IMG/VR virus record: IMGVR_UViG_3300046787_000408
Coordinates: 235,984-299,983 of that record
DNA length: 64,000 nt
Source of the DNA: a virus
Strand: one strand, 5' to 3'
In this document: positions 1 through 64,000 of the stretch, one piece after another
How positions within the stretch are numbered: the stretch's first letter is position 1
Layout: every line of letters begins with the position of its first letter
Translations under genes and position numbers: made by a program
Notes under the pieces: model-generated
Database searches by the model: none
Seen by the model: only the letters and a program-made list of their open reading frames with translations
What the model was told of the DNA's origin: nothing

Positions 1-1
1 T

Positions 2-640
2 AGCAAACTGGATCGATTGCAAAAATTTGGACTAACTGGTACTGGAAACTCAGCAGAAGTTATGAGCACAGTGGTTGACATTATGCGAGCGTTCCTGGAA
101 AAGTACAAAGACAAGATACAAGTGTTGTCGTTCAGCGCCAAAGAAGATTCACGCCAGGGCCTATATGCTAGAATGGTCAAACGACTGTTACCTGACTGGA
201 CCATGAAACAATCTGGTGAGCACTTTGTTCTTGTGGCTCCCAGACAAGATGTTACAGAAACCTGGGGAATTGAAAAATACGCCATTCCCTTGCCCATTGG
301 TGACTATCTTGATCATGACGAACACGATTTTGCTCCCCCGGGCAATTACAAAGATGTCGGCATCCTGCACGACGAAGTGTTTGACTTGATTGATACTGGG
401 GCAGAGCCAGACGTTGTGCCTGCTGACGCCAAACAGTTGCTGGCCACTCAAGACTGGCTGACCAATGCTGGTGGTGACGGACCGTTGTTTGACGAGTACC
501 CGGACAAGCCTGTGGTATATGAAAAAGCTGGTAAGTACTACATTCTCGACGGGCATCACAGAACCACACGAGCTTGGAAAATGGGCAGACCCATCTCAAT
601 ATACCTGTTTAGGGACGAACAATTAAAGGAATTTACATGA
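2..640 (+). CDS. ParB/sulfiredoxin-like domain protein, 5' truncated by window edge
   Basis: The frame is open from base 2, so the true start lies outside the window; a TTG at 17 is only an internal candidate. The last third reads YYILDGHHRTTRAW, the D-G-H-H-R core of ParB/Srx-fold phage proteins, where the motif binds a nucleotide or acts in catalysis. The first third (FGLTGTGNSAEV...SRQGLY) is an unassigned alpha/beta segment. The stop overlaps the next start by 4 bp, so the two genes are co-transcribed. The fold assignment is inference from one motif and the substrate is unknown. Confidence 0.6.
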   Translation, partial: SKLDRLQKFGLTGTGNSAEVMSTVVDIMRAFLEKYKDKIQVLSFSAKEDSRQGLYARMVKRLLPDWTMKQSGEHFVLVAPRQDVTETWGIEKYAIPLPIGDYLDHDEHDFAPPGNYKDVGILHDEVFDLIDTGAEPDVVPADAKQLLATQDWLTNAGGDGPLFDEYPDKPVVYEKAGKYYILDGHHRTTRAWKMGRPISIYLFRDEQLKEFT

Positions 641-1308
641 ATCCAAATTTTGACAACGAAGAATACGATGACGAAGCCGGCATGGCTGACAACAATCTTG
701 AAACATTAAAACGTGCAGTTGAAGGCATTGATGATGTAATCAATGCAGGCGATAACTTGCCCGAATGGTGCCAAGAAAAGATTGCTGTGGCCAAGTCAAT
801 GCTGGTTGCAGTATGGGACTACATGCGAAGCGAAGAACAGCGTGGTGACGATTCTGATTCAGGACCTGACGAGTTAACTCGTGTGTTAGAACTTAGTGGT
901 ATTGGAATTACAGAAGATCTCAATGCTGATCGACAATTTGATATCATTGAAGAAATGGTTGAGCAACTGGCACTAGAGCACGGAGTTGATGCTGAACAAA
1001 TCTGGGAAGACTTTGAATCAGTAGACGACCATGAACTGTACGAAACTGCTGCATGGAGACGCAAAGAAGGCAAGAGCAAGAGTGGCGGCCTCAATGCCAA
1101 AGGTGTTGCTAGCTATCGTAGAGAGAACCCTGGTTCAAAACTGCAAACTGCTGTGACTACCAAGCCAAGCAAACTCAAGCCAGGATCAAAAGCAGCCAAG
1201 CGCCGCAAATCATTCTGTGCTAGAATGGGCGGAGTCAAAGGTCCAATGAAGAAGCCCAATGGCAAACCTACACGTAAAGCTCTAGCTCTACGTAAATGGA
1301 ACTGCTGA
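637..1308 (+). CDS. phage protein with acidic N-terminus and basic KSFCARM C-terminal domain (DUF6321-like)
   Basis: The 223-residue protein has a very acidic first 150 residues. Its basic tail reads KSGGLNAKGVASYRRENPG, then KRRKSFCARMGGVKGP, and ends RKWNC. That tail matches a small basic domain common in T4-like phages of environmental origin, which I recall as DUF6321. The charge split suggests nucleic-acid contact through the tail. The ATG overlaps the upstream TGA (ATGA). Function is not known. The same kind of basic C-rich peptide follows in the next gene. Confidence 0.6.
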   Translation: MNPNFDNEEYDDEAGMADNNLETLKRAVEGIDDVINAGDNLPEWCQEKIAVAKSMLVAVWDYMRSEEQRGDDSDSGPDELTRVLELSGIGITEDLNADRQFDIIEEMVEQLALEHGVDAEQIWEDFESVDDHELYETAAWRRKEGKSKSGGLNAKGVASYRRENPGSKLQTAVTTKPSKLKPGSKAAKRRKSFCARMGGVKGPMKKPNGKPTRKALALRKWNC

Positions 1309-1309
1309 T

Positions 1310-1516
1310 ATGCGAGCAAGTGAATTTGTAACTGAAAACTTTGCTGATGGCAAAGTAAAGGGCAAAAGTAGGCCTGGACGTGTGAAACGTTCGGGCGCTA
1401 GCTGTTCAGGAAGTGTTACAGATCTACGTGCAAGAGCCAAAAATGCATCAGGCGAAAAAGCCCGGATGTATCATTGGTGTGCAAACATGAAATCAGGTCG
1501 CAACAAAAATAAATAA
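1310..1516 (+). CDS. small basic internal-head-type protein with capsid-targeting-like N-terminus
   Basis: A 68-residue, strongly basic protein. It opens MRASEFVTEN, closely resembling the T4 internal-protein capsid-targeting sequence (MKTYQEFIAE), which directs proteins into the prohead and is cut after the Glu by the prohead protease. The body (KGKSRPGRVKRSGASC...MYHWCANMKSGR) is Lys/Arg rich with three Cys and a His. I infer a DNA-associated internal protein. It starts 2 bp after the previous stop. No separate ribosome-binding site is obvious, so translational coupling is likely. Confidence 0.65.
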   Translation: MRASEFVTENFADGKVKGKSRPGRVKRSGASCSGSVTDLRARAKNASGEKARMYHWCANMKSGRNKNK

Positions 1517-1520
1517 CACT

Positions 1521-1721
1521 ATGCGAGCACAAGAATTTATTGCTGAATCGGTTGCCCCAGGGTTCAATGTGTACTCAGCTCGAGTACGAGTCAAGAATCC
1601 CATGTACAACACCAGCATTGATGTGGCTGTGTTTGCAAAGAGCCCACAGATGGCTCGTGTATTGTTACAAGCTCAGTATGGCAAGGACAGTACAGTATCT
1701 GATGTGACCAAGATTGCTTGA
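1521..1721 (+). CDS. small protein with capsid-targeting-like N-terminus
   Basis: A 66-residue protein beginning MRAQEFIAES. The EFIAE block is identical to the core of the T4 internal-protein targeting peptide, and I-A-E before Ser fits a prohead-protease cut site. The remainder (NVYSARVRVKNPMYNTSIDVAVFAKSP in part) looks like a compact beta-rich domain of about 55 residues. It follows the preceding gene by 4 bp. The stop abuts the convergent lipoprotein gene, leaving no room for a terminator. Internal head location is inference. Confidence 0.6.
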   Translation: MRAQEFIAESVAPGFNVYSARVRVKNPMYNTSIDVAVFAKSPQMARVLLQAQYGKDSTVSDVTKIA

Positions 1722-1961
1722 TTAAAAATTCTTGCAAACTGGTGTTGCTGCGGGTGTACGATGCGCTTGTATAACTTGTAACGCAACTATCTTGGCAGTT
1801 TCATTACCTGATTTAGCAATTTCTTGAAGTGCGTTCCACTTTGCAATTTCTGCCATAGAACTAGAATGTGCAATAGTCTTGGCAGTGTCAGCACATAGTT
1901 GTTGATTGGCACAACCTGACAAAATTGCTGTAAAAATCAATAAAAGTAATGTCTTTTTCAT
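1722..1961 (-). CDS. small phage lipoprotein
   Basis: A 79-residue protein with a classic lipoprotein signal: MKKTLLLLIFTAILSGCAN, giving lipobox L-S-G-C with Cys at residue 17. The mature part is a short Ala-rich helical segment with two further Cys. It should be lipidated and held on the inner or outer membrane; phage lipoproteins of this size are often lysis spanins or superinfection-exclusion factors, but nothing here separates those. The start has no Shine-Dalgarno. A TAAGTA box lies just upstream, as at other apparently leaderless genes here. Confidence 0.7.
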   Translation of the reverse strand: MKKTLLLLIFTAILSGCANQQLCADTAKTIAHSSSMAEIAKWNALQEIAKSGNETAKIVALQVIQAHRTPAATPVCKNF

Positions 1962-1995
1962 GCAAATACTTATTGCAAACTAAAGGCAAAGTTGA

Positions 1996-2037
1996 CCAAA
2001 ATGATCAATTGTGATCATTTTGGATACCCTGTATACT
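1996..2037 (+). promoter_or_regulatory. promoter with palindromic operator
   Basis: A sigma70-type promoter is visible: TTGTGA at 2009-2014, 17 bp spacer, TATACT at 2032-2037. Overlying the -35 is a perfect 12-bp inverted repeat, CCAAAATGATCA (1996-2007) and its complement (2012-2023), separated by 4 bp. It would drive the structured RNA that follows. A repressor site is the obvious reading; the binding protein is unknown. Confidence 0.6.
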
Positions 2038-2043
2038 ACAACA

Positions 2044-2495
2044 AGCGAGACACAAGGTTAGCAGGCCGGGATATAATACTGCTGGTGAATCCGTTCTGAT
2101 GTGTGACGGCAACCAATTCTTTTCCTCCGCAAAAGACTTCTATGCACTACCTCAAGCCACGGCTTGAGATGCCTTGAAATGTTGCCCCGCTGGGTTTTAC
2201 GTTTGCATAGTCGTACAGGTTGAGTGCAGCGCGAGCTGACTTAGATGCAATATGTCCATGAGAACAAATGACACCGAAGTTCTCTTAAAAATCGTAGTAG
2301 GTGGGGTAAGGTACAGAGCCCAGAGACATGCAATCCAAATACCTACGGTCAAGAAGCGAAAGCAACTCAGATGAAAATCTCAATGACGCCTTGAGTGGGT
2401 GTCATTGTCGCTCTGCAATCTAGATGAATTAAAAACCCGTAAGGATTTAAACAGCTCTGAGTGCAACGAAAGAGCAGATGTAGCGCAGCTACATC
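2044..2495 (+). ncRNA. structured non-coding RNA, about 450 nt, unknown class
   Basis: No plausible coding frame runs through this stretch, but base-paired elements are dense. Examples are CTCAAG/CTTGAG near 2150, CAGC-GCGA-GCTG near 2228, AGAT-GAAA-ATCT near 2370 (both GNRA tetraloops), TGACGCC/GGTGTCA near 2383, and a perfect 8-bp hairpin GATGTAGC-GCA-GCTACATC at 2477-2495. A promoter ends just upstream. I do not recognise it as RNase P, tmRNA or 6S RNA. The 3' end is uncertain and touches the end of the convergent desaturase gene. Confidence 0.55.
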
Positions 2496-3198
2496 AAGTC
2501 CTGATGACTACTAGGTTGCAGGATTTAAGCAATTTTACATACATCCAACCAATATCAAATTCCCATGTTTTGATGCTTAGTTTAGGACTTGCTGGGCTTA
2601 GGTGGTGATTGTTGTGCAGTTCTTCTCCGCCTATAATGATTCCCCACGGCGTGATGTTTCGACTGTGATCCTTGCTATCACCATTTCGATATCCCCACCA
2701 GTGTCCTAGACCATTAACTACCCCTGCGGCCCAGAATGGTATCCAGGCCATTTGTATCAGCCAAATAACAATACCTGCCCAGCCAAACGCTGCTAGGTTG
2801 AACAAAAAGAGAATGCCAATGCCAAGTCTACTGTGACGAGTGTATACGTTGTGCTCCATCCAATCAGCAGGAGTACCGCGACCGTATGAATCAACCATGA
2901 CTTTGTCTTTTGATGCTGCATGATATAATGCTGCTCCTTTGAATAACACACGCCAAAAACCATACACATGAGGACTGTGTGGATCACCTGCAACATCCGT
3001 ACTGCGATGATGTTTGCGATGTATTGCTACCCACTGCTTGGTTACCATGCCTGTAGTAAGCCATAGCCAAGCTCGCATAAAGTGTTCTACTACAGGATGA
3101 AATGTCAAGGATTTGTGTGCTTGAGCACGGTGCAAAAACAAAGTCACGCACACTATGGTAATGTGCGTGACTATCAAGGTGTAAATCAAATAAGTCAT
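2494..3198 (-). CDS. fatty acid desaturase (delta-9 type)
   Basis: An integral-membrane di-iron desaturase that would introduce a cis double bond into acyl chains. The three histidine boxes are present in order: HRAQAH near residue 22, HRKHH near 59 and HNNHH near 194, with hydrophobic segments between them. I choose the ATG at 3198, which overlaps the upstream stop as TAATG; a longer frame to 3279 exists but lies inside the upstream gene. At 234 residues it is shorter than bacterial acyl-lipid desaturases (about 300) but has the full catalytic set. It may adjust host membrane fluidity. Confidence 0.85.
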   Translation of the reverse strand: MTYLIYTLIVTHITIVCVTLFLHRAQAHKSLTFHPVVEHFMRAWLWLTTGMVTKQWVAIHRKHHRSTDVAGDPHSPHVYGFWRVLFKGAALYHAASKDKVMVDSYGRGTPADWMEHNVYTRHSRLGIGILFLFNLAAFGWAGIVIWLIQMAWIPFWAAGVVNGLGHWWGYRNGDSKDHSRNITPWGIIIGGEELHNNHHLSPASPKLSIKTWEFDIGWMYVKLLKSCNLVVIRT

Positions 3199-3746
3199 TA
3201 CATACTTAGTGGTGCCCAGAGCCATATGCCCTGAGTCATTAACAGTAATCCCACTGCACCAACACCCAACGACCCCCAATACATGCGCATGTTCACAGCA
3301 AGAATACTAGCTGAAAGCAATACGATAGCAAGTTGAAACAACATGCCAGAGAACGTGAGCCATGGGCTGTGCAATCTAGCTTCGTCTCTTGCAGCTTCTT
3401 GTGCTCGGGCCTTGGCTAGTAGTTCTTTCTTGCCTTCGCCTGTTTCAGGTTCACTCTCGTAACGATCAATCTTGGCTTGTAGTTTTGCAGCACGTTCCCG
3501 GTTGCCGGCTATCTTGGCTTCTTCCAGTTGTCCTTCTGCTAGTGTTTGCTTGATACTCTTGCTTTGATAAAAGCCATAAGTGTTTGAGGCTTTTAGCAGA
3601 TTGGTCTGTGCTGCACTGCTAAAGTTGTTGGCAATATAAGTGTTTGCTGCCAAGAACAAGGCCATTACAACAATAACCAAACCGGCTTTGTCTTTGATCT
3701 GTGCTTCACGTTCAGAACGTGTGAGTGTTTTCTTTTCTTCTGTCAT
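3198..3746 (-). CDS. DUF4337-like membrane protein
   Basis: A 182-residue protein with one N-terminal transmembrane helix (about 23-42) and two C-terminal ones (about 130-180). They flank a charged helical region containing KASNTYGFYQSKSIKQ, a pattern I associate with DUF4337 proteins. The middle is a Lys/Glu coiled coil. An AAGGAA Shine-Dalgarno lies upstream. It is co-oriented and overlapping with the desaturase, so a membrane role is likely. No enzymatic motif is visible. Confidence 0.65.
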   Translation of the reverse strand: MTEEKKTLTRSEREAQIKDKAGLVIVVMALFLAANTYIANNFSSAAQTNLLKASNTYGFYQSKSIKQTLAEGQLEEAKIAGNRERAAKLQAKIDRYESEPETGEGKKELLAKARAQEAARDEARLHSPWLTFSGMLFQLAIVLLSASILAVNMRMYWGSLGVGAVGLLLMTQGIWLWAPLSM

Positions 3747-3761
3747 GTTGGTTCCTTTGAA

Positions 3762-4349
3762 TTATTTATTGGCCAAGGGGTTATCAATAGCCTTCTGGAT
3801 TTTGCCGTCAACTTCGCGTTTGAGCTGTTCTACTTCACGGCTAATTTCCCTACGTGCATCTGCCATTTCCTTGCGGATAGAGTTGACTTCGCCACGTGCT
3901 TTGTCAAGATCTTCACGAACATCTTTACGGGCCTGTCGCATTTCTTGTTCAGTTTCACGTTGTGCTTGTTTAACACTGCGTTCCACTTGCTCAGTTACTG
4001 ACTCGTTACGACGAATATCGTTTTTCAAGTCAGTTTTGATGTCACGAGTGTAGTCTGCACCCTTTTGACTGTTTTCTTCAATCACAGCCAAGCGCTTGTC
4101 AAACTCACTCAAGTCTGGGGCTGAATACTCGGCAATCTTTTTCTTCATGCTTTGATAGTCTTTGTACACTTCAAAAGCACCATACAAGCCGCCTAGTGTT
4201 GAACTCACAATGGTAGCTGCTACCATGAGTTTGGCCGGAGTAAATTCGTAGCCGCCAATACTGATAACAGTATCCTTGCTGGCATACTTTTTCATGGCTG
4301 CTTCTGCTTCGTCAATCTTGGCGTTTACATTTTTGATTGGTTCTGTCAT
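3762..4349 (-). CDS. membrane-anchored coiled-coil protein
   Basis: A 195-residue protein with a single hydrophobic segment near residues 42-63, followed by about 110 residues of heptad-rich charged coiled coil (repeats such as EVEQLKREVDG and KEMADARREIS). The start is preceded by an AAGGAA ribosome site. It sits 15 bp upstream of the DUF4337-like gene in the same operon. Long coiled coils on one transmembrane helix suggest an oligomeric membrane tether. Function is unknown. Confidence 0.6.
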   Translation of the reverse strand: MTEPIKNVNAKIDEAEAAMKKYASKDTVISIGGYEFTPAKLMVAATIVSSTLGGLYGAFEVYKDYQSMKKKIAEYSAPDLSEFDKRLAVIEENSQKGADYTRDIKTDLKNDIRRNESVTEQVERSVKQAQRETEQEMRQARKDVREDLDKARGEVNSIRKEMADARREISREVEQLKREVDGKIQKAIDNPLANK

Positions 4350-4359
4350 TTTAGTTTCC

Positions 4360-6636
4360 TTATTTGTATTGTAGGTTTACCAGATCTTGATGTAATCTAT
4401 CGCTGGCTCCCTGGAGCAATCGCTGTGCTCTTGCATTGTCAACAGTGCGTTGATTCTTGTAAATTTCTCGAGGTGCATAAAATGCCACATCTGGCATGGT
4501 AGCAGAGTATGTTTGATACCCTTGTGGTTGTGTAGCCATACTGGCAATATTAACTCCAGCTGCTAATTCATTAGATTGCACATTGCGATTTACAGTGTCT
4601 GTGCGTGACTCTTGTGTGCTAGATTGCACTATAGGACGTTGTTCCATTGCGTCATTTAGGGCGGAACGACTGCCAATTTTGATGCCTTCCATCTGTGGTA
4701 CTTCAGGCTCAGATTGTGTAGCATTGCGTCCTTGCGGTGCTTGCAAGCTGTACATATCAATTTGTCCCTGTGTCATACCTGACGGCAAAGCTGATCCTGG
4801 GTCTGCAATTACACTAGCACCAGGTGCTCGTAATCCACCAATATTGACCACGGAAGTTTGAGTAACGTTGGTTACGTTTACTGCTGCAATCTGTGATTGA
4901 CTGGTATTTGCCAGCGACACTGTAGAAGTAGCTGATGTTTGTGTCATGCTGGATGTGATACTTTGTGCAGTTAATGCACCAGCAACTGTTTCTGCTTGTT
5001 GTTGAGCCGATGTTGCTGCTTGCGTGGCCGATGATTCTGCGGCTTGTACCACTGACTTGGCTTCGTTGCCTATTCTAGCCTGGTTAGAGCTGATCATGCT
5101 CATAACTGATCCCAAGCTAGGTCCAGACGATGAACTGGATTTGCTGGTATCGCTTGCAGTTTTGACTTCACCAGCTCGGGGCTGCTGAGTGCTGCCACCT
5201 TGTGGGGGAGGTTGATTGGCAGGTGTTGTGCCGCCAGCTGCTGGTTGTCCAGGTGGCGGAGGTGGAGGTGGCGCACCTGGGGGAGGTTCTGTTCCAGGTG
5301 GAGGTGGTGGAGGAGATCCTGGCGGTGGTGGTGGGGGCTGTGTTGGATCAAGTACCGGTGTGCCTGTGGTAGAGTCCAGCGTTGTTGATTGTGATCCGTC
5401 GTTGTAAGTAACAGTCGAAGCTGTGGTTGCAGAAGCTTGCAATTGTCTAGCCATTGCTTCGCCATACTTTTTGCAATCTGGACTGTATAAAGGATTAGCC
5501 ACACAAGGATCAGCAGTGTAAATCAGTGTTGCCCAGGCACCTTCAATGGAAGAACCTGTGCCTCCAGCTGATCCTGTTATTCTACCAGTACCTAACATTG
5601 ATTGATTCAAGCTGGTTGGTAACAAAAACTTGTCACTGACTGATCCACTAGTACCGTCGCTCGAGAAACTGTAATTTTTTGAGTACAACAAACTTGGCTT
5701 ACCACTGTTGTTAGTAAGTGATACAGTAGCATTAGCATACGCAGGTATGTTCATGGTCCACGAACATGAACCGTCTTGATTCCAAGCAGTGCAACCAGAA
5801 AAACTTTGTCCAACTCTCCAGTTAAACCCGTAGTTGAATCCATGCACCATAGCACCTACTCCTGCATTCTGCAATGCGGTGTTAACAGCAAAGGCCTGAT
5901 TTAGGCTAGTTCCGCCCTGAGTTGAATCCAACAAGTTGTTTGTATTAAGTATACCGCTAAATCCAGCACATGTAGCACTATACGCAGGATTGGTTGCACA
6001 CGGATCTACTTTGTATTTTAGATCAAAGCTAACATTAATAATTTCTGGTCCATAGTTGCCAGCCCAGAAGTTATTGTCCCTACCTACAAACCCCACTTGT
6101 GCTGTGCTTAGTGATGATGCTACATAAGGTGTTGCAAAAGTCTCACTAAATTTAAAGTTAGTCCAGTTGTATAGTTGATTAGTTGATGATGAGTAATCGT
6201 AATTTGCAATTTCATTACCACCTGAACCGTACAACTTCACATACGCTGCCAAGTAGTCTTGTTGGCCACCATCCCAACCGTTGCCGTTCTTGGCGGTAAA
6301 TCCAAAGTTGAATCCACTTAATTGTACCCCAGTCCCACCAGCTGCTAGTGCTCGGTTGATGTTGACCACTTGATTAAGATCTGTTAGTCCATAACTGAAG
6401 TTGATACTACCACCGTTACCGATACTAGGGTTAGGGCCGCAGTTACCTGGTTCGCCGGCATAAAAGCACAGTTGGTTAACATAAACACCGTTGTTCCAAG
6501 TACTAGTTGTATCCGTAGGTGTAGTACCGGTATTGATTAAATTACCGGTAGTGGGATCTACTGTTTGACTATTAGAATAACTTGTGGACAAGCACGCCAA
6601 GAATAGCGCCAATGCCAATTTTCTTATAATTGTCAT
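4360..6636 (-). CDS. large exported protein with duplicated beta domain and proline-rich linker
   Basis: A 758-residue protein with a clear Sec signal peptide (MTIIRKLALALFLACLSTSYSNS). Two related domains follow, at about 50-210 and 230-390, each beginning near a LNQ..N.AL...G pattern and ending VDPC or ADPC. Then come a polyproline-glycine tract at about 430-470 and a Ser/Thr/Ala-rich tail with a coiled-coil look. It has the character of a secreted adhesin-like or envelope protein rather than a virion enzyme. Its start lies 65 bp inside the end of the upstream gene in another frame; the signal peptide supports this start. Confidence 0.55.
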   Translation of the reverse strand: MTIIRKLALALFLACLSTSYSNSQTVDPTTGNLINTGTTPTDTTSTWNNGVYVNQLCFYAGEPGNCGPNPSIGNGGSINFSYGLTDLNQVVNINRALAAGGTGVQLSGFNFGFTAKNGNGWDGGQQDYLAAYVKLYGSGGNEIANYDYSSSTNQLYNWTNFKFSETFATPYVASSLSTAQVGFVGRDNNFWAGNYGPEIINVSFDLKYKVDPCATNPAYSATCAGFSGILNTNNLLDSTQGGTSLNQAFAVNTALQNAGVGAMVHGFNYGFNWRVGQSFSGCTAWNQDGSCSWTMNIPAYANATVSLTNNSGKPSLLYSKNYSFSSDGTSGSVSDKFLLPTSLNQSMLGTGRITGSAGGTGSSIEGAWATLIYTADPCVANPLYSPDCKKYGEAMARQLQASATTASTVTYNDGSQSTTLDSTTGTPVLDPTQPPPPPPGSPPPPPPGTEPPPGAPPPPPPPGQPAAGGTTPANQPPPQGGSTQQPRAGEVKTASDTSKSSSSSGPSLGSVMSMISSNQARIGNEAKSVVQAAESSATQAATSAQQQAETVAGALTAQSITSSMTQTSATSTVSLANTSQSQIAAVNVTNVTQTSVVNIGGLRAPGASVIADPGSALPSGMTQGQIDMYSLQAPQGRNATQSEPEVPQMEGIKIGSRSALNDAMEQRPIVQSSTQESRTDTVNRNVQSNELAAGVNIASMATQPQGYQTYSATMPDVAFYAPREIYKNQRTVDNARAQRLLQGASDRLHQDLVNLQYK

Positions 6637-7708
6637 CTAGTTTTGCCTCATCTGGTTTTGGTAGCTTCTCTGGATTAGCTTCCCATGATGCTTTAGCCTG
6701 CTCGCCAATCTTGCCTTCGTATGGGCAAGGTGTACCTGCTGCTAGCATAGCATCAAACACTCTACGGTCCTGACACATAGTTGCCACAGCAGCTACTTTC
6801 ATTCCCATGTCGTACAAAGTCTTGCTTAACTTCAAGCGTTCACAATTCATATCACGTACTGTTCCGCCTGAACTTACGCCAAACACTTGTGTTTGTACGC
6901 TACCGGAACTGCCTGTTGAACATAGATCAGCATTACCACCACTTAACATAGCAGGTGCTACAGCAGTTGGTGGAGGTTGAATTACTCGCTGAGTAATAGT
7001 GCTTTCGTTAATGTTACGGTTGGTCATGTCACCAGTCTGCACGTTTTGATTCACTGCGGTACTGGTGTTAACGTTGTTGTTAACGTTGTTACTGGTTGAC
7101 GTAGACGTGTTGATATTACGGTTGGTCATGTCACCTGTGTTGACGTTGTTGTTGGTAGCCGTACTGGTGCTTACGTTGTTATTGTTGTTAGTAGCAGTGC
7201 TGACATTGTTGTTGTTGTAGGTCATTGTGCCACTATTGATATTGTGGTTGGTATTGGTGTTGTTGCTGGTACTAGAACTAACGTTGTTGTTGTTGTAGGT
7301 CATTGTGCCAGAGTTGACATTGTTGTTGTTGTAGGTCATTGTGCCAGAGTTGACATTGTTGTTGTTGACCGTGCTGGTACCCGAGTTGATATTGTTGTTG
7401 GTGTTAACACTGGTACTGGTATTAGTATTGGTGTTAGCACTGGTGCTATTGACCTGGGCAGTACTGTTGCTGTTTGACGTGCTGTTGGTGTTGCTGTTTG
7501 ACGTCACAGTGCTGGTACTGTTGCTGGTACTGTTGGTATCAACCAAGGTTGATGAATCGTAGGTCCCTTGATTGATCAACTGAGTGTTGTTGGTAGTAGT
7601 GCCGCCTGTGCTAGTGGCAGTACTGGTGTTGGTGGTTTGTGCGCCGACGGCTGCTACAAACACCAGGCTGGCTAGGCCCATGGCAATTTTTCTTTTCATT
7701 TTGCTCAC
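6572..7708 (-). CDS. exported Asn/Thr/Ser-rich repeat protein
   Basis: A 378-residue protein with an N-terminal signal peptide (KRKIAMGLASLVFVAAVGAQ). About 200 residues of low-complexity Asn-Thr-Ser repeats follow, with recurring NINSGTMTYNNNNV-like units of roughly 12-14 residues. A folded C-terminal domain of about 130 residues contains three Cys, and the end is hydrophobic. Repeated DNA in the middle makes length variation likely. It is the first gene of a minus-strand exported pair. An AATAAATA late-type box and an AAGGTGAG ribosome site precede it. Confidence 0.55.
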   Translation of the reverse strand: MSKMKRKIAMGLASLVFVAAVGAQTTNTSTATSTGGTTTNNTQLINQGTYDSSTLVDTNSTSNSTSTVTSNSNTNSTSNSNSTAQVNSTSANTNTNTSTSVNTNNNINSGTSTVNNNNVNSGTMTYNNNNVNSGTMTYNNNNVSSSTSNNTNTNHNINSGTMTYNNNNVSTATNNNNNVSTSTATNNNVNTGDMTNRNINTSTSTSNNVNNNVNTSTAVNQNVQTGDMTNRNINESTITQRVIQPPPTAVAPAMLSGGNADLCSTGSSGSVQTQVFGVSSGGTVRDMNCERLKLSKTLYDMGMKVAAVATMCQDRRVFDAMLAAGTPCPYEGKIGEQAKASWEANPEKLPKPDEAKLDDNYKKIGIGAILGVLVHKLF

Positions 7709-7730
7709 CTTATGGTTATTATTATGTTGA

Positions 7731-7738
7731 TATTTATT
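7731..7738 (-). promoter_or_regulatory. T4-type late promoter box (AATAAATA)
   Basis: Read on the minus strand, AATAAATA lies about 23-30 bp upstream of the start of the repeat protein, leaving a short leader with AAGGTGAG. It matches the T4 late -10 consensus (T/A)ATAAATA recognised by gp55-type sigma. Supported by similar boxes at other genes in this window. Confidence 0.45.
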
Positions 7739-7827
7739 GCCCTAGAGCAAACAAATAGTGAGTACTGAATGTACAAAAGTACAGATTCAATAGCAGCGGT
7801 TAATCAAAATATCCCGCTAAATACCAC

Positions 7828-8118
7828 ATGAAGTTGCACAATATTCAAATACAATACGATGTTCACTGTGATTGGACAGACACTGCTCCAGTGTATCGTT
7901 TGTATGTCAACAATGAGTTGTTTACAGAACGCACTTATATTTGGCATGACCAGTATCTTGAAGAAGTTGTGGCTATTGATGCCGAACCTGGTGACTATAC
8001 CATACGTTACGAACTTGTAGGGGCAGGTTCCTTGACTGCTAGTAACCCCCGAGTCAATCATGGTGCTGCACACTTTGTAGACAACTACACTCTAAGGATA
8101 ATCAATGAAAATGCGTGA
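7828..8118 (+). CDS. small beta-rich hypothetical protein
   Basis: A 96-residue protein (MKLHNIQIQYDVHCDW start) with alternating hydrophobic residues that suggest an all-beta domain. I see no catalytic motif. There is no Shine-Dalgarno; CTAAATA sits only 4 bp before the ATG, consistent with a leaderless late transcript. The stop overlaps the next gene by 14 bp. Possibly a virion or capsid-decoration protein from context, but this is a guess. Confidence 0.5.
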   Translation: MKLHNIQIQYDVHCDWTDTAPVYRLYVNNELFTERTYIWHDQYLEEVVAIDAEPGDYTIRYELVGAGSLTASNPRVNHGAAHFVDNYTLRIINENA

Positions 8119-8311
8119 TATAATGGAAACCACAACTGCTGGTTCAGTAGCCACTGTGAGCATGCCTTTAGGCGGAGTGAAAACAAGAAATGGTGGATCA
8201 ATGTTAACAGGTAAATATGTAACGGATTCGGACCCAACTCCAAATACGCCTAAAGAATACAAGAGGAATAAAAATGTTAGCGGACGCTTTAAAAACACTC
8301 CTGGCAACTGA
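8105..8311 (+). CDS. small Gly-rich protein, possible internal head protein
   Basis: A 68-residue protein beginning MKMRDIMETTTAGSVATVSM. The I-M-E before Thr fits a T4-type prohead protease site, and the N-terminus resembles the capsid-targeting-like starts seen near 1.3 and 1.5 kb. The remainder is Gly/Lys/Asn rich and probably disordered. It overlaps genes on both sides (14 bp and 38 bp), giving a tightly coupled cluster with the Dps-like gene. Confidence 0.55.
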   Translation: MKMRDIMETTTAGSVATVSMPLGGVKTRNGGSMLTGKYVTDSDPTPNTPKEYKRNKNVSGRFKNTPGN

Positions 8312-8714
8312 GTACGCTTTTGTCACAAAAGCACAACAGTTCCACTGGAATGTGGAAGGACCAGACTTTGGCCAACTGCACAAGTTCTTTAACATGATCT
8401 ACGATGATGTGTATGGTGCAATTGATCCCACAGCTGAATACATTCGTGCGCTGAACGAATATGCTCCTGGTAGTTTTGAGCGTTTTGCAGAGTTATCTCG
8501 TATTTCTGGACAAACAAAAATTCCACGTGCTCGACTCATGCTTGAAGAATTGCTGGCCAACAATGGTCAAATGATAGAACTATTAAATGAATGCTTTGGG
8601 GAAGCTGAACAAGAAAACCAACAAGGCATCATGGACTTTTTGGCCTCGCGTATTGACGCTCATCAAAAGCATGGCTGGATGTTGAGAAGTTATTTGAAAG
8701 ACCAACGAGCATGA
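8274..8714 (+). CDS. dps: Dps-family ferritin-like protein
   Basis: A 146-residue four-helix ferritin-like protein. It carries the Dps ferroxidase signature QFHWNVEGPDFGQLHKF (His near residue 24) and YDDVYGAIDPTAE (Asp and Glu near 47-54), which bind iron at the subunit interface. Dps dodecamers oxidise Fe2+ with peroxide and protect DNA. It begins inside the preceding small gene with an AAGAGGA-like ribosome site. It may be packaged with DNA or act in the infected cell alongside the AhpC/AhpD pair further on. Confidence 0.8.
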   Translation: MLADALKTLLATEYAFVTKAQQFHWNVEGPDFGQLHKFFNMIYDDVYGAIDPTAEYIRALNEYAPGSFERFAELSRISGQTKIPRARLMLEELLANNGQMIELLNECFGEAEQENQQGIMDFLASRIDAHQKHGWMLRSYLKDQRA

Positions 8715-9442
8715 ATCACGACATACGATCAATTCTAGATCGACTAGCCACAGTGGAGAGTCGTACTACTCCAGTTAATGTCAAGTCTGGGCTGAATGCA
8801 CAACAAAAAAGTGTACCACAATTACCAGCTTTGTTTCAGCCACGCAACATCAGCACAGTGCTCAAAAGTAAAAAAGACCCTGCTCATCCCATGAAGGGCG
8901 AATTTGTGGGAGACTCAGTTGAGCCACAAGCACCAAGTTTGGCAGAAACCATGCAGGCTGTGGAAGAAGACATGCTGGGCAAAGTCAAACGTGACTTTGT
9001 AGACTACCTAGAACGTCTAGAAGACAAAAACAAAATTGACAAGGCCTTGGTACACAAAGCCAAGCAAGAACTTGACATAGAAGATCCCATTGAAGAAGAT
9101 CCCACACAAGCTGAACCAGCTGGCATAGCCCCACCTGCTCCAGCACAAGATCCTGTGTTGCCCGAAAGCGACTTTGAGGATTCAGAACTAGCACATGACA
9201 TTGACCAAACTGCTGCAAGTCAAGCAGTAGCAGCGGAACAACCAGTCAAAACAGTGGCCATGGAAGATGGCGCTGTGTTAGAAATCTACGGCGACCAAGG
9301 TCGCGGGTTTGAAGTACGACACGGTGGCCGTAGTTTGCCCACACGCTTTCCCAATATTGATCACGCTGACATGGCAGTGAAGATTTTCCAAAAACGCAGA
9401 AAAAACGCTGACTTGGACCAAGATTACCTGGAAGAAAAATAA
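8711..9442 (+). CDS. hypothetical acidic protein, probably structural
   Basis: A 243-residue protein with a basic, Pro-containing first third, a central acidic helix-rich region with many Glu, and a C-terminal module (about 185-240) with AVLEIYGDQGRGFEVRHG. I recognise no family. It overlaps the Dps gene by ATGA and is followed 1 bp later by a large internal-type protein, so it is probably part of the same late cluster. The acidic middle would suit a scaffold-like or prohead-core role. Confidence 0.5.
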   Translation: MNHDIRSILDRLATVESRTTPVNVKSGLNAQQKSVPQLPALFQPRNISTVLKSKKDPAHPMKGEFVGDSVEPQAPSLAETMQAVEEDMLGKVKRDFVDYLERLEDKNKIDKALVHKAKQELDIEDPIEEDPTQAEPAGIAPPAPAQDPVLPESDFEDSELAHDIDQTAASQAVAAEQPVKTVAMEDGAVLEIYGDQGRGFEVRHGGRSLPTRFPNIDHADMAVKIFQKRRKNADLDQDYLEEK

Positions 9443-9443
9443 A

Positions 9444-11471
9444 ATGTTTGTAGATGACCTCTTTGACCAAAAAACACTAACTGAAGCCCAAGGCGGCGGC
9501 AGTCCTTGGCACTCAGAACCTGAGCAACAGACCATTGACGCTACTCGTCAGGCACGGTTGAATCGCGAGCGTGAACCTGCTGGCAGTGATGCTATTGATG
9601 CTAGACTACGAGCACAAAATGATCAGTTGGCACAGTATGCACAAACAGGCAACTTTTGGATCAAGCGCAAAGACACACAAGAACACATTAGTGATGCCAT
9701 GGTAGGCAAGGCTGCTGCTGTGGCTGCTGCACAGGACATGTTGAAACAACAACCTGACTTGCGTGGCAACATTGTGATCACAGCATATGGTCCGGGTGAA
9801 ACTCAAGGTGTGGCGGAAGGCGCCGGGATACCAACCGATTGGATGGGAGTCCCTACTAGATTGTCCAAGAACGACAAGAAGCCAATCAAGAGACCATCCG
9901 GGTATGATGAATATATCAAGCGCGGCGCCAAACAAGGATTCCAAGATGATCCTACTAATCCTTTGCGTAAAAAAGTCAAAGAGCAAGGTGTGGCGGAAGG
10001 CATGATGGATAATCCTGGTGAACAAGACTCGCCAGTAGCACAAGCTATCATTCGCAGAATTCTAATGCAGCGTACAGACCTGTTGGCCAAACACGGCCCA
10101 GAAAAAGTTGGACAGGCAGTAGACGAAGTTGCTGACTTTGTGGGCGATGTAGATGAAATTGGATCTAGCGATGTGTCAGGTTGGGTTCGTCATGTTGAGC
10201 AAATGCTGGGCAACATGGGCGAAGGTCTAGCAGAAGGCCAATTAGACGAACTTAGTTTCAAAGACATTCAAAAAAGCGCCAATAAGTTTGCCAAGGGCGC
10301 AAACAAGTTTACAAAAAACGTAGCAGACACCGGTGCTGCCGTAGGCAATGCAGCTGGAGCATTAGGTGGTGCAATCAAACAAGTAGGCAAAACAGCTATT
10401 GCTGATCCAGTAGCTGCAACATACAATGCTACCAAGTCAGGCCTAGGTAAAGCATCCAATGTTGCTGCCAACACATACGGTGACCTAAAAAAAGGTGTAC
10501 AAGCTGTTGGCAAAGCTGGGCAAACCGTTGGCACAGATATTGGAGCAGCAGGCACAGCCGTTGGTAAAGGCATACAAAGTGTAGGTCGTGGAGTTGCCAA
10601 TGTTGCAGGCGGTACTGCTGGAGCATTAGGATCAGTTGCTGGTGGTGCTACTACTGGACTTGGTCGTGCAGCAGCTCGCGGATTCAATACCGGAGTACAA
10701 AATGTAGGCGGCGATGCCATTGACAAAATGCAAACCAACATAATGACTCCCAAAGCTGCTGACATACAGAAACAAATTGCTACCAAGCAAGATGAAATCA
10801 AAGCTTTGCAAGCAACACTGGCTGGTGAACAATCTGCTGCTGCAACGGAACCCAAAGCTGGTATACAAACTGGTGCCACTGCATTAATTGATCCTGACAC
10901 TAAGCGGCCTTACGAAAAAGACAAGCTGGCATCCATGTACGGATACAAAGAACCTGAAGCAGCCGATGCTGATAAAACTCCAGCAGCACCTGCTGCTCAG
11001 CCGCAAGGATTTAGTGCAGCCAATGTGATGAATTTGCCAGGCATGGCAAAGACTGCTGCTAAACCAGCAGCGCCTGCTAAAACAGCCAACTTTGCTGGCC
11101 CTGGCGGATACGGAGCAACTACAACTGGCATCAAGGCTCCGGCTGCACCTAGCTCACCAGCGCTGGCAGCTCCTAAACTACCTGGTGCGCCTCGAGTTAC
11201 TGCTGGTGGACCAACGCCAGCTGAAAAAGCCAATCTTGACAAGCGTATAGCAGCGGCAGCTCCGGCTGTGGCTGAAGCTTTGGCACAAGTTGAACGCATG
11301 TTGGAAAGTGTCAACAGCAAGAAAAGTGCGGAAATGGTCAAGGCTTATGTGGATCAGAGGTTTACAGAACTAGGCCTACGCAACACTACTGAATGCCGTA
11401 GCATCATGGCACGTGTGGTACAAGAATCAGCTATTCGTCGCAGACAATATGCGAAGAGTCTAGCAAAATAA
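9444..11471 (+). CDS. large Ala/Gly-rich internal or core protein with prohead-protease-type sites
   Basis: A 675-residue protein. Its start (MFVDDLFDQKTLTEAQ) contains L-T-E before Ala, a T4 gp21-type cleavage site. Two identical QGVAEG motifs at residues 121-126 and 181-186, plus GLAEG near 260, give further V-A-E or L-A-E sites. Residues about 270-420 are a long Gly/Ala/Lys amphipathic repeat (KGVQAVGKAGQTVG and similar) like a membrane-active or glycine-zipper region. The rest is Ala/Pro-rich. It would suit a protein processed and ejected with DNA. Function is inferred only. Confidence 0.55.
   Translation: MFVDDLFDQKTLTEAQGGGSPWHSEPEQQTIDATRQARLNREREPAGSDAIDARLRAQNDQLAQYAQTGNFWIKRKDTQEHISDAMVGKAAAVAAAQDMLKQQPDLRGNIVITAYGPGETQGVAEGAGIPTDWMGVPTRLSKNDKKPIKRPSGYDEYIKRGAKQGFQDDPTNPLRKKVKEQGVAEGMMDNPGEQDSPVAQAIIRRILMQRTDLLAKHGPEKVGQAVDEVADFVGDVDEIGSSDVSGWVRHVEQMLGNMGEGLAEGQLDELSFKDIQKSANKFAKGANKFTKNVADTGAAVGNAAGALGGAIKQVGKTAIADPVAATYNATKSGLGKASNVAANTYGDLKKGVQAVGKAGQTVGTDIGAAGTAVGKGIQSVGRGVANVAGGTAGALGSVAGGATTGLGRAAARGFNTGVQNVGGDAIDKMQTNIMTPKAADIQKQIATKQDEIKALQATLAGEQSAAATEPKAGIQTGATALIDPDTKRPYEKDKLASMYGYKEPEAADADKTPAAPAAQPQGFSAANVMNLPGMAKTAAKPAAPAKTANFAGPGGYGATTTGIKAPAAPSSPALAAPKLPGAPRVTAGGPTPAEKANLDKRIAAAAPAVAEALAQVERMLESVNSKKSAEMVKAYVDQRFTELGLRNTTECRSIMARVVQESAIRRRQYAKSLAK
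9804..9821 (+). repeat. 18-bp coding repeat encoding QGVAEG, copy 1
   Basis: CAAGGTGTGGCGGAAGGC occurs here and again exactly 180 bp downstream, in the same reading frame of the large Ala/Gly-rich gene. Identity at synonymous positions suggests recent duplication or a conserved DNA element as well as a conserved peptide. Confidence 0.7.
9984..10001 (+). repeat. 18-bp coding repeat encoding QGVAEG, copy 2
   Basis: Perfect copy of the 18-mer at 9804-9821, 60 codons later in the same gene. See copy 1. Confidence 0.7.
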
Positions 11472-11584
11472 TCACCTTAGGACCGGTACTTGTTACCGCG
11501 GTGAGCCCGGCTGCTGGGCAGAGTAATCCGATTCGCTACCGGAACCTTTAAAGTGAGCACTATCAACTCTTAGATAAATTCATT
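11472..11584 (+). promoter_or_regulatory. intergenic structured segment and late-type promoter
   Basis: This 113-bp gap contains nested pairing: ACCGGTA near 11481 with TACCGG near 11537, and an inner CCC-GGCTGCT-GGG hairpin near 11508. It could be a terminator or RNA-processing element after the long upstream gene. GATAAATT near 11573 is a weak late-promoter-like box just before the next ATG. No tRNA or known riboswitch is recognised. Confidence 0.35.
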
Positions 11585-12451
11585 ATGATATTGGAATTTG
11601 TCTTTCCCACAAACCGTATTGAAGTGCAAGTTGACTTGTTGGAAAACCCAGGAGTGCAAGTCTGGACCAACAAGTTTCTAAATAACAATTACACCACCTC
11701 CGTGCTAGCACATGACCACTTGTGGGTTCCCGAAATGGATACTACAAAGTTCAATCATGCTGTAGCTGAGTGTAGCCGCTTGATTGGTCAACTAGTGCAG
11801 TACGGCATAATATATTCAGGACCTGATATCAGCACTGTTGACCACAACACACTTAATCGTGTGCATAGATTTTTTACCCACAACCAGCAACGATGCAATG
11901 TTAGAGATTTTGGCAGCAACTTTGACTATGACTCAGTAATGAGCATGTTGGATAGAGTAAACACTCATGTGCATGAACTAGAAAGTTTTTTGCCACGTGG
12001 ACCAGCTGATATTCCAGTTACACAAATTGAAGAAATAAAACTATATCATCCTACTCAGTATGGTACTTCTGATTGGATTGATTTGACTGGCTATCGTCAG
12101 TATCATAGTAGCCAACACCATGACATAATACTCAGTTCAGAAGTACTGGGCAAGACTCTATTACAAAGCTACCTGGACCAAGACGATCCAACTGACTGGG
12201 ATACCTCGGGACACTATGTGTCTGCTGGTGGATTACAAATTGCTTACTTGCCAACCCGACAGCAAATCTATCAAAGCAACAGTTTCAAGCAATGGCTTGC
12301 CCAATACAATGCTGACCCAGTTGATCTAATGTATGATTTTCCTATTGGTAACATACAGGATCGGGACACGGGTCCATTCCAGCAAGTACTAGCTGAACTG
12401 GATCATTGCAAATTTAGCGATGTGACAGTGAATTACAGAAAGAAAACATGA
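11585..12451 (+). CDS. hypothetical protein upstream of radical SAM enzyme
   Basis: A 288-residue soluble protein (MILEFVFPTNRIEVQVDLL start), rich in His, Asp and aromatic residues, with no motif I recognise. Its stop overlaps the radical SAM gene by ATGA. Pairing of an uncharacterised protein with a CxxxCxxC enzyme raises the possibility that it is a substrate or partner. There is no Shine-Dalgarno; a late-like AT box lies 6-12 bp upstream. Confidence 0.5.
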   Translation: MILEFVFPTNRIEVQVDLLENPGVQVWTNKFLNNNYTTSVLAHDHLWVPEMDTTKFNHAVAECSRLIGQLVQYGIIYSGPDISTVDHNTLNRVHRFFTHNQQRCNVRDFGSNFDYDSVMSMLDRVNTHVHELESFLPRGPADIPVTQIEEIKLYHPTQYGTSDWIDLTGYRQYHSSQHHDIILSSEVLGKTLLQSYLDQDDPTDWDTSGHYVSAGGLQIAYLPTRQQIYQSNSFKQWLAQYNADPVDLMYDFPIGNIQDRDTGPFQQVLAELDHCKFSDVTVNYRKKT

Positions 12452-13536
12452 AATACTACTGCTCAGACCAGTTCAAGACCATGCATATACGCAGCACCAA
12501 CTCAGGGCAAGTGCTTGTGAGTCCGTGTTGTGCAGCACAAACTGACCCAGTGGTGGCTGACAAATTTGATTTTGCTACCAACGAGTTTTTGCAGCAGACA
12601 AGACAACATGCTGTTGATGATACTCCTGCGCCTGCTTGCAGCAACTGCTGGCGCCAAGAAGCACAAAATCCGCCTAGCCGTAGATTTTTCAGCAATCAAA
12701 ACAAAAGCCAAGACATTCGTGTTGAACTCAATCGCATTGATGTGACCACGCAAAATGTATGCAATTTGGCTTGCATTATGTGCAGTAGCTACAGCAGCAG
12801 CACGTGGGCACGTGAAGAAGGCTTAACTGATCAAGACTACAGCTTTGAAGACAAGCTACAACTGTTTCGTAGACTGGACTTTTCTCATGTGTACCAAATG
12901 CATTTCACTGGTGGCGAACCGCTAATGAGCACTGAGCATTTGAAAATGCTAGGCATCTATGCAGAATCTTCGCCACTAAGTCAACTGCACATCAGCTACA
13001 ACACCAATGGTACATTCTTTCCTGATCAACGTGTGTTGGATACATGGAGTCAGGTTAAAGCCATAGATCTTGTGATCAGTTTAGACGCAACTGGTGCCGC
13101 ATGCGAACTTATACGCTGGCCAGCTAAGTGGGAACAAATTGCTGCCAACATTGCTCAATTCTTTGAATTACGAACCCAAATGCCACACTTGAAAATTGGG
13201 TTCATTAGTTGTGCCAGTAACTACAATCTATTTGAGTTAGCAAATGTAATAGACTTTGTACACAGTCATGATCCTGATCTCACTGTGCATTTTCAAGTCA
13301 ACCACAAGCCGTACTTTGCGCCAGCCTTGATTCCGCCCGAAATGGTGGAGCCAGTAATAGCTCGATTGGCGGCATATCCAGAATTAGCAAACTTGCTGCC
13401 CACAGCTCAGACTCAGTTGGATCATGCTCGTTATCAAAGAGAAATTACAACCTACCATCGATTAATGGCCGAAATGGAAACCAGACGTGGCACAGATTGG
13501 AGATCAGTGTTGCAAATTGGCAAGTACATGAGTTGA
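12448..13536 (+). CDS. radical SAM enzyme, twitch-domain type
   Basis: A 362-residue protein with CNLACIMC (C-x3-C-x2-C) at about 108-115, which binds the 4Fe-4S cluster that cleaves S-adenosylmethionine. FTGGEPL near 150 is the SAM-contacting GGE motif. An N-terminal Cys cluster (SPCCAAQ, then CSNCW near residue 70) precedes the barrel and may bind a second cluster or zinc. This layout resembles twitch-domain radical SAM proteins found in marine and freshwater phages. Substrate is unknown; the overlapping upstream gene is a candidate partner. Confidence 0.75.
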   Translation: MKYYCSDQFKTMHIRSTNSGQVLVSPCCAAQTDPVVADKFDFATNEFLQQTRQHAVDDTPAPACSNCWRQEAQNPPSRRFFSNQNKSQDIRVELNRIDVTTQNVCNLACIMCSSYSSSTWAREEGLTDQDYSFEDKLQLFRRLDFSHVYQMHFTGGEPLMSTEHLKMLGIYAESSPLSQLHISYNTNGTFFPDQRVLDTWSQVKAIDLVISLDATGAACELIRWPAKWEQIAANIAQFFELRTQMPHLKIGFISCASNYNLFELANVIDFVHSHDPDLTVHFQVNHKPYFAPALIPPEMVEPVIARLAAYPELANLLPTAQTQLDHARYQREITTYHRLMAEMETRRGTDWRSVLQIGKYMS

Positions 13537-13561
13537 TTTTGTTTAGCAATGATGCTACAAT
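13533..13561 (+). promoter_or_regulatory. sigma70-type promoter for the DsbA-like gene
   Basis: TTGATT at 13533-13538, 17-bp spacer, TACAAT at 13556-13561, ending 22 bp before an ATG that has an AAGGAG ribosome site at 13572. The -35 overlaps the stop codon of the upstream gene. Confidence 0.6.
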
Positions 13562-13583
13562 AGCAACTCACAAGGAGTATTCT

Positions 13584-13844
13584 ATGGAAGCAAAAACATT
13601 CAACGGTGATCAAAAGATCAAACTGATTCAAATCATCAACGAGGGTATGCAAGTGACTCAAGAAATTGAAACACTCACAGGCGGACTCAATGATACAATC
13701 AAAGCAGTAGCAGAAGAACTGGAAATCAAACCAGGTGTTTTGAAAAAGGCTATCAAGCTGGCACACAAGGCTGAATTTGGTAAAGCCAAGCAAGACCATG
13801 AGCTGCTGGAAACAATTTTGGAAACCGTTGGCAAAACACTATAA
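13584..13844 (+). CDS. dsbA: DsbA-like double-strand DNA-binding / late transcription accessory protein
   Basis: An 86-residue protein whose pattern KIKLIQIINEG...ETLTGGLNDTIKAVAEELEIKPGVLKKAIKLAHKAEF (quoted in part) matches the small T4 DsbA family, which binds DNA at late promoters. I start it at the ATG at 13584 because of the AAGGAG site 12 bp upstream and a promoter before it; the frame is open further upstream but inside the radical SAM gene. It sits just ahead of DNA polymerase. Confidence 0.7.
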   Translation: MEAKTFNGDQKIKLIQIINEGMQVTQEIETLTGGLNDTIKAVAEELEIKPGVLKKAIKLAHKAEFGKAKQDHELLETILETVGKTL

Positions 13845-13916
13845 GTACTGTTTTACACAGCGAGTCGCTCACGTTACGAGCATGAATCACGGCTTACCGG
13901 CCATAAACGGAGAACA

Positions 13917-16580
13917 ATGAGTTATATTGACGCACTATATGATCGTGAGCACGATCGCATCCACACAGTAGAACGCCGAGAAGGCAAGCGAGTGTATCGC
14001 GAATTCCCGGCCAACTATATCTTTTATTACGACGACCCGCGTGGCAAGTTCCGCAGTATCTATGACACTCCGGTGTCACGATTTAGCACACGCAACAACA
14101 AGGAATTTCGCAAAGAAGTTCGCATGCACTCGGGCAAGCAGTTGTATGAGTCGGATATCAATCCCATCTTTAGATGCTTGGAAGAAAATTACAAAGACCA
14201 AGATGCTCCTGAACTGCATACAGCGTTTTTCGACATTGAAGTAGATTTTCACAAGGACAAGGGTTTCTCACCAGTGGAGGATCCGTTCAACCCAATCACT
14301 GCTATATCAGTTTACTTGAACTGGATGGACCAATTGGTTACCTTGGCTGTTCCTCCTCGACACATGAGTATGGAGACTGCCCAAGAACTAGTAGCTGAGT
14401 TTGAAAACACATTCTTGTTTGAGAAAGAAGAGGACATGCTTAAAATGTTCTTGGACTTGATTGATGATGCAGATGTGCTCAGTGGCTGGAACTCAGAAGG
14501 CTATGATATTCCTTACACAGTGAATCGTATCACTAGGGTGCTCAGCAAGGATGATACTCGCAAGTTTTGTTTGTGGGGGCAGATACCTAAAAAGCGTATG
14601 TTTGAACGTTTTGGTGCAGAACAAGAAACATATGACCTGGTAGGCCGTGTGCATATGGACTATATGCAACTGTACCGCAAATACACTTACGAAGAACGTC
14701 ATAGCTATAGCTTGGATGCTATTGCTGAATACGAACTAGGCGATCGAAAAACACAGTTTGAAGGTACCTTGGATCAGTTGTACAACCAACACTTTAAAAA
14801 GTTTATTGAGTACAACCGTCAAGATACTGCACTGTTGGACAAGCTGGACAAGAAGTTACGCTTTCTTGAACTTGCAAGTGAACTGGCACACGCTAACACT
14901 GTGCTGTTGCAAACCACTATGGGTGCTGTGGCTGTGACCGAGCAGGCCATTATCAATGAAGCACATGAACGTGGTATGGTGGTGCCAAACCGTCAGCAAC
15001 GAAATGACAGTGCAGACAATCAGGCCGCTGGTGCTTATGTGGCTTATCCACGCAAGGGTCTACATGAGTGGGTAGGATCGGTAGACATTAACTCACTATA
15101 CCCATCAGCAATTCGCGCCATGAACATGGGCCCAGAAACAGTGGTTGGACAGTTGCGTCCTGTAATGACTGATCAGTATATCAAGACTCAGTTGTCCAAG
15201 AACGGTGGCAAGTTTGCTGAAGCCTGGGAAGGCTTGTTTGGTAGCCTTGAGTACACCGCTGTGATGAACACAGAAATTGGTACAGAGATTATTATTGACT
15301 GGCAGGATGGTACAGAAAGCACTCACTCAGCCGCTGAAATCTGGAAGATCATATTTGATAGTCACCAGCCTTGGATTCTCACTGCCAACGGAACTATTCT
15401 TACCTATGAGAAGAAAGGTATCATCCCGGGCTTGCTGGAACGTTGGTACTCAGAGCGTAAGGAAATGCAAGCCAAGAAGAAGCAAGCAACAGACCCCAAG
15501 GACATTGCGTTCTGGGACAAGCGGCAGCTGGTCAAGAAGATTAACTTGAACAGTTTGTACGGTGCTATTCTAAACCCTGGTTGTAGATTCTTCGACAAAC
15601 GTATTGGACAGTCAACTACGCTGACTGGTCGTGCAATTGCAAAACATATGGATGCACACATCAATGAGTGTATTACTGGAAAGTATGACCATGTGGGCGA
15701 AGCAGTGATCTATGGTGATACTGACTCTTGCTATTTTTCAGCGTGGCCTGTGTTAAAAGCTGAAGTGGAACAAGGTCGTATGGAGTGGAGTAAGGAAACT
15801 TGCATCGCACTGTATGATTCAATTGCCGATCAAGTCAACGACAGCTTTCCGGGCTTTATGGAACAAGCGTTTCATTGCCCCAGAGAAATGGGCGAGCTGA
15901 TCAAGTGTGGTCGAGAAACTGTGGCTGATCGTGGATTGTTTATTACCAAGAAACGATACGCTGTCAACGCTATTGATATTGAGAACAAGCGATTGGACGT
16001 GGATGGCAAAATTGGCAAGACCAAAGCCACTGGACTTGATCTCAAGAGGTCTGACACTCCCAAGGTTATTCAGGAATTCTTGCTAGAAGTTTTGAACAAG
16101 CTGTTGGCCGGAGCTCAACGTGACGAACTGATTGAACACATTCGTGCTTTCAAATACGAGTTTGCAGAGCGCCCAGGTTGGGAGAAAGGTTCGCCCAAGC
16201 GTGTTAATAACTTGACCAAGTATGCTGCTGAAGAAACTAGACTGGGCAAAGCCAACATGCCTGGACATGTGCGAGCTGCTATCAACTGGAACAACATGCG
16301 CAGAATGAACGGTGACAACTACTCAATGCAGATCGTTGACGGTATGAAGACCATTGTGTGCAAGTTGAAGTCTAATGCACTGGGATGGACCAGCATTGGT
16401 TACCCCACAGACGAGCAGAGACTACCAACTTGGTTTACTGAGTTGCCGTTTGACAATGCTCTAATGGAGGCCACTGTTGTGGACCAAAAGGTTGACAACT
16501 TGCTGGGCGTGTTGGCATGGGACTTGGCTTCTGCTACCAATACAGAAAACACCTTTACTAGTTTGTTTGATTTTGAATGA
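13917..16580 (+). CDS. 43: T4-like family B DNA polymerase
   Basis: An 887-residue replicative polymerase with 3'-5' proofreading. Exo I is DIEVDF at 106-111 and a later Exo element is SGWNSEGYDIPY near 195. Polymerase motif A is DINSLYPS at 390-397, motif B is NLNSLYGA near 543-550, and motif C is YGDTDS at 599-604 with both catalytic Asp. Length is close to T4 gp43 (898). A clamp-contacting C-terminus is plausible (ends SLFDFE). The stop overlaps the next start by ATGA. Confidence 0.95.
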   Translation: MSYIDALYDREHDRIHTVERREGKRVYREFPANYIFYYDDPRGKFRSIYDTPVSRFSTRNNKEFRKEVRMHSGKQLYESDINPIFRCLEENYKDQDAPELHTAFFDIEVDFHKDKGFSPVEDPFNPITAISVYLNWMDQLVTLAVPPRHMSMETAQELVAEFENTFLFEKEEDMLKMFLDLIDDADVLSGWNSEGYDIPYTVNRITRVLSKDDTRKFCLWGQIPKKRMFERFGAEQETYDLVGRVHMDYMQLYRKYTYEERHSYSLDAIAEYELGDRKTQFEGTLDQLYNQHFKKFIEYNRQDTALLDKLDKKLRFLELASELAHANTVLLQTTMGAVAVTEQAIINEAHERGMVVPNRQQRNDSADNQAAGAYVAYPRKGLHEWVGSVDINSLYPSAIRAMNMGPETVVGQLRPVMTDQYIKTQLSKNGGKFAEAWEGLFGSLEYTAVMNTEIGTEIIIDWQDGTESTHSAAEIWKIIFDSHQPWILTANGTILTYEKKGIIPGLLERWYSERKEMQAKKKQATDPKDIAFWDKRQLVKKINLNSLYGAILNPGCRFFDKRIGQSTTLTGRAIAKHMDAHINECITGKYDHVGEAVIYGDTDSCYFSAWPVLKAEVEQGRMEWSKETCIALYDSIADQVNDSFPGFMEQAFHCPREMGELIKCGRETVADRGLFITKKRYAVNAIDIENKRLDVDGKIGKTKATGLDLKRSDTPKVIQEFLLEVLNKLLAGAQRDELIEHIRAFKYEFAERPGWEKGSPKRVNNLTKYAAEETRLGKANMPGHVRAAINWNNMRRMNGDNYSMQIVDGMKTIVCKLKSNALGWTSIGYPTDEQRLPTWFTELPFDNALMEATVVDQKVDNLLGVLAWDLASATNTENTFTSLFDFE

Positions 16581-17518
16581 AACTCAGTAGCATTGTACAT
16601 TATCGCAATCAACTGGACACTATGAGCGTAAAGCTCATATGTGCCCAAGCTGAGCATGAGCTGTCGGCTGTTGATCACTTGGTGTCCAGTCAAGAACACG
16701 ACATTGGATTTTACAAAGCTCGTATTGCCAAACGGTTAAGTGTGGTAAACGAATCCTTTGAACAGTTTGCCAAAGTGTATGACGGATTGAAAGCAGAGCT
16801 AGAAGCAGCAATACAAAAACAACAAGCGGCATACTTTCAAGAAAGCACAAAGCTGTATCATCACAGCATACGCCATGAACCCACAGACAATACTCTAAAT
16901 CGTCGCTTGTCCATTGACGATGACAGTAATTTGTTGTTGCGTACTAGACTTCGTAACTACACTGATTGGCGCATTCCAGGCATGATTATTCGTCCAGGCC
17001 TTGAAACATTCATTGAAGATCTGGTGCCCTTGGATCCGCTGTATGTGGTAGACCATGCTCAGGACCTGATTGATCCTGCCGTTATGGGATTCAACGAAAC
17101 ATATCGTGCTCGGCTGAGACAGTATGTGATCAACGAAGACAACGATAAAATTCTAGGCGATATGCCTGACAACCAGTTTGGATTGATATTTGCTTACAAC
17201 TATTTCAATTACAAACCCATGGAACTGATTGAAAGGTACCTTGCTGAATCGTATGAAAAATTACGAACTGGTGGCACCTTGGTCATGACCTACAACAACT
17301 GCGATCGAGCACACGGAGTTAAACTAGCAGAACGAAAATTCATGTGTTACACTCCGGAATCGCAAATTATAAAAATTGCCGAAACTATTGGATTTGATGT
17401 GATTTTTCAGCACACTGGATCTGGAGATTTGGCTTGGTTAGAACTGCGAAGGCCTGGCGAGATTGTTTCATTGCGCGGTGGACAAACTTTAGCCAAAGTT
17501 GTTGCACGATCTAAATAA
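16577..17518 (+). CDS. hypothetical protein with degenerate methyltransferase-like C-terminus
   Basis: A 313-residue protein. The first 130 residues are helical and coiled. The rest resembles the tail of a Rossmann methyltransferase (LYVVDHAQDL near 155, LRTGGTLVMTYNNCD near 237) without the classical GxGxG SAM loop, so activity is doubtful. It is translationally coupled to DNA polymerase and precedes the clamp, a position that hints at a replication or DNA-modification role. Confidence 0.5.
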   Translation: MKLSSIVHYRNQLDTMSVKLICAQAEHELSAVDHLVSSQEHDIGFYKARIAKRLSVVNESFEQFAKVYDGLKAELEAAIQKQQAAYFQESTKLYHHSIRHEPTDNTLNRRLSIDDDSNLLLRTRLRNYTDWRIPGMIIRPGLETFIEDLVPLDPLYVVDHAQDLIDPAVMGFNETYRARLRQYVINEDNDKILGDMPDNQFGLIFAYNYFNYKPMELIERYLAESYEKLRTGGTLVMTYNNCDRAHGVKLAERKFMCYTPESQIIKIAETIGFDVIFQHTGSGDLAWLELRRPGEIVSLRGGQTLAKVVARSK

Positions 17519-17530
17519 ACCCTGTATACT
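17502..17530 (+). promoter_or_regulatory. promoter for sliding clamp
   Basis: TTGCAC at 17502-17507, 17-bp spacer, TATACT at 17525-17530. It is followed by TTAGGAG and the ATG at 17550. A CTAAATA late-type box lies inside the spacer, so both early and late transcription are possible. Confidence 0.55.
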
Positions 17531-17549
17531 TAAACATTAGGAGAAACTT

Positions 17550-18272
17550 ATGAGAGACTGTCTTTTAGACTTGGTAGAGCACACTTTTGACCTTGGTTGT
17601 ATTGACCTTGTGAAGATTGTTGGCGACGACAAAACTACTCAAATCAGCGGCTTGGCCGAAGACTTGAGCGTGGTAGTGCAAGGCAACTACCACAACCCTG
17701 TAGCCGACTTTGTGGGCACATTTGGTATGCCCAACCTCAACAAGCTCAAGACCTTGTTGAACTTGCAGGAATATCGTGAGGACGCTAAATTGGCAATTAC
17801 TCATCGTAATCCCGGAGAGCCGGACGGTATCAACTTTGAAAACAAGCACGGCGATTTCAAGAACAACTATCGTTTTATGACGTCTAGTGTGGTAAGTGAA
17901 AAACTTAAAACTGCCAAGATGAAACCAGTGAACTGGCATATTGAGTTTGAACCCACAAACGCCAGCATTCAGCGACTGAAGTGGCAAATGAGTGCCAACG
18001 TTGAAGAACCAACTTTTCAAGTCAAGACTGAAGGCACTGACCTTAAGTTTTACTTTGGTGATCACTCAACGCATGCTGGTAACTTTGTGTTCCAAGCTGG
18101 GGTCACAGGTCAACTCAAACGTGCTTGGAGCTACCCAGCCAAGCAGTTTGCTAGCATCATGGATCTCAACGGTGACAAAGTGGTACGTATCAGTGACGAC
18201 GGTGCTGCTCAGATCACAGTAGATTCTGGTATTGCAGTGTACAACTACATCCTCCCAGCACAAAGCAAGTAA
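17550..18272 (+). CDS. 45: sliding clamp, T4 gp45-like
   Basis: A 240-residue protein of the T4 clamp family, which forms a trimeric ring tethering polymerase to DNA and, in T4, activates late transcription. The beta-rich alternation, the NFENKHGDFKNNYRFMTSS region near 100-117, and a C-terminal ISDDGAAQITVDSGIAVYNY block are gp45-like. A TTAGGAG ribosome site precedes the ATG. The stop overlaps the transglycosylase start by 1 bp. Confidence 0.85.
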   Translation: MRDCLLDLVEHTFDLGCIDLVKIVGDDKTTQISGLAEDLSVVVQGNYHNPVADFVGTFGMPNLNKLKTLLNLQEYREDAKLAITHRNPGEPDGINFENKHGDFKNNYRFMTSSVVSEKLKTAKMKPVNWHIEFEPTNASIQRLKWQMSANVEEPTFQVKTEGTDLKFYFGDHSTHAGNFVFQAGVTGQLKRAWSYPAKQFASIMDLNGDKVVRISDDGAAQITVDSGIAVYNYILPAQSK

Positions 18273-19912
18273 TGGCACAAGACAACCTAACGGCTAAACA
18301 AACAGGTACTGATGGCAGAAGTCAGTACGCTGTATTCTTGCCAGCTATTAGTGGTTTTTATGCTACATTTGTGGGCCGTCAAAGAAACGAACAGTATGTA
18401 GATCCTGCTCGTTTCCCCAAGGGTCTTACAGACATGGAACAGATGAATTGGCTTGATAGTCAAAAAGCTTTGTTTCCGTATCGTTGGAGTTTGTACTCAG
18501 GTGGTCATGCCAACTTGGATTTGGCCAAGCAAGACTGGAGTGAGGACATGGTTCGTAATCGCGAACCTGGCACCTTTATCTTGGGCGACTCTGGAGGATT
18601 CCAGATTGCCAAGGGCTTGTGGGAAGGCGACTGGAAAGCCAACTCAGGATGCCCCAAAGCACAAAAAAAGCGTGATGGTGTACTCAAGTGGTTGGATAAC
18701 ATTGCTGACTACGGCATGATCCTTGATATTCCTACCTGGGTTATTCACAGCAAAGAAGCCAGCAAAGCCTGCGGTATTACTACGCTACAAGAAGCAGTTG
18801 ATGCTACCAAGTTCAACAACGAGTACTTTATGAAACACCGTCGTGGTGTCAAGAATGGTGGTGCAAGATTCTTGAACGTGCTACAAGGCGACAATCATAC
18901 CAGTGCAGAAGATTGGTACCAGCTCATGAAGGACTACTGCGACCCTGTCAAGTATCCTGACACGCACTTTGACGGTTGGAGTATGGGTGGCCAGAACATG
19001 TGTGATGTTCACTTGGTACTAAAGCGCTTGGTAGCATTGCGTTACGACAACTTGTTACAAGAAGGCAAGCATGATTGGATGCACTTCTTGGGCACAAGTA
19101 AACTGGAGTGGGCAGTTCTACTCACAGTTATTCAGCGAGCTGTGAGAAAATATGTTAACCCTGCTTTTACTATCTCTTTTGATTGTGCTAGTCCATTCCT
19201 TGCAACGGCGAACGGGCAAGTCTATTTTGAAAACGTCTTTGAGAACGATTCTAAGTGGAGCTACAGAATGGCGCCGTCGGCAGACGACAAAAAGTACTCA
19301 ACAGACACCCGCAAGTGGTCGGACGGAGTAGTTCAAGACGGAATTTATCCACGCTGGGAAGACAGCCCTATTAGCGATATGCTAACAATGAAGGACATCT
19401 GTATCTACAAAGCTGGTACTCCCAAGCCAGGCGTTGTTATTACAGAAGAAAACTTCCGCGATCCCGAACTGTATGATGTGCTGCCAGATCAAAACAAAAA
19501 CGGTAAGTGGGGCAAAACATCATGGGACAGTTTCAGTTATGCATTGCTCATGGGCCACAACGTTTGGATGCATTTGACTGCGGTACAAGAAGCCAATCGT
19601 CGATTTGACGCAGGAGAGCGTCCGGCCATGATGCAGCGTGACGGTGGCGACTATGACAAGTTTGAAGACATTGTAGAAGCTATTTTTGCAGCACCAGATC
19701 GCGAAAGTGCAGAAGCCATAATTGAGCATTACGATTCATACTGGATGGAAATTGTGGGCACTCGTGGGTTCAAAGGTAAAAAAGCCAAGAATGCACGTAC
19801 TCAGTTTAATGCGTTATTTGATTTTGAAGAACCTGAGGTTGAACAATTAGTTGATGATAGTGTACAATTAGACAACAACAAACTTGATCAACTTGAGCAG
19901 GATCAGCAATGA
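18272..19912 (+). CDS. dpdA: DpdA-like DNA 7-deazaguanine transglycosylase
   Basis: A 546-residue member of the tRNA-guanine transglycosylase superfamily. DSGGFQ at 106-111 holds the general acid/base Asp. NVLQGD near 203 corresponds to the QGG substrate loop. FDC at 303-305 (FDCASPFLATANGQ) matches the TGT nucleophile region FDCVxPTRxARNG. The TGT zinc-cysteine cluster is absent, and the protein is longer than tRNA TGTs, as in phage DpdA enzymes that swap guanine for preQ0-type bases in DNA. FolE, QueD and QueE genes lie downstream, supporting DNA modification rather than tRNA queuosine. Confidence 0.8.
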   Translation: MAQDNLTAKQTGTDGRSQYAVFLPAISGFYATFVGRQRNEQYVDPARFPKGLTDMEQMNWLDSQKALFPYRWSLYSGGHANLDLAKQDWSEDMVRNREPGTFILGDSGGFQIAKGLWEGDWKANSGCPKAQKKRDGVLKWLDNIADYGMILDIPTWVIHSKEASKACGITTLQEAVDATKFNNEYFMKHRRGVKNGGARFLNVLQGDNHTSAEDWYQLMKDYCDPVKYPDTHFDGWSMGGQNMCDVHLVLKRLVALRYDNLLQEGKHDWMHFLGTSKLEWAVLLTVIQRAVRKYVNPAFTISFDCASPFLATANGQVYFENVFENDSKWSYRMAPSADDKKYSTDTRKWSDGVVQDGIYPRWEDSPISDMLTMKDICIYKAGTPKPGVVITEENFRDPELYDVLPDQNKNGKWGKTSWDSFSYALLMGHNVWMHLTAVQEANRRFDAGERPAMMQRDGGDYDKFEDIVEAIFAAPDRESAEAIIEHYDSYWMEIVGTRGFKGKKAKNARTQFNALFDFEEPEVEQLVDDSVQLDNNKLDQLEQDQQ

Positions 19913-20424
19913 ACAGAGAAGGCCACAGCAATGTTCAGTTCTTTACTGGAACTGAAGTAGAACGTACTCCAGCATTTGGAAAACAAACACTATTTGTGGT
20001 TGGCGTTCAACCAGTTGATGAAATTGCACATCACTTTGACATGAACCCTCGCGGGATTGAGCACATCTTTTTTGGTGCCAATCACAGCTTCTGTCCTGAT
20101 CCTGATGATCATACGGAGTGGCAGCGTTGGGAAAGAATGATCACGCACTTTCTTGAAAAAGGTTACATGTGCAGTCTGGACATTCCGGTCAAGTGCGTGG
20201 AAACATTCAATGAGACTGGCCTGTGCGAGTATCGCAACTTCATCCCACAAATTCGTGTAAGTATTCCTTACATACAACTGTGGAACTACAACACCATGAT
20301 CAAGCTGGACGACAGTGATTTTGACGCTACCAATCCTGGCGTTTGGACTCACAGTCTGCACAGCTTGATGTCAAGACGAACATTCACTGACTGGGATCAG
20401 TACAACGAGGACTCAACATTATGA
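19909..20424 (+). CDS. conserved protein linked to DpdA
   Basis: A 171-residue protein (VQFFTGTEVERTPAFGKQT near residue 8) overlapping the DpdA stop by ATGA and the next gene by 4 bp. It has two short beta-alpha units and motifs IEHIFFGANHSF and YIQLWNYNTMIKLDD. I recall relatives beside 7-deazaguanine genes in other T4-like phages but cannot name a domain. A helper in base synthesis or insertion is a reasonable guess. Confidence 0.55.
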   Translation: MNREGHSNVQFFTGTEVERTPAFGKQTLFVVGVQPVDEIAHHFDMNPRGIEHIFFGANHSFCPDPDDHTEWQRWERMITHFLEKGYMCSLDIPVKCVETFNETGLCEYRNFIPQIRVSIPYIQLWNYNTMIKLDDSDFDATNPGVWTHSLHSLMSRRTFTDWDQYNEDSTL

Positions 20425-20870
20425 GCATGACTATAGTACAACGAGAAGACATGGAACGAATTATGGCCGCAGCAGAACGCAAAATCTGGGTCACGTTTCG
20501 CAAAGAAGGCATCCACTGCTACCCTGCAGCAGCTACTGATCCGGCACTGGCCACAGGTGACGAATACGATGTAAGCTTTCTTGGCACACCACATCGTCAT
20601 ATCTTTCACTTTCGTGTATGGATTGATGTGATCCACAACGATCGAGACATTGAGTTTATCCAGTTCAAGCGTTGGCTGGAGAATCTCTACAGAGACAGCA
20701 TTTTACAACTGGACTACAAAAGTTGCGAAATGATGGCAGATGATCTGTATCTACAGATTGCTGCAAAGTATCCAGACCGTGCGGTTTGGATTGAGGTAGC
20801 CGAAGATGGTGAAAACGGCGCTCTTATCAAATATGAAACTCACCGCCCCCAACTTAGTGTTAATATTTAA
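20421..20870 (+). CDS. QueD-like T-fold protein
   Basis: A 149-residue protein with the outline of a 6-pyruvoyl-tetrahydropterin synthase/QueD fold: PHRHIFHFRVWIDV near 55-68 (zinc-type His pair), DIEFIQFKRWLENLY near 75-90 in the position of the D-F-x-x-L-K motif, and IEVAEDGENGA near 130. The zinc set is not complete by eye. A fuller QueD lies at 26463, so this may be a paralogue with a changed role. It sits two genes after DpdA. Confidence 0.55.
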   Translation: MSMTIVQREDMERIMAAAERKIWVTFRKEGIHCYPAAATDPALATGDEYDVSFLGTPHRHIFHFRVWIDVIHNDRDIEFIQFKRWLENLYRDSILQLDYKSCEMMADDLYLQIAAKYPDRAVWIEVAEDGENGALIKYETHRPQLSVNI

Positions 20871-20879
20871 GGAAGTACC

Positions 20880-21107
20880 ATGGCAAAGCCAACATTCAAA
20901 TCCAATGCCCGTGTAAACGAGATCTTTGAAGACCTGGAAAAACTCTATGAGTTTTGCCAAGACTATGGATATCGCTACAACGAAAGCGATCTCTACAACT
21001 TCAAGAGCTATGCGTGGCAGCAGTTCAACAAGTACTCACAAGGCAAAAACGCCAAGAACATGTGGGACGAAGACACTCGACGCTTTGCAGGATATCGTCC
21101 ACAATGA
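20880..21107 (+). CDS. small helical hypothetical protein
   Basis: A 75-residue protein (MAKPTFKSNARVNEIFEDLE start), helical and rich in Tyr, Asn and Lys, with no motif recognised. An AAGGAAG ribosome site lies 6 bp upstream. The stop overlaps the next start by ATGA. It is part of the DpdA-to-glycosyltransferase operon. Confidence 0.6.
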   Translation: MAKPTFKSNARVNEIFEDLEKLYEFCQDYGYRYNESDLYNFKSYAWQQFNKYSQGKNAKNMWDEDTRRFAGYRPQ

Positions 21108-21520
21108 GTGCCGCTCGAGAAAAAGACCAAGCAGATTTTGATCTCGAGCGATTTGTGGACATGTTCGACGAAGCGCTGACCAGTAAAGATCCGCGTGTGG
21201 TAAATGCACTACGCAGTCTCATGATGATGGTCACGCTAACTAGACCCGAGTCGCGTGATTCAGGATTGCATGATCGCAACGCAGGTCCGTTGCGTAGACT
21301 GCATGAAGACATGAACCACTTGCACAGAAGGATTGAGCGCATGGAAGAACAGCTTAGTCGAGCAGAACGTAGTCAACGTCCAGAACAGATTGATCCTTAC
21401 AACTATCCCTACGAAAAATACACAATGGCAGCAGCACAAAAAATGTCTCAAGCTATTGATCAAGATGTGCTGAATAAACTCAAGGCCACGTACCGCGGCA
21501 AAATACAAGGACTTAAATGA
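21104..21520 (+). CDS. hypothetical helical protein
   Basis: A 138-residue protein starting MSAAREKDQADFDLERFVDM. I choose the ATG at 21104 because it overlaps the previous stop as ATGA; a longer frame begins inside the upstream gene. Residues about 65-95 (RRLHEDMNHLHRRIERMEE) form a short coiled coil. No enzymatic motif is seen. It overlaps the glycosyltransferase start by 4 bp. Confidence 0.6.
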   Translation: MSAAREKDQADFDLERFVDMFDEALTSKDPRVVNALRSLMMMVTLTRPESRDSGLHDRNAGPLRRLHEDMNHLHRRIERMEEQLSRAERSQRPEQIDPYNYPYEKYTMAAAQKMSQAIDQDVLNKLKATYRGKIQGLK

Positions 21521-22731
21521 GAAAACTATTTTACATGGGCTTGGAAAGTTACGAAGCCCGATACACACTACAGCTTACTGAGTGGAATCGTCGTGTGTTT
21601 GATCGTCGTGGCTTGGATGTGGTTTATGTGCCTGGTACCACCATTGACAACACACAGGCTATCTCAGTGGGTCAAGTTCTGGACGCACATGGTCGCAGTT
21701 TCTTTGCCATGAGCCAAATGATGAACTTGGTTCAAATGATGAAGAACGGCGAAGTTACTGAGTCTGACGTTATCTACTTTGAAGACATGTTCCAGCCAGG
21801 CTTTGAAAGTCTTGGTTACATTTTGAACCAGATCCCGCCAGGCCATTGTCCTCGCATCTTTGTACGTTGTTTGGCACAGGCCATTGATCCTGATGACTTT
21901 GTACATGTTTGGGGACTGAACAAGTGGATGGATTTGTATGAAAAGATGGTTAACGAAATTGTCACGTTCAGTGGCGGCGGCGTCTTGGCTACCAACGAAG
22001 AAATGGTCGCGCACATGCGCATTGCTGGATGGACTGCTCCGATCTACAACATTTCAGGGTTGGCATTTGGAAAAGAGGAAGTTCTTGAGCGCATCGGAGG
22101 TAGTTCCCAAATCACACCGTTTGGTGACCGTCCAAGACGGGTGGGTTTCGCGGCTCGTTTTGATCAAGAAAAGCAGCCCGGCTTCTTTATGGACCTTATT
22201 GAAATGTATGGCGAGCTTACGACCGAACCCTGTGAGTTTGCGATATACTCGGGAGGCCCATTGCGCAGCAACAATCCGGCTTATATCGAGCGGGCTCGAC
22301 GCATGGAGAAAGAGGGCAAGCTCAAGATCTACGAAAATCTAAAGAAAGATGACTACTACGCCTTACTTAATGATACTCGTGTTTTGTTTAATTGCGCTCT
22401 TCAAGACTGGGTATCTAACACTGTATCCGAAGCCGACACTGTGGGGTGTAATGTTCTTTATCCTGCATATCGTAGTTTCCCTGAAACTTTTGCAAATGAC
22501 CCTAACCGCCTATATGTCCCTTGGAGCATAGATGACGCTTATCACAAGATGCAAAACTTATTGCGTGAACCACATCACAACATGGGACTTATTTCTGACT
22601 GGAACAATGGCACTGTTGACCGTGTTGTTGATATTGTTACCGGACAAGGTGAGCAGTGGAATCGTGCGGGCAACCGATATCGTGACCATGTTGCTCACGA
22701 AAAGTATCAAGTTGTAAAGATCGAAGAATAA
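21517..22731 (+). CDS. GT-B family glycosyltransferase
   Basis: A 404-residue protein with two Rossmann-like halves. The C-terminal half contains GFAARFDQEKQPGFFMDLIE near 208 and a later ALQDWVSNTVSEADTVGCNV region, matching the donor-binding E-containing motif of GT4-type enzymes. It should transfer a sugar from a nucleotide donor. Downstream genes (radical SAM, GalE-like epimerase, aminotransferase) suggest a sugar-modification cluster acting on DNA, virion or host glycans. Codon choice changes slightly after about 22,080 toward GC-rich codons. Confidence 0.75.
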   Translation: MRKLFYMGLESYEARYTLQLTEWNRRVFDRRGLDVVYVPGTTIDNTQAISVGQVLDAHGRSFFAMSQMMNLVQMMKNGEVTESDVIYFEDMFQPGFESLGYILNQIPPGHCPRIFVRCLAQAIDPDDFVHVWGLNKWMDLYEKMVNEIVTFSGGGVLATNEEMVAHMRIAGWTAPIYNISGLAFGKEEVLERIGGSSQITPFGDRPRRVGFAARFDQEKQPGFFMDLIEMYGELTTEPCEFAIYSGGPLRSNNPAYIERARRMEKEGKLKIYENLKKDDYYALLNDTRVLFNCALQDWVSNTVSEADTVGCNVLYPAYRSFPETFANDPNRLYVPWSIDDAYHKMQNLLREPHHNMGLISDWNNGTVDRVVDIVTGQGEQWNRAGNRYRDHVAHEKYQVVKIEE

Positions 22732-23579
22732 TGCAAGTCGAAGGCATCAAGTGGGCGCACATAGAAGCAAGTTCTAGATGCAACGCATGGTGCCCTGCAT
22801 GTCCAAGGAACAACAACGGATATGGCTTGGCCGACGGTGTAGTCGAACAAGACTTGTCTCCGGACAAGTTTGAAGAAATCATCAGTGGCCTGCCCAACTT
22901 GTACGGTGTTCAATTCTGCGGCAACTTTGGAGATCCTCTTGCTTCTGTTCACATTGACCAGTTGATAGATATCGCAAAAAAGTACGCTAAAAAAATACAA
23001 ATACATACCAACGGTAGCCTACGAAACGTTGACTGGTGGACTGGTCTAGCTCAGACTCTAGTAGATGTTGATCATGATGTTTGGTTTGGGATTGATGGGT
23101 TAGCAGGCGTACATGAGATATATCGTCAAGGTACTAGCTTTGAAAAGATTATTAAAAATGCGCAGGCATTTATTTCTGCTGGCGGATATGCAACTTGGCA
23201 GTTTATACCGTACAAGCACAACGAACACCAAGTGTCCCAGTGCTTAAAACTAAGCCAACAGATGAAGTTTAAAAAATTTCATCTAGCAAAATTGTACCGA
23301 CGCAAAACACTAGCAAGGCACTACAAAACAGGTCAAGAATTTGACTTGTTGCCCACTGACTCGATGAGATTGCTAATCAACATTGATCGTGTTAAACTAG
23401 CAGTTGAAGATAAAAATTGTATGCATTTGTCTATGCCAAGTGTGTATGTGTCGGCGGCAGGGAACATCAGCAGATGTTGCTACTTGTCCGATCAAGAACA
23501 GTTTGGTAGTGTAAGCCAGTTATTAGAAAATGTTAGCACTGATCTAACGGATAAAATATGTATTAGGAGTTGTGGATAA
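22731..23579 (+). CDS. radical SAM enzyme
   Basis: A 282-residue protein with CNAWCPAC (C-x3-C-x2-C) at residues 18-25 and a conserved FCGNFGDPL stretch near 63 in the place of the GGE motif. Near the C-terminus a Cys cluster (NISRCCYLSDQE, then ICIRSCG at the end) suggests a SPASM-type auxiliary cluster. The substrate may be a peptide or sugar. It overlaps the glycosyltransferase stop by 1 bp. Confidence 0.7.
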   Translation: MQVEGIKWAHIEASSRCNAWCPACPRNNNGYGLADGVVEQDLSPDKFEEIISGLPNLYGVQFCGNFGDPLASVHIDQLIDIAKKYAKKIQIHTNGSLRNVDWWTGLAQTLVDVDHDVWFGIDGLAGVHEIYRQGTSFEKIIKNAQAFISAGGYATWQFIPYKHNEHQVSQCLKLSQQMKFKKFHLAKLYRRKTLARHYKTGQEFDLLPTDSMRLLINIDRVKLAVEDKNCMHLSMPSVYVSAAGNISRCCYLSDQEQFGSVSQLLENVSTDLTDKICIRSCG

Positions 23580-23580
23580 A

Positions 23581-24519
23581 ATGAATATAGTAGTTACAGG
23601 AGCCGCTGGATACATTGGCGGCCAAATTGCATTACAGTTACGAGACGCCGGATATTCAGTAACCGGCATTGATAGTAGACCTTTGCCTGCTCATCTTGAA
23701 GGTGTTATGAATTTCTTGCAAGCAGACTTTGCTAGTGATGAATCATTTCGTCGTCTTCTTGATTTGCGCCCTGAAGCTATTGTGCATTGTGCCGGCACTA
23801 GCTTGGTTGGGCCCAGCATCAAAAACCCCAGCGATTACTACAACAACAATGTGGTCAAGACCATACAACTGTTGGACATTGTGATTTCTGCTATGCCTCG
23901 AACTAGAATAATTTTTAGTTCCAGTGCCGCAGTGTACGGCGTTCCCTTTATGAATCCATGTCATGAAGTTGACCCAAAAGAGCCCATTAGTCCATACGGC
24001 GAAAGCAAGCTTATGGTAGAACAAGTGCTGGAAAGCTATCATCGTGCATACGGCCTGGATTATGTGGCCTTTCGTTACTTCAACGCCTGCGGTGCTGACT
24101 CACAAGGACGACACGGTCAAGAGCCCGGAGCCACACATATTATTGCTAGAGTTCTTGAAAGCATTCGGGACAATCAAGAGTTTGTGCTCAACGGCATTGA
24201 CTACCCTACTCCTGATGGTACCTGTATACGCGACTATGTGCATGTGGAAGATATTGCTCGAGCACATGTTATGGCTCTGAGCTCTGCTGTGGAAACAGGA
24301 GTTTACAATCTTGCATCCAGCACAGGAACCAGCAACCGAGAAGTTATTGACATTGCACAACAAGTTACTGGTAGTGCAGTAATTATTCGTGCAGGTGAAA
24401 AGCGAGCAGGTGATCCGCCAATGCTTACTGCCAGCGCAGACAAGTTTAACAAGCTGGGAGAGTGGCAACGCTACAAGTTGTCTGACATGATTCAACACGC
24501 ATGGAACTGGTATGTTTGA
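23581..24519 (+). CDS. galE: UDP-glucose 4-epimerase-like NAD-dependent epimerase
   Basis: A 312-residue short-chain dehydrogenase with the NAD motif GAAGYIGG near the N-terminus, Ser in SSSAAVYG near 120, and YGESK near 144 carrying the catalytic Tyr and Lys. FRYFNACGAD and the YRDYVHVED-like block (IRDYVHVED) are typical of GalE. I prefer the ATG at 23581 (TTAGGAGT upstream) over a GTG at 23572. It would supply UDP-galactose-type sugars to neighbouring transferases. Confidence 0.85.
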   Translation: MNIVVTGAAGYIGGQIALQLRDAGYSVTGIDSRPLPAHLEGVMNFLQADFASDESFRRLLDLRPEAIVHCAGTSLVGPSIKNPSDYYNNNVVKTIQLLDIVISAMPRTRIIFSSSAAVYGVPFMNPCHEVDPKEPISPYGESKLMVEQVLESYHRAYGLDYVAFRYFNACGADSQGRHGQEPGATHIIARVLESIRDNQEFVLNGIDYPTPDGTCIRDYVHVEDIARAHVMALSSAVETGVYNLASSTGTSNREVIDIAQQVTGSAVIIRAGEKRAGDPPMLTASADKFNKLGEWQRYKLSDMIQHAWNWYV

Positions 24520-25099
24520 TAAAATTCTAAAGTTTGAACAGGCCCTAGCAGAGTTTACAGGTGCGCCATATGCAATCATGACTGATTGCTGTACCCACGC
24601 TATTGAACTGTGCTTGAGGCACGACCGTGTGCGCGAAGTTGTGATGACTCCTTACACCTACTTGAGTATTCCTATGACCATGCACAAGTTAGGCATCAAG
24701 TACTACTATCGTGAAGAAGACTGGACCGGCGAATACCAGTTCCATGGTACTAGAATCTGGGACAGTGCCCGACGTCTTGAAAAGAACATGTATCGTTCTG
24801 GACAGATGCAGTGCCTGAGTTTTGGGCACACCAAACCCTTGCATATTGGGCGCGGTGGCGCTATCTTGTTGGATGACTCACGAGCATACGACACCATGAT
24901 TCGTCAACGATATGATGGTCGCGACCTAAATATATCACCATGGCAAGAACAGCACACATTCCAAATTGGGTATCACTACAAGCCCACACTGGAAGAAGCC
25001 GTGCAAGGGCTTGCCTTGCTAGAAGGTATCAAGGAAACCAATCCTGTACCCATACATGTACAGTATCCAGATTTACGCAAGATAACCATTACTGCTTGA
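24512..25099 (+). CDS. truncated DegT/DnrJ/EryC1-type aminotransferase
   Basis: A 195-residue protein resembling the large domain of sugar aminotransferases: TDCCTHAIELCL near 25, WDSARRLE near 88, and SFGHTKPLHIGRGGAI near 108, in which the Lys aligns with the PLP-binding Lys. Normal family length is about 370, so the C-terminal domain is missing. It may act as a minimal enzyme or be a remnant. The start overlaps the epimerase stop by 8 bp. Confidence 0.6.
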   Translation: MFDKILKFEQALAEFTGAPYAIMTDCCTHAIELCLRHDRVREVVMTPYTYLSIPMTMHKLGIKYYYREEDWTGEYQFHGTRIWDSARRLEKNMYRSGQMQCLSFGHTKPLHIGRGGAILLDDSRAYDTMIRQRYDGRDLNISPWQEQHTFQIGYHYKPTLEEAVQGLALLEGIKETNPVPIHVQYPDLRKITITA

Positions 25100-25166
25100 C
25101 TTTGCGATCTAAATACATTACAATTAACAAAAAAGCAATCCACTGCTTCAACATCGGAGAACCATA

Positions 25167-25985
25167 TTGACAAAAGAATTCGTACCAGATAAAATTTTGC
25201 ACGCCAGCGCAGAATTTGTCCCAGATCCAGTTATAACCCAAGCACAACCAGCCCCAGGAAAAAAATTGACACAGTTACATTATAGAGAAGAAGACGGTAG
25301 ACCACTTAGCCAAGTTATCCGTGATAGACTCAAACAAGACAACAAACGTTTTTGGGCTGGCGACAACATTAGCGAATACATTAGCGATGTTGAAAAAGAT
25401 ACCTTGATTGGCGAAGCTACAGCAGCATTTGAAAAAGTCTTGGACACCCTACTGATTGACAGAGAAAATGATCCCAATAGCAAGGGCACGGCGCGGCGAC
25501 TGGCCAAGATGTACTACAATGAAATCATGTCTGGTCGATATGAGGCGAGCCCTAATGCTACGGCTTTCCCGAACGACACAGATGGAGCGTACGACGGCAT
25601 GTTGGTTGTACGCTCTGAGCTTAAGAGCATGTGCTCGCATCATCACCAGCCTGTTACGGGTGTTGCTTATATTGGAATCATTGCTGGGCCTAAACTCATT
25701 GGTCTTAGCAAGTACACTCGCATCGCGCAGTGGTGTGCCCGTCGGGGTACTCTCCAGGAAGAGCTATGTATGGATATTGCTAGGGAAATCGAATTTGCTA
25801 CCGGCTCAAGGGATGTGGCTGTTTATATCCAAGCTACCCACGGATGCTGTGAGAATCGCGGTATTATGGCACACTCTAGTCTCACGCAAACTACAGTGCT
25901 AAGAGGCGCTTTCAAAGAAGATCAAAGTGTCAAGAAAGAATTCTTTGACAACATCAAACTGCAACAGGACTTTGCACCACGATGA
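25167..25985 (+). CDS. folE: GTP cyclohydrolase I (first step of 7-deazaguanine synthesis)
   Basis: A 272-residue protein converting GTP to dihydroneopterin triphosphate. The family core is clear: CSHHH at 156-160 with zinc Cys and catalytic His, GLSKYTRI near 178, and THGCCENRG with the second zinc Cys near 227. The start is a TTG at 25167 behind GGAGAACC; the roughly 80-residue N-terminal extension is longer than usual. A CTAAATAC late-type box lies about 55 bp upstream. It feeds QueD and QueE. Confidence 0.9.
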   Translation: MTKEFVPDKILHASAEFVPDPVITQAQPAPGKKLTQLHYREEDGRPLSQVIRDRLKQDNKRFWAGDNISEYISDVEKDTLIGEATAAFEKVLDTLLIDRENDPNSKGTARRLAKMYYNEIMSGRYEASPNATAFPNDTDGAYDGMLVVRSELKSMCSHHHQPVTGVAYIGIIAGPKLIGLSKYTRIAQWCARRGTLQEELCMDIAREIEFATGSRDVAVYIQATHGCCENRGIMAHSSLTQTTVLRGAFKEDQSVKKEFFDNIKLQQDFAPR

Positions 25986-26377
25986 ACGATCTAGAACAAG
26001 CATATCATGACAAAGTTGCTCCTTGGGATTTAAAGGTTGATGACCTTAGTGATTTTCATGTGACTGTGTTCCAAGATCGATTTCCTGTTGCAGTAGGGCA
26101 CTTGTTGTTTGTGCCTAATTTTAATACCCGCACAGTGATAGTTGATGCTTTTGAATCTGCACTAGCACATGGTAATCGCCTAGTAGCCGCAGGAGAATGT
26201 GATGCCTTCAACGTTGGTATCAACATGGGTGCTGCTGCTGGTCAAACTGTGATGTACCCACATGTGCATTTGATCCCAAGAAAACACGGCGACTGTGCGG
26301 ATCCCGTAGGTGGAGTGCGTGGAGTAATTTTTGGGCAAGCCAACTACAAGAAATCTGGCTATCAACAGCCAGTATAA
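25982..26377 (+). CDS. HIT-family nucleotide hydrolase
   Basis: A 131-residue protein with the histidine triad region YPHVHLIPR near 98 (H-x-H-x), preceded by NVGINMGAAAGQTVM. HIT proteins cleave nucleotidyl-phosphate bonds. The motif is followed by DPVGGVRGV, as in many phage HIT proteins. It overlaps FolE by ATGA. A role in nucleotide clean-up is plausible. Confidence 0.75.
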   Translation: MNDLEQAYHDKVAPWDLKVDDLSDFHVTVFQDRFPVAVGHLLFVPNFNTRTVIVDAFESALAHGNRLVAAGECDAFNVGINMGAAAGQTVMYPHVHLIPRKHGDCADPVGGVRGVIFGQANYKKSGYQQPV

Positions 26378-26462
26378 GTAATATTCTCAGCGGCCTTTAC
26401 GGCATTCATCCCGCTATACAAATTCTGCAAGCCTATGCTATAATCTAACATAGGAGAACACC

Positions 26463-26987
26463 ATGGCAAAATATCTATCAACAAAAACATACGGTAACGA
26501 TCGAGGTCTAAGCTGTTGCTTTAGACAGTGGCGCAGTAAGCACAGCCACTGCTCGTTGCTACACGGATACAGTATCGGTATCAAACTTGTATTTGAATCA
26601 GAAACACTAGACGACCGTAACTGGGTCATGGACTTTGGTGGCCTCAAGGCATTCAAAGAGTGGAGCGAATGGCAGTTTGATCATACCACTGTGATTGGAT
26701 CTGATGATCCACATCTGGCAAAGTTTAAAGAACTAGCCAAGTTGGGCAAACAAGCAGAGGGTGGTGTTCTGGATCTGCGTATTGTAGAAGCTGTGGGCTG
26801 TGAGAAGTTTGCCGAACTGGCATATCGCACCATGCAAGAAATTCTAGAAGCCTATCAACAAGGTCGAGGTTGGACACACCCTGATGGACGTGTGTTTGAA
26901 GCTCGTTATCCTGTGGGCGCTGGCGTTAGATTGCGTAGTGTGGAAGTATTTGAACACGCTGGAAACTCAGCTACTTACGAAGGATAA
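26463..26987 (+). CDS. queD: 6-carboxytetrahydropterin synthase
   Basis: A 174-residue T-fold enzyme making the second intermediate of preQ0. It shows C near 18 and SKHSHCSLLHGYS near 24-36 (zinc His plus catalytic Cys), WVMDFGGLKAF near 54, FDHTTV near 70, and SVEVFEHAGNSA near the end carrying the conserved Glu and His. A TATAAT at 26439-26444 and TAGGAGA at 26451 precede the ATG, so it may have its own promoter. Confidence 0.85.
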   Translation: MAKYLSTKTYGNDRGLSCCFRQWRSKHSHCSLLHGYSIGIKLVFESETLDDRNWVMDFGGLKAFKEWSEWQFDHTTVIGSDDPHLAKFKELAKLGKQAEGGVLDLRIVEAVGCEKFAELAYRTMQEILEAYQQGRGWTHPDGRVFEARYPVGAGVRLRSVEVFEHAGNSATYEG

Positions 26988-26990
26988 TGA

Positions 26991-27845
26991 ATGAGCGAAA
27001 CTACTACACCTGAATTTGACATTGCTATCTTGTTGCCCACTCGCGGGCGATCAGATTCACTTGAACGCAGTATCAAAAGCGTTATTGAACTAGCATCTGA
27101 TGCTAGTCGTGTGCAGTTGATGTTTGGGTTTGACAACGATGACCCAGTGGGTATTACTCACTTTGTACAAGAACTGCAACCCTGGCTGGATCAGCAAAAT
27201 GTTAACTACACTGCTATCAAGTTTCCGCCTTTGGGTTACATTCGACTCAACGAATATGTTAACGAACTAGCTCGCAAGAGCGATGCACGTTGGTTGGTAT
27301 TCTGGAACGACGATGCTGTAATGGAGACTCAAGGCTGGGACTCCAAGATCATGGAGTGGGAAGGCAAGTTCAAGTTGCTGGCCTTTCATACTCACAACGA
27401 TCATCCGTATAGTATTTTCCCTATTGTGCCTCGCAAGTGGTTGGATCTGTTGGGGTACTTGAGTCCGCATCAAATCTCTGACGCTTGGCTGAGTCAGCAG
27501 GCGTATATGCTAAACATTTGGCAGCGTATTGAAGTTGATGTATTGCACGATCGGCATGACCTTACTGGCAACAACAATGACGAAACATTCCAAAATCGTC
27601 CCATGTTGGAAGGAAATCCTGCCAACCCCAAGGACTTTCACAGCATGACACAGATGGACATTCGTCACCGAGACTGTCATAAAATTGCCGAGTATTTGAG
27701 AACACAAGGTATTGACTTGACATTTTTTGATCAAGTGTTCCGCGGTGAACAAGATCCCTGGGAACACCTTGCCAAGAATGATGTAAACCGTCAAATGATG
27801 CAGTTTAAAAATCCGCATACACATTTCCAAACAGGTGCCAAATGA
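26991..27845 (+). CDS. GT-A type glycosyltransferase-like protein
   Basis: A 284-residue protein beginning with a GT2-like fold: IAILLPTRGRSDSLERSI near 11 (donor-binding), FGFDNDDP near 43, and WLVFWNDDAVME near 98, the D-x-D-type metal site. C-terminal residues are His/Asp rich. It would add a sugar using a nucleotide donor. It follows QueD by 3 bp and overlaps the methyltransferase, so it belongs to the same modification operon. Confidence 0.7.
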   Translation: MSETTTPEFDIAILLPTRGRSDSLERSIKSVIELASDASRVQLMFGFDNDDPVGITHFVQELQPWLDQQNVNYTAIKFPPLGYIRLNEYVNELARKSDARWLVFWNDDAVMETQGWDSKIMEWEGKFKLLAFHTHNDHPYSIFPIVPRKWLDLLGYLSPHQISDAWLSQQAYMLNIWQRIEVDVLHDRHDLTGNNNDETFQNRPMLEGNPANPKDFHSMTQMDIRHRDCHKIAEYLRTQGIDLTFFDQVFRGEQDPWEHLAKNDVNRQMMQFKNPHTHFQTGAK

Positions 27846-28630
27846 CACACATGACTCTTGAAGAACGTATCAAAAAATACTGGAATACACAACCATGTAA
27901 CATCAAGCACGGTCAAAGTGATATTGGCACAACAGAGTTCTTTCGCGAAGTAAGTGAACGCAGATATCGTGTTGAGCCGCACATTGCTGAGTTTGCTGGT
28001 TTCCATTTGTGGGCTGGTAAACGTGTGCTGGAAATTGGTTGCGGCATTGGTAGTGATGCTGAAGAGTTTGCCAAACACGGTGCTGAATATGTGGGTATTG
28101 ATCTGTCAGATCAGAGTATCGCACTAAGTCAGCAAAGGTTTGAAACACTAGGGCTTGAAGGTGAGTTTCATAATGTTGATGCAACAGATGCTGCCGCTCT
28201 AGCCAAACTAGGCGAGTTTGACCTTGTGTACAGTTATGGTGTTATCCATCACTTTCCTGGCATTGACAAAATCATCAGCAATGTGCAAGCAGTTATCAAA
28301 CCAGGTGGCGAGTTCCGTTATATGGTGTATGCCAAGAACTCTTGGAAGTATGCTATGATCCAAAAGGGTCTGGACCAATTTGAAGCACAAGCTGGTTGTC
28401 CGTATGCACAAGCGTTCTCCAAAGATGAAATACATCAACTGATGAACGAGCAAAACGGTTGGCACATTGAGAGGTTGCGTCAGGACCACTGTTTCATGTA
28501 TAATGTAGACTCGTACAAGGCAGGACGCTATGAGTTAGAACCGTGGTTTGAGGCCATGAGTGAATCACATCGTCAAGCTGTTAGAGAATATCTAGGTTGG
28601 CATCTTTTAGTTAAAGCAAAGAAATTATGA
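27842..28630 (+). CDS. class I SAM-dependent methyltransferase
   Basis: A 262-residue protein with motif I VLEIGCGIGSDAEEF at about 60-74, a D in GIDLSDQSI near 88, and LVYSYGVIHHFPG near 129, the classic small-molecule methyltransferase fold. The last 80 residues form a variable substrate cap. It overlaps both neighbours by ATGA and sits directly before QueE. It could methylate a sugar, a deazaguanine derivative or another product of the cluster. Confidence 0.8.
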   Translation: MTHMTLEERIKKYWNTQPCNIKHGQSDIGTTEFFREVSERRYRVEPHIAEFAGFHLWAGKRVLEIGCGIGSDAEEFAKHGAEYVGIDLSDQSIALSQQRFETLGLEGEFHNVDATDAAALAKLGEFDLVYSYGVIHHFPGIDKIISNVQAVIKPGGEFRYMVYAKNSWKYAMIQKGLDQFEAQAGCPYAQAFSKDEIHQLMNEQNGWHIERLRQDHCFMYNVDSYKAGRYELEPWFEAMSESHRQAVREYLGWHLLVKAKKL

Positions 28631-29472
28631 AATTCAAAGTATCAGAACTGTTCTACTCAGCACAAGGCGAAGGCCGTTATGTAGGCGTTCCTAGTGTGTT
28701 CCTTCGCATGTTTGGCTGTAACTTTACCTGCTCTGGGTTTGGCTGCAAGCCTGGTGAAAAAAGCACAGGAGCAGATGAAGTAGCCAAGACTGTGGAACTG
28801 TACAAAACGTTTGAAGAATTGCCATTGGTGAGCACAGGATGTGACAGCTATGCAAGTTGGCATCCAGCCTTCAAACACTTGAGCCCAAGCTATACTGCTG
28901 AACAACTAGTGGACAAAATGGCTGCATTACTGCCACACGGTAACTGGTTGCAACCTAATGGGAACCCAGTACACTTGGTTATCACAGGCGGCGAACCACT
29001 ACTGGGCTGGCAACGAGCATATCCTGAACTGCTGGACTTGTTGCATGCACGTGGCTTACGACACATCACATTTGAGACCAACGGTACTCAGGAACTGTCA
29101 AGAGAGTTTAGAACATATCTAGACGACTGGCATGGTGAAATTACATTTAGTGTCAGTCCCAAGTTAAGTGTCAGTGGCGAAAAACGTGAAGACGCTATTC
29201 GTCCAGAAATTGTGTTTGACTATGAAACACATGGTATCACATATCTAAAGTTTGTGGTAGACAAGATTGCAGACTTTGACGAATTGGATCAAGCAGTAGA
29301 TGAATATCGACTGGCTGGATTTGCTGGTCCTGTGTTTGTGATGCCAGTAGGCGGTGTGGTTAGTGTGTATGATGGTAACAGAATTCATGTTGCAGACGAA
29401 GCACTCAAGCGCGGTTACTGGTATACTCCAAGATTGCATGTGGATCTTTGGGGTAATGGCTGGGGGAAATAA
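28627..29472 (+). CDS. queE: 7-carboxy-7-deazaguanine synthase, phage-type
   Basis: A 281-residue radical SAM enzyme forming the 7-deazaguanine skeleton. SELFYSAQGEGRYVGVPS near the start and TGGEPLL near 124 are QueE hallmarks. The cluster Cys are CNFTC (31-35), with later GCKP and TGCDSY Cys, not the simple CxxxCxxC; a large insertion sits inside the loop, as in cyanophage QueE. No QueC is visible in this window, so preQ0 formation needs a host or distant gene. Confidence 0.85.
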   Translation: MKFKVSELFYSAQGEGRYVGVPSVFLRMFGCNFTCSGFGCKPGEKSTGADEVAKTVELYKTFEELPLVSTGCDSYASWHPAFKHLSPSYTAEQLVDKMAALLPHGNWLQPNGNPVHLVITGGEPLLGWQRAYPELLDLLHARGLRHITFETNGTQELSREFRTYLDDWHGEITFSVSPKLSVSGEKREDAIRPEIVFDYETHGITYLKFVVDKIADFDELDQAVDEYRLAGFAGPVFVMPVGGVVSVYDGNRIHVADEALKRGYWYTPRLHVDLWGNGWGK

Positions 29473-29895
29473 ATGTTTGATCGAATCAAAAGTTTGTTTG
29501 GCAAAAATGCCAATGTGAATCCACCTCCCACACAATCAAGGCCTGTACCACCGCCTCCACCACCACCAAAGCCAAGGCCCAAGGCTCCTGAAAAGTCAGC
29601 CAAAGAACTAGCTACCGAACGTGGCGAGCCTTATGTAGCAGTACTCAGCATGGACGTGGATCCGGATAATCTGCACCAAGGGGCATTTGAGCTGGACTGG
29701 AACGAAAAGTTCGTGGCCAACTTGATTAGAGCTGGATACCAAGGTAAAACAGACAATGACGTGGTGGACCAGTGGTTCCAGAACGTGTGCAGGCACGTGG
29801 TAATGGAAACATGGGAGCAGGAGCAAGCTATCAAGAATTCCGGCATTTATGTACAGAGTCGCAACATTGGCGACGGAAGAAGCGAAGTATCATGA
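29473..29895 (+). CDS. hypothetical protein with proline-rich N-terminus
   Basis: A 140-residue protein with a poly-Pro/Lys stretch at residues about 17-40 (PVPPPPPPPKPRPK), then a compact acidic domain (VAVLSMDVDPDNLHQGAFELDWN). No motif is recognised. It starts immediately after the QueE stop and overlaps the cytidylyltransferase by ATGA. Confidence 0.6.
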   Translation: MFDRIKSLFGKNANVNPPPTQSRPVPPPPPPPKPRPKAPEKSAKELATERGEPYVAVLSMDVDPDNLHQGAFELDWNEKFVANLIRAGYQGKTDNDVVDQWFQNVCRHVVMETWEQEQAIKNSGIYVQSRNIGDGRSEVS

Positions 29896-30383
29896 TTTTC
29901 AATCACATCAAAGAACTCAAAGCCCAAGGCAAACGTATTGGCATCACATTCAGTCAATTTGACATGCTGCATGCTGGGCACATTGCCATGTTGGCCGAAG
30001 CCAAGAACCACTGCGATTATCTTATTGCAGGTTTACAAACTGACGCCAGCATTGACCGTCCAGGTGTTAAAAATGCTCCTGTGCAAAGCATTGTGGAGCG
30101 ACAGATACAACTCAGTGCCTGCAGATTTGTAGACGAGATTGTGGTGTACACCACAGAGCGAGACTTGGTTGACTTGATTTTAACCTTGCCCATTGATGTA
30201 CGCATCCTGGGCCAAGAGTACGAAGACACCAACTTTACCGGACGCAACGAAGGCTCTGGACTGGGTATAGAGCATGTGTTCAACAGCAGAGATCATTCGT
30301 TCTCCAGCAGTAGTTTGCGTAAACGTGCGGCGGCTGCTGAAGCTGAAAAGGAACAGTTGAATGGAATCACTAAAGCCTCCTAA
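29892..30383 (+). CDS. cytidylyltransferase-like nucleotidyltransferase
   Basis: A 163-residue protein with FDMLHAGHIAML near 23-34 (the H-x-G-H motif) and later SSSSLRK near 138, matching the glycerol-3-phosphate cytidylyltransferase/HldE-type family that makes CDP- or ADP-activated sugars. I choose the ATG at 29892, overlapping the upstream stop. It would activate a polyol or sugar for the glycan cluster. Confidence 0.75.
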   Translation: MIFNHIKELKAQGKRIGITFSQFDMLHAGHIAMLAEAKNHCDYLIAGLQTDASIDRPGVKNAPVQSIVERQIQLSACRFVDEIVVYTTERDLVDLILTLPIDVRILGQEYEDTNFTGRNEGSGLGIEHVFNSRDHSFSSSSLRKRAAAAEAEKEQLNGITKAS

Positions 30384-30603
30384 GACTTTCAAAGTCTATT
30401 CACTAATCAGACAGACTGGTCTGTTGCTGAACTATGTGTACGTGGCTGGTACCGGAGCGGTTCAATTTGGTCCAGGTTTTTATGCCACCCGGGACGAGGC
30501 CGAACACAGTAGAACACTGGAACTGCTCAAAGAAACTTCAGAAACTAGATCACACTTTCATGTGTTTGAGTTAGAAATTCCCAATCCTGCATATCGAGAA
30601 TAA
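30361..30603 (+). CDS. small hypothetical protein
   Basis: An 80-residue protein (MESLKPPKTFKVYSLIRQTG start) with a beta-rich pattern and HFHVFELEIPNPAY at its end. It resembles small phage proteins that report argument or trait values in databases only as hypothetical. The start lies 20 bp inside the end of the nucleotidyltransferase gene, and the next gene follows without a gap. Confidence 0.55.
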   Translation: MESLKPPKTFKVYSLIRQTGLLLNYVYVAGTGAVQFGPGFYATRDEAEHSRTLELLKETSETRSHFHVFELEIPNPAYRE

Positions 30604-31275
30604 ATGAACATACTTTTCAACGGCGACTCCAACATGAGTGGAGAAGAATTAGACAATCGTGATCAATGCATGGCTGGTGTTATAGCCAGCCACTTTGGTG
30701 CTACTGCTACAAACATTGCAGTGAGTGGAGCCAGCAATGACTTGATATACAACAGCACCTTGGATTACATACACAATAATCCTGCGCCGGATCTTGTGGT
30801 AATTGGGTGGACTGAACATGGTCGTGAGCAATGGTACTTTGACGGTGAGTTTCACGAGATCAATCAACTGGACGTAGGACAACGTATTCCTGAGCAGTTT
30901 CGTCGCAGATATCAGTTCTGGAAAAATCACATTCAGAAAGAAGGCGAGTGGCACCGTGTGATGGGTTACTACTGGCACAACAAGATCTACAACTTGCACT
31001 TGATGCTGCAAGAGAAACAGATACCACACTTGTTTTTCAATGCGTTCAATGCATTTCAAGTCGAGAACCCAGCTGAATGGTTGCCTTGGCAGGATTGTTT
31101 TTTCCGTCCTTACCATCAAAACCTTTGTTATGTGAACTGGTGTAGCGAACGTGGCTTCAACGAAATCACTCCCGGGTGGCAACACTATGATGAAGCAGCC
31201 CATGCCGCATGGGGCAATACCATGATTGATTACATGAACAACCATCCTGCTTATGATACTATATGTAAACGGTGA
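30604..31275 (+). CDS. SGNH-hydrolase-like protein (DUF6071-type), copy 1
   Basis: A 223-residue protein beginning ILFNGDSNMSGEEL (GDS block), with SGASND near 40 and a C-terminal WGN.M region, the layout of SGNH-type esterases of T4-like phages. Trp/His/Tyr-rich surfaces suggest carbohydrate contact. The next gene is a paralogue in another frame, overlapping by 23 bp. Likely function is acyl-ester hydrolysis on a glycan; the catalytic His is not certain by eye. Confidence 0.6.
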   Translation: MNILFNGDSNMSGEELDNRDQCMAGVIASHFGATATNIAVSGASNDLIYNSTLDYIHNNPAPDLVVIGWTEHGREQWYFDGEFHEINQLDVGQRIPEQFRRRYQFWKNHIQKEGEWHRVMGYYWHNKIYNLHLMLQEKQIPHLFFNAFNAFQVENPAEWLPWQDCFFRPYHQNLCYVNWCSERGFNEITPGWQHYDEAAHAAWGNTMIDYMNNHPAYDTICKR

Positions 31276-31981
31276 TAGTCACGCGGCTGCGGCTGAAGCA
31301 GTAAACCCTCATGGTTGGGCACAAGATGATGGTATGTTTTGGGGGCTAGGTAAACTACCACATCCTGACAACGAACGTGCAAGCTTTGGATGCGAGTTGG
31401 CCAACTGGTTACGAGCGATCCTGTACCTGGATGCACAAGCTGGCGGAAGCAATCGTCGTATTATACGTACCACTCGTGAGTGGTTGCTGACCCAAGAAGA
31501 TGTTAAAGATCTGTTTGTGGTATTGCAATGGTCAACTTGGGAACGAGAAGAGTGGTTTGATGGCAGCGATGATTGGGTGCAAGTAAACGCCAGCGGAGCT
31601 GATGAAGTTCCGGACCACTTCAAACAACGTTACAAAGAATACATTGCAGACATTGATTGGAAAAAATGTACCGAAAAAGCACATGAAACAATTTGGCAAT
31701 TCCATCAAGAGCTCAAGGCACAGGGAATTCGGCATGTGATGTTTAACGGAAACAATCATTTTGGTGATGCCCAAAACCGCTATGATTGGGAAAACTGCTA
31801 TATCAACCCGTACGATCCTGCTTACACATACAATAGTATACTTCGAGCAAAAGGGTTTAATACGGTCAATCCAAATAGTTGGCATTTTGGGCCAGATGCC
31901 CATTGCTTTTGGGGCGAATATCTGTTACAATACATCAAGACTAATCAACTACTTGAGCCACATGAAATACCTACTTATTGA
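31253..31981 (+). CDS. SGNH-hydrolase-like protein (DUF6071-type), copy 2
   Basis: A 242-residue paralogue of the preceding gene: ILYVNGDSHAAAAEA start, AGGSNRRI near 62, WHFGPDAHCFWGEYL near 218 with a D-x-x-H pair. Shared order of motifs implies tandem duplication. Its end overlaps the nuclease start by 20 bp. Same uncertainty about substrate. Confidence 0.6.
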   Translation: MILYVNGDSHAAAAEAVNPHGWAQDDGMFWGLGKLPHPDNERASFGCELANWLRAILYLDAQAGGSNRRIIRTTREWLLTQEDVKDLFVVLQWSTWEREEWFDGSDDWVQVNASGADEVPDHFKQRYKEYIADIDWKKCTEKAHETIWQFHQELKAQGIRHVMFNGNNHFGDAQNRYDWENCYINPYDPAYTYNSILRAKGFNTVNPNSWHFGPDAHCFWGEYLLQYIKTNQLLEPHEIPTY

Positions 31982-33005
31982 CACTAGCAACATGTTTTTT
32001 CGTGCTCGACACCAGGCACACCGAGCAGCAGACACATGGACCAAGCTAGGGTTTGCGTTACACTTGACTATCATGAGTGCTAACAAAGTGGCACGTGATT
32101 TGGGTGCAGATCACGTGGTGTTCGCACTGGAAGGACGCAGCTGGCGCAAGGACTTTTACAAGCCCTACAAAGCCAACCGTGCTGTGGCACGTGGTGCAAT
32201 GACAGAAACTGAAGCAGAAGAAGACACGCTGTTCTGGGAAACCTACGATGCGCTGACTAAATACTTGTCTACGAAAACCAATTGCAGTGTGATCCGTTGC
32301 GCAACAGCCGAAGCGGATGACGTCATTGCACGTTGGATTGCATTACACCCCCAAGACGACCACACAATTGTAAGCACAGACTCAGATTTTGTGCAACTCG
32401 TGGCACCCAACGTGCGATTGTACAACGGTGTTAACGATCACTTGTTTAGTGTTGATGGTGTCAAAGACGGCAAGGGCAAGAATCTAAGTTTTACAATTGA
32501 AAGCAATTCAAAGATCAAAGTGGGCAAATCAGATCCTTACTTTATTGCACCTGTGGATTACCAAAAGTGGGTGTTGTTTTTGAAATGTGTACGTGGCGAT
32601 CCCGGTGACAATGTGTTCTCAGCATATCCAGGTGCCCCGGTAAAAGGTACAAAGAATCGTGTGGGCATTACAGAAGCATTTGAAGATCGTGGCAAAAAAG
32701 GCTATGCGTGGAACAACATGATGTTGCAACGTTGGACTGACCATGAGCAAGTAGAACACAAGGTGTTAGAAGATTACGAGCGTAACGTGGCTCTGATTGA
32801 CCTTACTGCACAACCGCAGGACATCAAAGATGTTGTAGACACAGCCATTCGCGAACAGGTAAGTCACAGAGACGTGGGCATGGTGGGTGCGCACTTTCTA
32901 AAGTTCTGTGGCAAGTACGAGTTAAACAAGCTCAGCGACCATGCAGATGCAGTGGGACGCTGGATGAACAATACATACAAAGGAGTATTAGATGATACAC
33001 GCTAA
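31962..33005 (+). CDS. rnh: T4 RNase H-type 5'-3' nuclease (FEN/PIN-like)
   Basis: A 347-residue nuclease that would remove RNA primers or flaps. The acidic motifs appear in order: LLIDTSNMFFR near 4, YKANR near 68, AEADDVIA near 112, STDSDFVQL near 134, and RGDPGDNVF near 208. I start at ATG 31962, inside the SGNH gene end; the longer frame is unlikely. It works with polymerase and clamp encoded upstream. Confidence 0.8.
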   Translation: MKYLLIDTSNMFFRARHQAHRAADTWTKLGFALHLTIMSANKVARDLGADHVVFALEGRSWRKDFYKPYKANRAVARGAMTETEAEEDTLFWETYDALTKYLSTKTNCSVIRCATAEADDVIARWIALHPQDDHTIVSTDSDFVQLVAPNVRLYNGVNDHLFSVDGVKDGKGKNLSFTIESNSKIKVGKSDPYFIAPVDYQKWVLFLKCVRGDPGDNVFSAYPGAPVKGTKNRVGITEAFEDRGKKGYAWNNMMLQRWTDHEQVEHKVLEDYERNVALIDLTAQPQDIKDVVDTAIREQVSHRDVGMVGAHFLKFCGKYELNKLSDHADAVGRWMNNTYKGVLDDTR

Positions 33006-33447
33006 ACCAGTGGTAGCCAATCAGTATTGGATCCTGAAGCAGGACGATCAAAAAGTAGGCAATATCCAGGCTGTAGATGATGGTTATCAAATTACTATTC
33101 GTAATAAAACTGCCAGCTACAAAACCATTCCCATGTTGAGAAATCGTGAGAATGTTGAATTTGAACCTGTTACAAAGAAACCCAAAGAACTTGGACATCA
33201 AGTTCACGGCTATGACACTGGATGTCGTGTGTACAATCCCATCTGGGATGTCAAACACAAATTACCATTGTTTACTACCAGCAACAAAAGCAAATCATGG
33301 TTTGCCGCAGGTTGGTACATGATCAAACAGCATCGTAACTGGCGTGCTGTGCAAAACCCCAAACTCATTGTACTTGAACGCTACAAGTATCAAGGTCCTT
33401 TTCACTCTAAAGAAGAAGCAAATGCAAATCAAAGTCAAGTCTCTTGA
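32992..33447 (+). CDS. hypothetical protein
   Basis: A 151-residue basic protein (MIHAKPVVANQYWILKQDD start) that looks beta-rich, with a region GYDTGCRVYNPIWDVKHKLP. AAGGAGT lies 8 bp before the ATG, inside the nuclease gene. No family is recognised. Its 3' end overlaps the dUTPase start by 26 bp. Confidence 0.55.
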   Translation: MIHAKPVVANQYWILKQDDQKVGNIQAVDDGYQITIRNKTASYKTIPMLRNRENVEFEPVTKKPKELGHQVHGYDTGCRVYNPIWDVKHKLPLFTTSNKSKSWFAAGWYMIKQHRNWRAVQNPKLIVLERYKYQGPFHSKEEANANQSQVS

Positions 33448-33856
33448 TCCCCGGGCACAACTGCCCGTTTACGCCACCACAGGTGCTGCCTGTTTTGATA
33501 TCTGTACTATTTCAGACAACACTGATATCCTAACCGGAGACAGTGCAGTGTTCAAAACTGGCCTGAGCTTTGAGATTCCTGAAGGCCATGTCATGATGGT
33601 GTACAGCCGCAGTGGACACGGTTTCAAACAAGGCCTTCGTCTCAGCAACACCACTGGCATTATCGACTCAGACTATCGTGGCGAACTCATGGTCAAGTTG
33701 CACAACGACGGCGTCAAGACAGCGCACATTGCCGCAGGCGAGCGTATTGCACAAGGCATGATTGTTCCAGTACAGCAGGTGCAGTTTGCCTTGGTTGACG
33801 AATTGTCTGACACTGATCGCGGCACAGGCGGCCTGGGTAGTACAGGACGAGTATGA
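33422..33856 (+). CDS. dut: dUTPase
   Basis: A 144-residue trimeric dUTPase, hydrolysing dUTP to dUMP. The family motifs are present: GAACFDIC near 22, SRSGHG near 63, NTTGIIDSDYRGEL near 76, GERIAQGMI near 104, and the C-terminal GTGGLGSTG. I use ATG 33422; upstream frame belongs to the previous gene. It keeps uracil out of phage DNA and supplies dUMP. Confidence 0.92.
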   Translation: MQIKVKSLDPRAQLPVYATTGAACFDICTISDNTDILTGDSAVFKTGLSFEIPEGHVMMVYSRSGHGFKQGLRLSNTTGIIDSDYRGELMVKLHNDGVKTAHIAAGERIAQGMIVPVQQVQFALVDELSDTDRGTGGLGSTGRV

Positions 33857-34149
33857 CCAACGCTGAACAGTTAAAACAGATCAAGGCATACTCAGACGAG
33901 TTGCTCAATGATCCAGTGAGACTCAAAGCGTTCATGCGCAAAGTAATGGGACCGCCTAGGCGTACACTAGAGGGTGCAGAACGTGAGCAAGTGCTGACCA
34001 TGTTGGCCTTGATTGGTCCTTCTGTGACTACCAACAACCAGCACTCGTGGTCAGAAGATTATGTACAAGGTGGTCAGCACTGGTGTGTAACTTACTTTCC
34101 CAATGAAGAACCTGTAGTAGAGGAGATTGAGCGTGACCTTGATCAATGA
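33853..34149 (+). CDS. small hypothetical protein
   Basis: A 98-residue protein, helical in the first half (KQIKAYSDELLNDPVRLKAF), ending acidic. VTTNNQHSWSEDYVQGG near 58 resembles other short phage proteins. It overlaps dUTPase by ATGA. Function is unknown. Confidence 0.6.
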   Translation: MTNAEQLKQIKAYSDELLNDPVRLKAFMRKVMGPPRRTLEGAEREQVLTMLALIGPSVTTNNQHSWSEDYVQGGQHWCVTYFPNEEPVVEEIERDLDQ

Positions 34150-34273
34150 CGAATACAACGACTGTTGGGTCTGGGTTGAAGACAACAATCATGACCTAGA
34201 GCTTAGTCCGCACTTTGACTACGAAGAAGACGCTATTCAATGGCGTGATCGTTTGAAAGACATGTTGAAATGA
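34133..34273 (+). CDS. very small hypothetical protein
   Basis: A 46-residue acidic ORF (MTLINDEYNDCWVWVED start, GTG initiator) that overlaps its upstream neighbour by 17 bp and its downstream neighbour by ATGA. The gap it fills and the overlap pattern support it; there is no motif. Confidence 0.45.
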   Translation: MTLINDEYNDCWVWVEDNNHDLELSPHFDYEEDAIQWRDRLKDMLK

Positions 34274-34614
34274 GTACACAAGTCAATATTGAGTTTGACG
34301 CTGATCCTGATTACAACAAAGTGATCACGGTGCATAGAGGTGAGTTTACCATGGAAGACTGGGTGGCCACTCTTGATCAACAAGAACAACAAGAGTGGCG
34401 TCGGCAGCACGACATCCATGAAGCTGCTGTACATGCCGCAGTAGCCGCAGGTGACGCAGAAGTACACACGCCTGATCCAAAAAATGCCACCATCAAGTGG
34501 CGAAATCAAGAGATTCACTTGAAGTGGATGAACACCATCAGCGCTGAAGACAATGCCAGTTACCATAGCTTTTGGGCTAGATACCACGCCGCAATGGCTG
34601 AAAGAAACACATGA
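34270..34614 (+). CDS. small hypothetical protein
   Basis: A 114-residue protein (STQVNIEFDADPDYNKVITV near the start) with a central His/Ala-rich helix (HDIHEAAVHAAVAAGDAEVH). ATGA overlaps on both sides. No motif is recognised. Confidence 0.6.
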   Translation: MSTQVNIEFDADPDYNKVITVHRGEFTMEDWVATLDQQEQQEWRRQHDIHEAAVHAAVAAGDAEVHTPDPKNATIKWRNQEIHLKWMNTISAEDNASYHSFWARYHAAMAERNT

Positions 34615-34817
34615 GTCTACATATCAACCGATTTATTGATCTAATCAAAGCGCAGGAAAGTCGCGGCGGTCGCGACATCAATATGAGTCTCAAAGATGCT
34701 AAAGATCTACATGCTGATATTACCAAACTGCTACTAGTACTAGAATCCTTGAGAAGTCAGCACAATACTCCACGCGACGAAGTTATCAAAGTAGAACTTA
34801 CTGGTGGTACATTTTAA
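34611..34817 (+). CDS. small helical hypothetical protein
   Basis: A 68-residue protein with helices (DIKAQESRGGRDINMSLKDA-like sequence) in the style of small T4-like early proteins. It overlaps the upstream gene by ATGA. A 38-bp gap with CTAAATA and AGGAG follows before the next gene. Confidence 0.55.
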   Translation: MSLHINRFIDLIKAQESRGGRDINMSLKDAKDLHADITKLLLVLESLRSQHNTPRDEVIKVELTGGTF

Positions 34818-34855
34818 AACGGCGTAGTTTTTGGCTAAATAAAACTAGGAGTTTA

Positions 34856-35155
34856 ATGATGTCAAGACCAAAACCCAGTGTGCTAATTGAGCATACACAC
34901 AAACAAACCTACAAGACTGAGCAAGTGCTGGCGTCTGAAGGAGTATGGGCGGTGTTCTACGATACCAAGCCTATCAACCTAAAGACCAGCAATTTGCTGA
35001 CTCAGTACCCTGGCCCCAAGTACAAAAAAGTATCGTTTAGCAATCCAGGGCATGCTATTAATCTAGCTCGCAAACTCAACACACAGTTCAAGACTGACAA
35101 ATTTAGTGTGGTGTTATTGACTCACGGGGCTCAGGTATTCCCCAATGTTCAGTAA
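34856..35155 (+). CDS. small hypothetical protein
   Basis: A 99-residue basic protein (MMSRPKPSVLIEHTHKQTY start; ATG at 34856 or 34859). CTAAATA near 34834 and TAGGAG at 34847 give a late-type promoter and ribosome site. Residues 50-95 (KYKKVSFSNPGHAINLARKLN) look like a small alpha/beta domain. Unknown function. Confidence 0.55.
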   Translation: MMSRPKPSVLIEHTHKQTYKTEQVLASEGVWAVFYDTKPINLKTSNLLTQYPGPKYKKVSFSNPGHAINLARKLNTQFKTDKFSVVLLTHGAQVFPNVQ

Positions 35156-35507
35156 ACAGCAAATTACTCAAGCTGTGCTGGGGTTGGTCACTGGAGACTT
35201 TAGGCCAACCCTAGATCAAGCACTACAACAATGGTGGAAGGATCCACGGGACGATACGGGTCTTAGGCTCAGTGCTGAAGGACTGTTTGTTTTTGGGCTA
35301 ACTGAAATTGTTTACCACAAATTTCCAGTACCACCTGGCATTCATGCCAAAGCTGCTACCTTGTTGACGCTGGATCGCAAAATGACCTGTCCTTACTATC
35401 TCACACAAGGCAAATCACCAGAGATCTATATCTATGGTGGTAAAGAAGCCACCATGTTTGCTCTGTACGGAGATGTAGAAAAGTTCTTACGGGGTATAGC
35501 TGGGTAA
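35145..35507 (+). CDS. hypothetical protein
   Basis: A 120-residue protein (MFSKQQITQAVLGLVTGDF start) overlapping the upstream stop by 11 bp. It has a mixed alpha/beta pattern without a recognisable motif. Its last 21 bp overlap the end of the convergent minus-strand gene. Confidence 0.55.
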   Translation: MFSKQQITQAVLGLVTGDFRPTLDQALQQWWKDPRDDTGLRLSAEGLFVFGLTEIVYHKFPVPPGIHAKAATLLTLDRKMTCPYYLTQGKSPEIYIYGGKEATMFALYGDVEKFLRGIAG

Positions 35508-36473
35508 CAGCTGATCAGCTAGTGCATGAGCTTGCACTACAAATTCTCTTTCCATTCGATCAGGCAGACCCCATAATGCCCATTCTCGGTTGCGTTCCAG
35601 TCTGCGTCGATAAGGCGTTAAATCAATTCGCCCTTGAATAAGATCGCGATTCAAGATCAGCGCTTGTTCAGCTCGTTCTAGTCCTAGATCATTGCTAATG
35701 GTGTCATAGCTGGTGTCAACTAGATCATCAAACATGTCAAACCCCATGCGGCGGCAATGCTCCACAATACCGGGATGGCCAATCACTATAGGTATCTGTT
35801 CCGCAGCAAATGCCATTAAAGTTTTTTCTGTCACAATACCAGTAGGATCAAAGTACTGAGTCTCGGTTACTATGTTAACAGCTGAACTACTGTACACATA
35901 GGACAGGGCCAAAAAGTTTGGATAATTTTCGCAGCCAAAGTAATTGCTGTAGTCAAATTCAGGCAAGGGTATTTCTGTGCCAAGACTCAGCCAGTTATTA
36001 TCGCCGCCCCAACTTTTTAATGTATATGCAACCCTGCTGCGATTCACACAGATTCTGCCATTTAGACACTGCCATGCATGGGTACGTGGTTGTGTCAACA
36101 TGTGGCGCCACTCGTCAAAGCCTGCAGCCAGGGCGTTGCAAAGGTCATAGTTGTGGTTGCTGAACTTGATAAGATTGATAGGACCAGAATAAAATTTGTC
36201 CAGATCAGCAGTCCAGTACGTGACTAGAACTTGCTTGGAATGTTCGCCGTAAAAACGTTCTATGGTTTCTAGCTCTAGCCATTTTCCGTCCCTAAAAGTA
36301 ATAAAATCAGTAAAGTGCAATACTACTAGAGTATTGGGAGTAAACTCAGCAACTGGCAAATTCAACGGCCATCCTGTGTTGTAATCGTAATCACCGCAGG
36401 TGACCTGATACCGAGTCACTAGGTCAAAGCCCATTGGTCCCAGTGTTTGATTGATAAAGTGTGCAAAATTCAT
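35487..36473 (-). CDS. glycosyltransferase-like protein (fucosyltransferase GT10-like end)
   Basis: A 328-residue protein. The C-terminal half contains GIVTEKTLMAFAAEQIPIVIG near 213-233, closely resembling the donor-binding segment of alpha-1,3-fucosyltransferases (ITEKTxxAxxAxxxPI). The N-terminal half is Tyr/Trp/Asn rich. It is likely to transfer a sugar. A TAAATA box lies 7 bp before its ATG on this strand, suggesting leaderless late expression. A related gene lies at 37134. Confidence 0.6.
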   Translation of the reverse strand: MNFAHFINQTLGPMGFDLVTRYQVTCGDYDYNTGWPLNLPVAEFTPNTLVVLHFTDFITFRDGKWLELETIERFYGEHSKQVLVTYWTADLDKFYSGPINLIKFSNHNYDLCNALAAGFDEWRHMLTQPRTHAWQCLNGRICVNRSRVAYTLKSWGGDNNWLSLGTEIPLPEFDYSNYFGCENYPNFLALSYVYSSSAVNIVTETQYFDPTGIVTEKTLMAFAAEQIPIVIGHPGIVEHCRRMGFDMFDDLVDTSYDTISNDLGLERAEQALILNRDLIQGRIDLTPYRRRLERNREWALWGLPDRMEREFVVQAHALADQLLPSYTP

Positions 36474-36475
36474 GT

Positions 36476-36498
36476 TGTGGTATTTACTCTGTAAATAC
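36476..36498. promoter_or_regulatory. divergent late-type promoter pair
   Basis: The 28-bp gap between divergent genes contains TATTTAC and GTAAATA as a near palindrome, giving a T4 late-like TAAATA box in each direction only 4-7 bp from the ATGs. Neither gene has a Shine-Dalgarno, so both transcripts may be leaderless. Confidence 0.45.
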
Positions 36499-36501
36499 TA
36501 C

Positions 36502-37146
36502 ATGCAACTCACAATTGAACAAGCTCTGGGCGCAGAATATCTTATGTTTTATCATGCAGCATGGCCAGTGGATCTATTGCAGCCAGTATGTACATTGCCC
36601 CAATGTGTTGCTGCTGTGAACCATGACATGGCCACAAAAGGCAAAGATCTACAGCAATGGAACAGTGTTCAGCAAGATGCAGTAGCAAGACTAATGTGGG
36701 TGAACTGGATCTATCAACGACTGGGCGCGGAGCCCATACGCAAGCCTGTACTCACACACTGGCACCTTGGGCAACACATAGTGGACTGTGGGGACACACG
36801 ATTGATGGCCTTGAATCTATTGTTGGACCCAGGAACTGTAGGAGTTGCAGTCACAGTGCCCGTGGAACATGCTGATCAATTTGGTGACTGGGATCCAATA
36901 CGCACCAATCAAGACTTGATTCAAGTTACTGGGTTTGGTAATACTGCTCAAGTCTTGCTTCGTTCTGGAACTGAGCAGGCCATTGAGTGGTTGGAGATTG
37001 GTGATCACACCACTGCTCATCACTTGCATTCTGTTGATCAGCGTGTGGGCATGATGCAGAATTACTTGAACCAGCAGTCTGCAGATTTTGAATTCTCAGT
37101 AGACTGGGCCCGCAGCTATATCAACTGGACAAATTATGCCAGTTGA
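36502..37146 (+). CDS. hypothetical protein
   Basis: A 214-residue protein, His/Trp rich (WHLGQHIVDCGDTRLMAL near 90), starting at ATG 36502 just after a TAAATA box. I see no known domain. It lies between two minus-strand glycosyltransferase-like genes and overlaps the second by 13 bp at the 3' ends. Confidence 0.55.
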   Translation: MQLTIEQALGAEYLMFYHAAWPVDLLQPVCTLPQCVAAVNHDMATKGKDLQQWNSVQQDAVARLMWVNWIYQRLGAEPIRKPVLTHWHLGQHIVDCGDTRLMALNLLLDPGTVGVAVTVPVEHADQFGDWDPIRTNQDLIQVTGFGNTAQVLLRSGTEQAIEWLEIGDHTTAHHLHSVDQRVGMMQNYLNQQSADFEFSVDWARSYINWTNYAS

Positions 37147-38219
37147 TTCATGTGTTGCTGCTGCCATGTGTCAAAGTCTCGTGGCCATTGTTGTTTAAAC
37201 GAAGCCAGTAATGCCTGATTGTGTGCAGCCGCCTGACTGCATCTCTGAGCAATTGTTGCAGGATCAGCAGTACGCATGTCGTTGACCACTCGCATGCTTT
37301 TCCAAACAAAAATGTTGTTTTTGTTTTCTACTTCCTTGAGACGGTCATAATGATTGTGATCAATAATGTCTCGCATGCAATCAAACCCCAGGCTTTCAAG
37401 ATAAGCCACACCGTATCGTCCCATGTATGCAGTCCATGGACTAGGCGAAACCAGCAAGCGAAATATCTTTTCGCTAAGTGCTACTGAGTTGTCACTGCTG
37501 TAGGTTTCACATTCAATGTTGGTGTAACTGCGAGTGTATATTTCGTCGTGTTCTAGTTCATGATTGCGCAGGGGAATTTGTGGCGCAACCAGTTTGAAAC
37601 TGGCTGACCAAAATTCTCGATCTTCCACAGACAAGTTTTCCCAAAAATCTGCAAAGTTCACTGCTAGTTGTTCAGGCGCTTCTAGTTCTCGACGCCCAAT
37701 GGTTCGTTGTGCATTGAAGTTTACATGGCCCTTGTGCAAGTGAGCTCGCTTGGCTATTTCCAGCATGAGTTTGAATCTACGTGTGTCTATACGATTCACA
37801 CTGAAAGTAAAATGTCGTTCAGGTTGCCATACTCGTGGTTGCGGAGCATAACTGTAGATTCCGTAGAAGCTGGCCGGCAAACGCCACACACGATATTGAG
37901 TAGGGCAAGTGATATAGTTGTCAGTGATCACTGTGGTGTTCTTGTCCCACAAGTAAGGCAGGTCCACATGATAGTCACTACTGCAACTGCGAATGTCGTC
38001 TACCAAACATACCACAACTTGTTGATCTCCACGACGCCAAACTCTGCGATCCACACCTTGACTCTGAGCTGAATTGTCAATGGGTTCGTAACCCAGGTTG
38101 GAGAGAGCATTGGTAAAATAAGTGGCTGTGGCTTCTTCTTGCTGAAGGCACTGACTGTGTTGCCATATCTCATCGTCGTATATGAATTTTTTGGTGTGCG
38201 GATCAAGGTTTGTGGTCAT
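37134..38219 (-). CDS. glycosyltransferase-like protein, relative of the 35487 gene
   Basis: A 361-residue protein whose C-terminal segment (VALSEKIFRLLVSPSPWTAYMGRYGVAYLESLGFDCM in part, near 240-276) follows the same plan as the TEKT..A....PIVIG segment of the 35487 gene, with divergent residues. It ends in helical, Gln/His-rich sequence. TAAGTA lies 5 bp before the ATG. Sugar transfer is inferred by analogy only. Confidence 0.5.
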   Translation of the reverse strand: MTTNLDPHTKKFIYDDEIWQHSQCLQQEEATATYFTNALSNLGYEPIDNSAQSQGVDRRVWRRGDQQVVVCLVDDIRSCSSDYHVDLPYLWDKNTTVITDNYITCPTQYRVWRLPASFYGIYSYAPQPRVWQPERHFTFSVNRIDTRRFKLMLEIAKRAHLHKGHVNFNAQRTIGRRELEAPEQLAVNFADFWENLSVEDREFWSASFKLVAPQIPLRNHELEHDEIYTRSYTNIECETYSSDNSVALSEKIFRLLVSPSPWTAYMGRYGVAYLESLGFDCMRDIIDHNHYDRLKEVENKNNIFVWKSMRVVNDMRTADPATIAQRCSQAAAHNQALLASFKQQWPRDFDTWQQQHMNQLA

Positions 38220-38246
38220 TCAAATACTTACCGGTTGATGTTTTGG

Positions 38247-38275
38247 TTGACCAAATAATCCAGATCGCTTATACT
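38247..38275 (+). promoter_or_regulatory. sigma70-type promoter
   Basis: TTGACC at 38247-38252, 17-bp spacer, TATACT at 38270-38275; GAAAGGAG at 38303 then serves the ATG at 38317. It starts the small-gene operon leading to the NAD genes. Confidence 0.7.
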
Positions 38276-38316
38276 GTAATTGTAGTAGTTGATAACCCAG
38301 GCGAAAGGAGCTCAAA

Positions 38317-38511
38317 ATGGCAGAAGTCAAACTTTCCGGACTGTATAAAGTCACAGTAACTGAATATGAGCGGGGTTGGGGACAACGTGTTGACCCCAAT
38401 GATACCCGGTTCTTTACTACACTGCCCGAAGCTGAAGCTTACAAAGCTCGTTGGGAAACAGGCGGTAACCCTGATTATTACTGGCGTGCTGAAATCCAAA
38501 AAGTAAGCTAA
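38317..38511 (+). CDS. small hypothetical protein
   Basis: A 64-residue protein (MAEVKLSGLYKVTVTEYERG start) with its own promoter, AAGGAG ribosome site and terminator, so it is a single-gene unit. Beta-rich first half, then PEAEAYKARWETGG. Function unknown, but the dedicated control suggests strong early expression. Confidence 0.65.
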   Translation: MAEVKLSGLYKVTVTEYERGWGQRVDPNDTRFFTTLPEAEAYKARWETGGNPDYYWRAEIQKVS

Positions 38512-38522
38512 AGTATACACCA

Positions 38523-38550
38523 GGTAGTACTACAAAAGTACTACCTTTTT
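38523..38550 (+). terminator. intrinsic terminator
   Basis: A 9-bp stem GGTAGTACT / AGTACTACC with a 5-nt loop, followed by TTTTT. It ends the single-gene unit upstream. Confidence 0.8.
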
Positions 38551-38565
38551 CATGTGCAAAAACGG

Positions 38566-38594
38566 TTGACCAAAAATGCCCAATTTGCTATAAT
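38566..38594 (+). promoter_or_regulatory. sigma70-type promoter with conserved spacer
   Basis: TTGACC at 38566-38571, 17-bp spacer, TATAAT at 38589-38594. The spacer reads AAAAATGCCCAATTTGC, nearly the same as the promoter at 42123, and followed by the same ATACACAT. Conservation of the spacer suggests a regulator site. Confidence 0.8.
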
Positions 38595-38600
38595 ATACAC

Positions 38601-38939
38601 ATGAACACAAAAACAGTAACCCGTAAAAAGCGCTCAGATCGTACTCACATCATTTACATGATTGAGTCGGGCTCTGACTTCTATATTGGTGTTACTGCTA
38701 AAACTGCATCAACTGTGAAACTGAGTGTTATGACTCGTTGCCGCAAGCACCTGTATCGTTCACGTAGCGAAGACAAGAGCTGGATGCTGTACGAAACCAT
38801 GCGTGAGCGTGGTGTTGGTGAGTTCACTGTGCGTGTTTTGGATGTGGTGCGCGGCAAGACTCAAGCCCACAACCTGGAGCGTGGCTTGATCCGTGAGATG
38901 AAGCCAAATTTGAACACAGACGTGCGTGGTGTTGCATAA
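38601..38939 (+). CDS. GIY-YIG endonuclease-like protein
   Basis: A 112-residue protein with IIYMIESGSDFYIGVT near 17-32, which fits the GIY-YIG core, then RCRKHLYRSRSED and ERGLIREMKPNLNTD near 93-107, where the catalytic Glu and Asn would lie. Standalone GIY-YIG proteins cut DNA as homing or restriction enzymes. It starts only 6 bp after the -10, so the message is close to leaderless. Confidence 0.7.
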   Translation: MNTKTVTRKKRSDRTHIIYMIESGSDFYIGVTAKTASTVKLSVMTRCRKHLYRSRSEDKSWMLYETMRERGVGEFTVRVLDVVRGKTQAHNLERGLIREMKPNLNTDVRGVA

Positions 38940-38951
38940 GGAACAATCAAA

Positions 38952-39179
38952 ATGAGAACACAATTACAAGCCGAAATGAAACGCATTCGTGACCTGTTGC
39001 CCACAGAGTTGTTTGAAGGCAGCAAGGACTGGCGCGAAGGCAATACAGTTGAACGCATTGAATGGCTGCTTTCCATGTACGAAAGTTCAAAGCAAGAAGT
39101 TGAGCGTTTGGAAAAGTTGGTCGACGATATTGAAGATGATCTTGCTACCGAAAGGCAGTTTAACTTTGATCGGACTTGA
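38952..39179 (+). CDS. small coiled-coil protein
   Basis: A 75-residue acidic protein. The second half (QEVERLEKLVDDIEDDLATE) is a heptad coiled coil. AAGGAAC precedes the ATG. Its 3' end overlaps the -35 of the next promoter. Unknown function. Confidence 0.6.
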   Translation: MRTQLQAEMKRIRDLLPTELFEGSKDWREGNTVERIEWLLSMYESSKQEVERLEKLVDDIEDDLATERQFNFDRT

Positions 39180-39204
39180 CAAATAATACTAAAGGTGTTA
39201 TACT
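39176..39204 (+). promoter_or_regulatory. sigma70-type promoter
   Basis: TTGACA at 39176-39181, 17-bp spacer, TATACT at 39199-39204. It drives the operon containing the 118-residue protein, the NadM-Nudix gene and the Nampt gene. Confidence 0.75.
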
Positions 39205-39263
39205 AAGACTAAATACAAAGCAACGAGATAGACTCCGAGCACATTTATACAAAGGATTTTTGT

Positions 39264-39620
39264 ATGCCAAAAGCAACTACATTCACCATCAAAAAAGCCT
39301 ATGCACTGAGTGCAATAGACAAAGCAGGCAAGCGTGTCTATTACGACACTGACTCACACAGCGGCGGCTATCCATACTGGAGCCCGTACTTCAACCAACA
39401 CAAGACTTGGGAATCGCTGGGCAAGATTCCAACATTCTCCAGCACAGACTACATGCGTCGAGATGTTACAGTCATCGAAGCACTTGAAGTTAAAATTCAA
39501 GCCAAGGTAGTTTCTACTACTGAAATCGTTTCAGAAGCACGAGCAAAGGCCATGGCAGAGATTGCCAAAATTGAACAAGAACTGCGCCGCAAAGTCGCCA
39601 TGTTGGAAGGTACAAAATGA
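39264..39620 (+). CDS. hypothetical protein heading the NAD operon
   Basis: A 118-residue protein (MPKATTFTIKKAYALSAIDK start) with a YYDTDSHSGGYPYWSPY segment near 28 and a C-terminal helix (AEIAKIEQELRRKVAML). AAAGGAT lies upstream. ATGA overlap with the NadM-Nudix gene means coupled translation. I see no catalytic motif. Confidence 0.6.
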   Translation: MPKATTFTIKKAYALSAIDKAGKRVYYDTDSHSGGYPYWSPYFNQHKTWESLGKIPTFSSTDYMRRDVTVIEALEVKIQAKVVSTTEIVSEARAKAMAEIAKIEQELRRKVAMLEGTK

Positions 39621-40633
39621 AAAAATACGATACCTTGGTCCTTATTGGACGCTTTCAACCTTTTCATAACGCTCACTTGGAGATTGTCAAGCGTGCCACC
39701 GCACTTTGCGATCGGCTGATTATTGTTGTTGGTAGTTCGCGCCAACCACGCACTTACAAGAATCCATTTACGTTCGAAGAACGTGCGCGAATGATTCGCG
39801 AAGCTACCATGGGCCTTAGCTTGCAGATTGCCATTGAACCCAACACTGATACTATCTATAACGATCAAGCCTGGGCAGTTCGTGTACAGCAAATTGTGGC
39901 ACAACACACCAAGTCCGGCGAACGTGTGGGTATCATTGGTCACAAAAAAGACGACAGCAGTTTCTACCTTGACATGTTCCCACAGTGGGGTTACGAAGAT
40001 GTCGAGCTGGTAGAATTCCTTAGTGCCGTTGATGTACGTGACTTGTATTTCAAATGGACTTTTAACAGCAACTTTATCAAGAACGTTGTTCCTGAATCAG
40101 CTTATGATTTCTTAATGGCCTTTCGCCAAACTGAAGAGTTTGCACAGACCATTCGTGAACGCGAGTTCATTGCAGAACACAATAAACAGTATGCAGGCCT
40201 CAAGTATCCTCCAATTTTTTCGACTGCTGATGCAGTTGTGATTTGTTCAGGTCATGTGTTGATGATCAAACGCCGTGCCGAGCCAGGTCGAGGTTTATGG
40301 GCACTGCCCGGTGGCTATGTCAATGCTCGAACTGACAAGTCGGTAGAAGATGCGGCTATCCGTGAACTACGCGAAGAAACTATGATCAAAGTACCAGCTC
40401 CAGTTTTGCGTGGTAGCATTCAACGCAGTAAGGTGTTCGATGCTATCGACCGTAGCCCAAGAGGACGTATTATTACTCATGCGTTTCACATTCAATTACC
40501 CGACGGCGAACTGCCTAAGGTAAAAGGAAGCGATGACGCTGAAAAGGCACGGTGGGTGCCTATTGCAGAAGTCCGGTCGGAGGACTGCTTTGAAGACCAC
40601 TACGAAATCCTGCAACATTTTGTAGGTGCCTAA
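39617..40633 (+). CDS. nadM: bifunctional NMN adenylyltransferase / Nudix hydrolase
   Basis: A 338-residue two-domain enzyme. Residues 10-20 (IGRFQPFHNAH) carry the H-x-x-H nucleotidyltransferase motif that joins NMN and ATP to NAD+. The C-terminal domain has a Nudix box near 230-255 (GGYVNARTDKSVEDAA, then RELREET), which hydrolyses nucleotide diphosphates such as ADP-ribose. This fusion is known from cyanobacteria and phages. With the next gene it forms a two-step nicotinamide-to-NAD+ route. Confidence 0.9.
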   Translation: MKKYDTLVLIGRFQPFHNAHLEIVKRATALCDRLIIVVGSSRQPRTYKNPFTFEERARMIREATMGLSLQIAIEPNTDTIYNDQAWAVRVQQIVAQHTKSGERVGIIGHKKDDSSFYLDMFPQWGYEDVELVEFLSAVDVRDLYFKWTFNSNFIKNVVPESAYDFLMAFRQTEEFAQTIREREFIAEHNKQYAGLKYPPIFSTADAVVICSGHVLMIKRRAEPGRGLWALPGGYVNARTDKSVEDAAIRELREETMIKVPAPVLRGSIQRSKVFDAIDRSPRGRIITHAFHIQLPDGELPKVKGSDDAEKARWVPIAEVRSEDCFEDHYEILQHFVGA

Positions 40634-40674
40634 GCGATAGACGCAAAGGCTTTTAACTTTAAAGGAACTTTAAA

Positions 40675-42072
40675 ATGAAACTCGCAAAAAATCTTATCCT
40701 CAACACTGACAGCTACAAAGTCAGTATGTTCAAACAATATCCAGCAGGAACCACAGGTGTATACTCGTATATTGAGTCGCGGGGCGGACGTTACAATCGA
40801 ACAGTTATGTTCGGACTCCAGGCCTTTATCAAAGAGTACTTGCTCGAACCAATCACTCAAGCAGATATCGATATCGCTGATGAAATCCTTACCGCACACG
40901 GTGAGCCTTTCAACCGAGCAGGATGGCAGTACATTCTTGACAAGCGCGACGGATACCTCCCAGTTGTTATTCGATCCGTCCCTGAAGGAACAGTGGTACC
41001 TGTGTCCAACGTCTTGGCAACAATTGAAAACACTGATCCAGAGTGCTTCTGGTTGACCACTTGGTTGGAAACAGCCCTGCTTCGTGCAGTGTGGTATGGT
41101 ACTACTGTGGCAACACAAAGTTATACAATTAAACAAGTGATTCTTGACTACTTGGAGAAGACAGGTGAACCTAGTACTATTGATTTTAAGTTACACGATT
41201 TTGGTGCTCGTGGTGTTAGTAGCATGGAGAGCGCAGGAATTGGTGGGGCGGCACACTTGGTTAATTTTATGGGTACGGATACTATTACTGGCGTGCTTTT
41301 TGCTAGGGAGTATTACAATGCTGGCGTCGCTGGGTTCTCCATCCCAGCCGCTGAACACAGCACAATCACCAGTTGGGGTCGTGACGGAGAAGTTGACGCC
41401 TACCGAAACATGCTCAACCAGTTTGCCCGTGCAGGCAGTGTCCTCGCCGTTGTTTCTGACAGCTATGATATCTACAATGCTGCCAGCAAGCTCTGGGGAG
41501 AAGAACTGCGTCAACAAGTAATTGACAGCGGCGCTACTGTTGTTATTCGTCCTGACAGCGGTGATCCTGTTGAAGTTAACCGTAAGCTGGTTGAGATCCT
41601 GGGAGAGAAGTTTGGGTACACAGTAAACGCTAAAGGCTTCAAAGTGTTGAACAATGTACGTCTTATTCAAGGTGATGGCATCAACGAGCTTACAGTTCGT
41701 AGTATTCTTGGTGCGTTCATGGCCATGGGCTGGAGTGCCGACAACATTGCTTTTGGTATGGGTGGCGCTCTACTTCAAATTGTAGATCGTGACACACAGC
41801 GTTTTGCAATGAAATGCAGTGCTATGCAAATGAACGGTGAGTGGGTTGATGTTGTCAAAGACCCTGTCACTGATCCTGGCAAGAAGAGCAAGGCAGGTCG
41901 TGTAACACTTTGGAAGTCAGGCGTTGAATTTGCATCAACTGTTGGACAGCCACTGAATTGGACAGACCAAGGCATTGGTCCTTGGACAGAGGCTTTGGAA
42001 GAAGTCTATCGCGATGGAAAGTTGATCAAAGAAATTGACTTTGCTACTGTGCGAGCCAACGCTAAAAAGTAA
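40675..42072 (+). CDS. nadV: nicotinamide phosphoribosyltransferase
   Basis: A 465-residue Nampt/NadV. It converts nicotinamide and PRPP to NMN. Family features include LNTDSYKVSMFKQYP near 10, LHDFGARGVSSMESAGIGG near 178, and RPDSGDPVE near 292 binding the phosphate. AAAGGAAC precedes the ATG. Paired with NadM, this matches the NARP2 NAD+ reconstitution route by which phages restore NAD+ destroyed by host defences. Confidence 0.93.
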   Translation: MKLAKNLILNTDSYKVSMFKQYPAGTTGVYSYIESRGGRYNRTVMFGLQAFIKEYLLEPITQADIDIADEILTAHGEPFNRAGWQYILDKRDGYLPVVIRSVPEGTVVPVSNVLATIENTDPECFWLTTWLETALLRAVWYGTTVATQSYTIKQVILDYLEKTGEPSTIDFKLHDFGARGVSSMESAGIGGAAHLVNFMGTDTITGVLFAREYYNAGVAGFSIPAAEHSTITSWGRDGEVDAYRNMLNQFARAGSVLAVVSDSYDIYNAASKLWGEELRQQVIDSGATVVIRPDSGDPVEVNRKLVEILGEKFGYTVNAKGFKVLNNVRLIQGDGINELTVRSILGAFMAMGWSADNIAFGMGGALLQIVDRDTQRFAMKCSAMQMNGEWVDVVKDPVTDPGKKSKAGRVTLWKSGVEFASTVGQPLNWTDQGIGPWTEALEEVYRDGKLIKEIDFATVRANAKK

Positions 42073-42087
42073 TACTTTAGCGCACCT

Positions 42088-42120
42088 AAAAAGTAGTACT
42101 TGTGTACTACTTTTTTTTTT
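42088..42120 (+). terminator. intrinsic terminator
   Basis: AAAAAGTAGTAC, 4-nt loop, GTACTAC and a run of ten T. It closes the NAD operon and has A and T tracts on both sides, so it could act in both directions. Confidence 0.85.
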
Positions 42121-42122
42121 GG

Positions 42123-42151
42123 TTGACTCAAAATGCTCAATTTGTTATAAT
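42123..42151 (+). promoter_or_regulatory. sigma70-type promoter with conserved spacer
   Basis: TTGACT at 42123-42128, 17-bp spacer CAAAATGCTCAATTTGT, TATAAT at 42146-42151, then ATACACAT as at 38566. It drives the small-gene operon to 46.0 kb. Confidence 0.8.
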
Positions 42152-42182
42152 ATACACATAGCAAAGCAAAAAAGAGCACACA

Positions 42183-42347
42183 ATGGCAATTCTAACCCGT
42201 GAACAAAAGTCCCAGAAGATTATGGAACTTGAGATTGAAGCCAGCAAGATCGTCCAGCAAGCAAGTGGTAGCATTTATAGTTCTAATCTGTTTCCAAAGT
42301 ATCTGAAACTGGTTCGTAAAATTCAAAAACTGAGGGATTCGCTATGA
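42183..42347 (+). CDS. small helical protein
   Basis: A 54-residue protein (MAILTREQKSQKIMELEIEA start), mostly one long helix, basic at the end. First gene of the operon, overlapping the next by ATGA. Unknown. Confidence 0.55.
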   Translation: MAILTREQKSQKIMELEIEASKIVQQASGSIYSSNLFPKYLKLVRKIQKLRDSL

Positions 42348-42553
42348 CAAAATTCGTACACATCGTTCAAGTCCATCCCGTAGAGAATGGTGAGCCTAAC
42401 CTGTACAAGGTCAAGGCAGAGCGTGAGTTTGCGACTAAAGAACAAGCCGATGCGTGGATCATAGATCACAACAGACTGCATGATCCATACGAATGGAATT
42501 ATGAAGCAGTCTACTACGGCTGTGTCAACGATGAAACCGGAGAACTGGTATGA
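42344..42553 (+). CDS. small hypothetical protein
   Basis: A 69-residue acidic protein (MTKFVHIVQVHPVENGEPNL start) with an alternating beta-helix pattern. ATGA overlaps at both ends. No motif recognised. Confidence 0.6.
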   Translation: MTKFVHIVQVHPVENGEPNLYKVKAEREFATKEQADAWIIDHNRLHDPYEWNYEAVYYGCVNDETGELV

Positions 42554-42804
42554 ACATCCAAACCGTAGCAGTCAATCTGCGTAACACAATTGCCGGCAAG
42601 GAAAATATGTTGCTGGCTGTTCAACAAGAGCGAACCTTTGTTGGTTTGCGTGATGGCGAAGATATCGCACTTAAAACAACTGCCCAGTTCCTTACTATCA
42701 ACATCGGCGAACTCAAGCGTATCTTGCAGGATGTGGAACAGTGTATTCCTAAGAGTGAATATTCCCTCGATGGCCCAATGATTAAAATGTTCCGAGAGGA
42801 CTAA
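42550..42804 (+). CDS. small hypothetical protein
   Basis: An 84-residue protein (MNIQTVAVNLRNTIAGKENM start). FVGLRDGEDIALKTTAQFL suggests a small beta sheet. ATGA overlap upstream, 1-bp gap downstream. Unknown. Confidence 0.6.
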   Translation: MNIQTVAVNLRNTIAGKENMLLAVQQERTFVGLRDGEDIALKTTAQFLTINIGELKRILQDVEQCIPKSEYSLDGPMIKMFRED

Positions 42805-42805
42805 A

Positions 42806-43534
42806 ATGAGCATTATCACAGCATACAAATCAGACGCAGACGGCAAGATCTTTGAAGACAAGTCAAAGTATCAAGCCCACCTGCGAACACTGGCCCGACA
42901 TCGCAATGCTCAACGCAAACTGCAAATTGCCGAAGCAGCCAAAGATGCTGCCTGGGCTGAACTGTACGAGCGTGAGCAAAGCATTGACGACTGGATGCAA
43001 ATGGTTATTGACAACCAGCACCTGTTCTGGGCCGAAGCTGCCGAGGGCGATCCTTACGACTGGGAATGTGTTGGCAAAAAAGTTAGTCGACGCAAAGATG
43101 CTCAAGTTGTGCCGGTGCCGCGGCTGTTGCAGATCACTCACAGCCTGCGCTGGAACGACATGGTTAGTAATAGCCACTCATGTCCTGTAGGTGGTGTTCA
43201 ATGCTGGAGCAGCCACGAAGCCAAGGACGGTCGCCCACGTGGCTACCCAGGTTGGCAAGGACGTATTGACTGGCTGGTTGAATGGCCTAAAGAGTTTGAC
43301 GGTATCTATCTTGGCAGCGACTTGTTCTCTAAAGGTACTTTCCGCAGTGGTCGTCAACGTGCTCACACTGGTACAGGCGGTGGTGGTGGCGGGTACTTTG
43401 ACAAAGAGTTCAATACCTGGTGCCAGCGTCCTGGCTACAGTTTCAGCATCTTTGCCAGTGACTGGCCGGGCATGGCTCGTTACCATGAGAAGCGTAAAAT
43501 GTGGAAAACACTCAGCACCAAGGAGTTTGCATGA
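42806..43534 (+). CDS. hypothetical protein with Gly-rich loop
   Basis: A 242-residue protein, the largest of this operon. The N-terminal third is helical (AQRKLQIAEAAKDAAWAELY). The middle is Trp-rich (WNDMVSNSHSCPVGGVQCW). A Gly run (GTGGGGGGYFDKEFN) near 190 precedes FASDWPGMARYHEKRKMW. It looks like a small conserved T4-like early protein, but I cannot assign a function. Confidence 0.55.
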   Translation: MSIITAYKSDADGKIFEDKSKYQAHLRTLARHRNAQRKLQIAEAAKDAAWAELYEREQSIDDWMQMVIDNQHLFWAEAAEGDPYDWECVGKKVSRRKDAQVVPVPRLLQITHSLRWNDMVSNSHSCPVGGVQCWSSHEAKDGRPRGYPGWQGRIDWLVEWPKEFDGIYLGSDLFSKGTFRSGRQRAHTGTGGGGGGYFDKEFNTWCQRPGYSFSIFASDWPGMARYHEKRKMWKTLSTKEFA

Positions 43535-43806
43535 ACGAACGAATTAAAGAACTTGCCCGCAAAGCTGGCATCAGCATCCTGTACGAATACGATGGGTACG
43601 ATGGTCATGCTGGTGTTTTAAACTTTGACGACATTGAAAAGTTTACCCAACTGCTGGTAAGCGATGTGCTTCGCGAAGTCGACACCCGTGCATACGTTTC
43701 GGGTGACCGTGCCTGGAGCGATGACCTGGATCGTCCCTGGATCGAACTGGAGTACGGCTTTGGCAAATTAGCTGATGCACAACGTCAAGCAGGAAAGAGA
43801 AAATAA
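43531..43806 (+). CDS. small hypothetical protein
   Basis: A 91-residue protein starting MNERIKELARKAGI, a pattern frequent in small phage and plasmid proteins, followed by FDDIEKFTQLLVSDVLREV. I choose the ATG at 43531 overlapping the upstream TGA. The next gene starts on its last base. Confidence 0.65.
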   Translation: MNERIKELARKAGISILYEYDGYDGHAGVLNFDDIEKFTQLLVSDVLREVDTRAYVSGDRAWSDDLDRPWIELEYGFGKLADAQRQAGKRK

Positions 43807-44021
43807 TGGGATACATTTACATCTTGATGATCTGGACTGTAGTTGGTGTAGGTGACGCCAAGGGTTCTCGCACAGTGGTCAAATACGATTGGCGACCTCT
43901 AGGTGAGTTTCATATGGAAGAAGGCCGGACGAACATGAAGTCTGCCCTGCAAATGTGCGAAGATGCTGCAAAGCAACTTGGATTGAAGTATGAAAACTAC
44001 CGTTGCGTGAGGAGCAAATGA
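43806..44021 (+). CDS. small hypothetical protein
   Basis: A 71-residue protein with a hydrophobic start (MGYIYILMIWTVVGVGD) that may be a short membrane helix or a beta strand, ending LGLKYENYRCVRSK. 1-bp overlap upstream, ATGA downstream. Unknown. Confidence 0.55.
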   Translation: MGYIYILMIWTVVGVGDAKGSRTVVKYDWRPLGEFHMEEGRTNMKSALQMCEDAAKQLGLKYENYRCVRSK

Positions 44022-44131
44022 CCTATATTACCAACTACAACAACACCATTCAGTTGCCTTGGGAGCCAGGGCTGTTGGAATGGTTGCAAGCAAAATATCC
44101 ACATTCTCGTTATAGGATTGTAACACGATGA
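44018..44131 (+). CDS. very small hypothetical protein
   Basis: A 37-residue ORF (MTYITNYNNTIQLPWEPG start) filling the gap between neighbours with ATGA overlaps on both sides and GAGGAG upstream. Short length keeps confidence moderate. Confidence 0.45.
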   Translation: MTYITNYNNTIQLPWEPGLLEWLQAKYPHSRYRIVTR

Positions 44132-44295
44132 TTCCGCACACTGAATGGGAACGCCTTGACCTGCTCAAAGAAATTGAGTGTGGCGATAAAATTGTTATTC
44201 CTGTGAGTTATGAACATGCAGTGAACATGTTGAACGTTGCTAGCAGGTACATCCAAGAACAACATCAACAAATGTGGAAAGCACTGCAACAATGA
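44128..44295 (+). CDS. small hypothetical protein
   Basis: A 55-residue ORF (MIPHTEWERLDLLKEIECGD start) with a helical C-terminus (RYIQEQHQQMWKALQQ). ATGA overlaps on both sides. Unknown. Confidence 0.5.
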   Translation: MIPHTEWERLDLLKEIECGDKIVIPVSYEHAVNMLNVASRYIQEQHQQMWKALQQ

Positions 44296-44564
44296 TCTAC
44301 TACAAAATTCGCAAGCTGTCAGATCCTACCGAGTTTGTAAAGGGTACACCTGTGTACTTGAGTTACGACAAGACTGGTCGCATCTTTCAGTCACTGGGCA
44401 GCTTGAGGACATTCTTGACCGGCGTGATGAATGCTGACAAACGAAGCGGCTGGAACCGTATAGCAGACTGGGAAATAGTTGAACTTGAAATGGTGATCAA
44501 AGAAGTCAAACAACCGTTTGACGTTATTGACCCTAAAAAAGTATGGAACATGTTGAAGAAATGA
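44292..44564 (+). CDS. small hypothetical protein
   Basis: A 90-residue protein (MIYYKIRKLSDPTEFVKGTP start) with mixed alpha/beta outline and FQSLGSLRTFLTG near 38. Start chosen at 44292 to overlap the upstream TGA. Unknown. Confidence 0.6.
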   Translation: MIYYKIRKLSDPTEFVKGTPVYLSYDKTGRIFQSLGSLRTFLTGVMNADKRSGWNRIADWEIVELEMVIKEVKQPFDVIDPKKVWNMLKK

Positions 44565-44872
44565 AATACAAATACATTGGATGGTGCAAAGACGAGAAGA
44601 CCAACGCCGACAAGGTCTGGGGCGCAATTTGTTTGCGAGAACCTACTGCATCTTACCGTAGTGATGGCAAGTACGTAACCTTTTGGGGGCGCCGTGGCAA
44701 AAAGCTACAAACCAAATTGGTCGAAGGTAGTCTCTGGGATGTGCATCATCCTTTCCTTAAAAAGCTAGACAAAGGCTACAAGGAAATTCAAGAAAATCAA
44801 TTGGATGAAGTGTACCCTGAGTTTCAACAAGACTTGGAAAAGACTGCCTTCTGGGCTGCACTGCAATCATGA
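44561..44872 (+). CDS. WGR-like small protein
   Basis: A 103-residue protein (MKYKYIGWCKDEKTNADKVW start) containing YVTFWGRRGKKLQTKLVEG near 42-60, which resembles the WGR nucleic-acid-binding motif of PARP-type and regulatory proteins. Short and standalone. The domain call is from that one motif. Confidence 0.55.
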   Translation: MKYKYIGWCKDEKTNADKVWGAICLREPTASYRSDGKYVTFWGRRGKKLQTKLVEGSLWDVHHPFLKKLDKGYKEIQENQLDEVYPEFQQDLEKTAFWAALQS

Positions 44873-45105
44873 GTGTATATGCAGACGGAGTACGGTATCA
44901 AACAATGCACTTGCCCTGTGGCGGTGTTGCAAAGTTTGATCACTCAAGCGGTATTAGTTATCGTTGCCTAGATTGCATGGCTGTGGTAGGATCTGTAGGT
45001 ATGCCCAGAGCCTGCCAGAGTGAAATTGCCAAGTACGATGTGCTCAAACAACTTGGCGGCAACGTCAAGTGGGACTATAATAAGGGCTGTGAGGTAACTG
45101 AATGA
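44869..45105 (+). CDS. small Cys-containing protein
   Basis: A 78-residue protein (MSVYADGVRYQTMHLPCGGV start). C17, and CLDC near 36-39 form a possible zinc site. ATGA overlaps on both sides. Unknown. Confidence 0.55.
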   Translation: MSVYADGVRYQTMHLPCGGVAKFDHSSGISYRCLDCMAVVGSVGMPRACQSEIAKYDVLKQLGGNVKWDYNKGCEVTE

Positions 45106-45293
45106 CTCAAGATCAAATTTTAGGCTACGCCGAACAGCCTGATGGTAGCTGGGAACCAATCCTGCCTGCTCAACGTGGCTACATTTATACCCAGGCTTTT
45201 ATACTTTGTCGGGAGTGCCAAACTGCCATTCGCCCACAAGGTGGTCCCAACCGTAACGCACTTTGCCCCACTTGCTATGAACAAAACACCTAA
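45102..45293 (+). CDS. zinc-ribbon-like protein
   Basis: A 63-residue protein with CREC near 37-40 and CPTC near 56-59, spaced like a C4 zinc ribbon, and the charged motif RPQGGPNRNA between. Likely a small DNA- or protein-binding module. It overlaps the next gene by 17 bp in another frame. Confidence 0.6.
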   Translation: MTQDQILGYAEQPDGSWEPILPAQRGYIYTQAFILCRECQTAIRPQGGPNRNALCPTCYEQNT

Positions 45294-45597
45294 TCGATTC
45301 CGCCCTAGCTCTAGCATGGACACTAAGAGTATCATGCGTGAACGCCGAAAGTATGGCGCTTTGCACGGTAGCTACAATTGGCAAAGCCGAATTAAGTGGT
45401 ATCCTGCAGGTTACAAACTCAACAAGAAAACTATCTTTCGACAGTTTGGTAATCTTCATTATCTTGCTTGTCACAGTCCCGAGCCAATCTCAAAGAAGTG
45501 GCAGAAAGCCTACAACAACTATTACAAAAAGCACTTTGGGTCGTTCGGTGCAAGTGTACGTTATCTCAACAAGTGGTCATGCCACTCTTGGTTATGA
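45277..45597 (+). CDS. small basic hypothetical protein
   Basis: A 106-residue, Lys/Arg/Tyr-rich protein (MNKTPNRFRPSSSMDTKSIM start). The start at 45277 lies inside the zinc-ribbon gene. Basic charge (pI clearly high) suggests nucleic-acid contact. Unknown. Confidence 0.55.
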   Translation: MNKTPNRFRPSSSMDTKSIMRERRKYGALHGSYNWQSRIKWYPAGYKLNKKTIFRQFGNLHYLACHSPEPISKKWQKAYNNYYKKHFGSFGASVRYLNKWSCHSWL

Positions 45598-45791
45598 ACG
45601 AAAAACTCAACACATTTAGAACACTGCAAGACTTGCCGCCGGCTGTGACTAGTTTTTGGTGCCGATTCAACTGGCATACTTGGACCAAGTGGAGTGCGGT
45701 AGAACACAATGGTCATTCAATCTGGGCACGGCAAAATCGCTATTGTGTACACTGTCATGCCTTGGATCAAAAGAAATGGCAAGTGGCATGA
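45594..45791 (+). CDS. small Trp/Cys-rich protein
   Basis: A 65-residue protein (MNEKLNTFRTLQDLPPAVTS start) with WCRFNWHTWTKW near 22 and CVHCHALDQKKW near 50; the CxxC-H could bind metal. ATGA overlaps both sides. Unknown. Confidence 0.55.
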   Translation: MNEKLNTFRTLQDLPPAVTSFWCRFNWHTWTKWSAVEHNGHSIWARQNRYCVHCHALDQKKWQVA

Positions 45792-46039
45792 AAACAACAA
45801 AACCACCTATTGAACATCAAGACCTGTTTGGACAGGCCCTGGAGGTTGGCGACTGTGTGGTGTATCCACGTAGCAACAGCATGACAGTGGGCACAGTGGC
45901 CAAGCTCAATCCCAAGATGGTCGGCGTTAAAAGTGTCGGCCATAGCTGGGGCAACTGCAACAAGTATCCACAGGAGCTGGTGAAAGTTTCGGGTTCAGAA
46001 GTCACAATGTATTTGCTGAAAAAGATGTCCAAGGCTTGA
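45788..46039 (+). CDS. small SH3-like hypothetical protein
   Basis: An 83-residue protein whose pattern ALEVGDCVVYPRSNSMTVGTVAKLNPKMVGVK (in part) suggests a KOW/SH3-like barrel. Last gene of the small-gene operon. Its stop overlaps the -35 of the next promoter. Confidence 0.55.
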   Translation: MKTTKPPIEHQDLFGQALEVGDCVVYPRSNSMTVGTVAKLNPKMVGVKSVGHSWGNCNKYPQELVKVSGSEVTMYLLKKMSKA

Positions 46040-46064
46040 CACTAAATAAAAACCCTGTTACAAT
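46036..46064 (+). promoter_or_regulatory. promoter for the first tRNA pair
   Basis: TTGACA at 46036-46041, 17-bp spacer, TACAAT at 46059-46064, ending 9 bp before the first tRNA. Confidence 0.7.
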
Positions 46065-46073
46065 AGTTTTTTA

Positions 46074-46148
46074 GGGCCAATAGCTTAATGGTAAAGCAGT
46101 CGACTCATAATCGATTGAGTCTAAGTTCAATTCTTAGTTGGCCCACCA
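46074..46148 (+). tRNA. tRNA-Met or Ile2 (CAT)
   Basis: Acceptor GGGCCAA/TTGGCCC, loop CTCATAA with anticodon CAT, T arm CTAAG-TTCAATT-CTTAG, encoded CCA. Whether it is elongator Met or lysidine-modified Ile cannot be told from sequence. Confidence 0.88.
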
Positions 46149-46153
46149 AACAT

Positions 46154-46228
46154 CTGGCGTTCGTATAATGGATAATACACGGGTCTTCTAAGCCCTTTAT
46201 ATAGGTTCGATTCCTGTACGCCGGACCA
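46154..46228 (+). tRNA. tRNA-Arg (TCT)
   Basis: Acceptor CTGGCGT/ACGCCGG, loop CTTCTAA with anticodon TCT for AGA, encoded CCA. Confidence 0.85.
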
Positions 46229-46292
46229 CTATAGTATAAATTATTTCAATTACAGCAATAGAAATAATTTCAGACAAAAACAATGAATCTGC

Positions 46293-46321
46293 TTGATTTC
46301 ATTGCTATATACTATTACAAT
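46293..46321 (+). promoter_or_regulatory. promoter for the AhpC gene
   Basis: TTGATT at 46293-46298, 17-bp spacer, TACAAT at 46316-46321. The leader that follows has a CTCAGT/ACTGAG hairpin and AAGGAAA before the ATG at 46374. Confidence 0.65.
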
Positions 46322-46373
46322 AAACACTCAGTATAAACACTGAGACTCAACATTTTAACACAAGGAAATCAAA

Positions 46374-46943
46374 ATGAAAACAGTTGGCGATAAATTGGCC
46401 CCATTCGCAGTCACCGGCGTTCGTCCCGGTCAACCTGAAGATGCGTTTTATACCATCACAGACACCAGCTTTGAAGGCAAGTGGAAAGTAATCGTTTACT
46501 ACCCCAAGGACTTTACATTCGTATGCCCCACAGAAATTGTAGCTTACGACAAGTTGGCACAGGACTTTGCTGATCGTGACGCAGTGTTGCTCACAGGTTC
46601 AACAGACAATGAGTTCTGCAAAGTGGCTTGGCAAAATGCACACGCTGATTTGAAGAAGATCACACACCACCAGTTTGCTGACACACAACGTGCCACCTAC
46701 GATGCTGCAACCAACACAGTAAAGAACCTGAGCTTGATTGAACAATTGGGTGTGTTCTATGCTCCAGCTGGTGCCGCACTTCGTGCCACATTCATTGTTG
46801 ATCCCAACAATGAGATCCAACACGTTACAGTCAACAACTTGAACGTGGGTCGCAGTCCAGAAGAAACACTTCGTGTGTTGGATGCATTGCAAACAGGTGA
46901 ACTGTGTGCTTGCAACCGTACAGTTGGCGGCGAGACACTGTAA
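46374..46943 (+). CDS. ahpC: AhpC-type 2-Cys peroxiredoxin
   Basis: A 189-residue thiol peroxidase that reduces H2O2, organic peroxides or peroxynitrite. The peroxidatic Cys is C51 in FTFVCPTE. The resolving region is GELCACNR with Cys at 178 and 180. GSTDNEFCK near 75 is also AhpC-like. Length matches bacterial AhpC (about 187). It has its own promoter, and an AhpD-like reductase lies three genes downstream, an arrangement that can recharge AhpC without AhpF. Confidence 0.93.
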   Translation: MKTVGDKLAPFAVTGVRPGQPEDAFYTITDTSFEGKWKVIVYYPKDFTFVCPTEIVAYDKLAQDFADRDAVLLTGSTDNEFCKVAWQNAHADLKKITHHQFADTQRATYDAATNTVKNLSLIEQLGVFYAPAGAALRATFIVDPNNEIQHVTVNNLNVGRSPEETLRVLDALQTGELCACNRTVGGETL

Positions 46944-47566
46944 TGTTAGAAACTATATGCGACACATTAGTCGAAGCATATAGCCGCAACTGGATTACCA
47001 GTCGTGATGGCAATGTAAGTATTCGTCATCACGACCGTGATCACTTTTATATCACGCCTAGTGGTGTGCGTAAGCAAACGCTACAGCCTGATCAATTTAA
47101 AAAGATTAGAATTGTAAGTAGTCTTATGTGGACAGAAGAATTCTACACAGACATTAGTGCTAATTTAAAGCCCAGCGGAGAGATTCCCTTGCACTTTGGG
47201 TTACAAAAGAATATGGGTCAGCATAGCAATGATGTTAGGGTAGTAGTTCACTTGCATCCTACATATTGTGTAGCGGCTATGCATCGTGGTATTGAGTTAA
47301 GCAGCCTTGCTGATAGCTTTCCAGAACTCAGTCGTTATACAAGTGTGGCGCCTAACGTAGGAGATGTAGCACCTATCAGTCAAGAACTTGCTGATCGTTG
47401 CCATGAGAACTTGCAGTTAGATAACTACGGAAATATTGCTTATGACATTGTTGGGATCAAAGGTCATGGAGTAGTGGCTATTGACACTAGTCCGTGGCGT
47501 GCGTTTGAGCACATTGAACGATTAGAACATATTTGCCAAATTGTGTTGGCATCAGGAAAATATTAA
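46943..47566 (+). CDS. class II aldolase/adducin family protein
   Basis: A 207-residue zinc aldolase-like protein: GNVSIR near 25, KPSGEIPLHF near 75 with the catalytic Glu, VVVHLHPTYC near 98 with two zinc His, and a distal GHGVVA near 177. Relatives cleave L-fuculose- or ribulose-phosphates. The start overlaps the ahpC stop as TAATG. Its link to peroxide defence is unclear; it may recycle sugar phosphates. Confidence 0.8.
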   Translation: MLETICDTLVEAYSRNWITSRDGNVSIRHHDRDHFYITPSGVRKQTLQPDQFKKIRIVSSLMWTEEFYTDISANLKPSGEIPLHFGLQKNMGQHSNDVRVVVHLHPTYCVAAMHRGIELSSLADSFPELSRYTSVAPNVGDVAPISQELADRCHENLQLDNYGNIAYDIVGIKGHGVVAIDTSPWRAFEHIERLEHICQIVLASGKY

Positions 47567-47567
47567 C

Positions 47568-47966
47568 ATGTTGGATTGTTTGATCATTGGGGATAGTATT
47601 GCAGTGGGCACACACCAAGCAAGACCCGAGTGTGTGGCCTATGCCAAAGGCGGCTGGAATACCTGGCAATGGAATCGCGAATACTTGAACAAAGATTTGT
47701 CTGCCCGGACAGTTATTATCAGCTTGGGCAGTAACGACCACAAGGGCGTACGAACCCGAGCAGAGTTACAACGTATTCGTGAGAAAGTTGGAACAACTGC
47801 TAGAGTATTTTGGATCTTGCCTGCAATCAATCCAGACATTCAAGCAACAATCAAAAGCATGGCGGCAGAGTACGGAGATTCTGTACTGCCAATGACTCGT
47901 TTACAAAAGGATGGCGTACATCCTAGCTGGGCGGGTTATAAAGAATTAGCGGAGAAAACAAAATGA
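47568..47966 (+). CDS. SGNH hydrolase
   Basis: A 132-residue minimal SGNH/GDSL hydrolase: GDSIAVG near 8 (nucleophile Ser), the GGW block near 28, GSND near 54 and DGVHPSWAGY near 114 with catalytic Asp and His. All four blocks are present despite the short length. It would cut acyl esters. The stop overlaps the AhpD-like start. Confidence 0.8.
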   Translation: MLDCLIIGDSIAVGTHQARPECVAYAKGGWNTWQWNREYLNKDLSARTVIISLGSNDHKGVRTRAELQRIREKVGTTARVFWILPAINPDIQATIKSMAAEYGDSVLPMTRLQKDGVHPSWAGYKELAEKTK

Positions 47967-48478
47967 CAACATGGGTAGATCAACTCAAAGAAACCATCCC
48001 TGACTATGCCAAGGATACTCGACTCAACATTGACGCTGTGATCAAACGTTCGAGCTTGGCTCCTGAATTAGCTGAAGCTATTGCTCTAGCGGCAGCATTT
48101 GCCACAGGCAACACCAAGCTGTGGACCTGGATTCACAGTGTGTTGGCAGACCGCAAAGAAGCTGATGCAGCACTGACCGCTGCCTCAATCATGGCTCAAA
48201 ACAACGTTTGGTATCCATTCGTTGAAATGGCAGATGATCCTGCTTTAGCCGGGTTGCCTGCACAGTTGCGCATGAATGCTATTGCAAGTCATGGTGGAAC
48301 AACCAAGGCCAACTTTGAAGCTTACAGCTTGGCCGCAAGTATTGTGGGCAAGTGCCATTTCTGTGTAAAAGCTCACTATGAGACTTTGAAAGCAGAAGGT
48401 TACACTGTGGAACAACTTCGCGACATTGGACGTATTGCCGCAGTAGTTACCAGCACTGCCCGAGTGTTAGCCAACTAA
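47963..48478 (+). CDS. ahpD: AhpD-like alkylhydroperoxidase (carboxymuconolactone decarboxylase family)
   Basis: A 171-residue all-helical protein with the CHFC redox pair at 131-134 followed by AH at 137-138, the C-x-x-C-x3-H active site of AhpD. The family regenerates AhpC and has weak peroxidase activity; the length is close to mycobacterial AhpD (177). Overlaps the SGNH gene by ATGA. With AhpC it forms a self-contained peroxide-reduction pair in a phage. Confidence 0.85.
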   Translation: MTTWVDQLKETIPDYAKDTRLNIDAVIKRSSLAPELAEAIALAAAFATGNTKLWTWIHSVLADRKEADAALTAASIMAQNNVWYPFVEMADDPALAGLPAQLRMNAIASHGGTTKANFEAYSLAASIVGKCHFCVKAHYETLKAEGYTVEQLRDIGRIAAVVTSTARVLAN

Positions 48479-48492
48479 AATTAGTAGCTGTC

Positions 48493-49047
48493 ATGATTAG
48501 TTCTAGTCCAGACCGTGGCTGTTTCCAAATTGAGTGCGAACTCAAGCGAGTTGCTGAAGGCGACAAAACTGCTGAAGAAGCAAACGACATGATTGAGTTT
48601 TACCAGTCACATCGAGCACAAATTCGCGAAAAAGAAGCTGACCCTGAATGGCAGAAAAACAACATGGAGTTTGATCTCCGTGCCACAGACTGGATTGTGG
48701 CCAAAGTACGTGCATCTGAAGCTTACGCACAGAATCTGTATGCTGCCATGTGCAATCAGAACTTTCAGAAAAACGAAGTATGGTCTGTGTTGAAAAATCA
48801 AACCTGGGGTGCCAGCTGGCGCTATGCTGGAGGTATTGTTGCTGACATGCGTGGCGAAGGTGACTACATGGACTGGTACTGCTCGGGCATCCAAGGTGAC
48901 GCAGACATCGAAACCATGACTCCTGAGCAGCTGGAACGGCATCAATGGTACAAGGCCAACTTTGTGGGCGAAAGTGTAGTCACCAACGAGATCCGAGAAG
49001 ATCTAAAAAAATTAGGATGGTGGGTGGTAGAAGATGCTGTTGAATAA
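48493..49047 (+). CDS. hypothetical protein
   Basis: A 184-residue acidic protein (MISSSPDRGCFQIECELKRV start), helical in the first 90 residues, then Trp-rich (GASWRYAGGIVADMRGEGDYMDWY in part). No family recognised. ATG follows the AhpD stop by 14 bp; the end overlaps the PP-loop gene by 14 bp. Confidence 0.55.
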   Translation: MISSSPDRGCFQIECELKRVAEGDKTAEEANDMIEFYQSHRAQIREKEADPEWQKNNMEFDLRATDWIVAKVRASEAYAQNLYAAMCNQNFQKNEVWSVLKNQTWGASWRYAGGIVADMRGEGDYMDWYCSGIQGDADIETMTPEQLERHQWYKANFVGESVVTNEIREDLKKLGWWVVEDAVE

Positions 49048-50179
49048 TCGTTGTACCTACAACGCTGACAAGTTTGGATTCTACCAGTCTGGTGATATCA
49101 AAACCTACAGCAAAATAGAAGCTATTGAAGCCCAGAAACGAACTGGGCATTTTCCTGAATGGAATTTCAATAGGCCAGTGTTTGACAACATGAATTGGAA
49201 AGTTGAACCTCCTGGACAGTTGTGGGACTATTACAAGGCTCGTGCTAGACAAATACGCGAAAGTTATGACTATTGTGTGTTGTTTTATTCTGGCGGCAGT
49301 GATAGTCATAATATCCTTAACGCATGGCTAGAAGAAGGGTGTCAAATTGACGAAGTAGCAAGTTTTTGTTATTTTGATGCGGCTGGCACCCAATCTTTTA
49401 TGAACAGCGAAGTTGATCAAGTGGCAATTCCCATCATGAAAGAATTGGCCAAGTTTCAAAATATCAAATTCAGACTGATTGATTTTAGCAAGGATATAGT
49501 TGATGCAGTTGATCAGTTCTCCGATGAGTGGAAATATCTAAGCAACTTTCATTGGACGCCAAATTCCAAAACCATCTTGATGTGGCGCAAGCGCATTGAA
49601 GAGTATCGACGCATGATTGACGCTGGTAAAAAAGTTTGTTTTGTTTGGGGATCAGACAAGCCTAAGGTTTTTTACGATGGGAAGTTGTACTTTCAATTTG
49701 TTGATATTATTGACAATTGCATTAGTCCAAAAATGCAACAAGAATACAACAACGGGTTCTTTGATGAATTGTTTTACTGGACTCCTGACATGCCCGAAAT
49801 TGTGGTAAAGCAGGCACACGTGGTAAAACGTTTTGTTGAAACAGTGCATGATCCAGTGTTTTACGAACCAGCTGGTTCTAAAGATGCACACGGTTCCGGG
49901 TATAACAAGGTGTTAAAAACTCATTTGTCGCAGTGGGGACTCAAACAAGTAATATATCCTCGATGGGATCCTACCACGTTTGTTGATGGCAAAAGCCCTA
50001 GTCGTGTGTATAGCATACGCGATACTTGGTTTATCAACGGAAACTTGGACCAGAGCCAGAAGTTCCGAGACTTATCACAAGGATTTTTCTCATCTGTAGA
50101 TCAATACTGGCTGAGTGATACTAGCAATTTTTTAAAAGGAATCAAGGGCAGTGTTTCACCCAAGTACTACCTAGAGTAA
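49034..50179 (+). CDS. PP-loop ATP pyrophosphatase-type enzyme
   Basis: A 381-residue protein with CVLFYSGGSDSHNIL at about 82-96, the SGGxDS loop of N-type ATP pyrophosphatases, which adenylate a carbonyl or tRNA base. The N-terminal 70 residues and the long C-terminal half are unlike QueC or TilS. Because QueC is a PP-loop enzyme and none is otherwise visible here, a role in making preQ0 is possible. tRNA modification is the other possibility, given the adjacent tRNA array. Confidence 0.7.
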   Translation: MLLNNRCTYNADKFGFYQSGDIKTYSKIEAIEAQKRTGHFPEWNFNRPVFDNMNWKVEPPGQLWDYYKARARQIRESYDYCVLFYSGGSDSHNILNAWLEEGCQIDEVASFCYFDAAGTQSFMNSEVDQVAIPIMKELAKFQNIKFRLIDFSKDIVDAVDQFSDEWKYLSNFHWTPNSKTILMWRKRIEEYRRMIDAGKKVCFVWGSDKPKVFYDGKLYFQFVDIIDNCISPKMQQEYNNGFFDELFYWTPDMPEIVVKQAHVVKRFVETVHDPVFYEPAGSKDAHGSGYNKVLKTHLSQWGLKQVIYPRWDPTTFVDGKSPSRVYSIRDTWFINGNLDQSQKFRDLSQGFFSSVDQYWLSDTSNFLKGIKGSVSPKYYLE

Positions 50180-50184
50180 GAATA

Positions 50185-50191
50185 ATAAATA
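50185..50191 (+). promoter_or_regulatory. late-type box ATAAATA
   Basis: ATAAATA ends 5 bp before the ATG at 50197, with no Shine-Dalgarno, as at other apparently leaderless genes here. Confidence 0.4.
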
Positions 50192-50196
50192 CCAAC

Positions 50197-50376
50197 ATGA
50201 TTATCAACATCCATTTACAAAATACATTGTGGCAAACTCAAACCATACCAGGCCCTGGCTACAACGTCACAGAAATTCTGGACAGCATTGAAAGTGCTCG
50301 TGAGGCTGGTGAGCTGAATTGGTTGTTGTGGGATCAACCCTTACGGCTTGACATACAAGTCGTAGAGCCGCTATAA
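50197..50376 (+). CDS. small hypothetical protein
   Basis: A 59-residue ORF (MIINIHLQNTLWQTQTIPGP start) with alternating hydrophobic residues. The tmRNA promoter lies within its 3' end. No motif. Confidence 0.5.
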   Translation: MIINIHLQNTLWQTQTIPGPGYNVTEILDSIESAREAGELNWLLWDQPLRLDIQVVEPL

Positions 50377-50377
50377 T
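50348..50377 (+). promoter_or_regulatory. promoter of the permuted tmRNA gene
   Basis: TTGACA at 50348-50353, 18-bp spacer, TATAAT at 50372-50377. Transcription would begin near 50384, just before the acceptor piece. Confidence 0.7.
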
Positions 50378-50383
50378 ACAAGT

Positions 50384-50448
50384 TATTGCTGTATGAAGCA
50401 AAGAGAAAAGGATTCAAGACGCGGGGGCAGTGCCCGCCAGGTCCACCA
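50384..50448 (+). ncRNA. ssrA: permuted tmRNA, acceptor (3') piece
   Basis: Ends GACGCGG then CCCGCCAGGTCC and ACCA, the standard tmRNA 3' tail. The T arm is GCGGG (50421-50425), loop GGCAGTG, CCCGC (50433-50437). CAGGTCC (50438-50444) pairs through all seven positions, with one G-U, with GGGCCTG at 50669-50675 downstream. The 3' half therefore precedes the 5' half, as in two-piece tmRNAs of alphaproteobacteria, some betaproteobacteria and cyanobacteria. The exact 5' end is not defined. The T loop lacks the usual TTCGA. Confidence 0.85.
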
Positions 50449-50460
50449 TAAGGAAGTTTG

Positions 50461-50667
50461 ATGAGTCGTAGTAGTCCATGGTTAAGTAAAGATAGTCCAA
50501 AAACTCTCAAGGAGTTTTATATTGAACTACACCCAGATTGGGTAGAGATTGATGGTCAGTACTTAACTGAGGATAGATGGAACGACATCGAACCAGAGAT
50601 ACTGGTTGCCATGAAGCGAGAATATGTTAAGTGTTCTGAACTTCTTGGTTGGCAAGTTTCTTTATGA
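50461..50667 (+). CDS. ORF inside the intervening segment of the permuted tmRNA gene
   Basis: A 68-residue ORF (MSRSSPWLSKDSPKTLKEFY start; in-frame TTG at 50458) with TAAGGAAG 5-6 bp upstream. It begins 13 bp after the CCA of the acceptor piece and stops 1 bp before the 5' end of the coding piece, filling the intervening segment exactly. The acidic C-terminal half includes WNDIEPEILVAMKREY. No family recognised. Translation of the precursor before RNA processing, or from the excised segment, is implied. Confidence 0.6.
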   Translation: MSRSSPWLSKDSPKTLKEFYIELHPDWVEIDGQYLTEDRWNDIEPEILVAMKREYVKCSELLGWQVSL

Positions 50668-50668
50668 T

Positions 50669-50880
50669 GGGCCTGACACAGGATCGATTGGGTCAAGAGT
50701 AACAGAGTGGACAGCACGGCATGCAATCACCGACACAAGATTCTGAATCAAGGCTAGTCTTTGGTAGTAGGAACGACTTGGAAAACGAAGTAAACAAATT
50801 AAACGCAAACGACTCACAGTTCGCATTGGCCGCCTAAACGTAGCCTAGGGTAAGACATACCTCGTAACAGAAACTCAAGG
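50669..50880 (+). ncRNA. ssrA: permuted tmRNA, coding (5') piece with tag ANDSQFALAA
   Basis: Begins GGGCCTG, pairing with the acceptor piece, followed by the GGATCGATTGGG stretch typical of the tmRNA D-like region. A tag reading frame starts at GCA 50805: codons for A-N-D-S-Q-F-A-L-A-A and TAA at 50835-50837. The ALAA end is the canonical proteolysis signal. A terminator follows at 50882. Tagging would rescue stalled ribosomes and mark products for ClpXP. Confidence 0.9.
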
Positions 50881-50881
50881 G

Positions 50882-50898
50882 CCCACTTCGGTGGGTTT
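50882..50898 (+). terminator. intrinsic terminator after tmRNA
   Basis: CCCAC-TTCG-GTGGG stem with a UUCG tetraloop followed by TTT; only a short T run, so efficiency is uncertain. Confidence 0.6.
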
Positions 50899-50916
50899 CC
50901 TACTGAAAGGACTACT

Positions 50917-51537
50917 ATGAAAAAACTACTATTCATTACCGCGTTGTTGGCATCTGCAGTCAACGCACAAACTATCGATAACTGGACTGCATCTGGCGCT
51001 CCAGTAAAAAACAGCACCAACTTGTGCTGGCGCGATGCTAACTGGACTCCGGCTACTGCCCATCCTGATTGCGACGGAGCACTCAAGCCTGCACCGGTCA
51101 AGGCAGTTGCACCTGTTGCAGTACCAGTAACTGTAACTCCAGCAACACCAGCACCTAGGGCGGCTGAAGCTCCCAGGCCCTTGGTAATCAAACACTCGTA
51201 TGCCGCTGACGCATTCTTTGACTTTGATCGTGCTGTGATCCGACCAGAAGGCAAGGCCAAGTTGGACGCCTTGGTTGCACAGATCAGCAAGATCACTTTG
51301 GAAGTCGTGATTGCTGTGGGACACACTGACAGCGTTGGTACAGATGCTTACAATCAAAAGCTAGGCGATCGTAGAGCACAAGCAGTCAAGGCCTACTTGA
51401 TCAGCCGAGGTGTTGAGCGCAATCGTGTGTACACTGAAAGCCGTGGCGAGAAGCAACCTGTAGCAGACAACAAGACTTCTGTGGGCAGGGCCAAGAATCG
51501 CAGGGTGGAAATTGAAGTAATTGGTACTACCAAATAA
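50917..51537 (+). CDS. OmpA-like outer membrane/peptidoglycan-binding protein
   Basis: A 206-residue exported protein. Signal peptide about 1-18 (KKLLFITALLASAVNAQ). LCWRDANWTP near 36 is typical of betaproteobacterial OmpA-type proteins. A Pro/Ala/Val linker follows, then an OmpA C-terminal domain from about 95 with FFDFDRAVIRPEGKAKLD and GHTDSVGTDAYNQKLGDRRA, which binds meso-diaminopimelate in peptidoglycan. There is no beta-barrel, so it is periplasmic. It looks acquired from the host lineage. GAAAGGA ribosome site; own terminator. Confidence 0.85.
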   Translation: MKKLLFITALLASAVNAQTIDNWTASGAPVKNSTNLCWRDANWTPATAHPDCDGALKPAPVKAVAPVAVPVTVTPATPAPRAAEAPRPLVIKHSYAADAFFDFDRAVIRPEGKAKLDALVAQISKITLEVVIAVGHTDSVGTDAYNQKLGDRRAQAVKAYLISRGVERNRVYTESRGEKQPVADNKTSVGRAKNRRVEIEVIGTTK

Positions 51538-51548
51538 CACTAACAAAA

Positions 51549-51570
51549 GCGCCCAAGGGCGCTTTTGTTT
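51549..51570 (+). terminator. intrinsic terminator
   Basis: GCGCCC-AA-GGGCGC stem, extended by AAAA/TTTT, then TTTTGTTT. Ends the OmpA-like gene. Confidence 0.85.
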
Positions 51571-51596
51571 TGGGCAAAGTCTCAAACTTTCGTGTC

Positions 51597-51622
51597 AAAC
51601 ATGTGCGCACACGCACATGTTT
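51597..51622. promoter_or_regulatory. 11-bp inverted repeat, operator-like
   Basis: AAACATGTGCG (51597-51607), CACA, CGCACATGTTT (51612-51622). It covers the expected -35 position of a TATAAT at 51639-51644 ahead of the next gene, so a repressor or activator site is likely. Confidence 0.55.
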
Positions 51623-51692
51623 TGTTAGATAACCACTGTATAATAGCAACATAAACAATCAGTTTATAAATCATTTTTAAAAGGAAAAAATA

Positions 51693-52592
51693 ATGACTAC
51701 AACAATCACCATCAAAGACAAAGCAGTAAACACCACATACCAAAACGTTACTGGATTAACAGGCGGCGCAGGCGTTGATGCAGTATTTGATGTAACCAAA
51801 ACCAACGGAACATATTCTGTTGTGCTCGACAGCTTGGCAGCAAGTGCTGGTACAGGCTATGTGGCTGGCGACACAATCACTCTTGCTGGCACAGCCCTGG
51901 GTGGTACAGTTGCCAACAACTTGATCGTTACAGTTGCCACAGTTGGTGCCGCAGGTAAAATTGCCACATTTGGTGTGGTAGGTACAGGTCGTGTTGGCGA
52001 CGGTACAGTTGACGTTGCGGTTGATGTTACTGGTACCGAAGGCGTTGACACCTACACATTTGGGGGCTCCAGCACAGAATTCACTGTGACCAAGGCCGCA
52101 GACAAGATCACAGCAGCCAGCACCCTGGCTACCAATGTTTCATACACTCTTGAAGATCACGAGCGTGTGGTGTTCACAGACAAGGCCATTGCTTATGATG
52201 CTGACGGTCGTGCAGGTGATGTATATGCATTGTTAGCTGCCGCTTTGGGCACAGCAGATGTTACTGATGCGTATACTGGAATTGGTATCCATCTTGCTGA
52301 CGCTGGTTGGACCAACAAGCAATTGGCAGAAGCCTTGTTGGCCACAGACACTTACAAAACTGATGCTGGCGGCGTAAGCACAGAAACTTTCATCAAGCAC
52401 GTTTACAAAAACGTCACAGGTACTGACGCTACATTAGCTGATGTTACCGAACTTACCAATTGGATGAACGGTAACCAGTACAGCCAAGCTGATGTGTTGG
52501 TGATTGCTAGCGAGTTGGCCAGCTTTGAAACTGCTATTGGCTTGACTGGTCTTGCCACTACAGGCATTGACTACACGCCATTTGTTGCCTAA
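51693..52592 (+). CDS. S-layer/adhesin-like protein with DUF4214-like C-terminus
   Basis: A 299-residue acidic, Thr/Gly/Val-rich protein without Lys-rich signal peptide. Residues about 40-100 (AGDTITLAGTALGG) resemble repeat modules of phage and S-layer surface proteins. The C-terminal 130 residues (VYALLAAALGTADVTDAYTG, then FIKHVYKNVTGTDAT) resemble DUF4214 domains of type I-secreted proteins. AAAGGAA precedes the ATG. It could be a virion decoration or a secreted surface protein. Confidence 0.6.
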   Translation: MTTTITIKDKAVNTTYQNVTGLTGGAGVDAVFDVTKTNGTYSVVLDSLAASAGTGYVAGDTITLAGTALGGTVANNLIVTVATVGAAGKIATFGVVGTGRVGDGTVDVAVDVTGTEGVDTYTFGGSSTEFTVTKAADKITAASTLATNVSYTLEDHERVVFTDKAIAYDADGRAGDVYALLAAALGTADVTDAYTGIGIHLADAGWTNKQLAEALLATDTYKTDAGGVSTETFIKHVYKNVTGTDATLADVTELTNWMNGNQYSQADVLVIASELASFETAIGLTGLATTGIDYTPFVA

Positions 52593-52602
52593 ATTGACAA
52601 AA

Positions 52603-52646
52603 AGAGCAACAAAATATTTGACTTTTGTTGCTCTGTCATATATACT
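52603..52646 (+). promoter_or_regulatory. terminator hairpin with a promoter embedded
   Basis: AGAGCAACAAAA (52603-52614) pairs with TTTTGTTGCTCT (52623-52634), a strong stem after the preceding gene. The same bases supply a promoter: TTGACT at 52618-52623, 17-bp spacer, TATACT at 52641-52646. The predicted start is about 52652, at an ATG. Confidence 0.6.
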
Positions 52647-52651
52647 ACACT

Positions 52652-52750
52652 ATGATGACAGCAATCGCAATCACGTTTAAAAACATACCTGCCAATTATG
52701 AGCAGGCCTATGAGCGCGATTGTATCTCGGGGCTTTGTCGTTGTAGTTAA
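52652..52750 (+). CDS. 32-residue leaderless ORF
   Basis: MMTAIAITFKNIPANYEQAY start, ending GLCRCS. The ATG falls where transcription from the TATACT at 52641 should begin, and a strong terminator follows, so this is a self-contained micro-gene. Three Cys at the C-terminus. Function unknown; it may instead be a regulatory RNA. Confidence 0.4.
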   Translation: MMTAIAITFKNIPANYEQAYERDCISGLCRCS

Positions 52751-52774
52751 CAAAAGTACTACATTCTACAAAGA

Positions 52775-52796
52775 CCCGCACATGATGCGGGTTTTT
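52775..52796 (+). terminator. intrinsic terminator
   Basis: CCCGCA-CATGA-TGCGGG stem followed by TTTTT. Ends the micro-gene at 52652. Confidence 0.85.
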
Positions 52797-52904
52797 CTTT
52801 ATGTACTAGACCAATAATTGAAAGAGTGTTACAATAGAAACAAGTTAGAGATACAGCGAAGTTTGCAAAGACCCTACAGTGATGCGGGGCTTTTGCAAAA
52901 CAAG

Positions 52905-52933
52905 TTGACCAGTATTGCACATCGTGTTATACT
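52905..52933 (+). promoter_or_regulatory. sigma70-type promoter in RNA island
   Basis: TTGACC at 52905-52910, 17-bp spacer, TATACT at 52928-52933. Confidence 0.65.
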
Positions 52934-53000
52934 AGAGGCTAGTTAGGAAGAACAACAACTGCTCCGGAAACGGTAGCACTGCTAGAAGACACAGAAGCAG

Positions 53001-53029
53001 TTGACAAATATTCCCAACAGTGTTATAAT
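53001..53029 (+). promoter_or_regulatory. sigma70-type promoter in RNA island
   Basis: TTGACA at 53001-53006, 17-bp spacer, TATAAT at 53024-53029. Followed by GCAAC/GTTGC hairpin near 53039-53061. Confidence 0.75.
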
Positions 53030-53174
53030 AAACACTTAGCAACAAACGATCGAGTAGTTGCGTAGAATTCCTTAAAAATTTACATGTATGATTACCCGGC
53101 AAGACAACACTTGACACGATTTTGATGTTCGGTGATAACAGTCCGTAATGCTGTGAAGCAAAACGTAGCCGGGG

Positions 53175-53292
53175 ATCATATAAAAATGCACATTAGTTAG
53201 AAAGTCCAGCTAAGTTGAGCGTCCCCTGTAAAACGGGGAAAGAGCTAGAATTGCAGGTTAGTATTGCTTTTGTGTGTTTTTATATGATTTTT
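53175..53292 (+). ncRNA. structured RNA closed by long inverted repeat
   Basis: ATCATATAAAAATGCACA (53175-53192) pairs with the segment 53271-53288 with two mismatches, followed by TTTT. Inside is CCCC-TGTAAAAC-GGGG. This looks like a small structured RNA with its own terminator; class unknown. Confidence 0.5.
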
Positions 53293-53295
53293 GAT

Positions 53296-53371
53296 GCACT
53301 ACTTGCCTGAGCGAAAAACTCGTGGTAAACTACAAGAGACAGAGGGTTCGAATCCCTGGGACTGGTAGTGT
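53296..53371 (+). other. tRNA-like element without CCA
   Basis: GCACTAC (53296-53302) pairs with GTAGTGT (53365-53371), and an AGGG-TTCGAAT-CCCT T arm is present. Extra bases lie between T arm and acceptor strand, no normal anticodon arm is visible and CCA is absent. Degenerate tRNA or a tRNA mimic. Confidence 0.35.
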
Positions 53372-53380
53372 GTCTTTTAT

Positions 53381-53455
53381 ACTGGGTTCGTCTATCGGTT
53401 AGGACATCAGGTTTTCAACCTGAGAAGACGGGTTCGACTCCCGTACCCAGTACCA
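53381..53455 (+). tRNA. tRNA-Glu (TTC)
   Basis: Acceptor ACTGGGT/ACCCAGT, stem TCAGG/CCTGA, loop TTTTCAA, anticodon TTC, encoded CCA. Confidence 0.9.
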
Positions 53456-53519
53456 AGTTTATGAGTTCGTCTAGAAACCGGTAAATTGTAGTTTAGTCTA
53501 CAAGCTCGTAATTGATCAT

Positions 53520-53594
53520 GGTGCGTTCATATAATGGTCATTATCCTGGATTGTCTATCCAGAGACGGGAGTTCGATTCTCCCACGCATCGCCA
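53520..53594 (+). tRNA. tRNA-Asp (GTC)
   Basis: Acceptor GGTGCGT/ACGCATC, stem CTGGA/TCCAG, loop TTGTCTA, anticodon GTC, G discriminator and CCA. Confidence 0.9.
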
Positions 53595-53601
53595 AGTTAC
53601 T

Positions 53602-53690
53602 GGATCTTGTTCCCCATTGCCGGCTGTAACCCGGTAGGCATTGTCAAGTGGGGTGGTTGCCAAGTAGTTCGATTCTATCAAGATCCACCA
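53602..53690 (+). other. D-armless tRNA-Tyr-like element (GTA)
   Basis: Acceptor GGATCTT/AAGATCC with A and CCA, T arm AGTAG-TTCGATT-CTATC (one mismatch), anticodon arm GCCGG-CTGTAAC-CCGGT giving GTA, and a type II variable arm closed by GGCA/TGCC. Only 10 nt separate acceptor and anticodon stems, so no D arm can form. Unusual for bacteria or phages. Confidence 0.5.
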
Positions 53691-53766
53691 GTTTTATAGG
53701 AGAGTCGCTGCGAAGCGAATTCTTAAACGACCCGTAGAACTCCCGGGCGTCCTGTAGTTAGTATAT

Positions 53767-53851
53767 GGAGAATCCGCCGCAATGGTGTGGCAGGGGACTG
53801 TAAATCCTCCGACTTAGGTCATGACTGGTTCGATCCCAGTATTCTCCACCA
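53767..53851 (+). tRNA. tRNA-Tyr (GTA)
   Basis: Acceptor GGAGAAT/ATTCTCC, loop CTGTAAA, anticodon GTA, long variable arm, CCA. Canonical type II tRNA. Confidence 0.9.
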
Positions 53852-53857
53852 ATTTTT

Positions 53858-53997
53858 GTGGTAAGTTTGGTTGACAGGCTATTTGACTGTATGCGTAGCA
53901 GGATTGCAAACCCGAGGGGCATATGGCGATGGGAAGTGATATCACCCGTTTGTAAAAACAGATAGCTAGGCAGGTTCGAATCCTGTTTACTACACCA
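53858..53997 (+). other. oversized tRNA-like element, 140 nt
   Basis: GTGGTAA (53858-53864) pairs with TTACTAC (53987-53993), T arm GCAGG-TTCGAAT-CCTGT, then A-CCA. The 105-nt middle is about twice the normal length and contains a GTGATATCAC palindrome and GATTGCAAACC, a Cys-like anticodon stretch with poor pairing. Possible intervening sequence or pseudogene. Confidence 0.4.
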
Positions 53998-54004
53998 AGT
54001 TTAT

Positions 54005-54081
54005 GTCTGGGTCTGACATGGTGTTTCTGATGCGATTGATCACGCAAAGGAGAATGTGGCTCGATACCACGCCCGGCGCCA
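54005..54081 (+). other. tRNA-like element with 8-nt anticodon loop
   Basis: CCA-ended. T arm TGTGG-CTCGATA-CCACG. The acceptor stem pairs only with a bulged T. The best anticodon stem (TGCG/CGCA) leaves an 8-nt loop ATTGATCA. Either degenerate or a frame-altering tRNA form; Ile GAT is the nearest reading. Confidence 0.35.
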
Positions 54082-54284
54082 AATACTAAGGCAATAACAA
54101 GTACTAGAGTAGATGGAAACCGACCCATGCGAGACTGCGTGGGCTTCACACTTAGAATGTGACGATGCGAAAGTAAGTCGGTCCAGTAGGGTAAGGAAAA
54201 GTGTTGCTGGCGGAAAAAGCTGCTACCAGACAGAAGTTAAGCGGGCCTAGGCTGACAGTTTAACGCCGTGTACTCTGGAACTAA
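54082..54284 (+). ncRNA. structured spacer RNA
   Basis: No coding frame. CCGAC/GTCGG (near 54120 and 54178) encloses CCCATGC/GCGTGGG and TCACA-CTTAGAA-TGTGA hairpins. Consistent with a structured RNA of unknown class within the island. Confidence 0.4.
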
Positions 54285-54286
54285 TT

Positions 54287-54335
54287 TATGCTCTATTAGC
54301 TCAATTGGGAGAGGAAAGTAGAGCACGGACTAAAT
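54287..54335 (+). pseudogene. tRNA 5' half interrupted by the HNH gene
   Basis: GCTCTATTAGCTCAATTGGG and later TAGAGCACGGAC read as acceptor strand, D arm (with about 10 extra bases in the loop) and start of an anticodon stem. No 3' half follows before the HNH ORF. I read it as a tRNA destroyed by insertion. Confidence 0.4.
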
Positions 54336-54354
54336 ATAGTAGAGGTCTACTATG
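54336..54354 (+). promoter_or_regulatory. hairpin over the HNH gene start
   Basis: ATAGTAGA-GG-TCTACTAT (54336-54353) is a perfect 8-bp stem that contains the AGAGG ribosome site and the ATG at 54352. Sequestration of the start is a known way phages limit homing endonuclease expression. Confidence 0.55.
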
Positions 54355-54741
54355 TTAAAAATTTTTAAATGTCTTTACTGTCAAAAAGAAAATCCGTGCA
54401 AAAAGAATCACATGCACAAGTACTGCAATAATATGTGTCAGAGATTGCACAGCATTACCGAAGCGATGAATGGTGATTCTCCCACTAAAGGAGTTGCACA
54501 AAACTATATGCGGAAATTTGTTGAATACAAATGTGTACATTGTGGAATAGGTTCTGAGTACAACGATAAACCTATAACATTGCAAATTGATCATATTAAT
54601 GGAGTTCGGACTGATCACAGAAAAGTAAATCTGCGATGGTTATGCCCGAATTGTCATTCCCAAACTGAGACTTGGGGATATAAGAATGTTTCAGATGAAG
54701 GTAAACGCAAAATACAACTTGCGTTAAACGGTAAGAAATAG
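54352..54741 (+). CDS. HNH homing endonuclease-like protein
   Basis: A 129-residue protein with two Cys pairs (CLYC near 7, CVHC near 62), then LQIDHINGVRTDHRKVNLRW near 78-97 and CPNCHSQT near 99, the HNH core with zinc Cys. Such small HNH proteins are free-standing homing nucleases of phages. It lies between a tRNA 5' fragment and an intact tRNA-Asp, and its TAG stop overlaps the first base of that tRNA. Base composition is more AT-rich than the surrounding genes, in keeping with transfer. Confidence 0.85.
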   Translation: MLKIFKCLYCQKENPCKKNHMHKYCNNMCQRLHSITEAMNGDSPTKGVAQNYMRKFVEYKCVHCGIGSEYNDKPITLQIDHINGVRTDHRKVNLRWLCPNCHSQTETWGYKNVSDEGKRKIQLALNGKK

Positions 54742-54815
54742 GTCTCAAAGTGTTCATGGACGCACACAACACTGTCACTGTTGAAGAAGGGGATCGTTAC
54801 CCCTTGAGACCGCCA
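54741..54815 (+). tRNA. tRNA-Asp (GTC), second copy
   Basis: Acceptor GGTCTCA/TGAGACC, stem CAACA/TGTTG, loop CTGTCAC, anticodon GTC, T arm AGGGG-ATCGTTA-CCCCT, G-CCA. Begins on the last base of the HNH stop codon. Confidence 0.8.
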
Positions 54816-54822
54816 AGTTAAT

Positions 54823-54900
54823 GGGCGATGACTGTTGTAAAGGATAACAGGCGGCAGTAACTCTGCCGTGACAGTGGTTCGATTCCACTATCGTCCACCA
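54823..54900 (+). tRNA. tRNA-Val-like (AAC)
   Basis: Acceptor GGGCGAT/ATCGTCC, D stem CTGTT/AACAG, anticodon stem CGGCA/TGCCG, loop GTAACTC giving AAC, T arm AGTGG-TTCGATT-CCACT, CCA. All arms are good, yet A34 in a Val tRNA is rare in bacteria. Confidence 0.65.
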
Positions 54901-54907
54901 TGAATAT

Positions 54908-55016
54908 GGGTTGTCAAGGAAGGTCACATGCACGGTGAGTAGCCGTAGGAGCATTATCGAGTGTGCGCCACCGCACTCTTGGTCAGACATGGGTTCAAGT
55001 CCCATACAATCCACCA
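54908..55016 (+). other. oversized tRNA-like element, 109 nt
   Basis: Acceptor GGGTTGT/ACAATCC with A-CCA, T arm ATGGG-TTCAAGT-CCCAT. The 74-nt middle has GAGTG...CACTC and CGG...CCG hairpins but no standard D plus anticodon arrangement. Identity cannot be assigned. Confidence 0.4.
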
Positions 55017-55035
55017 AGTTTTGTTGTAGTGTTAG

Positions 55036-55117
55036 CAAGTGAAGTCACGCTAGCGAGGTTTCTTCGAAGGACCGAGTCAGTAGAAGGTTGCGGGTTCGAT
55101 GCCCGACTGGTCGCTTG
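55036..55117 (+). other. tRNA-Arg-like element (TCG) without CCA
   Basis: Acceptor CAAGTGA/TCGCTTG, anticodon stem GGTTT/GGACC, loop CTTCGAA giving TCG, T arm CGGG-TTCGATG-CCCG. The D region is a CGCTAGCG palindrome, extra bases sit between T arm and acceptor, and no CCA is encoded. Confidence 0.4.
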
Positions 55118-55251
55118 AGTGGGACTGGTATACATGATGGCGTATCAACTGGATGAATCTCAAGTAACGTACCGAGTCCTAGCCCGGGCTATATGCAAAT
55201 AGGTGAATGGTGTCAATAACGATGGTGACACTACTGCAACAAATTCAACAT

Positions 55252-55326
55252 GTCGCATTAGACTTCTGGTGAGGTCATCACCCTTTCAAGGTGACCAGAC
55301 GGGATCGTAACCCGTATGCGACTCCA
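55252..55326 (+). tRNA. tRNA-Glu (TTC), second copy
   Basis: Acceptor GTCGCAT/ATGCGAC, stem TCACC/GGTGA, loop CTTTCAA, anticodon TTC, T arm ACGGG-ATCGTAA-CCCGT, T discriminator, CCA. Confidence 0.85.
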
Positions 55327-55331
55327 TTGAT

Positions 55332-55410
55332 AAACACACTTACAGATCCGCCCGAGTAGTAAGGGAGACAGCGACTAACCGTTGAAGGACTGTTTAAAAG
55401 TGTGTTTTTC
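55332..55410 (+). ncRNA. small RNA closed by AAACACACTT/AAGTGTGTTT
   Basis: A 10-bp closing stem (55332-55341 with 55398-55407) ends in TTTTT and encloses about 55 nt without a coding frame. Could be a terminator-tailed small RNA. Confidence 0.4.
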
Positions 55411-55421
55411 AATGGAACAAT

Positions 55422-55513
55422 GCCCCTATAGTTTAATGGTAAAACGGCGGATTTATATCCCGTAAGCAACAGATAATTGGTTCATCTGGGTTCAATTCCC
55501 GGTGGGGGTACCA
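55422..55513 (+). tRNA. type II tRNA with TAT anticodon
   Basis: Acceptor GCCCCTA/TGGGGGT, D stem GTTT/AAAC, loop TTTATAT giving TAT (Ile AUA), long variable arm with CAAC...TTG, T arm CTGGG-TTCAATT-CCCGG, CCA. Long variable arms normally mark Leu, Ser or Tyr, so charging identity is uncertain. Confidence 0.65.
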
Positions 55514-55720
55514 AAAAGTTAAGCTGGCCTGCCTGCGTCTAAAACTCAATGACGATGGGCCCAACTACCAGGGACTCCAGTTGATCCACTGCCTCTGGGG
55601 ATTAAGTTGCCATGACTGCTAGTCACAGTCGAACCATGTTGGTGGAAGGAAGGGAGTGCAGTGATGTATTCCGTACCTTTAAACGCAGGGTAGTAGGCGG
55701 ATCAGTTTATCCAATTTGTG

Positions 55721-55749
55721 TTGACAAGCAATGTTGTTTGTCATACAAT
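55721..55749 (+). promoter_or_regulatory. sigma70-type promoter in RNA island
   Basis: TTGACA at 55721-55726, 17-bp spacer, TACAAT at 55744-55749. Confidence 0.7.
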
Positions 55750-55784
55750 AGATACTTAGACAGTAACAAAAGTCTTTAAACACA

Positions 55785-55876
55785 TGCACATCAAGGCGCC
55801 GTACACGCCGATGATATGTGGTATTCAGCACTGCCACTGGCAGTGTGAGGCAGGTTCGAATCCTGTATAGTGTGCA
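55785..55876 (+). other. tRNA-like element with type II arm, no CCA
   Basis: TGCACAT/GTGTGCA acceptor-like stem, D-like GGCG/CGCC, a perfect CACTGCC-ACT-GGCAGTG arm, and T arm GCAGG-TTCGAAT-CCTGT followed by three extra bases. No clear anticodon arm and no CCA. Confidence 0.35.
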
Positions 55877-55903
55877 GTTGTTTACAGATTTGGTAAAATT
55901 AGT

Positions 55904-55932
55904 TGTTGACAAGTTCAACAATTGATGTTACA
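55904..55932 (+). promoter_or_regulatory. promoter of the large structured RNA
   Basis: TTGACA, 17-bp spacer AGTTCAACAATTGATGT, TACAAT ending near 55932. Directly precedes the ornate RNA. Confidence 0.7.
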
Positions 55933-55939
55933 ATAAGAT

Positions 55940-56850
55940 TCCGGGGCAGTTTAATGTCCTACTAGGTAGCTTGCTATCTAGTGAAGAATAAGCTGAGTGA
56001 TCAGCCCAAAGGAGGTATGCCTACATAACTCCGCCAGCAATGGTTCGTTTAGACAAGCCTGCTCAGACTCGCGAGAGTCCCTTTACTGATAAGACCGGTG
56101 GAGGTAACAATGACGCTGGATGTTGTGGAAAGAACGTTTGCTTACCGGCCCGCAAGGGTAACCGGAGCAGATGGAAAGTAACAGGTGGTGCTGACTTCAC
56201 AACTAAACCAGTCCAGTTAATTGGTATGAGAAAGGGTAGTGTATTTGTCCGAGGTGTTGCAACCAAGGGCTCGTATGCAGTTTGAGTGGTTGGTGGATTG
56301 GCAGCAATGTCAAGACGCAGATCGCAAAAGACGACTGAGTAGTTCGCAAGACGAAAGGTACGTGGTGTGTTGTATTGTGTATTCCAAAAGAGTATGCAGC
56401 AACTGAGTCAGCACATCGCAGTAGGTTGTTATAAGCTAATGGTAAGCTAACTCCCTGTTAAGGAGTCGACTGCGGGTTCAACTCCCGCTAACGATTAAAA
56501 TGCAAAGACTGACTCGGTCGTATGTGAAAAGCATCTAATACTTGAGGCGCAAGCTAATCAAGTCAGACGTAACTCGCAAGGTGAAATCTGTTTATGCTGG
56601 AAGTTTCGTAAGGTGTTAGCGCACTTGAATGGCTCGCAAGGTCAACGGGATAGATGGCGTAGAATAGCATACGGCGACAAGACTACTGCCTGTCTTTAAA
56701 AACGGCGATGCTGATAGCAGACATGGATACCTGGCAACAGGGCTGTGTGGAAGTCGAGAGAAAGCTGGCTCGCAAGGCTGGTAATAATGCTCGAGGTGCT
56801 ATTGGGAGAGATGTATTCTCAGTCCTCCACTATTCTAAAACACATTACAT
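55940..56850 (+). ncRNA. large ornate structured RNA, GOLLD-like candidate
   Basis: About 0.9 kb with its own promoter and no convincing coding frame. It is full of short hairpins: CTAGGTAG-CTTG-CTATCTAG near 55960, ACTC-GCGA-GAGT near 56068, CCC-GCAA-GGG near 56151, and repeated CTCGCAAG GNRA loops near 56575, 56634 and 56770. A tRNA-Asn sits inside at 56425. Size, phage setting, tRNA neighbourhood and embedded tRNA recall GOLLD RNA (lake- and Lactobacillales-derived), but I cannot confirm the family without a covariance search. Ends are approximate. Confidence 0.6.
56425..56495 (+). tRNA. tRNA-Asn (GTT) embedded in large RNA
   Basis: Acceptor GTTGTTA/TAACGAT (two wobble pairs), D stem AGCT/AGCT, stem ACTCC/GGAGT, loop CTGTTAA giving GTT, T arm GCGGG-TTCAACT-CCCGC. 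No CCA encoded. It must be excised from, or function within, the surrounding transcript. Confidence 0.8.
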
Positions 56851-56933
56851 GCACAATGGGTAGACATGGTAGTATTGCTTGTGATACAGCAGTATAACGC
56901 TGTGGTAGTGTATTTCAGAATGGTAAATAATTG

Positions 56934-57007
56934 CGCGGGTAGGGTGGTCACCACACCGGTCTCATAAGCCAGGTGCATCGGCAGTTCAAATCTGTCACCC
57001 GCATCCA
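56934..57007 (+). tRNA. initiator-type tRNA-fMet (CAT)
   Basis: Acceptor CGCGGGT/ACCCGCA leaves a C1-A72 mismatch, the hallmark of bacterial initiator tRNA, with loop CTCATAA and T loop TTCAAAT. The anticodon stem CCGGT/GCCAG has one mismatch and lacks the three G-C pairs of classical initiators. T discriminator, CCA. Confidence 0.65.
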
Positions 57008-57062
57008 AATTCGTAGTTTTTCAGCATGTGGTATAAATACAACACTGAAAAACATTTAGTGG

Positions 57063-57091
57063 TTGACAACAATCACTAAGTAAAGTATAAT
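57063..57091 (+). promoter_or_regulatory. promoter of micro-gene
   Basis: TTGACA at 57063-57068, 17-bp spacer, TATAAT at 57086-57091. Confidence 0.75.
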
Positions 57092-57139
57092 TAACACTTG
57101 AACAGCAACAAAGCTGTTTGAGTAACCCAAGGAAACAAA

Positions 57140-57271
57140 ATGACTTCTATTACTTGTTCACTGTTAACCAAACAAATGCTCCAGGCGACACAAACCTGGT
57201 CGCACGCCTTTGGTCGCGTGAATAGTATTCCGGGAGTCTCAGGGTCTTGTGAAGGTGGTGGTTACGCATAA
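57140..57271 (+). CDS. 43-residue ORF with own promoter and terminator
   Basis: MTSITCSLLTKQMLQATQTW start, ending CEGGGYA. AAGGAAAC lies 5-6 bp before the ATG, a promoter is upstream and a strong terminator downstream, so this is a discrete expressed unit. Small, slightly polar, two Cys. The RNA also contains CAGGCGACACAAACCTGG-type pairing, so it could be a leader or RNA gene instead. Confidence 0.5.
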   Translation: MTSITCSLLTKQMLQATQTWSHAFGRVNSIPGVSGSCEGGGYA

Positions 57272-57297
57272 TAGCAGTAACTAACAAACTCAAAAGA

Positions 57298-57325
57298 CCC
57301 TGGAACTAAAAACTCCAGGGTTTTT
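57298..57325 (+). terminator. intrinsic terminator
   Basis: CCCTGGA ... TCCAGGG followed by TTTTT. Confidence 0.85.
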
Positions 57326-57466
57326 CTTTATGTGTAATGAGTAACGAGGACTCAGCCAGCACACTAAACTAGGCAAACGGGCGGACAGGACACATGAACG
57401 TGTGGTGAGAACACACTAGTAAGACTCCTGGTCGGGGTATCAACCCCGTCATGTGGTGTAGCAATA

Positions 57467-57511
57467 CACTGCATTCTAAAACACACTTGCTGAGTATGTT
57501 TTAGAATGTAT
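57467..57511 (+). repeat. 12-bp inverted repeat before tRNA-Ala
   Basis: CATTCTAAAACA and its complement TGTTTTAGAATG flank about 11 nt. A related TATTCTAAAACACA occurs near 56833. Function may be processing or termination. Confidence 0.5.
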
Positions 57512-57586
57512 GGGCTGTTAGTGATAGTGGTAGCACAGTGGCTTTGCAAGCCTCGGGCAGGAGTTCGATTCTCCTACGGTCCACCA
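57512..57586 (+). tRNA. tRNA-Ala (TGC)
   Basis: Acceptor GGGCTGT/ACGGTCC, loop TTTGCAA, anticodon TGC, CCA. Confidence 0.85.
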
Positions 57587-57595
57587 TATGTTAAT

Positions 57596-57670
57596 GTATC
57601 TCTGGTGTAATGGCAGCATCGCGGATTCCAAATCCGTTAGGTCAGGGTTCGAGTCCTTGGGGGTACGCCA
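57596..57670 (+). tRNA. tRNA-Trp (CCA)
   Basis: Acceptor GTATCTC/GGGGTAC, stem GCGGA/TCCGT, loop TTCCAAA, anticodon CCA, G-CCA. Confidence 0.85.
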
Positions 57671-57678
57671 ATTTTTGT

Positions 57679-57752
57679 TCGGGAATGGTGTAGAGGTAAC
57701 ACAACAGACTTTGACTCTGTCGTCCCTGGTTCGATCCCAGGTTCCCGTGCCA
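57679..57752 (+). tRNA. tRNA-Gln (TTG)
   Basis: TCGGGAA with TTCCCGT leaves a weak 1-72 position, usual for tRNA-Gln. Stem ACAGA/TCTGT, loop CTTTGAC, anticodon TTG, CCA. Confidence 0.85.
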
Positions 57753-57760
57753 GTTTTTGT

Positions 57761-57836
57761 GGGGGTATAGCTCATCTGGTAGAGCAGGTGCTTTGCAAGC
57801 ATCAGGTGGCAGGTTCGAGTCCTGTTGCCTCCACCA
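57761..57836 (+). tRNA. tRNA-Ala (TGC), second copy
   Basis: Acceptor GGGGGTA/TGCCTCC, stem GGTGC/GCATC, loop TTTGCAA, CCA. Confidence 0.9.
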
Positions 57837-57837
57837 T

Positions 57838-57912
57838 AGCCGTGTAGCTCAGAGGAAGAGCGCTGTCTTGATAAGGCATAGGTCGACATTTCGAAATTGT
57901 CCATGGCTACCA
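57838..57912 (+). tRNA. tRNA-Ile (GAT)
   Basis: Acceptor AGCCGTG/CATGGCT, loop TTGATAA, anticodon GAT, CCA; starts 1 nt after the preceding CCA. Confidence 0.85.
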
Positions 57913-57920
57913 ATTTTTAT

Positions 57921-57999
57921 TCCGAGAAACTCGAGCAAGGTGCATGAGCTTGACTGTTAATCAATGGTTAGGTGGGTTCGATTCCCACACTCGGAGCCA
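57921..57999 (+). tRNA. tRNA-Asn (GTT)
   Basis: TCCGAGA/ACTCGGA, loop CTGTTAA, anticodon GTT, T arm GTGGG-TTCGATT-CCCAC, G-CCA. Confidence 0.8.
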
Positions 58000-58041
58000 A
58001 TTTTTTTGTAGTAGGCGAGAGTGCCTACTAAGTAGTTTACT

Positions 58042-58131
58042 GGTGCGGTCCTATAATGGTATTAGAGCAGATTGCTAATCTGTCGCTCGGCGTAATCCGG
58101 GTTCTGAGTTCGAGTCTCAGTCGCACCGCCA
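58042..58131 (+). tRNA. tRNA-Ser (GCT)
   Basis: Acceptor GGTGCGG/TCGCACC, loop TTGCTAA, anticodon GCT, long variable arm, G-CCA. Confidence 0.9.
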
Positions 58132-58139
58132 GACAACAT

Positions 58140-58215
<76 letters not shown>

Positions 58216-58222
58216 TGTTTGT

Positions 58223-58297
58223 TCCTCGATAGCTCAGTGGTAGAGTGCCGGACTGTTAATCCGTTGGTCCCTGGTTCGAGCCCAGGTCGAGGAGCCA
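58223..58297 (+). tRNA. tRNA-Asn (GTT), further copy
   Basis: Acceptor TCCTCGA/TCGAGGA, stem CCGGA/TCCGT, loop CTGTTAA, G-CCA. Confidence 0.92.
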
Positions 58298-58304
58298 TAA
58301 TTTA

Positions 58305-58379
58305 GCCCTTGTATCCTTAGTGGTAGAGGTCCTGTTTTGTAAGCAGGGTGTGGTGGTTCGATTCCATCCTGGGGCACCA
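58305..58379 (+). tRNA. tRNA-Thr (TGT)
   Basis: Acceptor GCCCTTG/CTGGGGC (one mismatch), stem CCTGT/GCAGG, loop TTTGTAA, CCA. Confidence 0.85.
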
Positions 58380-58434
58380 CAAACATAGTCAATACTCTCC
58401 CTTGACGAGCTAGGTCACTAGACTATTTTCTTTC

Positions 58435-58508
58435 GCCCTATTAGTATAATGGTATTACACCTGTTTTGTAATCAGGTTACGGCAGTTCGATTCTGTCATG
58501 GGGCACCA
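58435..58508 (+). tRNA. tRNA-Thr (TGT), second copy
   Basis: Acceptor GCCCTAT/ATGGGGC, loop TTTGTAA, CCA. A 55-nt spacer before it holds no gene that I can see. Confidence 0.88.
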
Positions 58509-58559
58509 CTTTCAAGCCTATACTCAATCCTGCCGTGACGACTGTCCCTGGGCTTTTAT

Positions 58560-58636
58560 CTTTGTATGGCGCAGCCTGGTAGCGCACTAGTCTGGGGGAC
58601 TAGGGGTCGCAGGTTCGAACCCTGCTACAAAGACCA
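58560..58636 (+). tRNA. tRNA-Pro (GGG)
   Basis: Acceptor CTTTGTA/TACAAAG, stem CTAGT/ACTAG, loop CTGGGGG, anticodon GGG, CCA. Confidence 0.9.
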
Positions 58637-58645
58637 ACTTTCAAT

Positions 58646-58723
58646 CTCTGTGTAATGTCAATCTGGTAGACGGCCTGATCTGGAGTCAGGAGGCTGTACG
58701 TTCGAATCGTACCATGGAGACCA
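58646..58723 (+). tRNA. tRNA-Pro-like (TGG) with C33
   Basis: Acceptor CTCTGTG/CATGGAG, stem CCTGA/TCAGG, loop TCTGGAG. The centre reads TGG, but position 33 is C instead of the near-universal U. CCA encoded. Confidence 0.7.
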
Positions 58724-58730
58724 ATTCAAC

Positions 58731-58806
58731 GCCGCGGTAGCTCATCAGGTAGAGCAGCAGACTGAAAATCTGTGTGTGGCTGGTTCGAGTCCAGCTCGTG
58801 GCACCA
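58731..58806 (+). tRNA. tRNA-Phe (GAA)
   Basis: Acceptor GCCGCGG/TCGTGGC, stem GCAGA/TCTGT, loop CTGAAAA, CCA. Confidence 0.92.
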
Positions 58807-58812
58807 TTTTAT

Positions 58813-58890
58813 CCTTGAGTTAAGCGGGGCCGTATACACCCTTGCCAATAGAGTTAGTAATGTGTTCTGCAACAGACACCTCAGGGGCCA
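58813..58890 (+). other. tRNA-like element without T loop
   Basis: CCTTGAG/CTCAGGG acceptor, G discriminator and CCA are intact, but the expected T arm is replaced by a GTGTTCTG-CAA-CAGACAC hairpin with no TTCGA and no clear anticodon arm. A CCA-ended mimic or decayed tRNA. Confidence 0.4.
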
Positions 58891-58899
58891 ATTTACGAT

Positions 58900-58977
58900 G
58901 CGTCTCTAGTTCAACTGGATAGAACACCGGCCTACGAAGCCGTGAGGTTGGGGATTCGAATTCCTCGGGACGCACCA
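58900..58977 (+). tRNA. tRNA-Arg (ACG)
   Basis: Acceptor GCGTCTC/GGGACGC, stem CCGGC/GCCGT, loop CTACGAA, anticodon ACG (inosine-type), CCA. Confidence 0.9.
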
Positions 58978-58985
58978 AAAAACAG

Positions 58986-59014
58986 TTGACAACATTCTGT
59001 AATTGTTGTATAAT
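58986..59014 (+). promoter_or_regulatory. sigma70-type promoter
   Basis: TTGACA at 58986-58991, 17-bp spacer, TATAAT at 59009-59014. Drives the next tRNA block. Confidence 0.75.
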
Positions 59015-59041
59015 TAGAACTTAAACAAAAGAGGTAACACT

Positions 59042-59065
59042 ATGAAACGTTCAGGTAAACGATAG
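59042..59065 (+). CDS. 7-codon ORF (leader peptide candidate)
   Basis: ATG-AAA-CGT-TCA-GGT-AAA-CGA-TAG encodes MKRSGKR, with AGAGGTAAC as a ribosome site, directly after a promoter and ahead of Lys and Arg tRNAs. The basic composition matches those tRNAs, suggesting an attenuation-like leader, but it could be chance. Confidence 0.35.
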   Translation: MKRSGKR

Positions 59066-59127
59066 TGTCATCCTAGACCCCCGTATGGTCCTGGATGGCA
59101 CGTAAAAGACAATTCTTTACGATCCAT

Positions 59128-59204
59128 CCCTTCAAGATGTTACTGGTTAGCATACCGGACTCTTAATCCGAGAAGTCTGAGTTCGAATCTCAGTGGAGGG
59201 ACCA
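59128..59204 (+). tRNA. tRNA-Lys (CTT)
   Basis: Acceptor CCCTTCA/TGGAGGG, stem CCGGA/TCCGA, loop CTCTTAA, CCA. Confidence 0.88.
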
Positions 59205-59207
59205 TAT

Positions 59208-59285
59208 GGGGGTATAGTGTTAACGGTTTAGCACAGCGGACTTTTAATCCGCCAGGTCAGGGTTCGAATCCCTGTGCCCCTACCA
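59208..59285 (+). tRNA. tRNA-Lys (TTT)
   Basis: Acceptor GGGGGTA/TGCCCCT, stem GCGGA/TCCGC, loop CTTTTAA, CCA. Confidence 0.92.
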
Positions 59286-59400
59286 TATGCAAACACATTA
59301 ACCTGCGAAAAAGAATTCCGATGCATAATCGGCCAGTGTATAGTGTGTTTACATATGGTATTAATCTATCGACGGGTAGACACCATGCTGGGGAGTAATT
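59286..59400 (+). ncRNA. structured spacer with CAAACACA/TGTGTTT stem
   Basis: No coding frame. AAACACA near 59289 pairs with TGTGTTT near 59345, enclosing CCGA-TGCATAA-TCGG, which looks like a Met-type anticodon arm lacking U33. Possibly a decayed tRNA or small RNA. Confidence 0.3.
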
Positions 59401-59411
59401 AACCTCAGGAA

Positions 59412-59482
59412 CTCGCGGTCTTCTAAGTGGTAAGAAAGCCCCGTTATGGGGGTGAATGCAGGTTCGAACCCTGCCCGCAATG
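59412..59482 (+). pseudogene. degenerate tRNA (Ile TAT-like)
   Basis: D arm TTCT/AGAA and T arm GCAGG-TTCGAAC-CCTGC are good. The acceptor CTCGCGG/CCGCAAT has two mismatches, the anticodon stem pairs weakly and no CCA is present. Confidence 0.4.
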
Positions 59483-59503
59483 AGTTTGCTAGACTTCTTT
59501 GGT

Positions 59504-59578
59504 GTGGCTATGTTGTAACGGTTAGCAACAGAGATTGTGATTCTCTTAGTCTGGGTTCGATTCCCAGTAGTCACCCCA
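59504..59578 (+). tRNA. tRNA-His (GTG)
   Basis: Acceptor GTGGCTA/TAGTCAC with C73, stem AGAGA/TCTCT, loop TTGTGAT, CCA. Flanking CTTTGG and CCAAAG extend the helix so that the CCA is itself paired with the 5' leader. Confidence 0.9.
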
Positions 59579-59588
59579 AAGAGGTTTT

Positions 59589-59663
59589 GGTTGTATGGCG
59601 TAGACGGATGCGCACGGGCTTCATAAGCCCAGGAGGTTGGATCGATACCAACTACAACCACCA
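59589..59663 (+). tRNA. tRNA-Met or Ile2 (CAT)
   Basis: Acceptor GGTTGTA/TACAACC, loop TTCATAA, T arm GTTGG-ATCGATA-CCAAC, CCA. Together with 46074, one of the two may be Ile2. Confidence 0.85.
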
Positions 59664-59664
59664 C

Positions 59665-59739
59665 GGGTCTTTAGTTCAACGGATAGAATGCCATGCTTCG
59701 AACTTGGCGATGTGGGTTCGATTCCTGCAGGACCCGCCA
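59665..59739 (+). tRNA. tRNA-Arg (TCG)
   Basis: Acceptor GGGTCTT/AGGACCC, loop CTTCGAA, anticodon TCG, G-CCA. Confidence 0.85.
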
Positions 59740-59747
59740 AACAACAG

Positions 59748-59776
59748 TTGACAAATAAACATGCTTGCGTTATAAT
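59748..59776 (+). promoter_or_regulatory. sigma70-type promoter
   Basis: TTGACA at 59748-59753, 17-bp spacer, TATAAT at 59771-59776. Drives the last tRNA block. Confidence 0.75.
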
Positions 59777-59814
59777 ACAAGCTGTTCTTTAAAAACTTAA
59801 TTCAAGATTAAAGT

Positions 59815-59888
59815 GCCTGGGTAGTTAAATGGTATAACAAGCGGCTGATAACCGCTAATCACAAGTTCAATTCTTGTCCTAGGTACCA
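59815..59888 (+). tRNA. tRNA-Ile (GAT), second copy
   Basis: Acceptor GCCTGGG/CCTAGGT, stem AGCGG/CCGCT, loop CTGATAA, CCA. Confidence 0.9.
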
Positions 59889-59889
59889 A

Positions 59890-60060
59890 TTAAAACTTTT
59901 CAATGAAATTCATGGCGTCTTCCATGCTGGTAAAATATCGCATGGTCAGGCGTTCGTTGTAAATATCATTGACAAAGATGTAACACACAGAACCTGTGTC
60001 GTTGACGCTCAAGTGTATTTGTACACTGCCGTTAGCTGCAATAAAGTTTCTTGTTCGCAT
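59890..60060 (-). CDS. small minus-strand hypothetical protein between tRNAs
   Basis: A 56-residue ORF (MRTRNFIAANGSVQIHLSVN start, ending EDAMNFIEKF) exactly filling the gap between two plus-strand tRNAs. The pattern of alternating hydrophobics looks like a real small beta protein. There is no clear ribosome site. A longer frame upstream runs through tRNA sequence and is unlikely. Confidence 0.5.
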   Translation of the reverse strand: MRTRNFIAANGSVQIHLSVNDTGSVCYIFVNDIYNERLTMRYFTSMEDAMNFIEKF

Positions 60061-60072
60061 CGTGTATTTAAC

Positions 60073-60146
60073 GCGGGGTTGGTATAGTGGCTGTGCTCTA
60101 GCCTTCCAAGCTAGTGAGACGAGTTCGATCCTCGTACCCCGCTCCA
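60073..60146 (+). tRNA. tRNA-Gly (TCC)
   Basis: Acceptor GCGGGGT/ACCCCGC, stem CTAGC/GCTAG, loop CTTCCAA, T-CCA. Confidence 0.92.
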
Positions 60147-60153
60147 TATTTTT

Positions 60154-60229
60154 GCCTGGTTGCGCAGAGAGGTTATGCATCTCCTTTACACGGAGAACGA
60201 TGTCAGTTCGAGTCTGACACCAGGTACCA
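60154..60229 (+). tRNA. tRNA-Val (TAC)
   Basis: Acceptor GCCTGGT/ACCAGGT, stem TCTCC/GGAGA, loop TTTACAC, CCA. Confidence 0.92.
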
Positions 60230-60238
60230 GTTAGTTTT

Positions 60239-60312
60239 CTCGGTATGGTGAAATGGTATCACTGAACGTTTGGGACGTTCGAGCGTAGGTTCGATTCCTG
60301 CTACCGAGACCA
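60239..60312 (+). tRNA. tRNA-Pro (TGG)
   Basis: Acceptor CTCGGTA/TACCGAG, stem GAACG/CGTTC, loop TTTGGGA, CCA. Confidence 0.9.
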
Positions 60313-60457
60313 AGAGCAGCGTATGAGTTACATCATTCAGTATGAGTCACAAGGTACCGCGGTAAATCCTTGGGCAAGCAATAGTACGTACATCAATGTA
60401 ACAGGTGGTAGTGATCTACTAACGGGCCAGCCTCAAAAATTGTGTCCACCAATCTAT

Positions 60458-60535
60458 GCACAGGTGGCGGAGAGGCCCAACGCAAGGGATTGCAAATCCC
60501 TAAAACCGTGAGTTCAAATCTCACCCTGTGCTCCA
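60458..60535 (+). tRNA. tRNA-Cys (GCA)
   Basis: Acceptor GCACAGG/CCTGTGC, stem AGGGA/TCCCT, loop TTGCAAA, T-CCA. The 145-nt spacer before it contains a weak 62-codon frame that runs into this tRNA and which I reject. Confidence 0.9.
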
Positions 60536-60541
60536 AACAAC

Positions 60542-60633
60542 GGAAAGTAATGCAGCGGGGATGGTCCTGCGACTGGCCTTGAAAACCAGGTTCTCTTAAC
60601 AGGGATGGGGTTCGACTCCTCTGCTTTCCGCCA
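60542..60633 (+). tRNA. tRNA-Ser (TGA)
   Basis: Acceptor GGAAAGT/GCTTTCC, loop CTTGAAA, anticodon TGA, long variable arm, G-CCA. Confidence 0.88.
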
Positions 60634-60658
60634 ATAAGTAAGTGCAAAGGATTTAGTG

Positions 60659-60832
60659 ATGGAAAACAAAACACAACTATTTGAAAACAAGATCACTCTT
60701 GAGCGCTACATTTGCGACAATGTTCGCATGGTTCGCACACTTGAAGGACAAGAGTTCCTGAGTGTACGTCGAGAAGGCGAAACTCGCAAATTTTTAATTC
60801 GTCGAGACAGTTTGCGTCAAGTAAACAGTTAA
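60659..60832 (+). CDS. small hypothetical protein within tRNA array
   Basis: A 57-residue basic protein (MENKTQLFENKITLERYICD start) with AAAGGA about 12 bp upstream. It reads as a small beta-sheet protein with charged ends (RREGETRKFLIRRDSLRQ). The stop is immediately followed by tRNA-Arg. Fits a co-transcribed gene inside the array; function unknown. Confidence 0.6.
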   Translation: MENKTQLFENKITLERYICDNVRMVRTLEGQEFLSVRREGETRKFLIRRDSLRQVNS

Positions 60833-60907
60833 GTCTCTATAGTTCAATGGATAGAACAAGTTCCTCCTAAGAATTAGATACAGGTTCGATTCCTGTTGGA
60901 GACACCA
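60833..60907 (+). tRNA. tRNA-Arg (CCT)
   Basis: Acceptor GTCTCTA/TGGAGAC, stem AGTTC/GAATT, loop CTCCTAA, CCA. Starts on the base after the upstream stop codon. Confidence 0.9.
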
Positions 60908-60914
60908 AACAAAT

Positions 60915-60999
60915 GCGTTAGTGGTGGAATGGTATACACGTTGGTCTTAGAAGCCAATGCCCTAGTGGATTGAGAGTTCGAGTCTCTCCTGACGCACCA
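60915..60999 (+). tRNA. tRNA-Leu (TAG)
   Basis: Acceptor GCGTTAG/CTGACGC, stem TTGGT/GCCAA, loop CTTAGAA, type II variable arm, CCA. Confidence 0.92.
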
Positions 61000-61050
61000 T
61001 GAACTCGCTTTTGCTGACAGCGTATAATAGGACAAGTAGTCAGCACACTT

Positions 61051-61124
61051 AGGTCATTAGCTCAAAGGTAGAGCGCTTGGTCGACATCCAAGATACAGCG
61101 GATCGATACCGTTATGACCTACCA
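61051..61124 (+). tRNA. tRNA-Val (GAC) with C33
   Basis: Acceptor AGGTCAT/ATGACCT, stem CTTGG/CCAAG, loop TCGACAT, anticodon GAC with C at position 33, T loop ATCGATA, CCA. TATAAT at 61023-61028 may be part of a weak promoter upstream. Confidence 0.8.
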
Positions 61125-61131
61125 AACACAT

Positions 61132-61208
61132 GCCCCGGTGGTGGAATTGGTAGACACGCAACGTTGAGGTCGTTGTATCTGTGGGTTCGAGTCCCATCTG
61201 GGGTACCA
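61132..61208 (+). tRNA. tRNA-Leu (GAG)
   Basis: Acceptor GCCCCGG/CTGGGGT, stem CAACG/CGTTG, loop TTGAGGT, CCA. Confidence 0.9.
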
Positions 61209-61214
61209 AACAAC

Positions 61215-61298
61215 GCGACTGTGGTGGAATGGTATACACAGCAGACTTAAAATCTGCCGCTTAATTGATTGAGGGTTCAAGTCCCTCCAGTCGCACCA
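61215..61298 (+). tRNA. tRNA-Leu (TAA)
   Basis: Acceptor GCGACTG/CAGTCGC, stem GCAGA/TCTGC, loop CTTAAAA, type II variable arm, CCA. Confidence 0.92.
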
Positions 61299-61302
61299 TT
61301 AT

Positions 61303-61373
61303 GGGCCTACTCTGGCTGATCTTGTGAGGTCCAAACTCACAAGTCGAAGGTTCAATTCCTGAAGGGCCTGCCA
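61303..61373 (+). tRNA. tRNA-Trp-like (CCA), reduced D arm
   Basis: GGGCCTA/AGGGCCT (one mismatch), stem GTGAG/CTCAC, loop GTCCAAA giving CCA, G-CCA. The D arm is poor and the T stem weak, so it may be a failing second Trp tRNA. Confidence 0.6.
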
Positions 61374-61378
61374 TTTTT

Positions 61379-61600
61379 GCAAACAATGATTCGTGCGGGG
61401 GTAATACCCCTTGGAGCTCTGTGCAGGGATGTAGCATCTCCTATGGACCAGTTGTACAGGTGAGAGGCCTGTAAACGTTCCCGGTGTCAAGAGTTATCTA
61501 TTGCAGGAGGCCGCGAAAGCCCTAGAGTGCCGACCCTGTGTCGATAGTTCACGTCCACACGCCCCGGCGAAACCGGATTGTTTGCGTTTTTATTTTTAGA
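61379..61600 (+). ncRNA. structured RNA closing the tRNA array
   Basis: GCAAACAAT (61379-61387) pairs with ATTGTTTGC (61577-61585), followed by a T-rich tail, so the whole 200-nt segment folds back on itself. Inside are GGGG-TAATA-CCCC, ACAGG/CCTGT, GGCCGCGAAAGCC and CCGG-CGAAA-CCGG hairpins. No coding frame. Unknown class; terminates array transcription. Confidence 0.5.
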
Positions 61601-61611
61601 ACTCAGCGGTA

Positions 61612-61619
61612 TATAAATA
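61612..61619 (+). promoter_or_regulatory. T4 late promoter TATAAATA
   Basis: A perfect TATAAATA, with the expected start at or next to the ATG at 61625. No Shine-Dalgarno is present, so the message would be leaderless. Confidence 0.6.
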
Positions 61620-61624
61620 TTTGA

Positions 61625-63109
61625 ATGTTAATAAAAAATGTAGATGTGGTACTTCTTTGCCATTCGTTGATATCTTTTAAAAAAGCTGGTCCATATAGAA
61701 TTGCTACCGAGCTTCGATCAAATGGGTACTCATGTCAAATTATTGATGCCGCCTGGTATTTTGATCAAAATGAACTCAAAACAATACTAGATTTTTGCAT
61801 AGGTCCAGATACAAAAATTGTTGCATGGAGCAGTCCATATGCTGACATGCACGAAAAAGAACAATGGGGTGTGGGATTTAGAGAACACCTGACTGTTGAG
61901 TTTCATGAGGAATTCATTATTGACTATGCAAAAACCATCAACAACAAGATCAAATTTGTAGTAGGTGGGCCTACTGCTTACAAAAGGCAATCTGACCCGG
62001 GAATCAACACTGTATTTTATGGCATGAGTGATGCTGCCATTGTTGCTTATCTCAAGTTCCTAGAAGGAAAAAATCCGTTTTTTCAGTACACAGTTCAAGA
62101 TGGTACCATGATAGTAGATGGTAATTCTTACAATCTGTCATGGGAGTTCAACCAAAGCTTGATAGAGTACCAGCCAGAAGACAATATACTACATGGCGAT
62201 GCAACCATGATTGAGATTGCTAGAGGTTGTATTTTCAAATGCGATTTTTGTAGTTACCCATTAAACGGTAAAAAGAGCAATGAATATATCAAGTACAAAG
62301 ATACCTTGTACAACGAATTTTTGCACAACTACACACATTTTGGAATTAAAAAATACATTGTGTCCGATGACACATTTAACGACAATCTGCAAAAGTTACA
62401 AATGATGGCCGAGATTGCACAGTCTCTTCCGTTTAAACTTGAACTAGCTTGCTATATCAGGATTGACCTAATACGGGCACATCCTGAACAGTATCAATTG
62501 CTCAAAGACATTGGTCTTGCTGGAGCATTTTTTGGTATAGAAAGCTTGAATCACCAATCGCTCAAGTCTATAGGTAAAGGATTGCATCCTGACAAAGTGG
62601 TTGCAGAACTGTATCAATTTAGAGATCAACTGCCCAATTGCGGCACTATGGGTAGTTTTATTGCAGGACTTCCTTATGAGACCAAACATAGTCTAGAGAA
62701 CACAGTGTCGCTGACCATGGATCACGATTTCCCTATTGACATATTGCGCATGGAACCATTGACTATAAACTCAATGAGAAAGCACAATTCAAGTGAGTTT
62801 GAGAAAAATTCTTCAAAATATTTTTCTATTGATCCAAGCAAACGCAACTATCTTGGACATGAATTTTGGCACAATGGAGATTTTGATCTAGCATATGCCA
62901 AGGATTTTTGTCAAGATTTCATGAAAAAATTAAGCAGTACTGGTAGAAATCGAATTGGCGGATTCCAAGTAATGGCCTTGCACAACTACTATCCGGATGT
63001 ACCGGCGGCCCATGTGTCCCCAAGTCAACTGCCAGTAACATTGGAAATGCAACAAGCAAAACTTGATAGGTACAAGAGCATGGTATTTGACAACAAAATC
63101 AAAACATAG
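61625..63109 (+). CDS. B12-binding-type radical SAM protein
   Basis: A 494-residue protein. The N-terminal 170 residues have a Rossmann-like cobalamin-domain outline (FVVGGPTAYKRQSDPG near 118). The radical SAM core has CIFKCDFC near 203-210 and GIESLNHQSLKSIGKG near 305. Related proteins are P-methyltransferases or thioether/tRNA-modifying enzymes. Coming straight after the tRNA array, tRNA modification is an attractive but unproven role. More AT-rich than its neighbours. Confidence 0.75.
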   Translation: MLIKNVDVVLLCHSLISFKKAGPYRIATELRSNGYSCQIIDAAWYFDQNELKTILDFCIGPDTKIVAWSSPYADMHEKEQWGVGFREHLTVEFHEEFIIDYAKTINNKIKFVVGGPTAYKRQSDPGINTVFYGMSDAAIVAYLKFLEGKNPFFQYTVQDGTMIVDGNSYNLSWEFNQSLIEYQPEDNILHGDATMIEIARGCIFKCDFCSYPLNGKKSNEYIKYKDTLYNEFLHNYTHFGIKKYIVSDDTFNDNLQKLQMMAEIAQSLPFKLELACYIRIDLIRAHPEQYQLLKDIGLAGAFFGIESLNHQSLKSIGKGLHPDKVVAELYQFRDQLPNCGTMGSFIAGLPYETKHSLENTVSLTMDHDFPIDILRMEPLTINSMRKHNSSEFEKNSSKYFSIDPSKRNYLGHEFWHNGDFDLAYAKDFCQDFMKKLSSTGRNRIGGFQVMALHNYYPDVPAAHVSPSQLPVTLEMQQAKLDRYKSMVFDNKIKT

Positions 63110-63121
63110 TATAATCGAAAC

Positions 63122-63355
63122 ATGTATAAATTAATAAACAAAGCAGGAACAGAGTTAGATGGGTTCAACACCCTAGACTCTGCTATGCAAGCGGCAAAAG
63201 CAGTGGGATTCTTTGTAACAATCAAAGGACCCGACTTTGAAGTTTGTGGTATTTTTGGTGTGGACACAATTGCAAACGGCTTGTGTCCTGATGGTGTTAA
63301 ATACGATTGGAACAAAGCCAGTCGCATAGGTGCGGCCAAACGAGTTCGAGCATAA
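63122..63355 (+). CDS. small hypothetical protein
   Basis: A 77-residue protein ([20 protein letters not shown] start) with a compact alpha/beta pattern and [16 protein letters not shown] end. TATAAT near 63108 precedes it. The stop overlaps the next ATG as TAATG. Unknown. Confidence 0.6.
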
Positions 63356-63756
63356 TGATACACGAATTGTTTGAAGGATTAGACGTAAAGACGAAAACTT
63401 GCGGGATGTGTTTAAAAGACCTCCCTGTGGGCATGTTCGGAACAGACGGTGGTGCAAAGTATCTAAGATACGAGTGTAAACCGTGTGCAAAGAAACAATC
63501 AGCTTTGCTAAAGAAGATCAAACTATCCGCACCAGTTAGGCCCACAGATTATCGATGCCCTATTTGTGATAAAAACGAAGAGGAAGCTAAAGGACACAAT
63601 CCTAATAAAAAAGGAGTATGGTGTGCAGACCATGATCATGCCACTGGAAAATTTAGAGGTTGGTTGTGTCATAAATGCAATTTAGGATTAGGTAATTTTA
63701 ATGATGACATTGACAGATTATCTAGAGCAAAAGCATATTTAAAGGAGCGAGTATGA
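63355..63756 (+). CDS. 49: recombination endonuclease VII
   Basis: A 133-residue endonuclease VII family protein, which resolves Holliday junctions and branched DNA before packaging. [14 protein letters not shown] and CKPCAKK near 16-45 and CPIC near 66-69 give zinc pairs; [20 protein letters not shown] near 87-106 is the catalytic H-x-D-H core. It overlaps its neighbours by TAATG and ATGA. Confidence 0.9.
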
Positions 63757-64000
63757 AACGAGTAATAGAGGTTAGAGCTGCCGAAGGTGGCGAGGATTCA
63801 AAACTGTTTGTGAAAGATCTAGCACAAGCCTATATCAAATTTGCACAAAGCAAGGGCTGAGCTACCCGCTTGATAAATGAGTATCAAGGCGAACTTCACT
63901 TGGAAGTACAGGGTACTGATTTATCTGGCTTACTAAACGAAGCCGGTGGACACCGAATACAGCGTGTTCCGCCAACTGAGCGCAAAGGTCGCGTTCATAC
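63753..64000 (+). CDS. prf: peptide chain release factor (RF1-like) with in-frame UGA, continues past window
   Basis: Starts [19 protein letters not shown] with AAGGAGCG before the ATG. It lacks domain 1 and opens at the RF domain 2 signature. Codon 36 (63858-63860) is TGA, after which the same frame continues with release-factor sequence to [19 protein letters not shown], clearly homologous to RF1 (GGHRVQRVPATESQGRIHT). In RF1 the position after YAEARR is Trp, so the UGA sits where a Trp codon is expected. Either UGA is read through or the gene is broken. The GGQ domain lies beyond the window. Confidence 0.8.

Follow-up and report, generated by a model that had tools for sequence, protein, structure and literature searches.

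Two-hairpin RNA leaders with covarying stems on NARP2-like NAD+ salvage operons of phages

Phages are known to counter NADase immunity by reconstituting NAD+; for the timing of this response, no description was found. What, then, is a short unit of NAD+ genes doing in the genome of a large phage, and what might set its translation? The question is raised by a virus record of 299,983 bases, of which the final 64 kb (bases 235984–299983) form the window, that is, the whole stretch of DNA analysed here. The phage is rich in tRNAs (38 tRNA genes within the window). All coordinates below are those of the window, and all features lie on the + strand.

The earlier note had read positions 39176–42120 as a single promoter-to-terminator unit containing a nicotinamide phosphoribosyltransferase (Nampt) and an NMN adenylyltransferase fused to a Nudix domain, and the Pfam, PHROG, PDB and consensus-scan results agree with it. 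Gene identity and operon layout are read directly from the sequence. The unit begins with a sigma-70-type promoter (39176–39204; TTGACA-17-TATACT with the TG of an extended −10, 11/12 in a consensus scan only), and similar promoters scoring 11–12 of 12 are located 53–64 nt 5′ of orf118 in 13 of 18 loci. Downstream are orf118 (39264–39620), an optional first gene for a small protein with an SGGYPYW motif; nadM (39617–40633), which encodes the adenylyltransferase-Nudix fusion and overlaps orf118 at ATGA; and nadV (40675–42072), which encodes Nampt. An intrinsic-terminator-like hairpin with a T run, detected by the consensus scan only, closes the unit at 42088–42120. NadV matches Pfam NAMPT_N (E 6.5e-27) and NAPRTase (E 2.9e-63) as well as the PHROG nicotinamide phosphoribosyltransferase family (E 4.5e-163), and its closest solved structure is Xanthomonas NAMPT 7yqo (E 6e-175). 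NadM matches CTP_transf_like (E 8e-15), NUDIX (E 2e-21) and phrog_395 (E 7.5e-81), with cyanobacterial NadM 2qjo as its closest solved structure (E 3e-83).

From these identities, Nampt would convert nicotinamide and cellular PRPP to NMN, and NadM would adenylate NMN to NAD+. The proposal that nicotinamide is rebuilt to NAD+ thus holds as predicted chemistry, which is well supported by the Nampt-specific domains, the conserved Nampt catalytic motifs and the selectivity residues of NadV. Its selectivity helix, PGKKSKAGR, is the same as in Xanthomonas and human Nampt, and Gly and Lys are found where the Namat mutants F392G and Y396K are changed (the register was assigned by eye); judged by these residues, PRPP/ADPR-PP selectivity is of the Nampt type, not the Namat type. 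A PRPP-synthetase-like gene (Adps, PF13793) was not found in the 300-kb record, which is possibly incomplete, while the same search was positive in 14/14 control genomes, and PRPP must therefore be drawn from the cell. With this gene missing from the record and the selectivity residues Nampt-type, identity with NARP1 was rejected. The further suggestion that the Nudix domain removes ADP-ribose stands on uncertain ground: the domain retains the catalytic core RELREE, yet almost every close phage relative has Lys or Arg in place of the glutamate of Gx5E. The enzyme pair by itself is ordinary, NARP2-like and already known in many phages; phage records with a Nampt relative number 1,913, and those with a NadM relative 468.

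Two structured RNA leaders, at 39213–39266 and 40622–40677, do not figure in the earlier note. A near-invariant block was found between promoter and start codon on aligning orf118 leaders, and it belongs to an element of about 55 nt consisting of a hairpin, P1, followed by a second hairpin, P2, which buries the Shine-Dalgarno (SD) sequence at the start codon. P1 has up to 8–9 pairs, at times with a symmetrical internal loop, and an invariant G-C closes its AUAGA loop. P2 has the geometry N5-AAG-GAN-CUU-N5, with the SD in the 5′ strand and loop and a 3′ strand extending to the start codon. Copy 1, 5′ of orf118-nadM, scores 54.1 bits (E 3.6e-10) with covariance model R1; its P1 (39220–39240) carries the G-AUAGA-C loop at 39227–39233 on a stem with an internal loop, and in its P2 (39247–39265) positions 39247–39254 pair with 39258–39265. 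Copy 2, in the nadM/nadV gap and running over the final codons and stop of nadM, scores 42.3 bits (E 2.1e-7); its P1 (40629–40649) has GATAGAC at 40636–40642, and its P2 (40658–40674) pairs 40658–40664 with 40668–40674 over the SD of nadV. Both copies are in the training set of the model. In the predicted fold, P1 and P2 coexist side by side with the SD paired and without an obvious alternative structure, and in copy 1 the paired region covers both the SD (AAAGGA) and most of the orf118 AUG. The leader of orf118 is little more than P1 and P2, since the promoter predicts a transcript start near 39211.

The orf118 leader of the window phage has a fold energy z of −1.6, which is not exceptional, and the case for RNA structure therefore rests on comparison. 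Across 54 distinct leaders, 83% of P1 cells are paired and 131 cells are changed on both sides, giving a covariation of 0.718 against 0.164 for shuffles and at most 0.175 for slid partners; the leaders are related sequences, and their kinship is corrected by the slid controls, not by the shuffles. Seven of the eight P1 pairs vary on both sides and the eighth is invariant, while pair 9-27 is standard in 54/54 leaders, which show five types of pair there. For P2, an anchored alignment of its own was used in the count because the MAFFT whole-leader alignment puts it one column out of register between gene classes. Here, 42 distinct anchored sequences are 91% paired, with a covariation of 0.641, whereas shuffling gives 0.163 and slid partners 0.150 or less; the anchor was picked for best pairing, a slight lean towards structure, although such a choice existed in few leaders. 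Both stems thus covary strongly, and by sequence comparison there is a strong case for a conserved structured RNA. Rfam 15 has no match to it, and the Rfam models of the NAD+-I and NAD+-II riboswitches gave none at E up to 1 in the window or up to 0.1 in six loci. The literature consulted on phage riboswitches and NAD riboswitches, with few subscription papers among it, contains no description of the element, and a covarying leader RNA on NAD-salvage operons is apparently undescribed and is what is new here.

The element keeps a constant place. GATAGAC is located 36–44 nt 5′ of the start codon in 62/65 nadV, 46/72 nadM and 16/18 orf118 distinct leaders. In relatives without orf118 it stands directly 5′ of nadM, and for many nadM genes lacking it, the adjoining upstream gene of the operon carries it instead. 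Among 577 other gene starts in nadM loci, seven have both hairpins, all of them leading genes shortly upstream of nadM. The covariance model, built on P1 with the window copies, Xanthomonas phage LucasX and the nadV copy of Synechococcus phage B23 in its training set, finds two strong sites in its own 300-kb record, copies 1 and 2, the next match having E 0.17. Its best matches fall exactly 5′ of nadM and nadV in LucasX, B23, Rhodobacter phage RcXuper and Ruegeria phage RpAliso; in the last two, which are outside the training set, the sites 5′ of nadM and nadV are the sole matches. Furthermore, two gene-blind pattern scans of IMG/VR, in which a full element required a P2 of at least 6 pairs and some contigs recur from earlier locus sets, gave at least 111 full elements. 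Among the matches listed, 106 are linked to NAD salvage, 99 directly 5′ of a nad gene and 7 with a nad gene within 6 kb downstream; three more are at a contig end (two of these show a nad start), and two are without a nad gene. In bacteria, one pattern run on 84,980 species genomes gave two chance-like matches, in both of which the motif falls within an open frame, away from any nad gene. As far as these sequences tell, the element is almost confined to phage NAD-salvage operons. At that rate (106 of at least 111 among those listed) it is a cheap marker of such operons, it leads to three or more families of uncharacterised small genes heading them, and, carried by phages of alphaproteobacteria, gammaproteobacteria and cyanobacteria, it offers a directly testable control point.

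The picture in phage isolates is more varied. Four of 17 have the GATAGAC hairpin, LucasX, RcXuper and RpAliso on both genes and B23 on nadV with a variant on nadM, and two have loop variants on both genes (GAAAGAC in BUCT-ZZ01 and GGCGATAGAGCC in SCTP-2). The remaining isolates, including ACP17, Mx1, RAS14, XacN1, nt-1 and IME-SM1, have no P1 5′ of nadV; therefore, the pathway does not need P1. P2-like SD hairpins are commoner in the isolates, at 21/29 nad genes versus 10/73 other genes (p 2e-8). SD masking may therefore be the feature of greater age or wider occurrence, with P1 as one means of acting on it.

How could such a leader work? Probably, and with rather good confidence, the locus is a NAD+ salvage operon of NARP2-type chemistry whose two-hairpin leaders give pathway-responsive translational control. 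The same leader heads both orf118 and nadV. P2 would mask the SD and lower translation, and the invariant AUAGA loop of P1 would be offered to a trans-acting signal that alters ribosome access. This signal could be a metabolite (NAD+, NMN or nicotinamide), as in a riboswitch, or NadM or NadV, as in autoregulation, and NAD+ depletion, for example by defence NADases, would raise enzyme synthesis. The signal probably comes from the pathway, because one loop is retained on one pathway even among phages whose hosts are unrelated. We infer translational control, together with its signal and direction, from the position and conservation of the hairpins, and it is most likely as the simplest reading of the leader.

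As for the benefit to the phage, a counter-defence role of the operon is plausible by likeness to published NARP2, and it too is inferred. That the operon instead augments metabolism, supplying extra NAD+ for phage replication, is quite possible, though short of likely: NAD+ salvage is functional in phage KVP40 and is discussed as metabolism (Lee 2017, cited in PMC6715854), but NARP2 is said to let phages overcome NAD+ depletion (PMC12300627; PMC11984713), and NAD+-dependent DNA ligase, SIR2, Macro and NADAR domains are all absent from the 300-kb record. Phage NAD+ consumers were accordingly rejected as the reason for salvage.

For pathway-responsive control itself, two kinds of sensor carry roughly equal weight. 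Hairpin binding is a familiar means by which RNA-phage coat proteins and ribosomal proteins regulate their own mRNAs, and NadM, NadV or another phage protein may similarly bind the AUAGA hairpin and repress or activate its own message, a possibility to be held tentatively. A fixed loop on a freely varying stem is typical of protein-recognised hairpins, two copies stand within one regulon, and the factor would move together with the genes; on the other side, neither enzyme has a recognised RNA-binding domain, and the element is missing in some phages with the same enzymes. Alternatively, the leader may be a riboswitch proper, a translational switch that directly binds NAD+, NMN, nicotinamide or a related metabolite. 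This is conceivable but somewhat doubtful. The restriction to one pathway speaks for it, as does retention on phages of unrelated hosts, which would suit a universal or pathway-coded signal, and there is a precedent in the NAD+-II riboswitches, small bacterial leaders with a pseudoknot overlapping the ribosome binding site (PMC10085692). The Rfam NAD+ riboswitch models, however, do not match the element, and no pseudoknot is recognised in it; P1 is a simple hairpin whose loop spans 5 nt: stem sequence is free, the pentaloop alone is fixed and no elaborate or extended conserved core lies beyond it. For a metabolite aptamer this is small. The fuller proposal, that a new phage-borne riboswitch class senses a metabolite of the NAD+ pathway and turns on NAD+ reconstitution upon host NAD+ depletion, is rather unlikely as it stands. 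If an NAD+ metabolite were sensed, the leader would be a riboswitch tied to the conflict between phage and bacteria, a virus-encoded RNA sensor of the immune response. Less likely than either sensor, and improbable in our view, are hairpins that sense nothing and simply fix the translation rate, shield the 5′ terminus or flag a site of processing: P2 does resemble simple SD hairpins, and P2-like hairpins occur at nad genes without P1 as well, but such a role would account neither for the limitation of the element to a single pathway nor for the constancy of the AUAGA loop from phage to phage.

The remaining question is the first gene. Its dN/dS is 0.05–0.25, and orf118 is a real gene under purifying selection. 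Relatives were found in viral contigs only: 84,980 species genomes contain none, and INPHARED gave no tblastn match at E up to 1. The earlier note thought that this 118-residue gene may be part of the system, and as to linkage with nadM this is borne out. Of the 18 loci found first, 17 have nadM next to orf118 or shortly downstream, often with the ATGA overlap, whereas nadV can be kilobases away; the sole exception, L014, is a 55-kb fragment without nadM, and the linkage persists down to 45% identity (L038). On the other side, just 17 of the 80 closest nadM loci have orf118, other, unrelated small genes take its slot at some of the rest, and the wider family is mostly not NAD-linked. In a profile comparison (probability 98%, 45 columns), the SGGYPYW core ties orf118 to that family of small phage proteins, and Nampt is present in one of six records carrying distant members. 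No Pfam family was found, and the match to phrog_37251 is weak. An AlphaFold model (pLDDT 84.5) gave no informative fold against the PDB with Foldseek or VIA-align (best Z 3.5), and its top match in a viral fold library is an unnamed protein. By its distribution, orf118 is an optional accessory gene linked to nadM and dispensable at the family level. It might be an anti-defence partner acting on an ADP-ribose-type signal by binding or cleavage, much as RyDEP gp78, encoded within a NARP1 operon, cleaves cADPR signals (PMC13232231), and the deep nadM linkage and purifying selection would fit; this is nevertheless improbable, given a motif common to phage proteins of records mostly without Nampt, uninformative fold comparisons, and the many nadM loci lacking the gene. 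A search for RyR domains gave no match in any control genome.

Osterman and co-workers reportedly described NARP2 in 2024 as a phage NAD+ reconstitution pathway. It consists of phage-encoded Nampt and NMN adenylyltransferase leading from nicotinamide to NAD+, and both enzymes are encoded here by genes that stand side by side; unlike NARP2, the present operon has RNA leaders of conserved structure and, ahead of nadM, a gene that is optional. NARP1 has a Namat-type selectivity helix (Phe392 and Tyr396 in SPbetaL1 Namat) that is absent from NadV. RyDEP is, like orf118, a small extra gene within a phage NAD+ reconstitution operon (PMC13232231), but it has a RyR domain and accompanies NARP1 enzymes, whereas orf118 has a different motif. 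The NAD+-II riboswitch (pnuC motif) resembles the element in being a short 5′ leader that can cover the ribosome binding site of a NAD-precursor gene; it differs in being bacterial, with a pseudoknot and an extended conserved core, and no P1-type AUAGA hairpin is recognised in it. Among large phages, nadV/natV of KVP40 have the same two activities, with function shown there (Lee, Li and Miller 2017, cited in PMC6715854), while the KVP40-like phage nt-1, unlike the window phage, has no P1 element 5′ of nadV. Further counterparts are the NadV-NadM modules of LucasX and B23, of a kind that a survey had described as NAD+ salvage by which phages counter NADase effectors (PMC9503650); the name NARP2 appears in later papers. 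In LucasX nadM adjoins nadV, and in B23 two small genes stand between them; the order, nadM then nadV, and the RNA element, present in both records but without annotation, are as in the window phage.

In addition to orf118, the optional first gene of the window operon, two more small-protein families head nadM operons in the same slot, each after a P1-P2 leader, the RNA element comprising a P1 hairpin with a G-AUAGA-C loop and a P2 hairpin that buries the SD sequence. One is a protein of 108 aa (MSKLTLFAIEE...) found in the viral loci L041, L080, and L105, and the other is the DPNCDFGGHH family of L083, L094, and L107. Furthermore, orf118 is related to small phage proteins that form a diverse family with a D-x-x-S-G-G-Y-P-Y motif, members of which are found in L161-L165 and L121 (Gordonia phage Mareelih gp38).

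The leader itself varies among isolates. Variants of the P1 loop are located ahead of both NAD genes in Salicola phage SCTP-2 (L177; GGCGATAGAGCC) and Synechococcus phage BUCT-ZZ01 (L171; GAAAGAC). In Klebsiella phage K64-1 (L181), hairpins with a GUAG loop are found at the P1 position, upstream of 2483 and 3623, and at both NAD genes the GUAG hairpin is followed by an SD hairpin; perhaps, these constitute an analogous element using another recognition loop. In L292, a complete-looking P1-P2 element at about 3931 (minus strand) also precedes an 86-aa gene, and no nad gene was found within the remaining 1.8 kb.

Immediately upstream of the NAD-salvage operon, the window harbors an ORF weakly matching GIY-YIG endonucleases (38601-38939), and at 46074-61298 it carries 38 tRNA genes, which together serve most of the amino acids. 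Two further genes, which we take from reading their sequences to be QueD-like (26463-26987) and QueE-like (28627-29472), suggest that the 26463-29472 region encodes 7-deazaguanine synthesis, a pathway perhaps serving DNA modification.

In the Nudix box of NadM (residues around 230-255; gene at window 39617-40633, plus strand), the RELREE core is unbroken. A comparison of Nudix boxes revealed that the glutamate of Gx5E is replaced by Lys or Arg (TDK/TDR), accompanied by a two-residue insertion, in nearly all close phage NadM proteins, and that it is kept in the solved cyanobacterial relative 2qjo, in 2qjt, and in the NadM of L038. The substrate range of the NadM Nudix domain may be different.

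Follow-up and report, generated by a model that had tools for sequence, protein, structure and literature searches.

Intervening sequences of phage permuted tmRNAs as a probable slot for exchangeable small genes

Few bacterial RNAs have been studied as much as tmRNA, whose two-piece form has so far been seen as an oddity of processing with a spacer that is discarded. The locus described here raises the question whether such a spacer might hold a gene and, if so, what this gene does within a tmRNA. The locus lies in a window of 64,000 nt (the whole stretch of DNA that was analysed), the end part of a virus record of 299,983 bp (IMGVR_UViG_3300046787_000408, positions 235,984 to 299,983). An initial annotation made from the letters alone had proposed a phage-encoded, permuted two-piece tmRNA with a protein-coding ORF exactly filling the 220-nt intervening sequence (IVS) between its halves, preceded by a promoter and followed by a terminator. 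We consider it likely that the IVS of this phage permuted tmRNA serves as a slot for exchangeable small genes and that the tmRNA precursor doubles as an mRNA. Our confidence in the slot is high across the family and moderate for the window's own ORF.

The tmRNA locus and its open reading frame

The covariance search that the initial annotation had suggested as a check scored well over background. The Rfam model RF04321 (tmRNA_permuted) matches positions 50387-50837 with 97.4 bits (E 1.1e-17) against a gathering cut-off of 47, the two pieces being separated by about 220 nt, and RF01849 (alpha_tmRNA) also matches the locus (55.9 bits, gathering cut-off 50). ARAGORN did not call a tmRNA at 50387-50837. 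Direct reading of the sequence revealed that all seven acceptor pairs, including G3.U70, form between the pieces and that the CCA is encoded 3' of the T-arm. The T loop, GGCAGTG, differs from the usual loops of tRNAs and is close to those of the bacterial permuted tmRNAs sampled (GGCGGTA, GGCAGTA). The tag ANDSQFALAA-TAA is the most frequent one among the relatives, and the same geometry of acceptor, CCA and T-arm was found in 298 relatives with the acceptor strand GGGCCTG among the matches listed. By score and parts the window tmRNA is a typical RF04321 member. The annotated permuted two-piece structure and phage origin were confirmed, and the virus record contains a major capsid gene of T4 type. 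The features of the locus are listed in the table.

Table. Features of the permuted tmRNA locus, in coordinates of the window
Feature	Position	Strand	Basis and remarks
Sigma-70 consensus promoter TTGACA-18-TATAAT	50348-50377	+	12/12 positions; overlaps end of upstream ORF 50197-50376
Acceptor (3') piece	50387-50448	+	Start of RF04321 match and direct reading
T-arm GCGGG-GGCAGTG-CCCGC	50421-50437	+	Direct reading
3' acceptor strand CAGGTCC; discriminator A; CCA	50438-50444; 50445; 50446-50448	+	Direct reading
IVS (220 nt), putative cassette slot	50449-50668	+	Same position in about 300 relatives
IVS end helix, 5' strand UAAGGAAGUUU	50449-50459	+	Covariation; paired in predicted fold; includes Shine-Dalgarno
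ORF, 68 aa, MSRSSPWLSKDSPKTLKEFYIELHPDWVEIDGQYLTEDRWNDIEPEILVAMKREYVKCSELLGWQVSL	50461-50667	+	ATG 50461, TGA 50665-50667, Shine-Dalgarno AAGGAAG
IVS end helix, 3' strand AAGUUUCUUUA	50654-50664	+	Covariation and predicted fold; also encodes C-terminal VSL
TGAT tail, from helix to G1	50665-50668	+	Sequence; stop codon inside
Coding (5') piece	50669-50837	+	RF04321 match; acceptor strand GGGCCTG 50669-50675, D-like region with ATCGAT, tag frame 50805-50837
Probable terminator hairpin CCCAC-TTCG-GTGGG, then TTTCCT	50884-50902	+	Sequence only; weak T tract

The annotated promoter was recovered with a full consensus match, and among 276 distinct upstream regions from relatives, 91 score 11 or 12 of the 12 promoter positions, compared to one after shuffling. 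The terminator stood in part: a hairpin is visible near 50884-50897, but the terminator scan makes no call at 50884-50902, where the hairpin misses its T-tract rule. An intron-form tmRNA was considered and rejected, with no match to an intron family in the window, an uninterrupted T-arm and no nuclease domain in the ORF.

Some neighbouring features are recorded as well. The 59-aa ORF upstream (50197-50376), without a family match, is preceded by AATAAATACC, which resembles a late promoter, and its stop codon overlaps the -10 box of the tmRNA promoter. Genes for an AhpC/TSA peroxiredoxin (46374-46943) and a carboxymuconolactone-decarboxylase-like protein (47963-48478), both accessory genes of redox type, lie between tRNAs and the tmRNA. 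A GOLLD RNA (RF02032, 192.6 bits) at 56362-56825 encloses a tRNA-Asn (56424-56497), and a tRNA at 59208-59282 (Rfam 61.8 bits, no ARAGORN call) belongs to a cluster of about 38 tRNA genes.

The 68-codon ORF fills the IVS exactly as annotated, with a good Shine-Dalgarno (SD) right behind the CCA and its TGA ending 1 nt short of G1 of the coding piece. Two close relatives with 93% identity were found in IMG/VR, both within permuted tmRNAs, and the reading frame is intact in all three copies. In one of them (L004) the IVS differs from that of the window at 9 of 220 positions and the tmRNA halves are strongly diverged. The protein had no convincing match in Pfam, PHROGs or a PDB fold search, and its AlphaFold2 model (pLDDT 78) was searched against the PDB without a match. 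Homologues were sought in named phages, plasmids and bacterial genomes with no convincing result, and no DNA relatives of the locus were found in named phages. The three copies differ by 7-9 base changes, mostly non-synonymous (dN/dS 0.7-1.4); because these are too few for a selection test, the coding status of the window ORF rests on its context and open frame.

Two kinds of intervening sequences in phage permuted tmRNAs

About 300 phage permuted tmRNAs were collected among the matches listed; loci may be redundant, and the counts given here are not population frequencies. A scan with the 3' edge CCAGGTCCACCATAAGG gave about 115 permuted tmRNAs among the matches listed, nearly all with an ORF starting at the SD of that edge, and these ORFs were mostly different from each other. 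Because this pattern contains the SD, three further scans were made without it, one per T-loop class. In these SD-unbiased samples 38 of the 48 distinct IVSs with 130 nt or more count as coding by a strict rule, compared to 5.6 expected when the IVS interior was dinucleotide-shuffled with both ends kept, and most of the remaining ones contain ORFs that have a weaker SD or start later. Below 80 nt, only 2 of 85 IVSs are coding. Since long IVSs are mostly coding and short ones rarely are, phage IVSs are of two kinds, short structured ones and coding ones. Many IVSs of 25-120 nt carry no ORF, and the longest reach 491 nt. Two long IVSs of the automatic list (L512 and L560) were discarded as artefacts of the geometric finder that included a neighbouring T-arm.

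Single ORFs cover 27 of 37 IVSs of at least 200 nt (0.5 expected from shuffling) and 25 of 30 IVSs of 130-200 nt (2.0 expected), among the matches listed. These numbers bear on the view that only some other IVSs are coding and that the window's frame arose by chance in a non-coding spacer, for which the dN/dS near 1 across its three copies could be taken as a sign. We regard this as quite improbable: the SD, start, length and TGA-T-G1 ending of the window are the same as in coding cassettes, coverage of this kind is expected by chance in about 0.5 of 37 IVSs of comparable size, and all three copies keep the frame. The annotated fit of the ORF to the IVS thus exceeds shuffled chance.

The 91 coding IVSs with a length of 80 nt or more (among the matches listed) fall into 44 protein clusters, and in 56 of the 91 the stop codon is a TGA 1 nt ahead of G1. 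Among the IVS tails examined, TGAT occurs in 171 and TAAT in 27 (among the matches listed). Some IVSs (L151, L164, L203, L223) hold two ORFs. Pfam identified thioredoxin (4e-21), DUF2061 (3.5e-20), CxxCxxCC (1.3e-6) and GNAT (2e-6) domains, and the repertoire of more than 40 unrelated families also includes small membrane proteins. Two cassette proteins searched among named phages had no match there. Many of these ORFs are under purifying selection, with a third-position excess and dN/dS of 0.06-0.3 between homologous cassettes in most families (L367/L376 0.06; L161/L235 0.08; L132/L158 0.10; L163/L188 0.14; L163/L182 0.18). All 14 further ORF-bearing loci passed RF04321 with the IVS inside the match; L163 reaches only 40.9 bits, below the cut-off, and its near-twin L182 passes. 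A T4-type capsid gene was present in all five records tested.

This diversity also bears on the suggestion of the initial annotation that the ORF product could act on ribosome rescue, and likewise on an action upon the tmRNA. The position inside a tmRNA gene is all that speaks for such a role, which we hold to be most improbable because the slot is widespread and holds many unrelated genes, and is no single oddity. Thioredoxin, DUF2061, acetyltransferase-like and tiny membrane proteins share no theme, and neither a relative nor a fold was recognised for the window ORF.

Coding IVSs are not limited to one tmRNA lineage. Phage tmRNAs with the acceptor strand GGGGGCG and the T loop GGCAGTA carry them too (34 distinct ones of 80 nt or longer under a looser rule, among the matches listed), and some of their cassettes are homologous to those of the GGGCCTG lineage (YICINNYS family, DUF2061). 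The GGGGGCG lineage includes the cultured phage Melnitz, with an unannotated ORF, MFKWLSKTRLVVITRDYFRERNRKADAKIPKYLSG..., in a 142-nt IVS (L594 6077-6219; MZ577097, within 45984-46436). Relatives of this ORF were found in L620 and L652 (81% and 68% protein identity). As judged from substitution rates (L594/L620 dS 0.40, dN 0.13; L620/L652 dS 1.62, dN 0.27), the Melnitz IVS ORF is under purifying selection. The two-piece tmRNA of Melnitz (EXVC044M) shares with the window the phage origin, the permuted order, the end helix, the TGAT tail and an ORF in the IVS, but differs in its acceptor strand and in its ORF, which is a different one and reads into the 5' piece.

The bacterial permuted tmRNAs of Caulobacter type (RF04321, RF01849) agree with the window in piece order, acceptor pairing, CCA, tag frame and an IVS closed by a helix. 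Their IVSs, however, are short (5-47 nt, one of 115 nt, in 23 loci sampled) and hold no ORF in this sample, whereas phage IVSs are longer and often coding; the window does not follow the bacterial type of a short non-coding spacer, its 220 nt being filled by an ORF. Strong matches in Pseudomonadota cover no more than 332 nt, compared to 451 for the locus in the window. Bacterial genomes with the exact edge CCATAAGG gave 17 matches, of which the geometric test kept one; this sole survivor (in L240) had an IVS of 1141 nt and was judged implausible.

Two-piece tmRNAs in phages have been published before, as the accessible part of one report shows for Melnitz and for 53 of 133 phage tmRNA structures (PMC9004378). 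The same part mentions a glutamine riboswitch alongside the Melnitz tmRNA and describes no ORF in it. The claim of the initial annotation that known IVSs are short and non-coding was too broad: as far as its accessible text goes, a 2025 survey of 97,179 tmRNAs reports one IVS with a tRNA-Ala and one with a repeat, and describes no protein gene in an IVS (PMC11915505). The tRNA-Ala case is likewise a functional gene inside an IVS, but according to this text it is a single, nominally archaeal instance with a tRNA instead of a protein gene, and exchange is not reported. Group I intron tmRNAs with homing endonuclease genes, covered in the same text, also nest a protein gene in a tmRNA gene, but there in a self-splicing intron of the T loop and with one class of mobility proteins, in contrast to diverse proteins in a permutation spacer. 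No earlier report of ORFs in the IVS of permuted tmRNAs was found in the literature searched, which included few subscription papers. The novelty that had been claimed therefore holds for the protein-coding IVS and not for the phage two-piece tmRNA, which was already known.

Exchange of cassettes between diverged tmRNAs

Cassettes are swapped between tmRNAs. Among the matches listed, 23 IVS clusters each occur in more than one T-loop class, swapping being judged here by class, a crude label of descent, and not by tree. L182 and L501 differ at 1 of 382 IVS bases, and their 5' pieces are only 68% alike (between-class background 72%). Overall, cassettes with up to 99.7% identity occur in tmRNAs that share only about 70% of their halves, and the identity breaks off at the T-stem and, at the other end, just past the acceptor strand. 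IVSs without ORF are swapped too, as in L370 and L523 (identical over 97 nt); exchange is therefore independent of the presence of a gene. Relatives of several cassette families, e.g. thioredoxin, were also found free-standing on the same strand, 31-100 nt upstream of the acceptor piece of other tmRNAs (L105, L371, L261, L205, L177, L306, L340, L499, L369), so that cassette genes appear to form a local pool for which the IVS is one of the places occupied.

Near-identical IVSs with such sharp borders in diverged tmRNAs might also be expected if the IVS were a selfish mobile element that inserts itself into permuted tmRNA genes, with the ORF as cargo or mobility protein. We consider this improbable. 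The cassettes are mutually unrelated (44 clusters), those with an annotation are thioredoxin, DUF2061 and GNAT proteins and not nucleases, and a nuclease domain was not found in the window ORF either. IVSs without ORF are exchanged as well, cassette genes are also found on their own next to other tmRNAs, and the common flanks suffice for ordinary recombination. For the slot with exchangeable genes, the simplest route would be homologous recombination on the invariant edges, formed at one end by acceptor stem, CCA and SD and at the other by TTTATGAT-GGGCCTG. Different phages would carry different ORFs, with cassettes replaced as a unit. Integron cassettes work alike, with one expression slot for many interchangeable small genes, most of which have no promoter of their own; in the phages the edges would be those of the tmRNA acceptor stem.

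If the slot reading is correct, the spacer is a gene slot common to many aquatic phages that is exchanged whole between diverged tmRNAs. It would explain unannotated coding capacity, yield a catalogue of phage accessory genes that gene callers missed, and represent a natural expression platform within a stable-RNA gene.

As a separate observation, three pairs of ORF-less IVSs (L370 and L523, L261 and L436, L105 and L394) are 95-100% identical between diverged tmRNAs, and non-coding IVSs may have a function of their own.

The end helix and a possible link between translation and processing

The two ends of the IVS pair with each other at 10.03 of 11 positions, compared to 7.09 (maximum 7.38) when the 3' ends were dealt out, and in the SD-bearing subset at 9.80 compared to 8.12 (maximum 8.45). 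Counted over the first and last 10 nt, pairing is 9.34 of 10 in the GGGCCTG and 9.18 in the GGGGGCG lineage, with dealt-out values of 6.63 and 6.30, respectively. Sliding the 3' strand by 1-3 positions lowers pairing to 3.4-6.4 across both lineages (4.2-6.4 in GGGCCTG). In coding IVSs the 5' strand of the helix is the SD itself, paired to a U-rich 3' strand largely via G.U, and the SD is also paired in the predicted fold of 50420-50700 (-98 kcal/mol, z -5.4). Covariation thus supports an IVS end helix that stacks on the acceptor stem and ends in TGAT.

We propose that a single transcript from the host-type promoter would run from the 3' (acceptor) piece through the ORF into the 5' (tag) piece, with the IVS as a stem-loop that has the gene as its loop. 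Cleavage at G50669, probably by RNase P, and 3' processing at the CCA (50448) would release two mature tmRNA pieces that would work with host SmpB; SmpB is taken to be the host's since no gene for it was found in the 14 phage records examined. The ORF would be translated from the precursor, before or during processing, or from the released IVS.

The initial annotation had also suggested that processing of the precursor could control the ORF. Such control by precursor folding or processing is plausible, because the SD lies within the conserved helix. An extension of our preferred explanation adds regulation to it: translation of the ORF and maturation of the tmRNA might exclude each other through the SD helix and a stop codon that abuts the RNase P site. 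With scarce free ribosomes the precursor would fold and mature to tmRNA, and with plentiful ones the ORF would be translated. This would fit the pairing well above the dealt-out control, also in the SD-bearing subset, its loss upon sliding in both lineages, the paired SD in the window's fold, the G.U pairs of SD and U-rich strand, as if both functions were kept, and the stop 1 nt ahead of G1 in 56 of 91 IVSs. However, ORF-less IVSs share the helix, so precursor folding alone explains it, and five IVSs have ORFs that start 23 nt in, behind a late-promoter-like box and outside the helix. We therefore consider mutual exclusion possible but rather doubtful, and our confidence that the helix gates translation against maturation is low because the helix also occurs in ORF-less IVSs. 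That the precursors are dual-function RNAs, in which nested-gene translation and tmRNA maturation compete through one helix with ribosome supply setting the balance, is accordingly put forward as a tentative proposal. With the ORF in Melnitz, the coupling of RNA maturation and translation on the same molecule becomes testable in a cultured phage.

The five IVSs with the later start (L130, L170, L183, L228, L454) share an ATAAATA box, similar to T4-type late promoters, between the SD and the start codon, within the first 40 nt of the IVS. Their ORFs begin with MRI[KN] or MQINEI, reminiscent of a capsid-targeting N-terminus. Judging from the position of the box, these ORFs may be expressed late as well.
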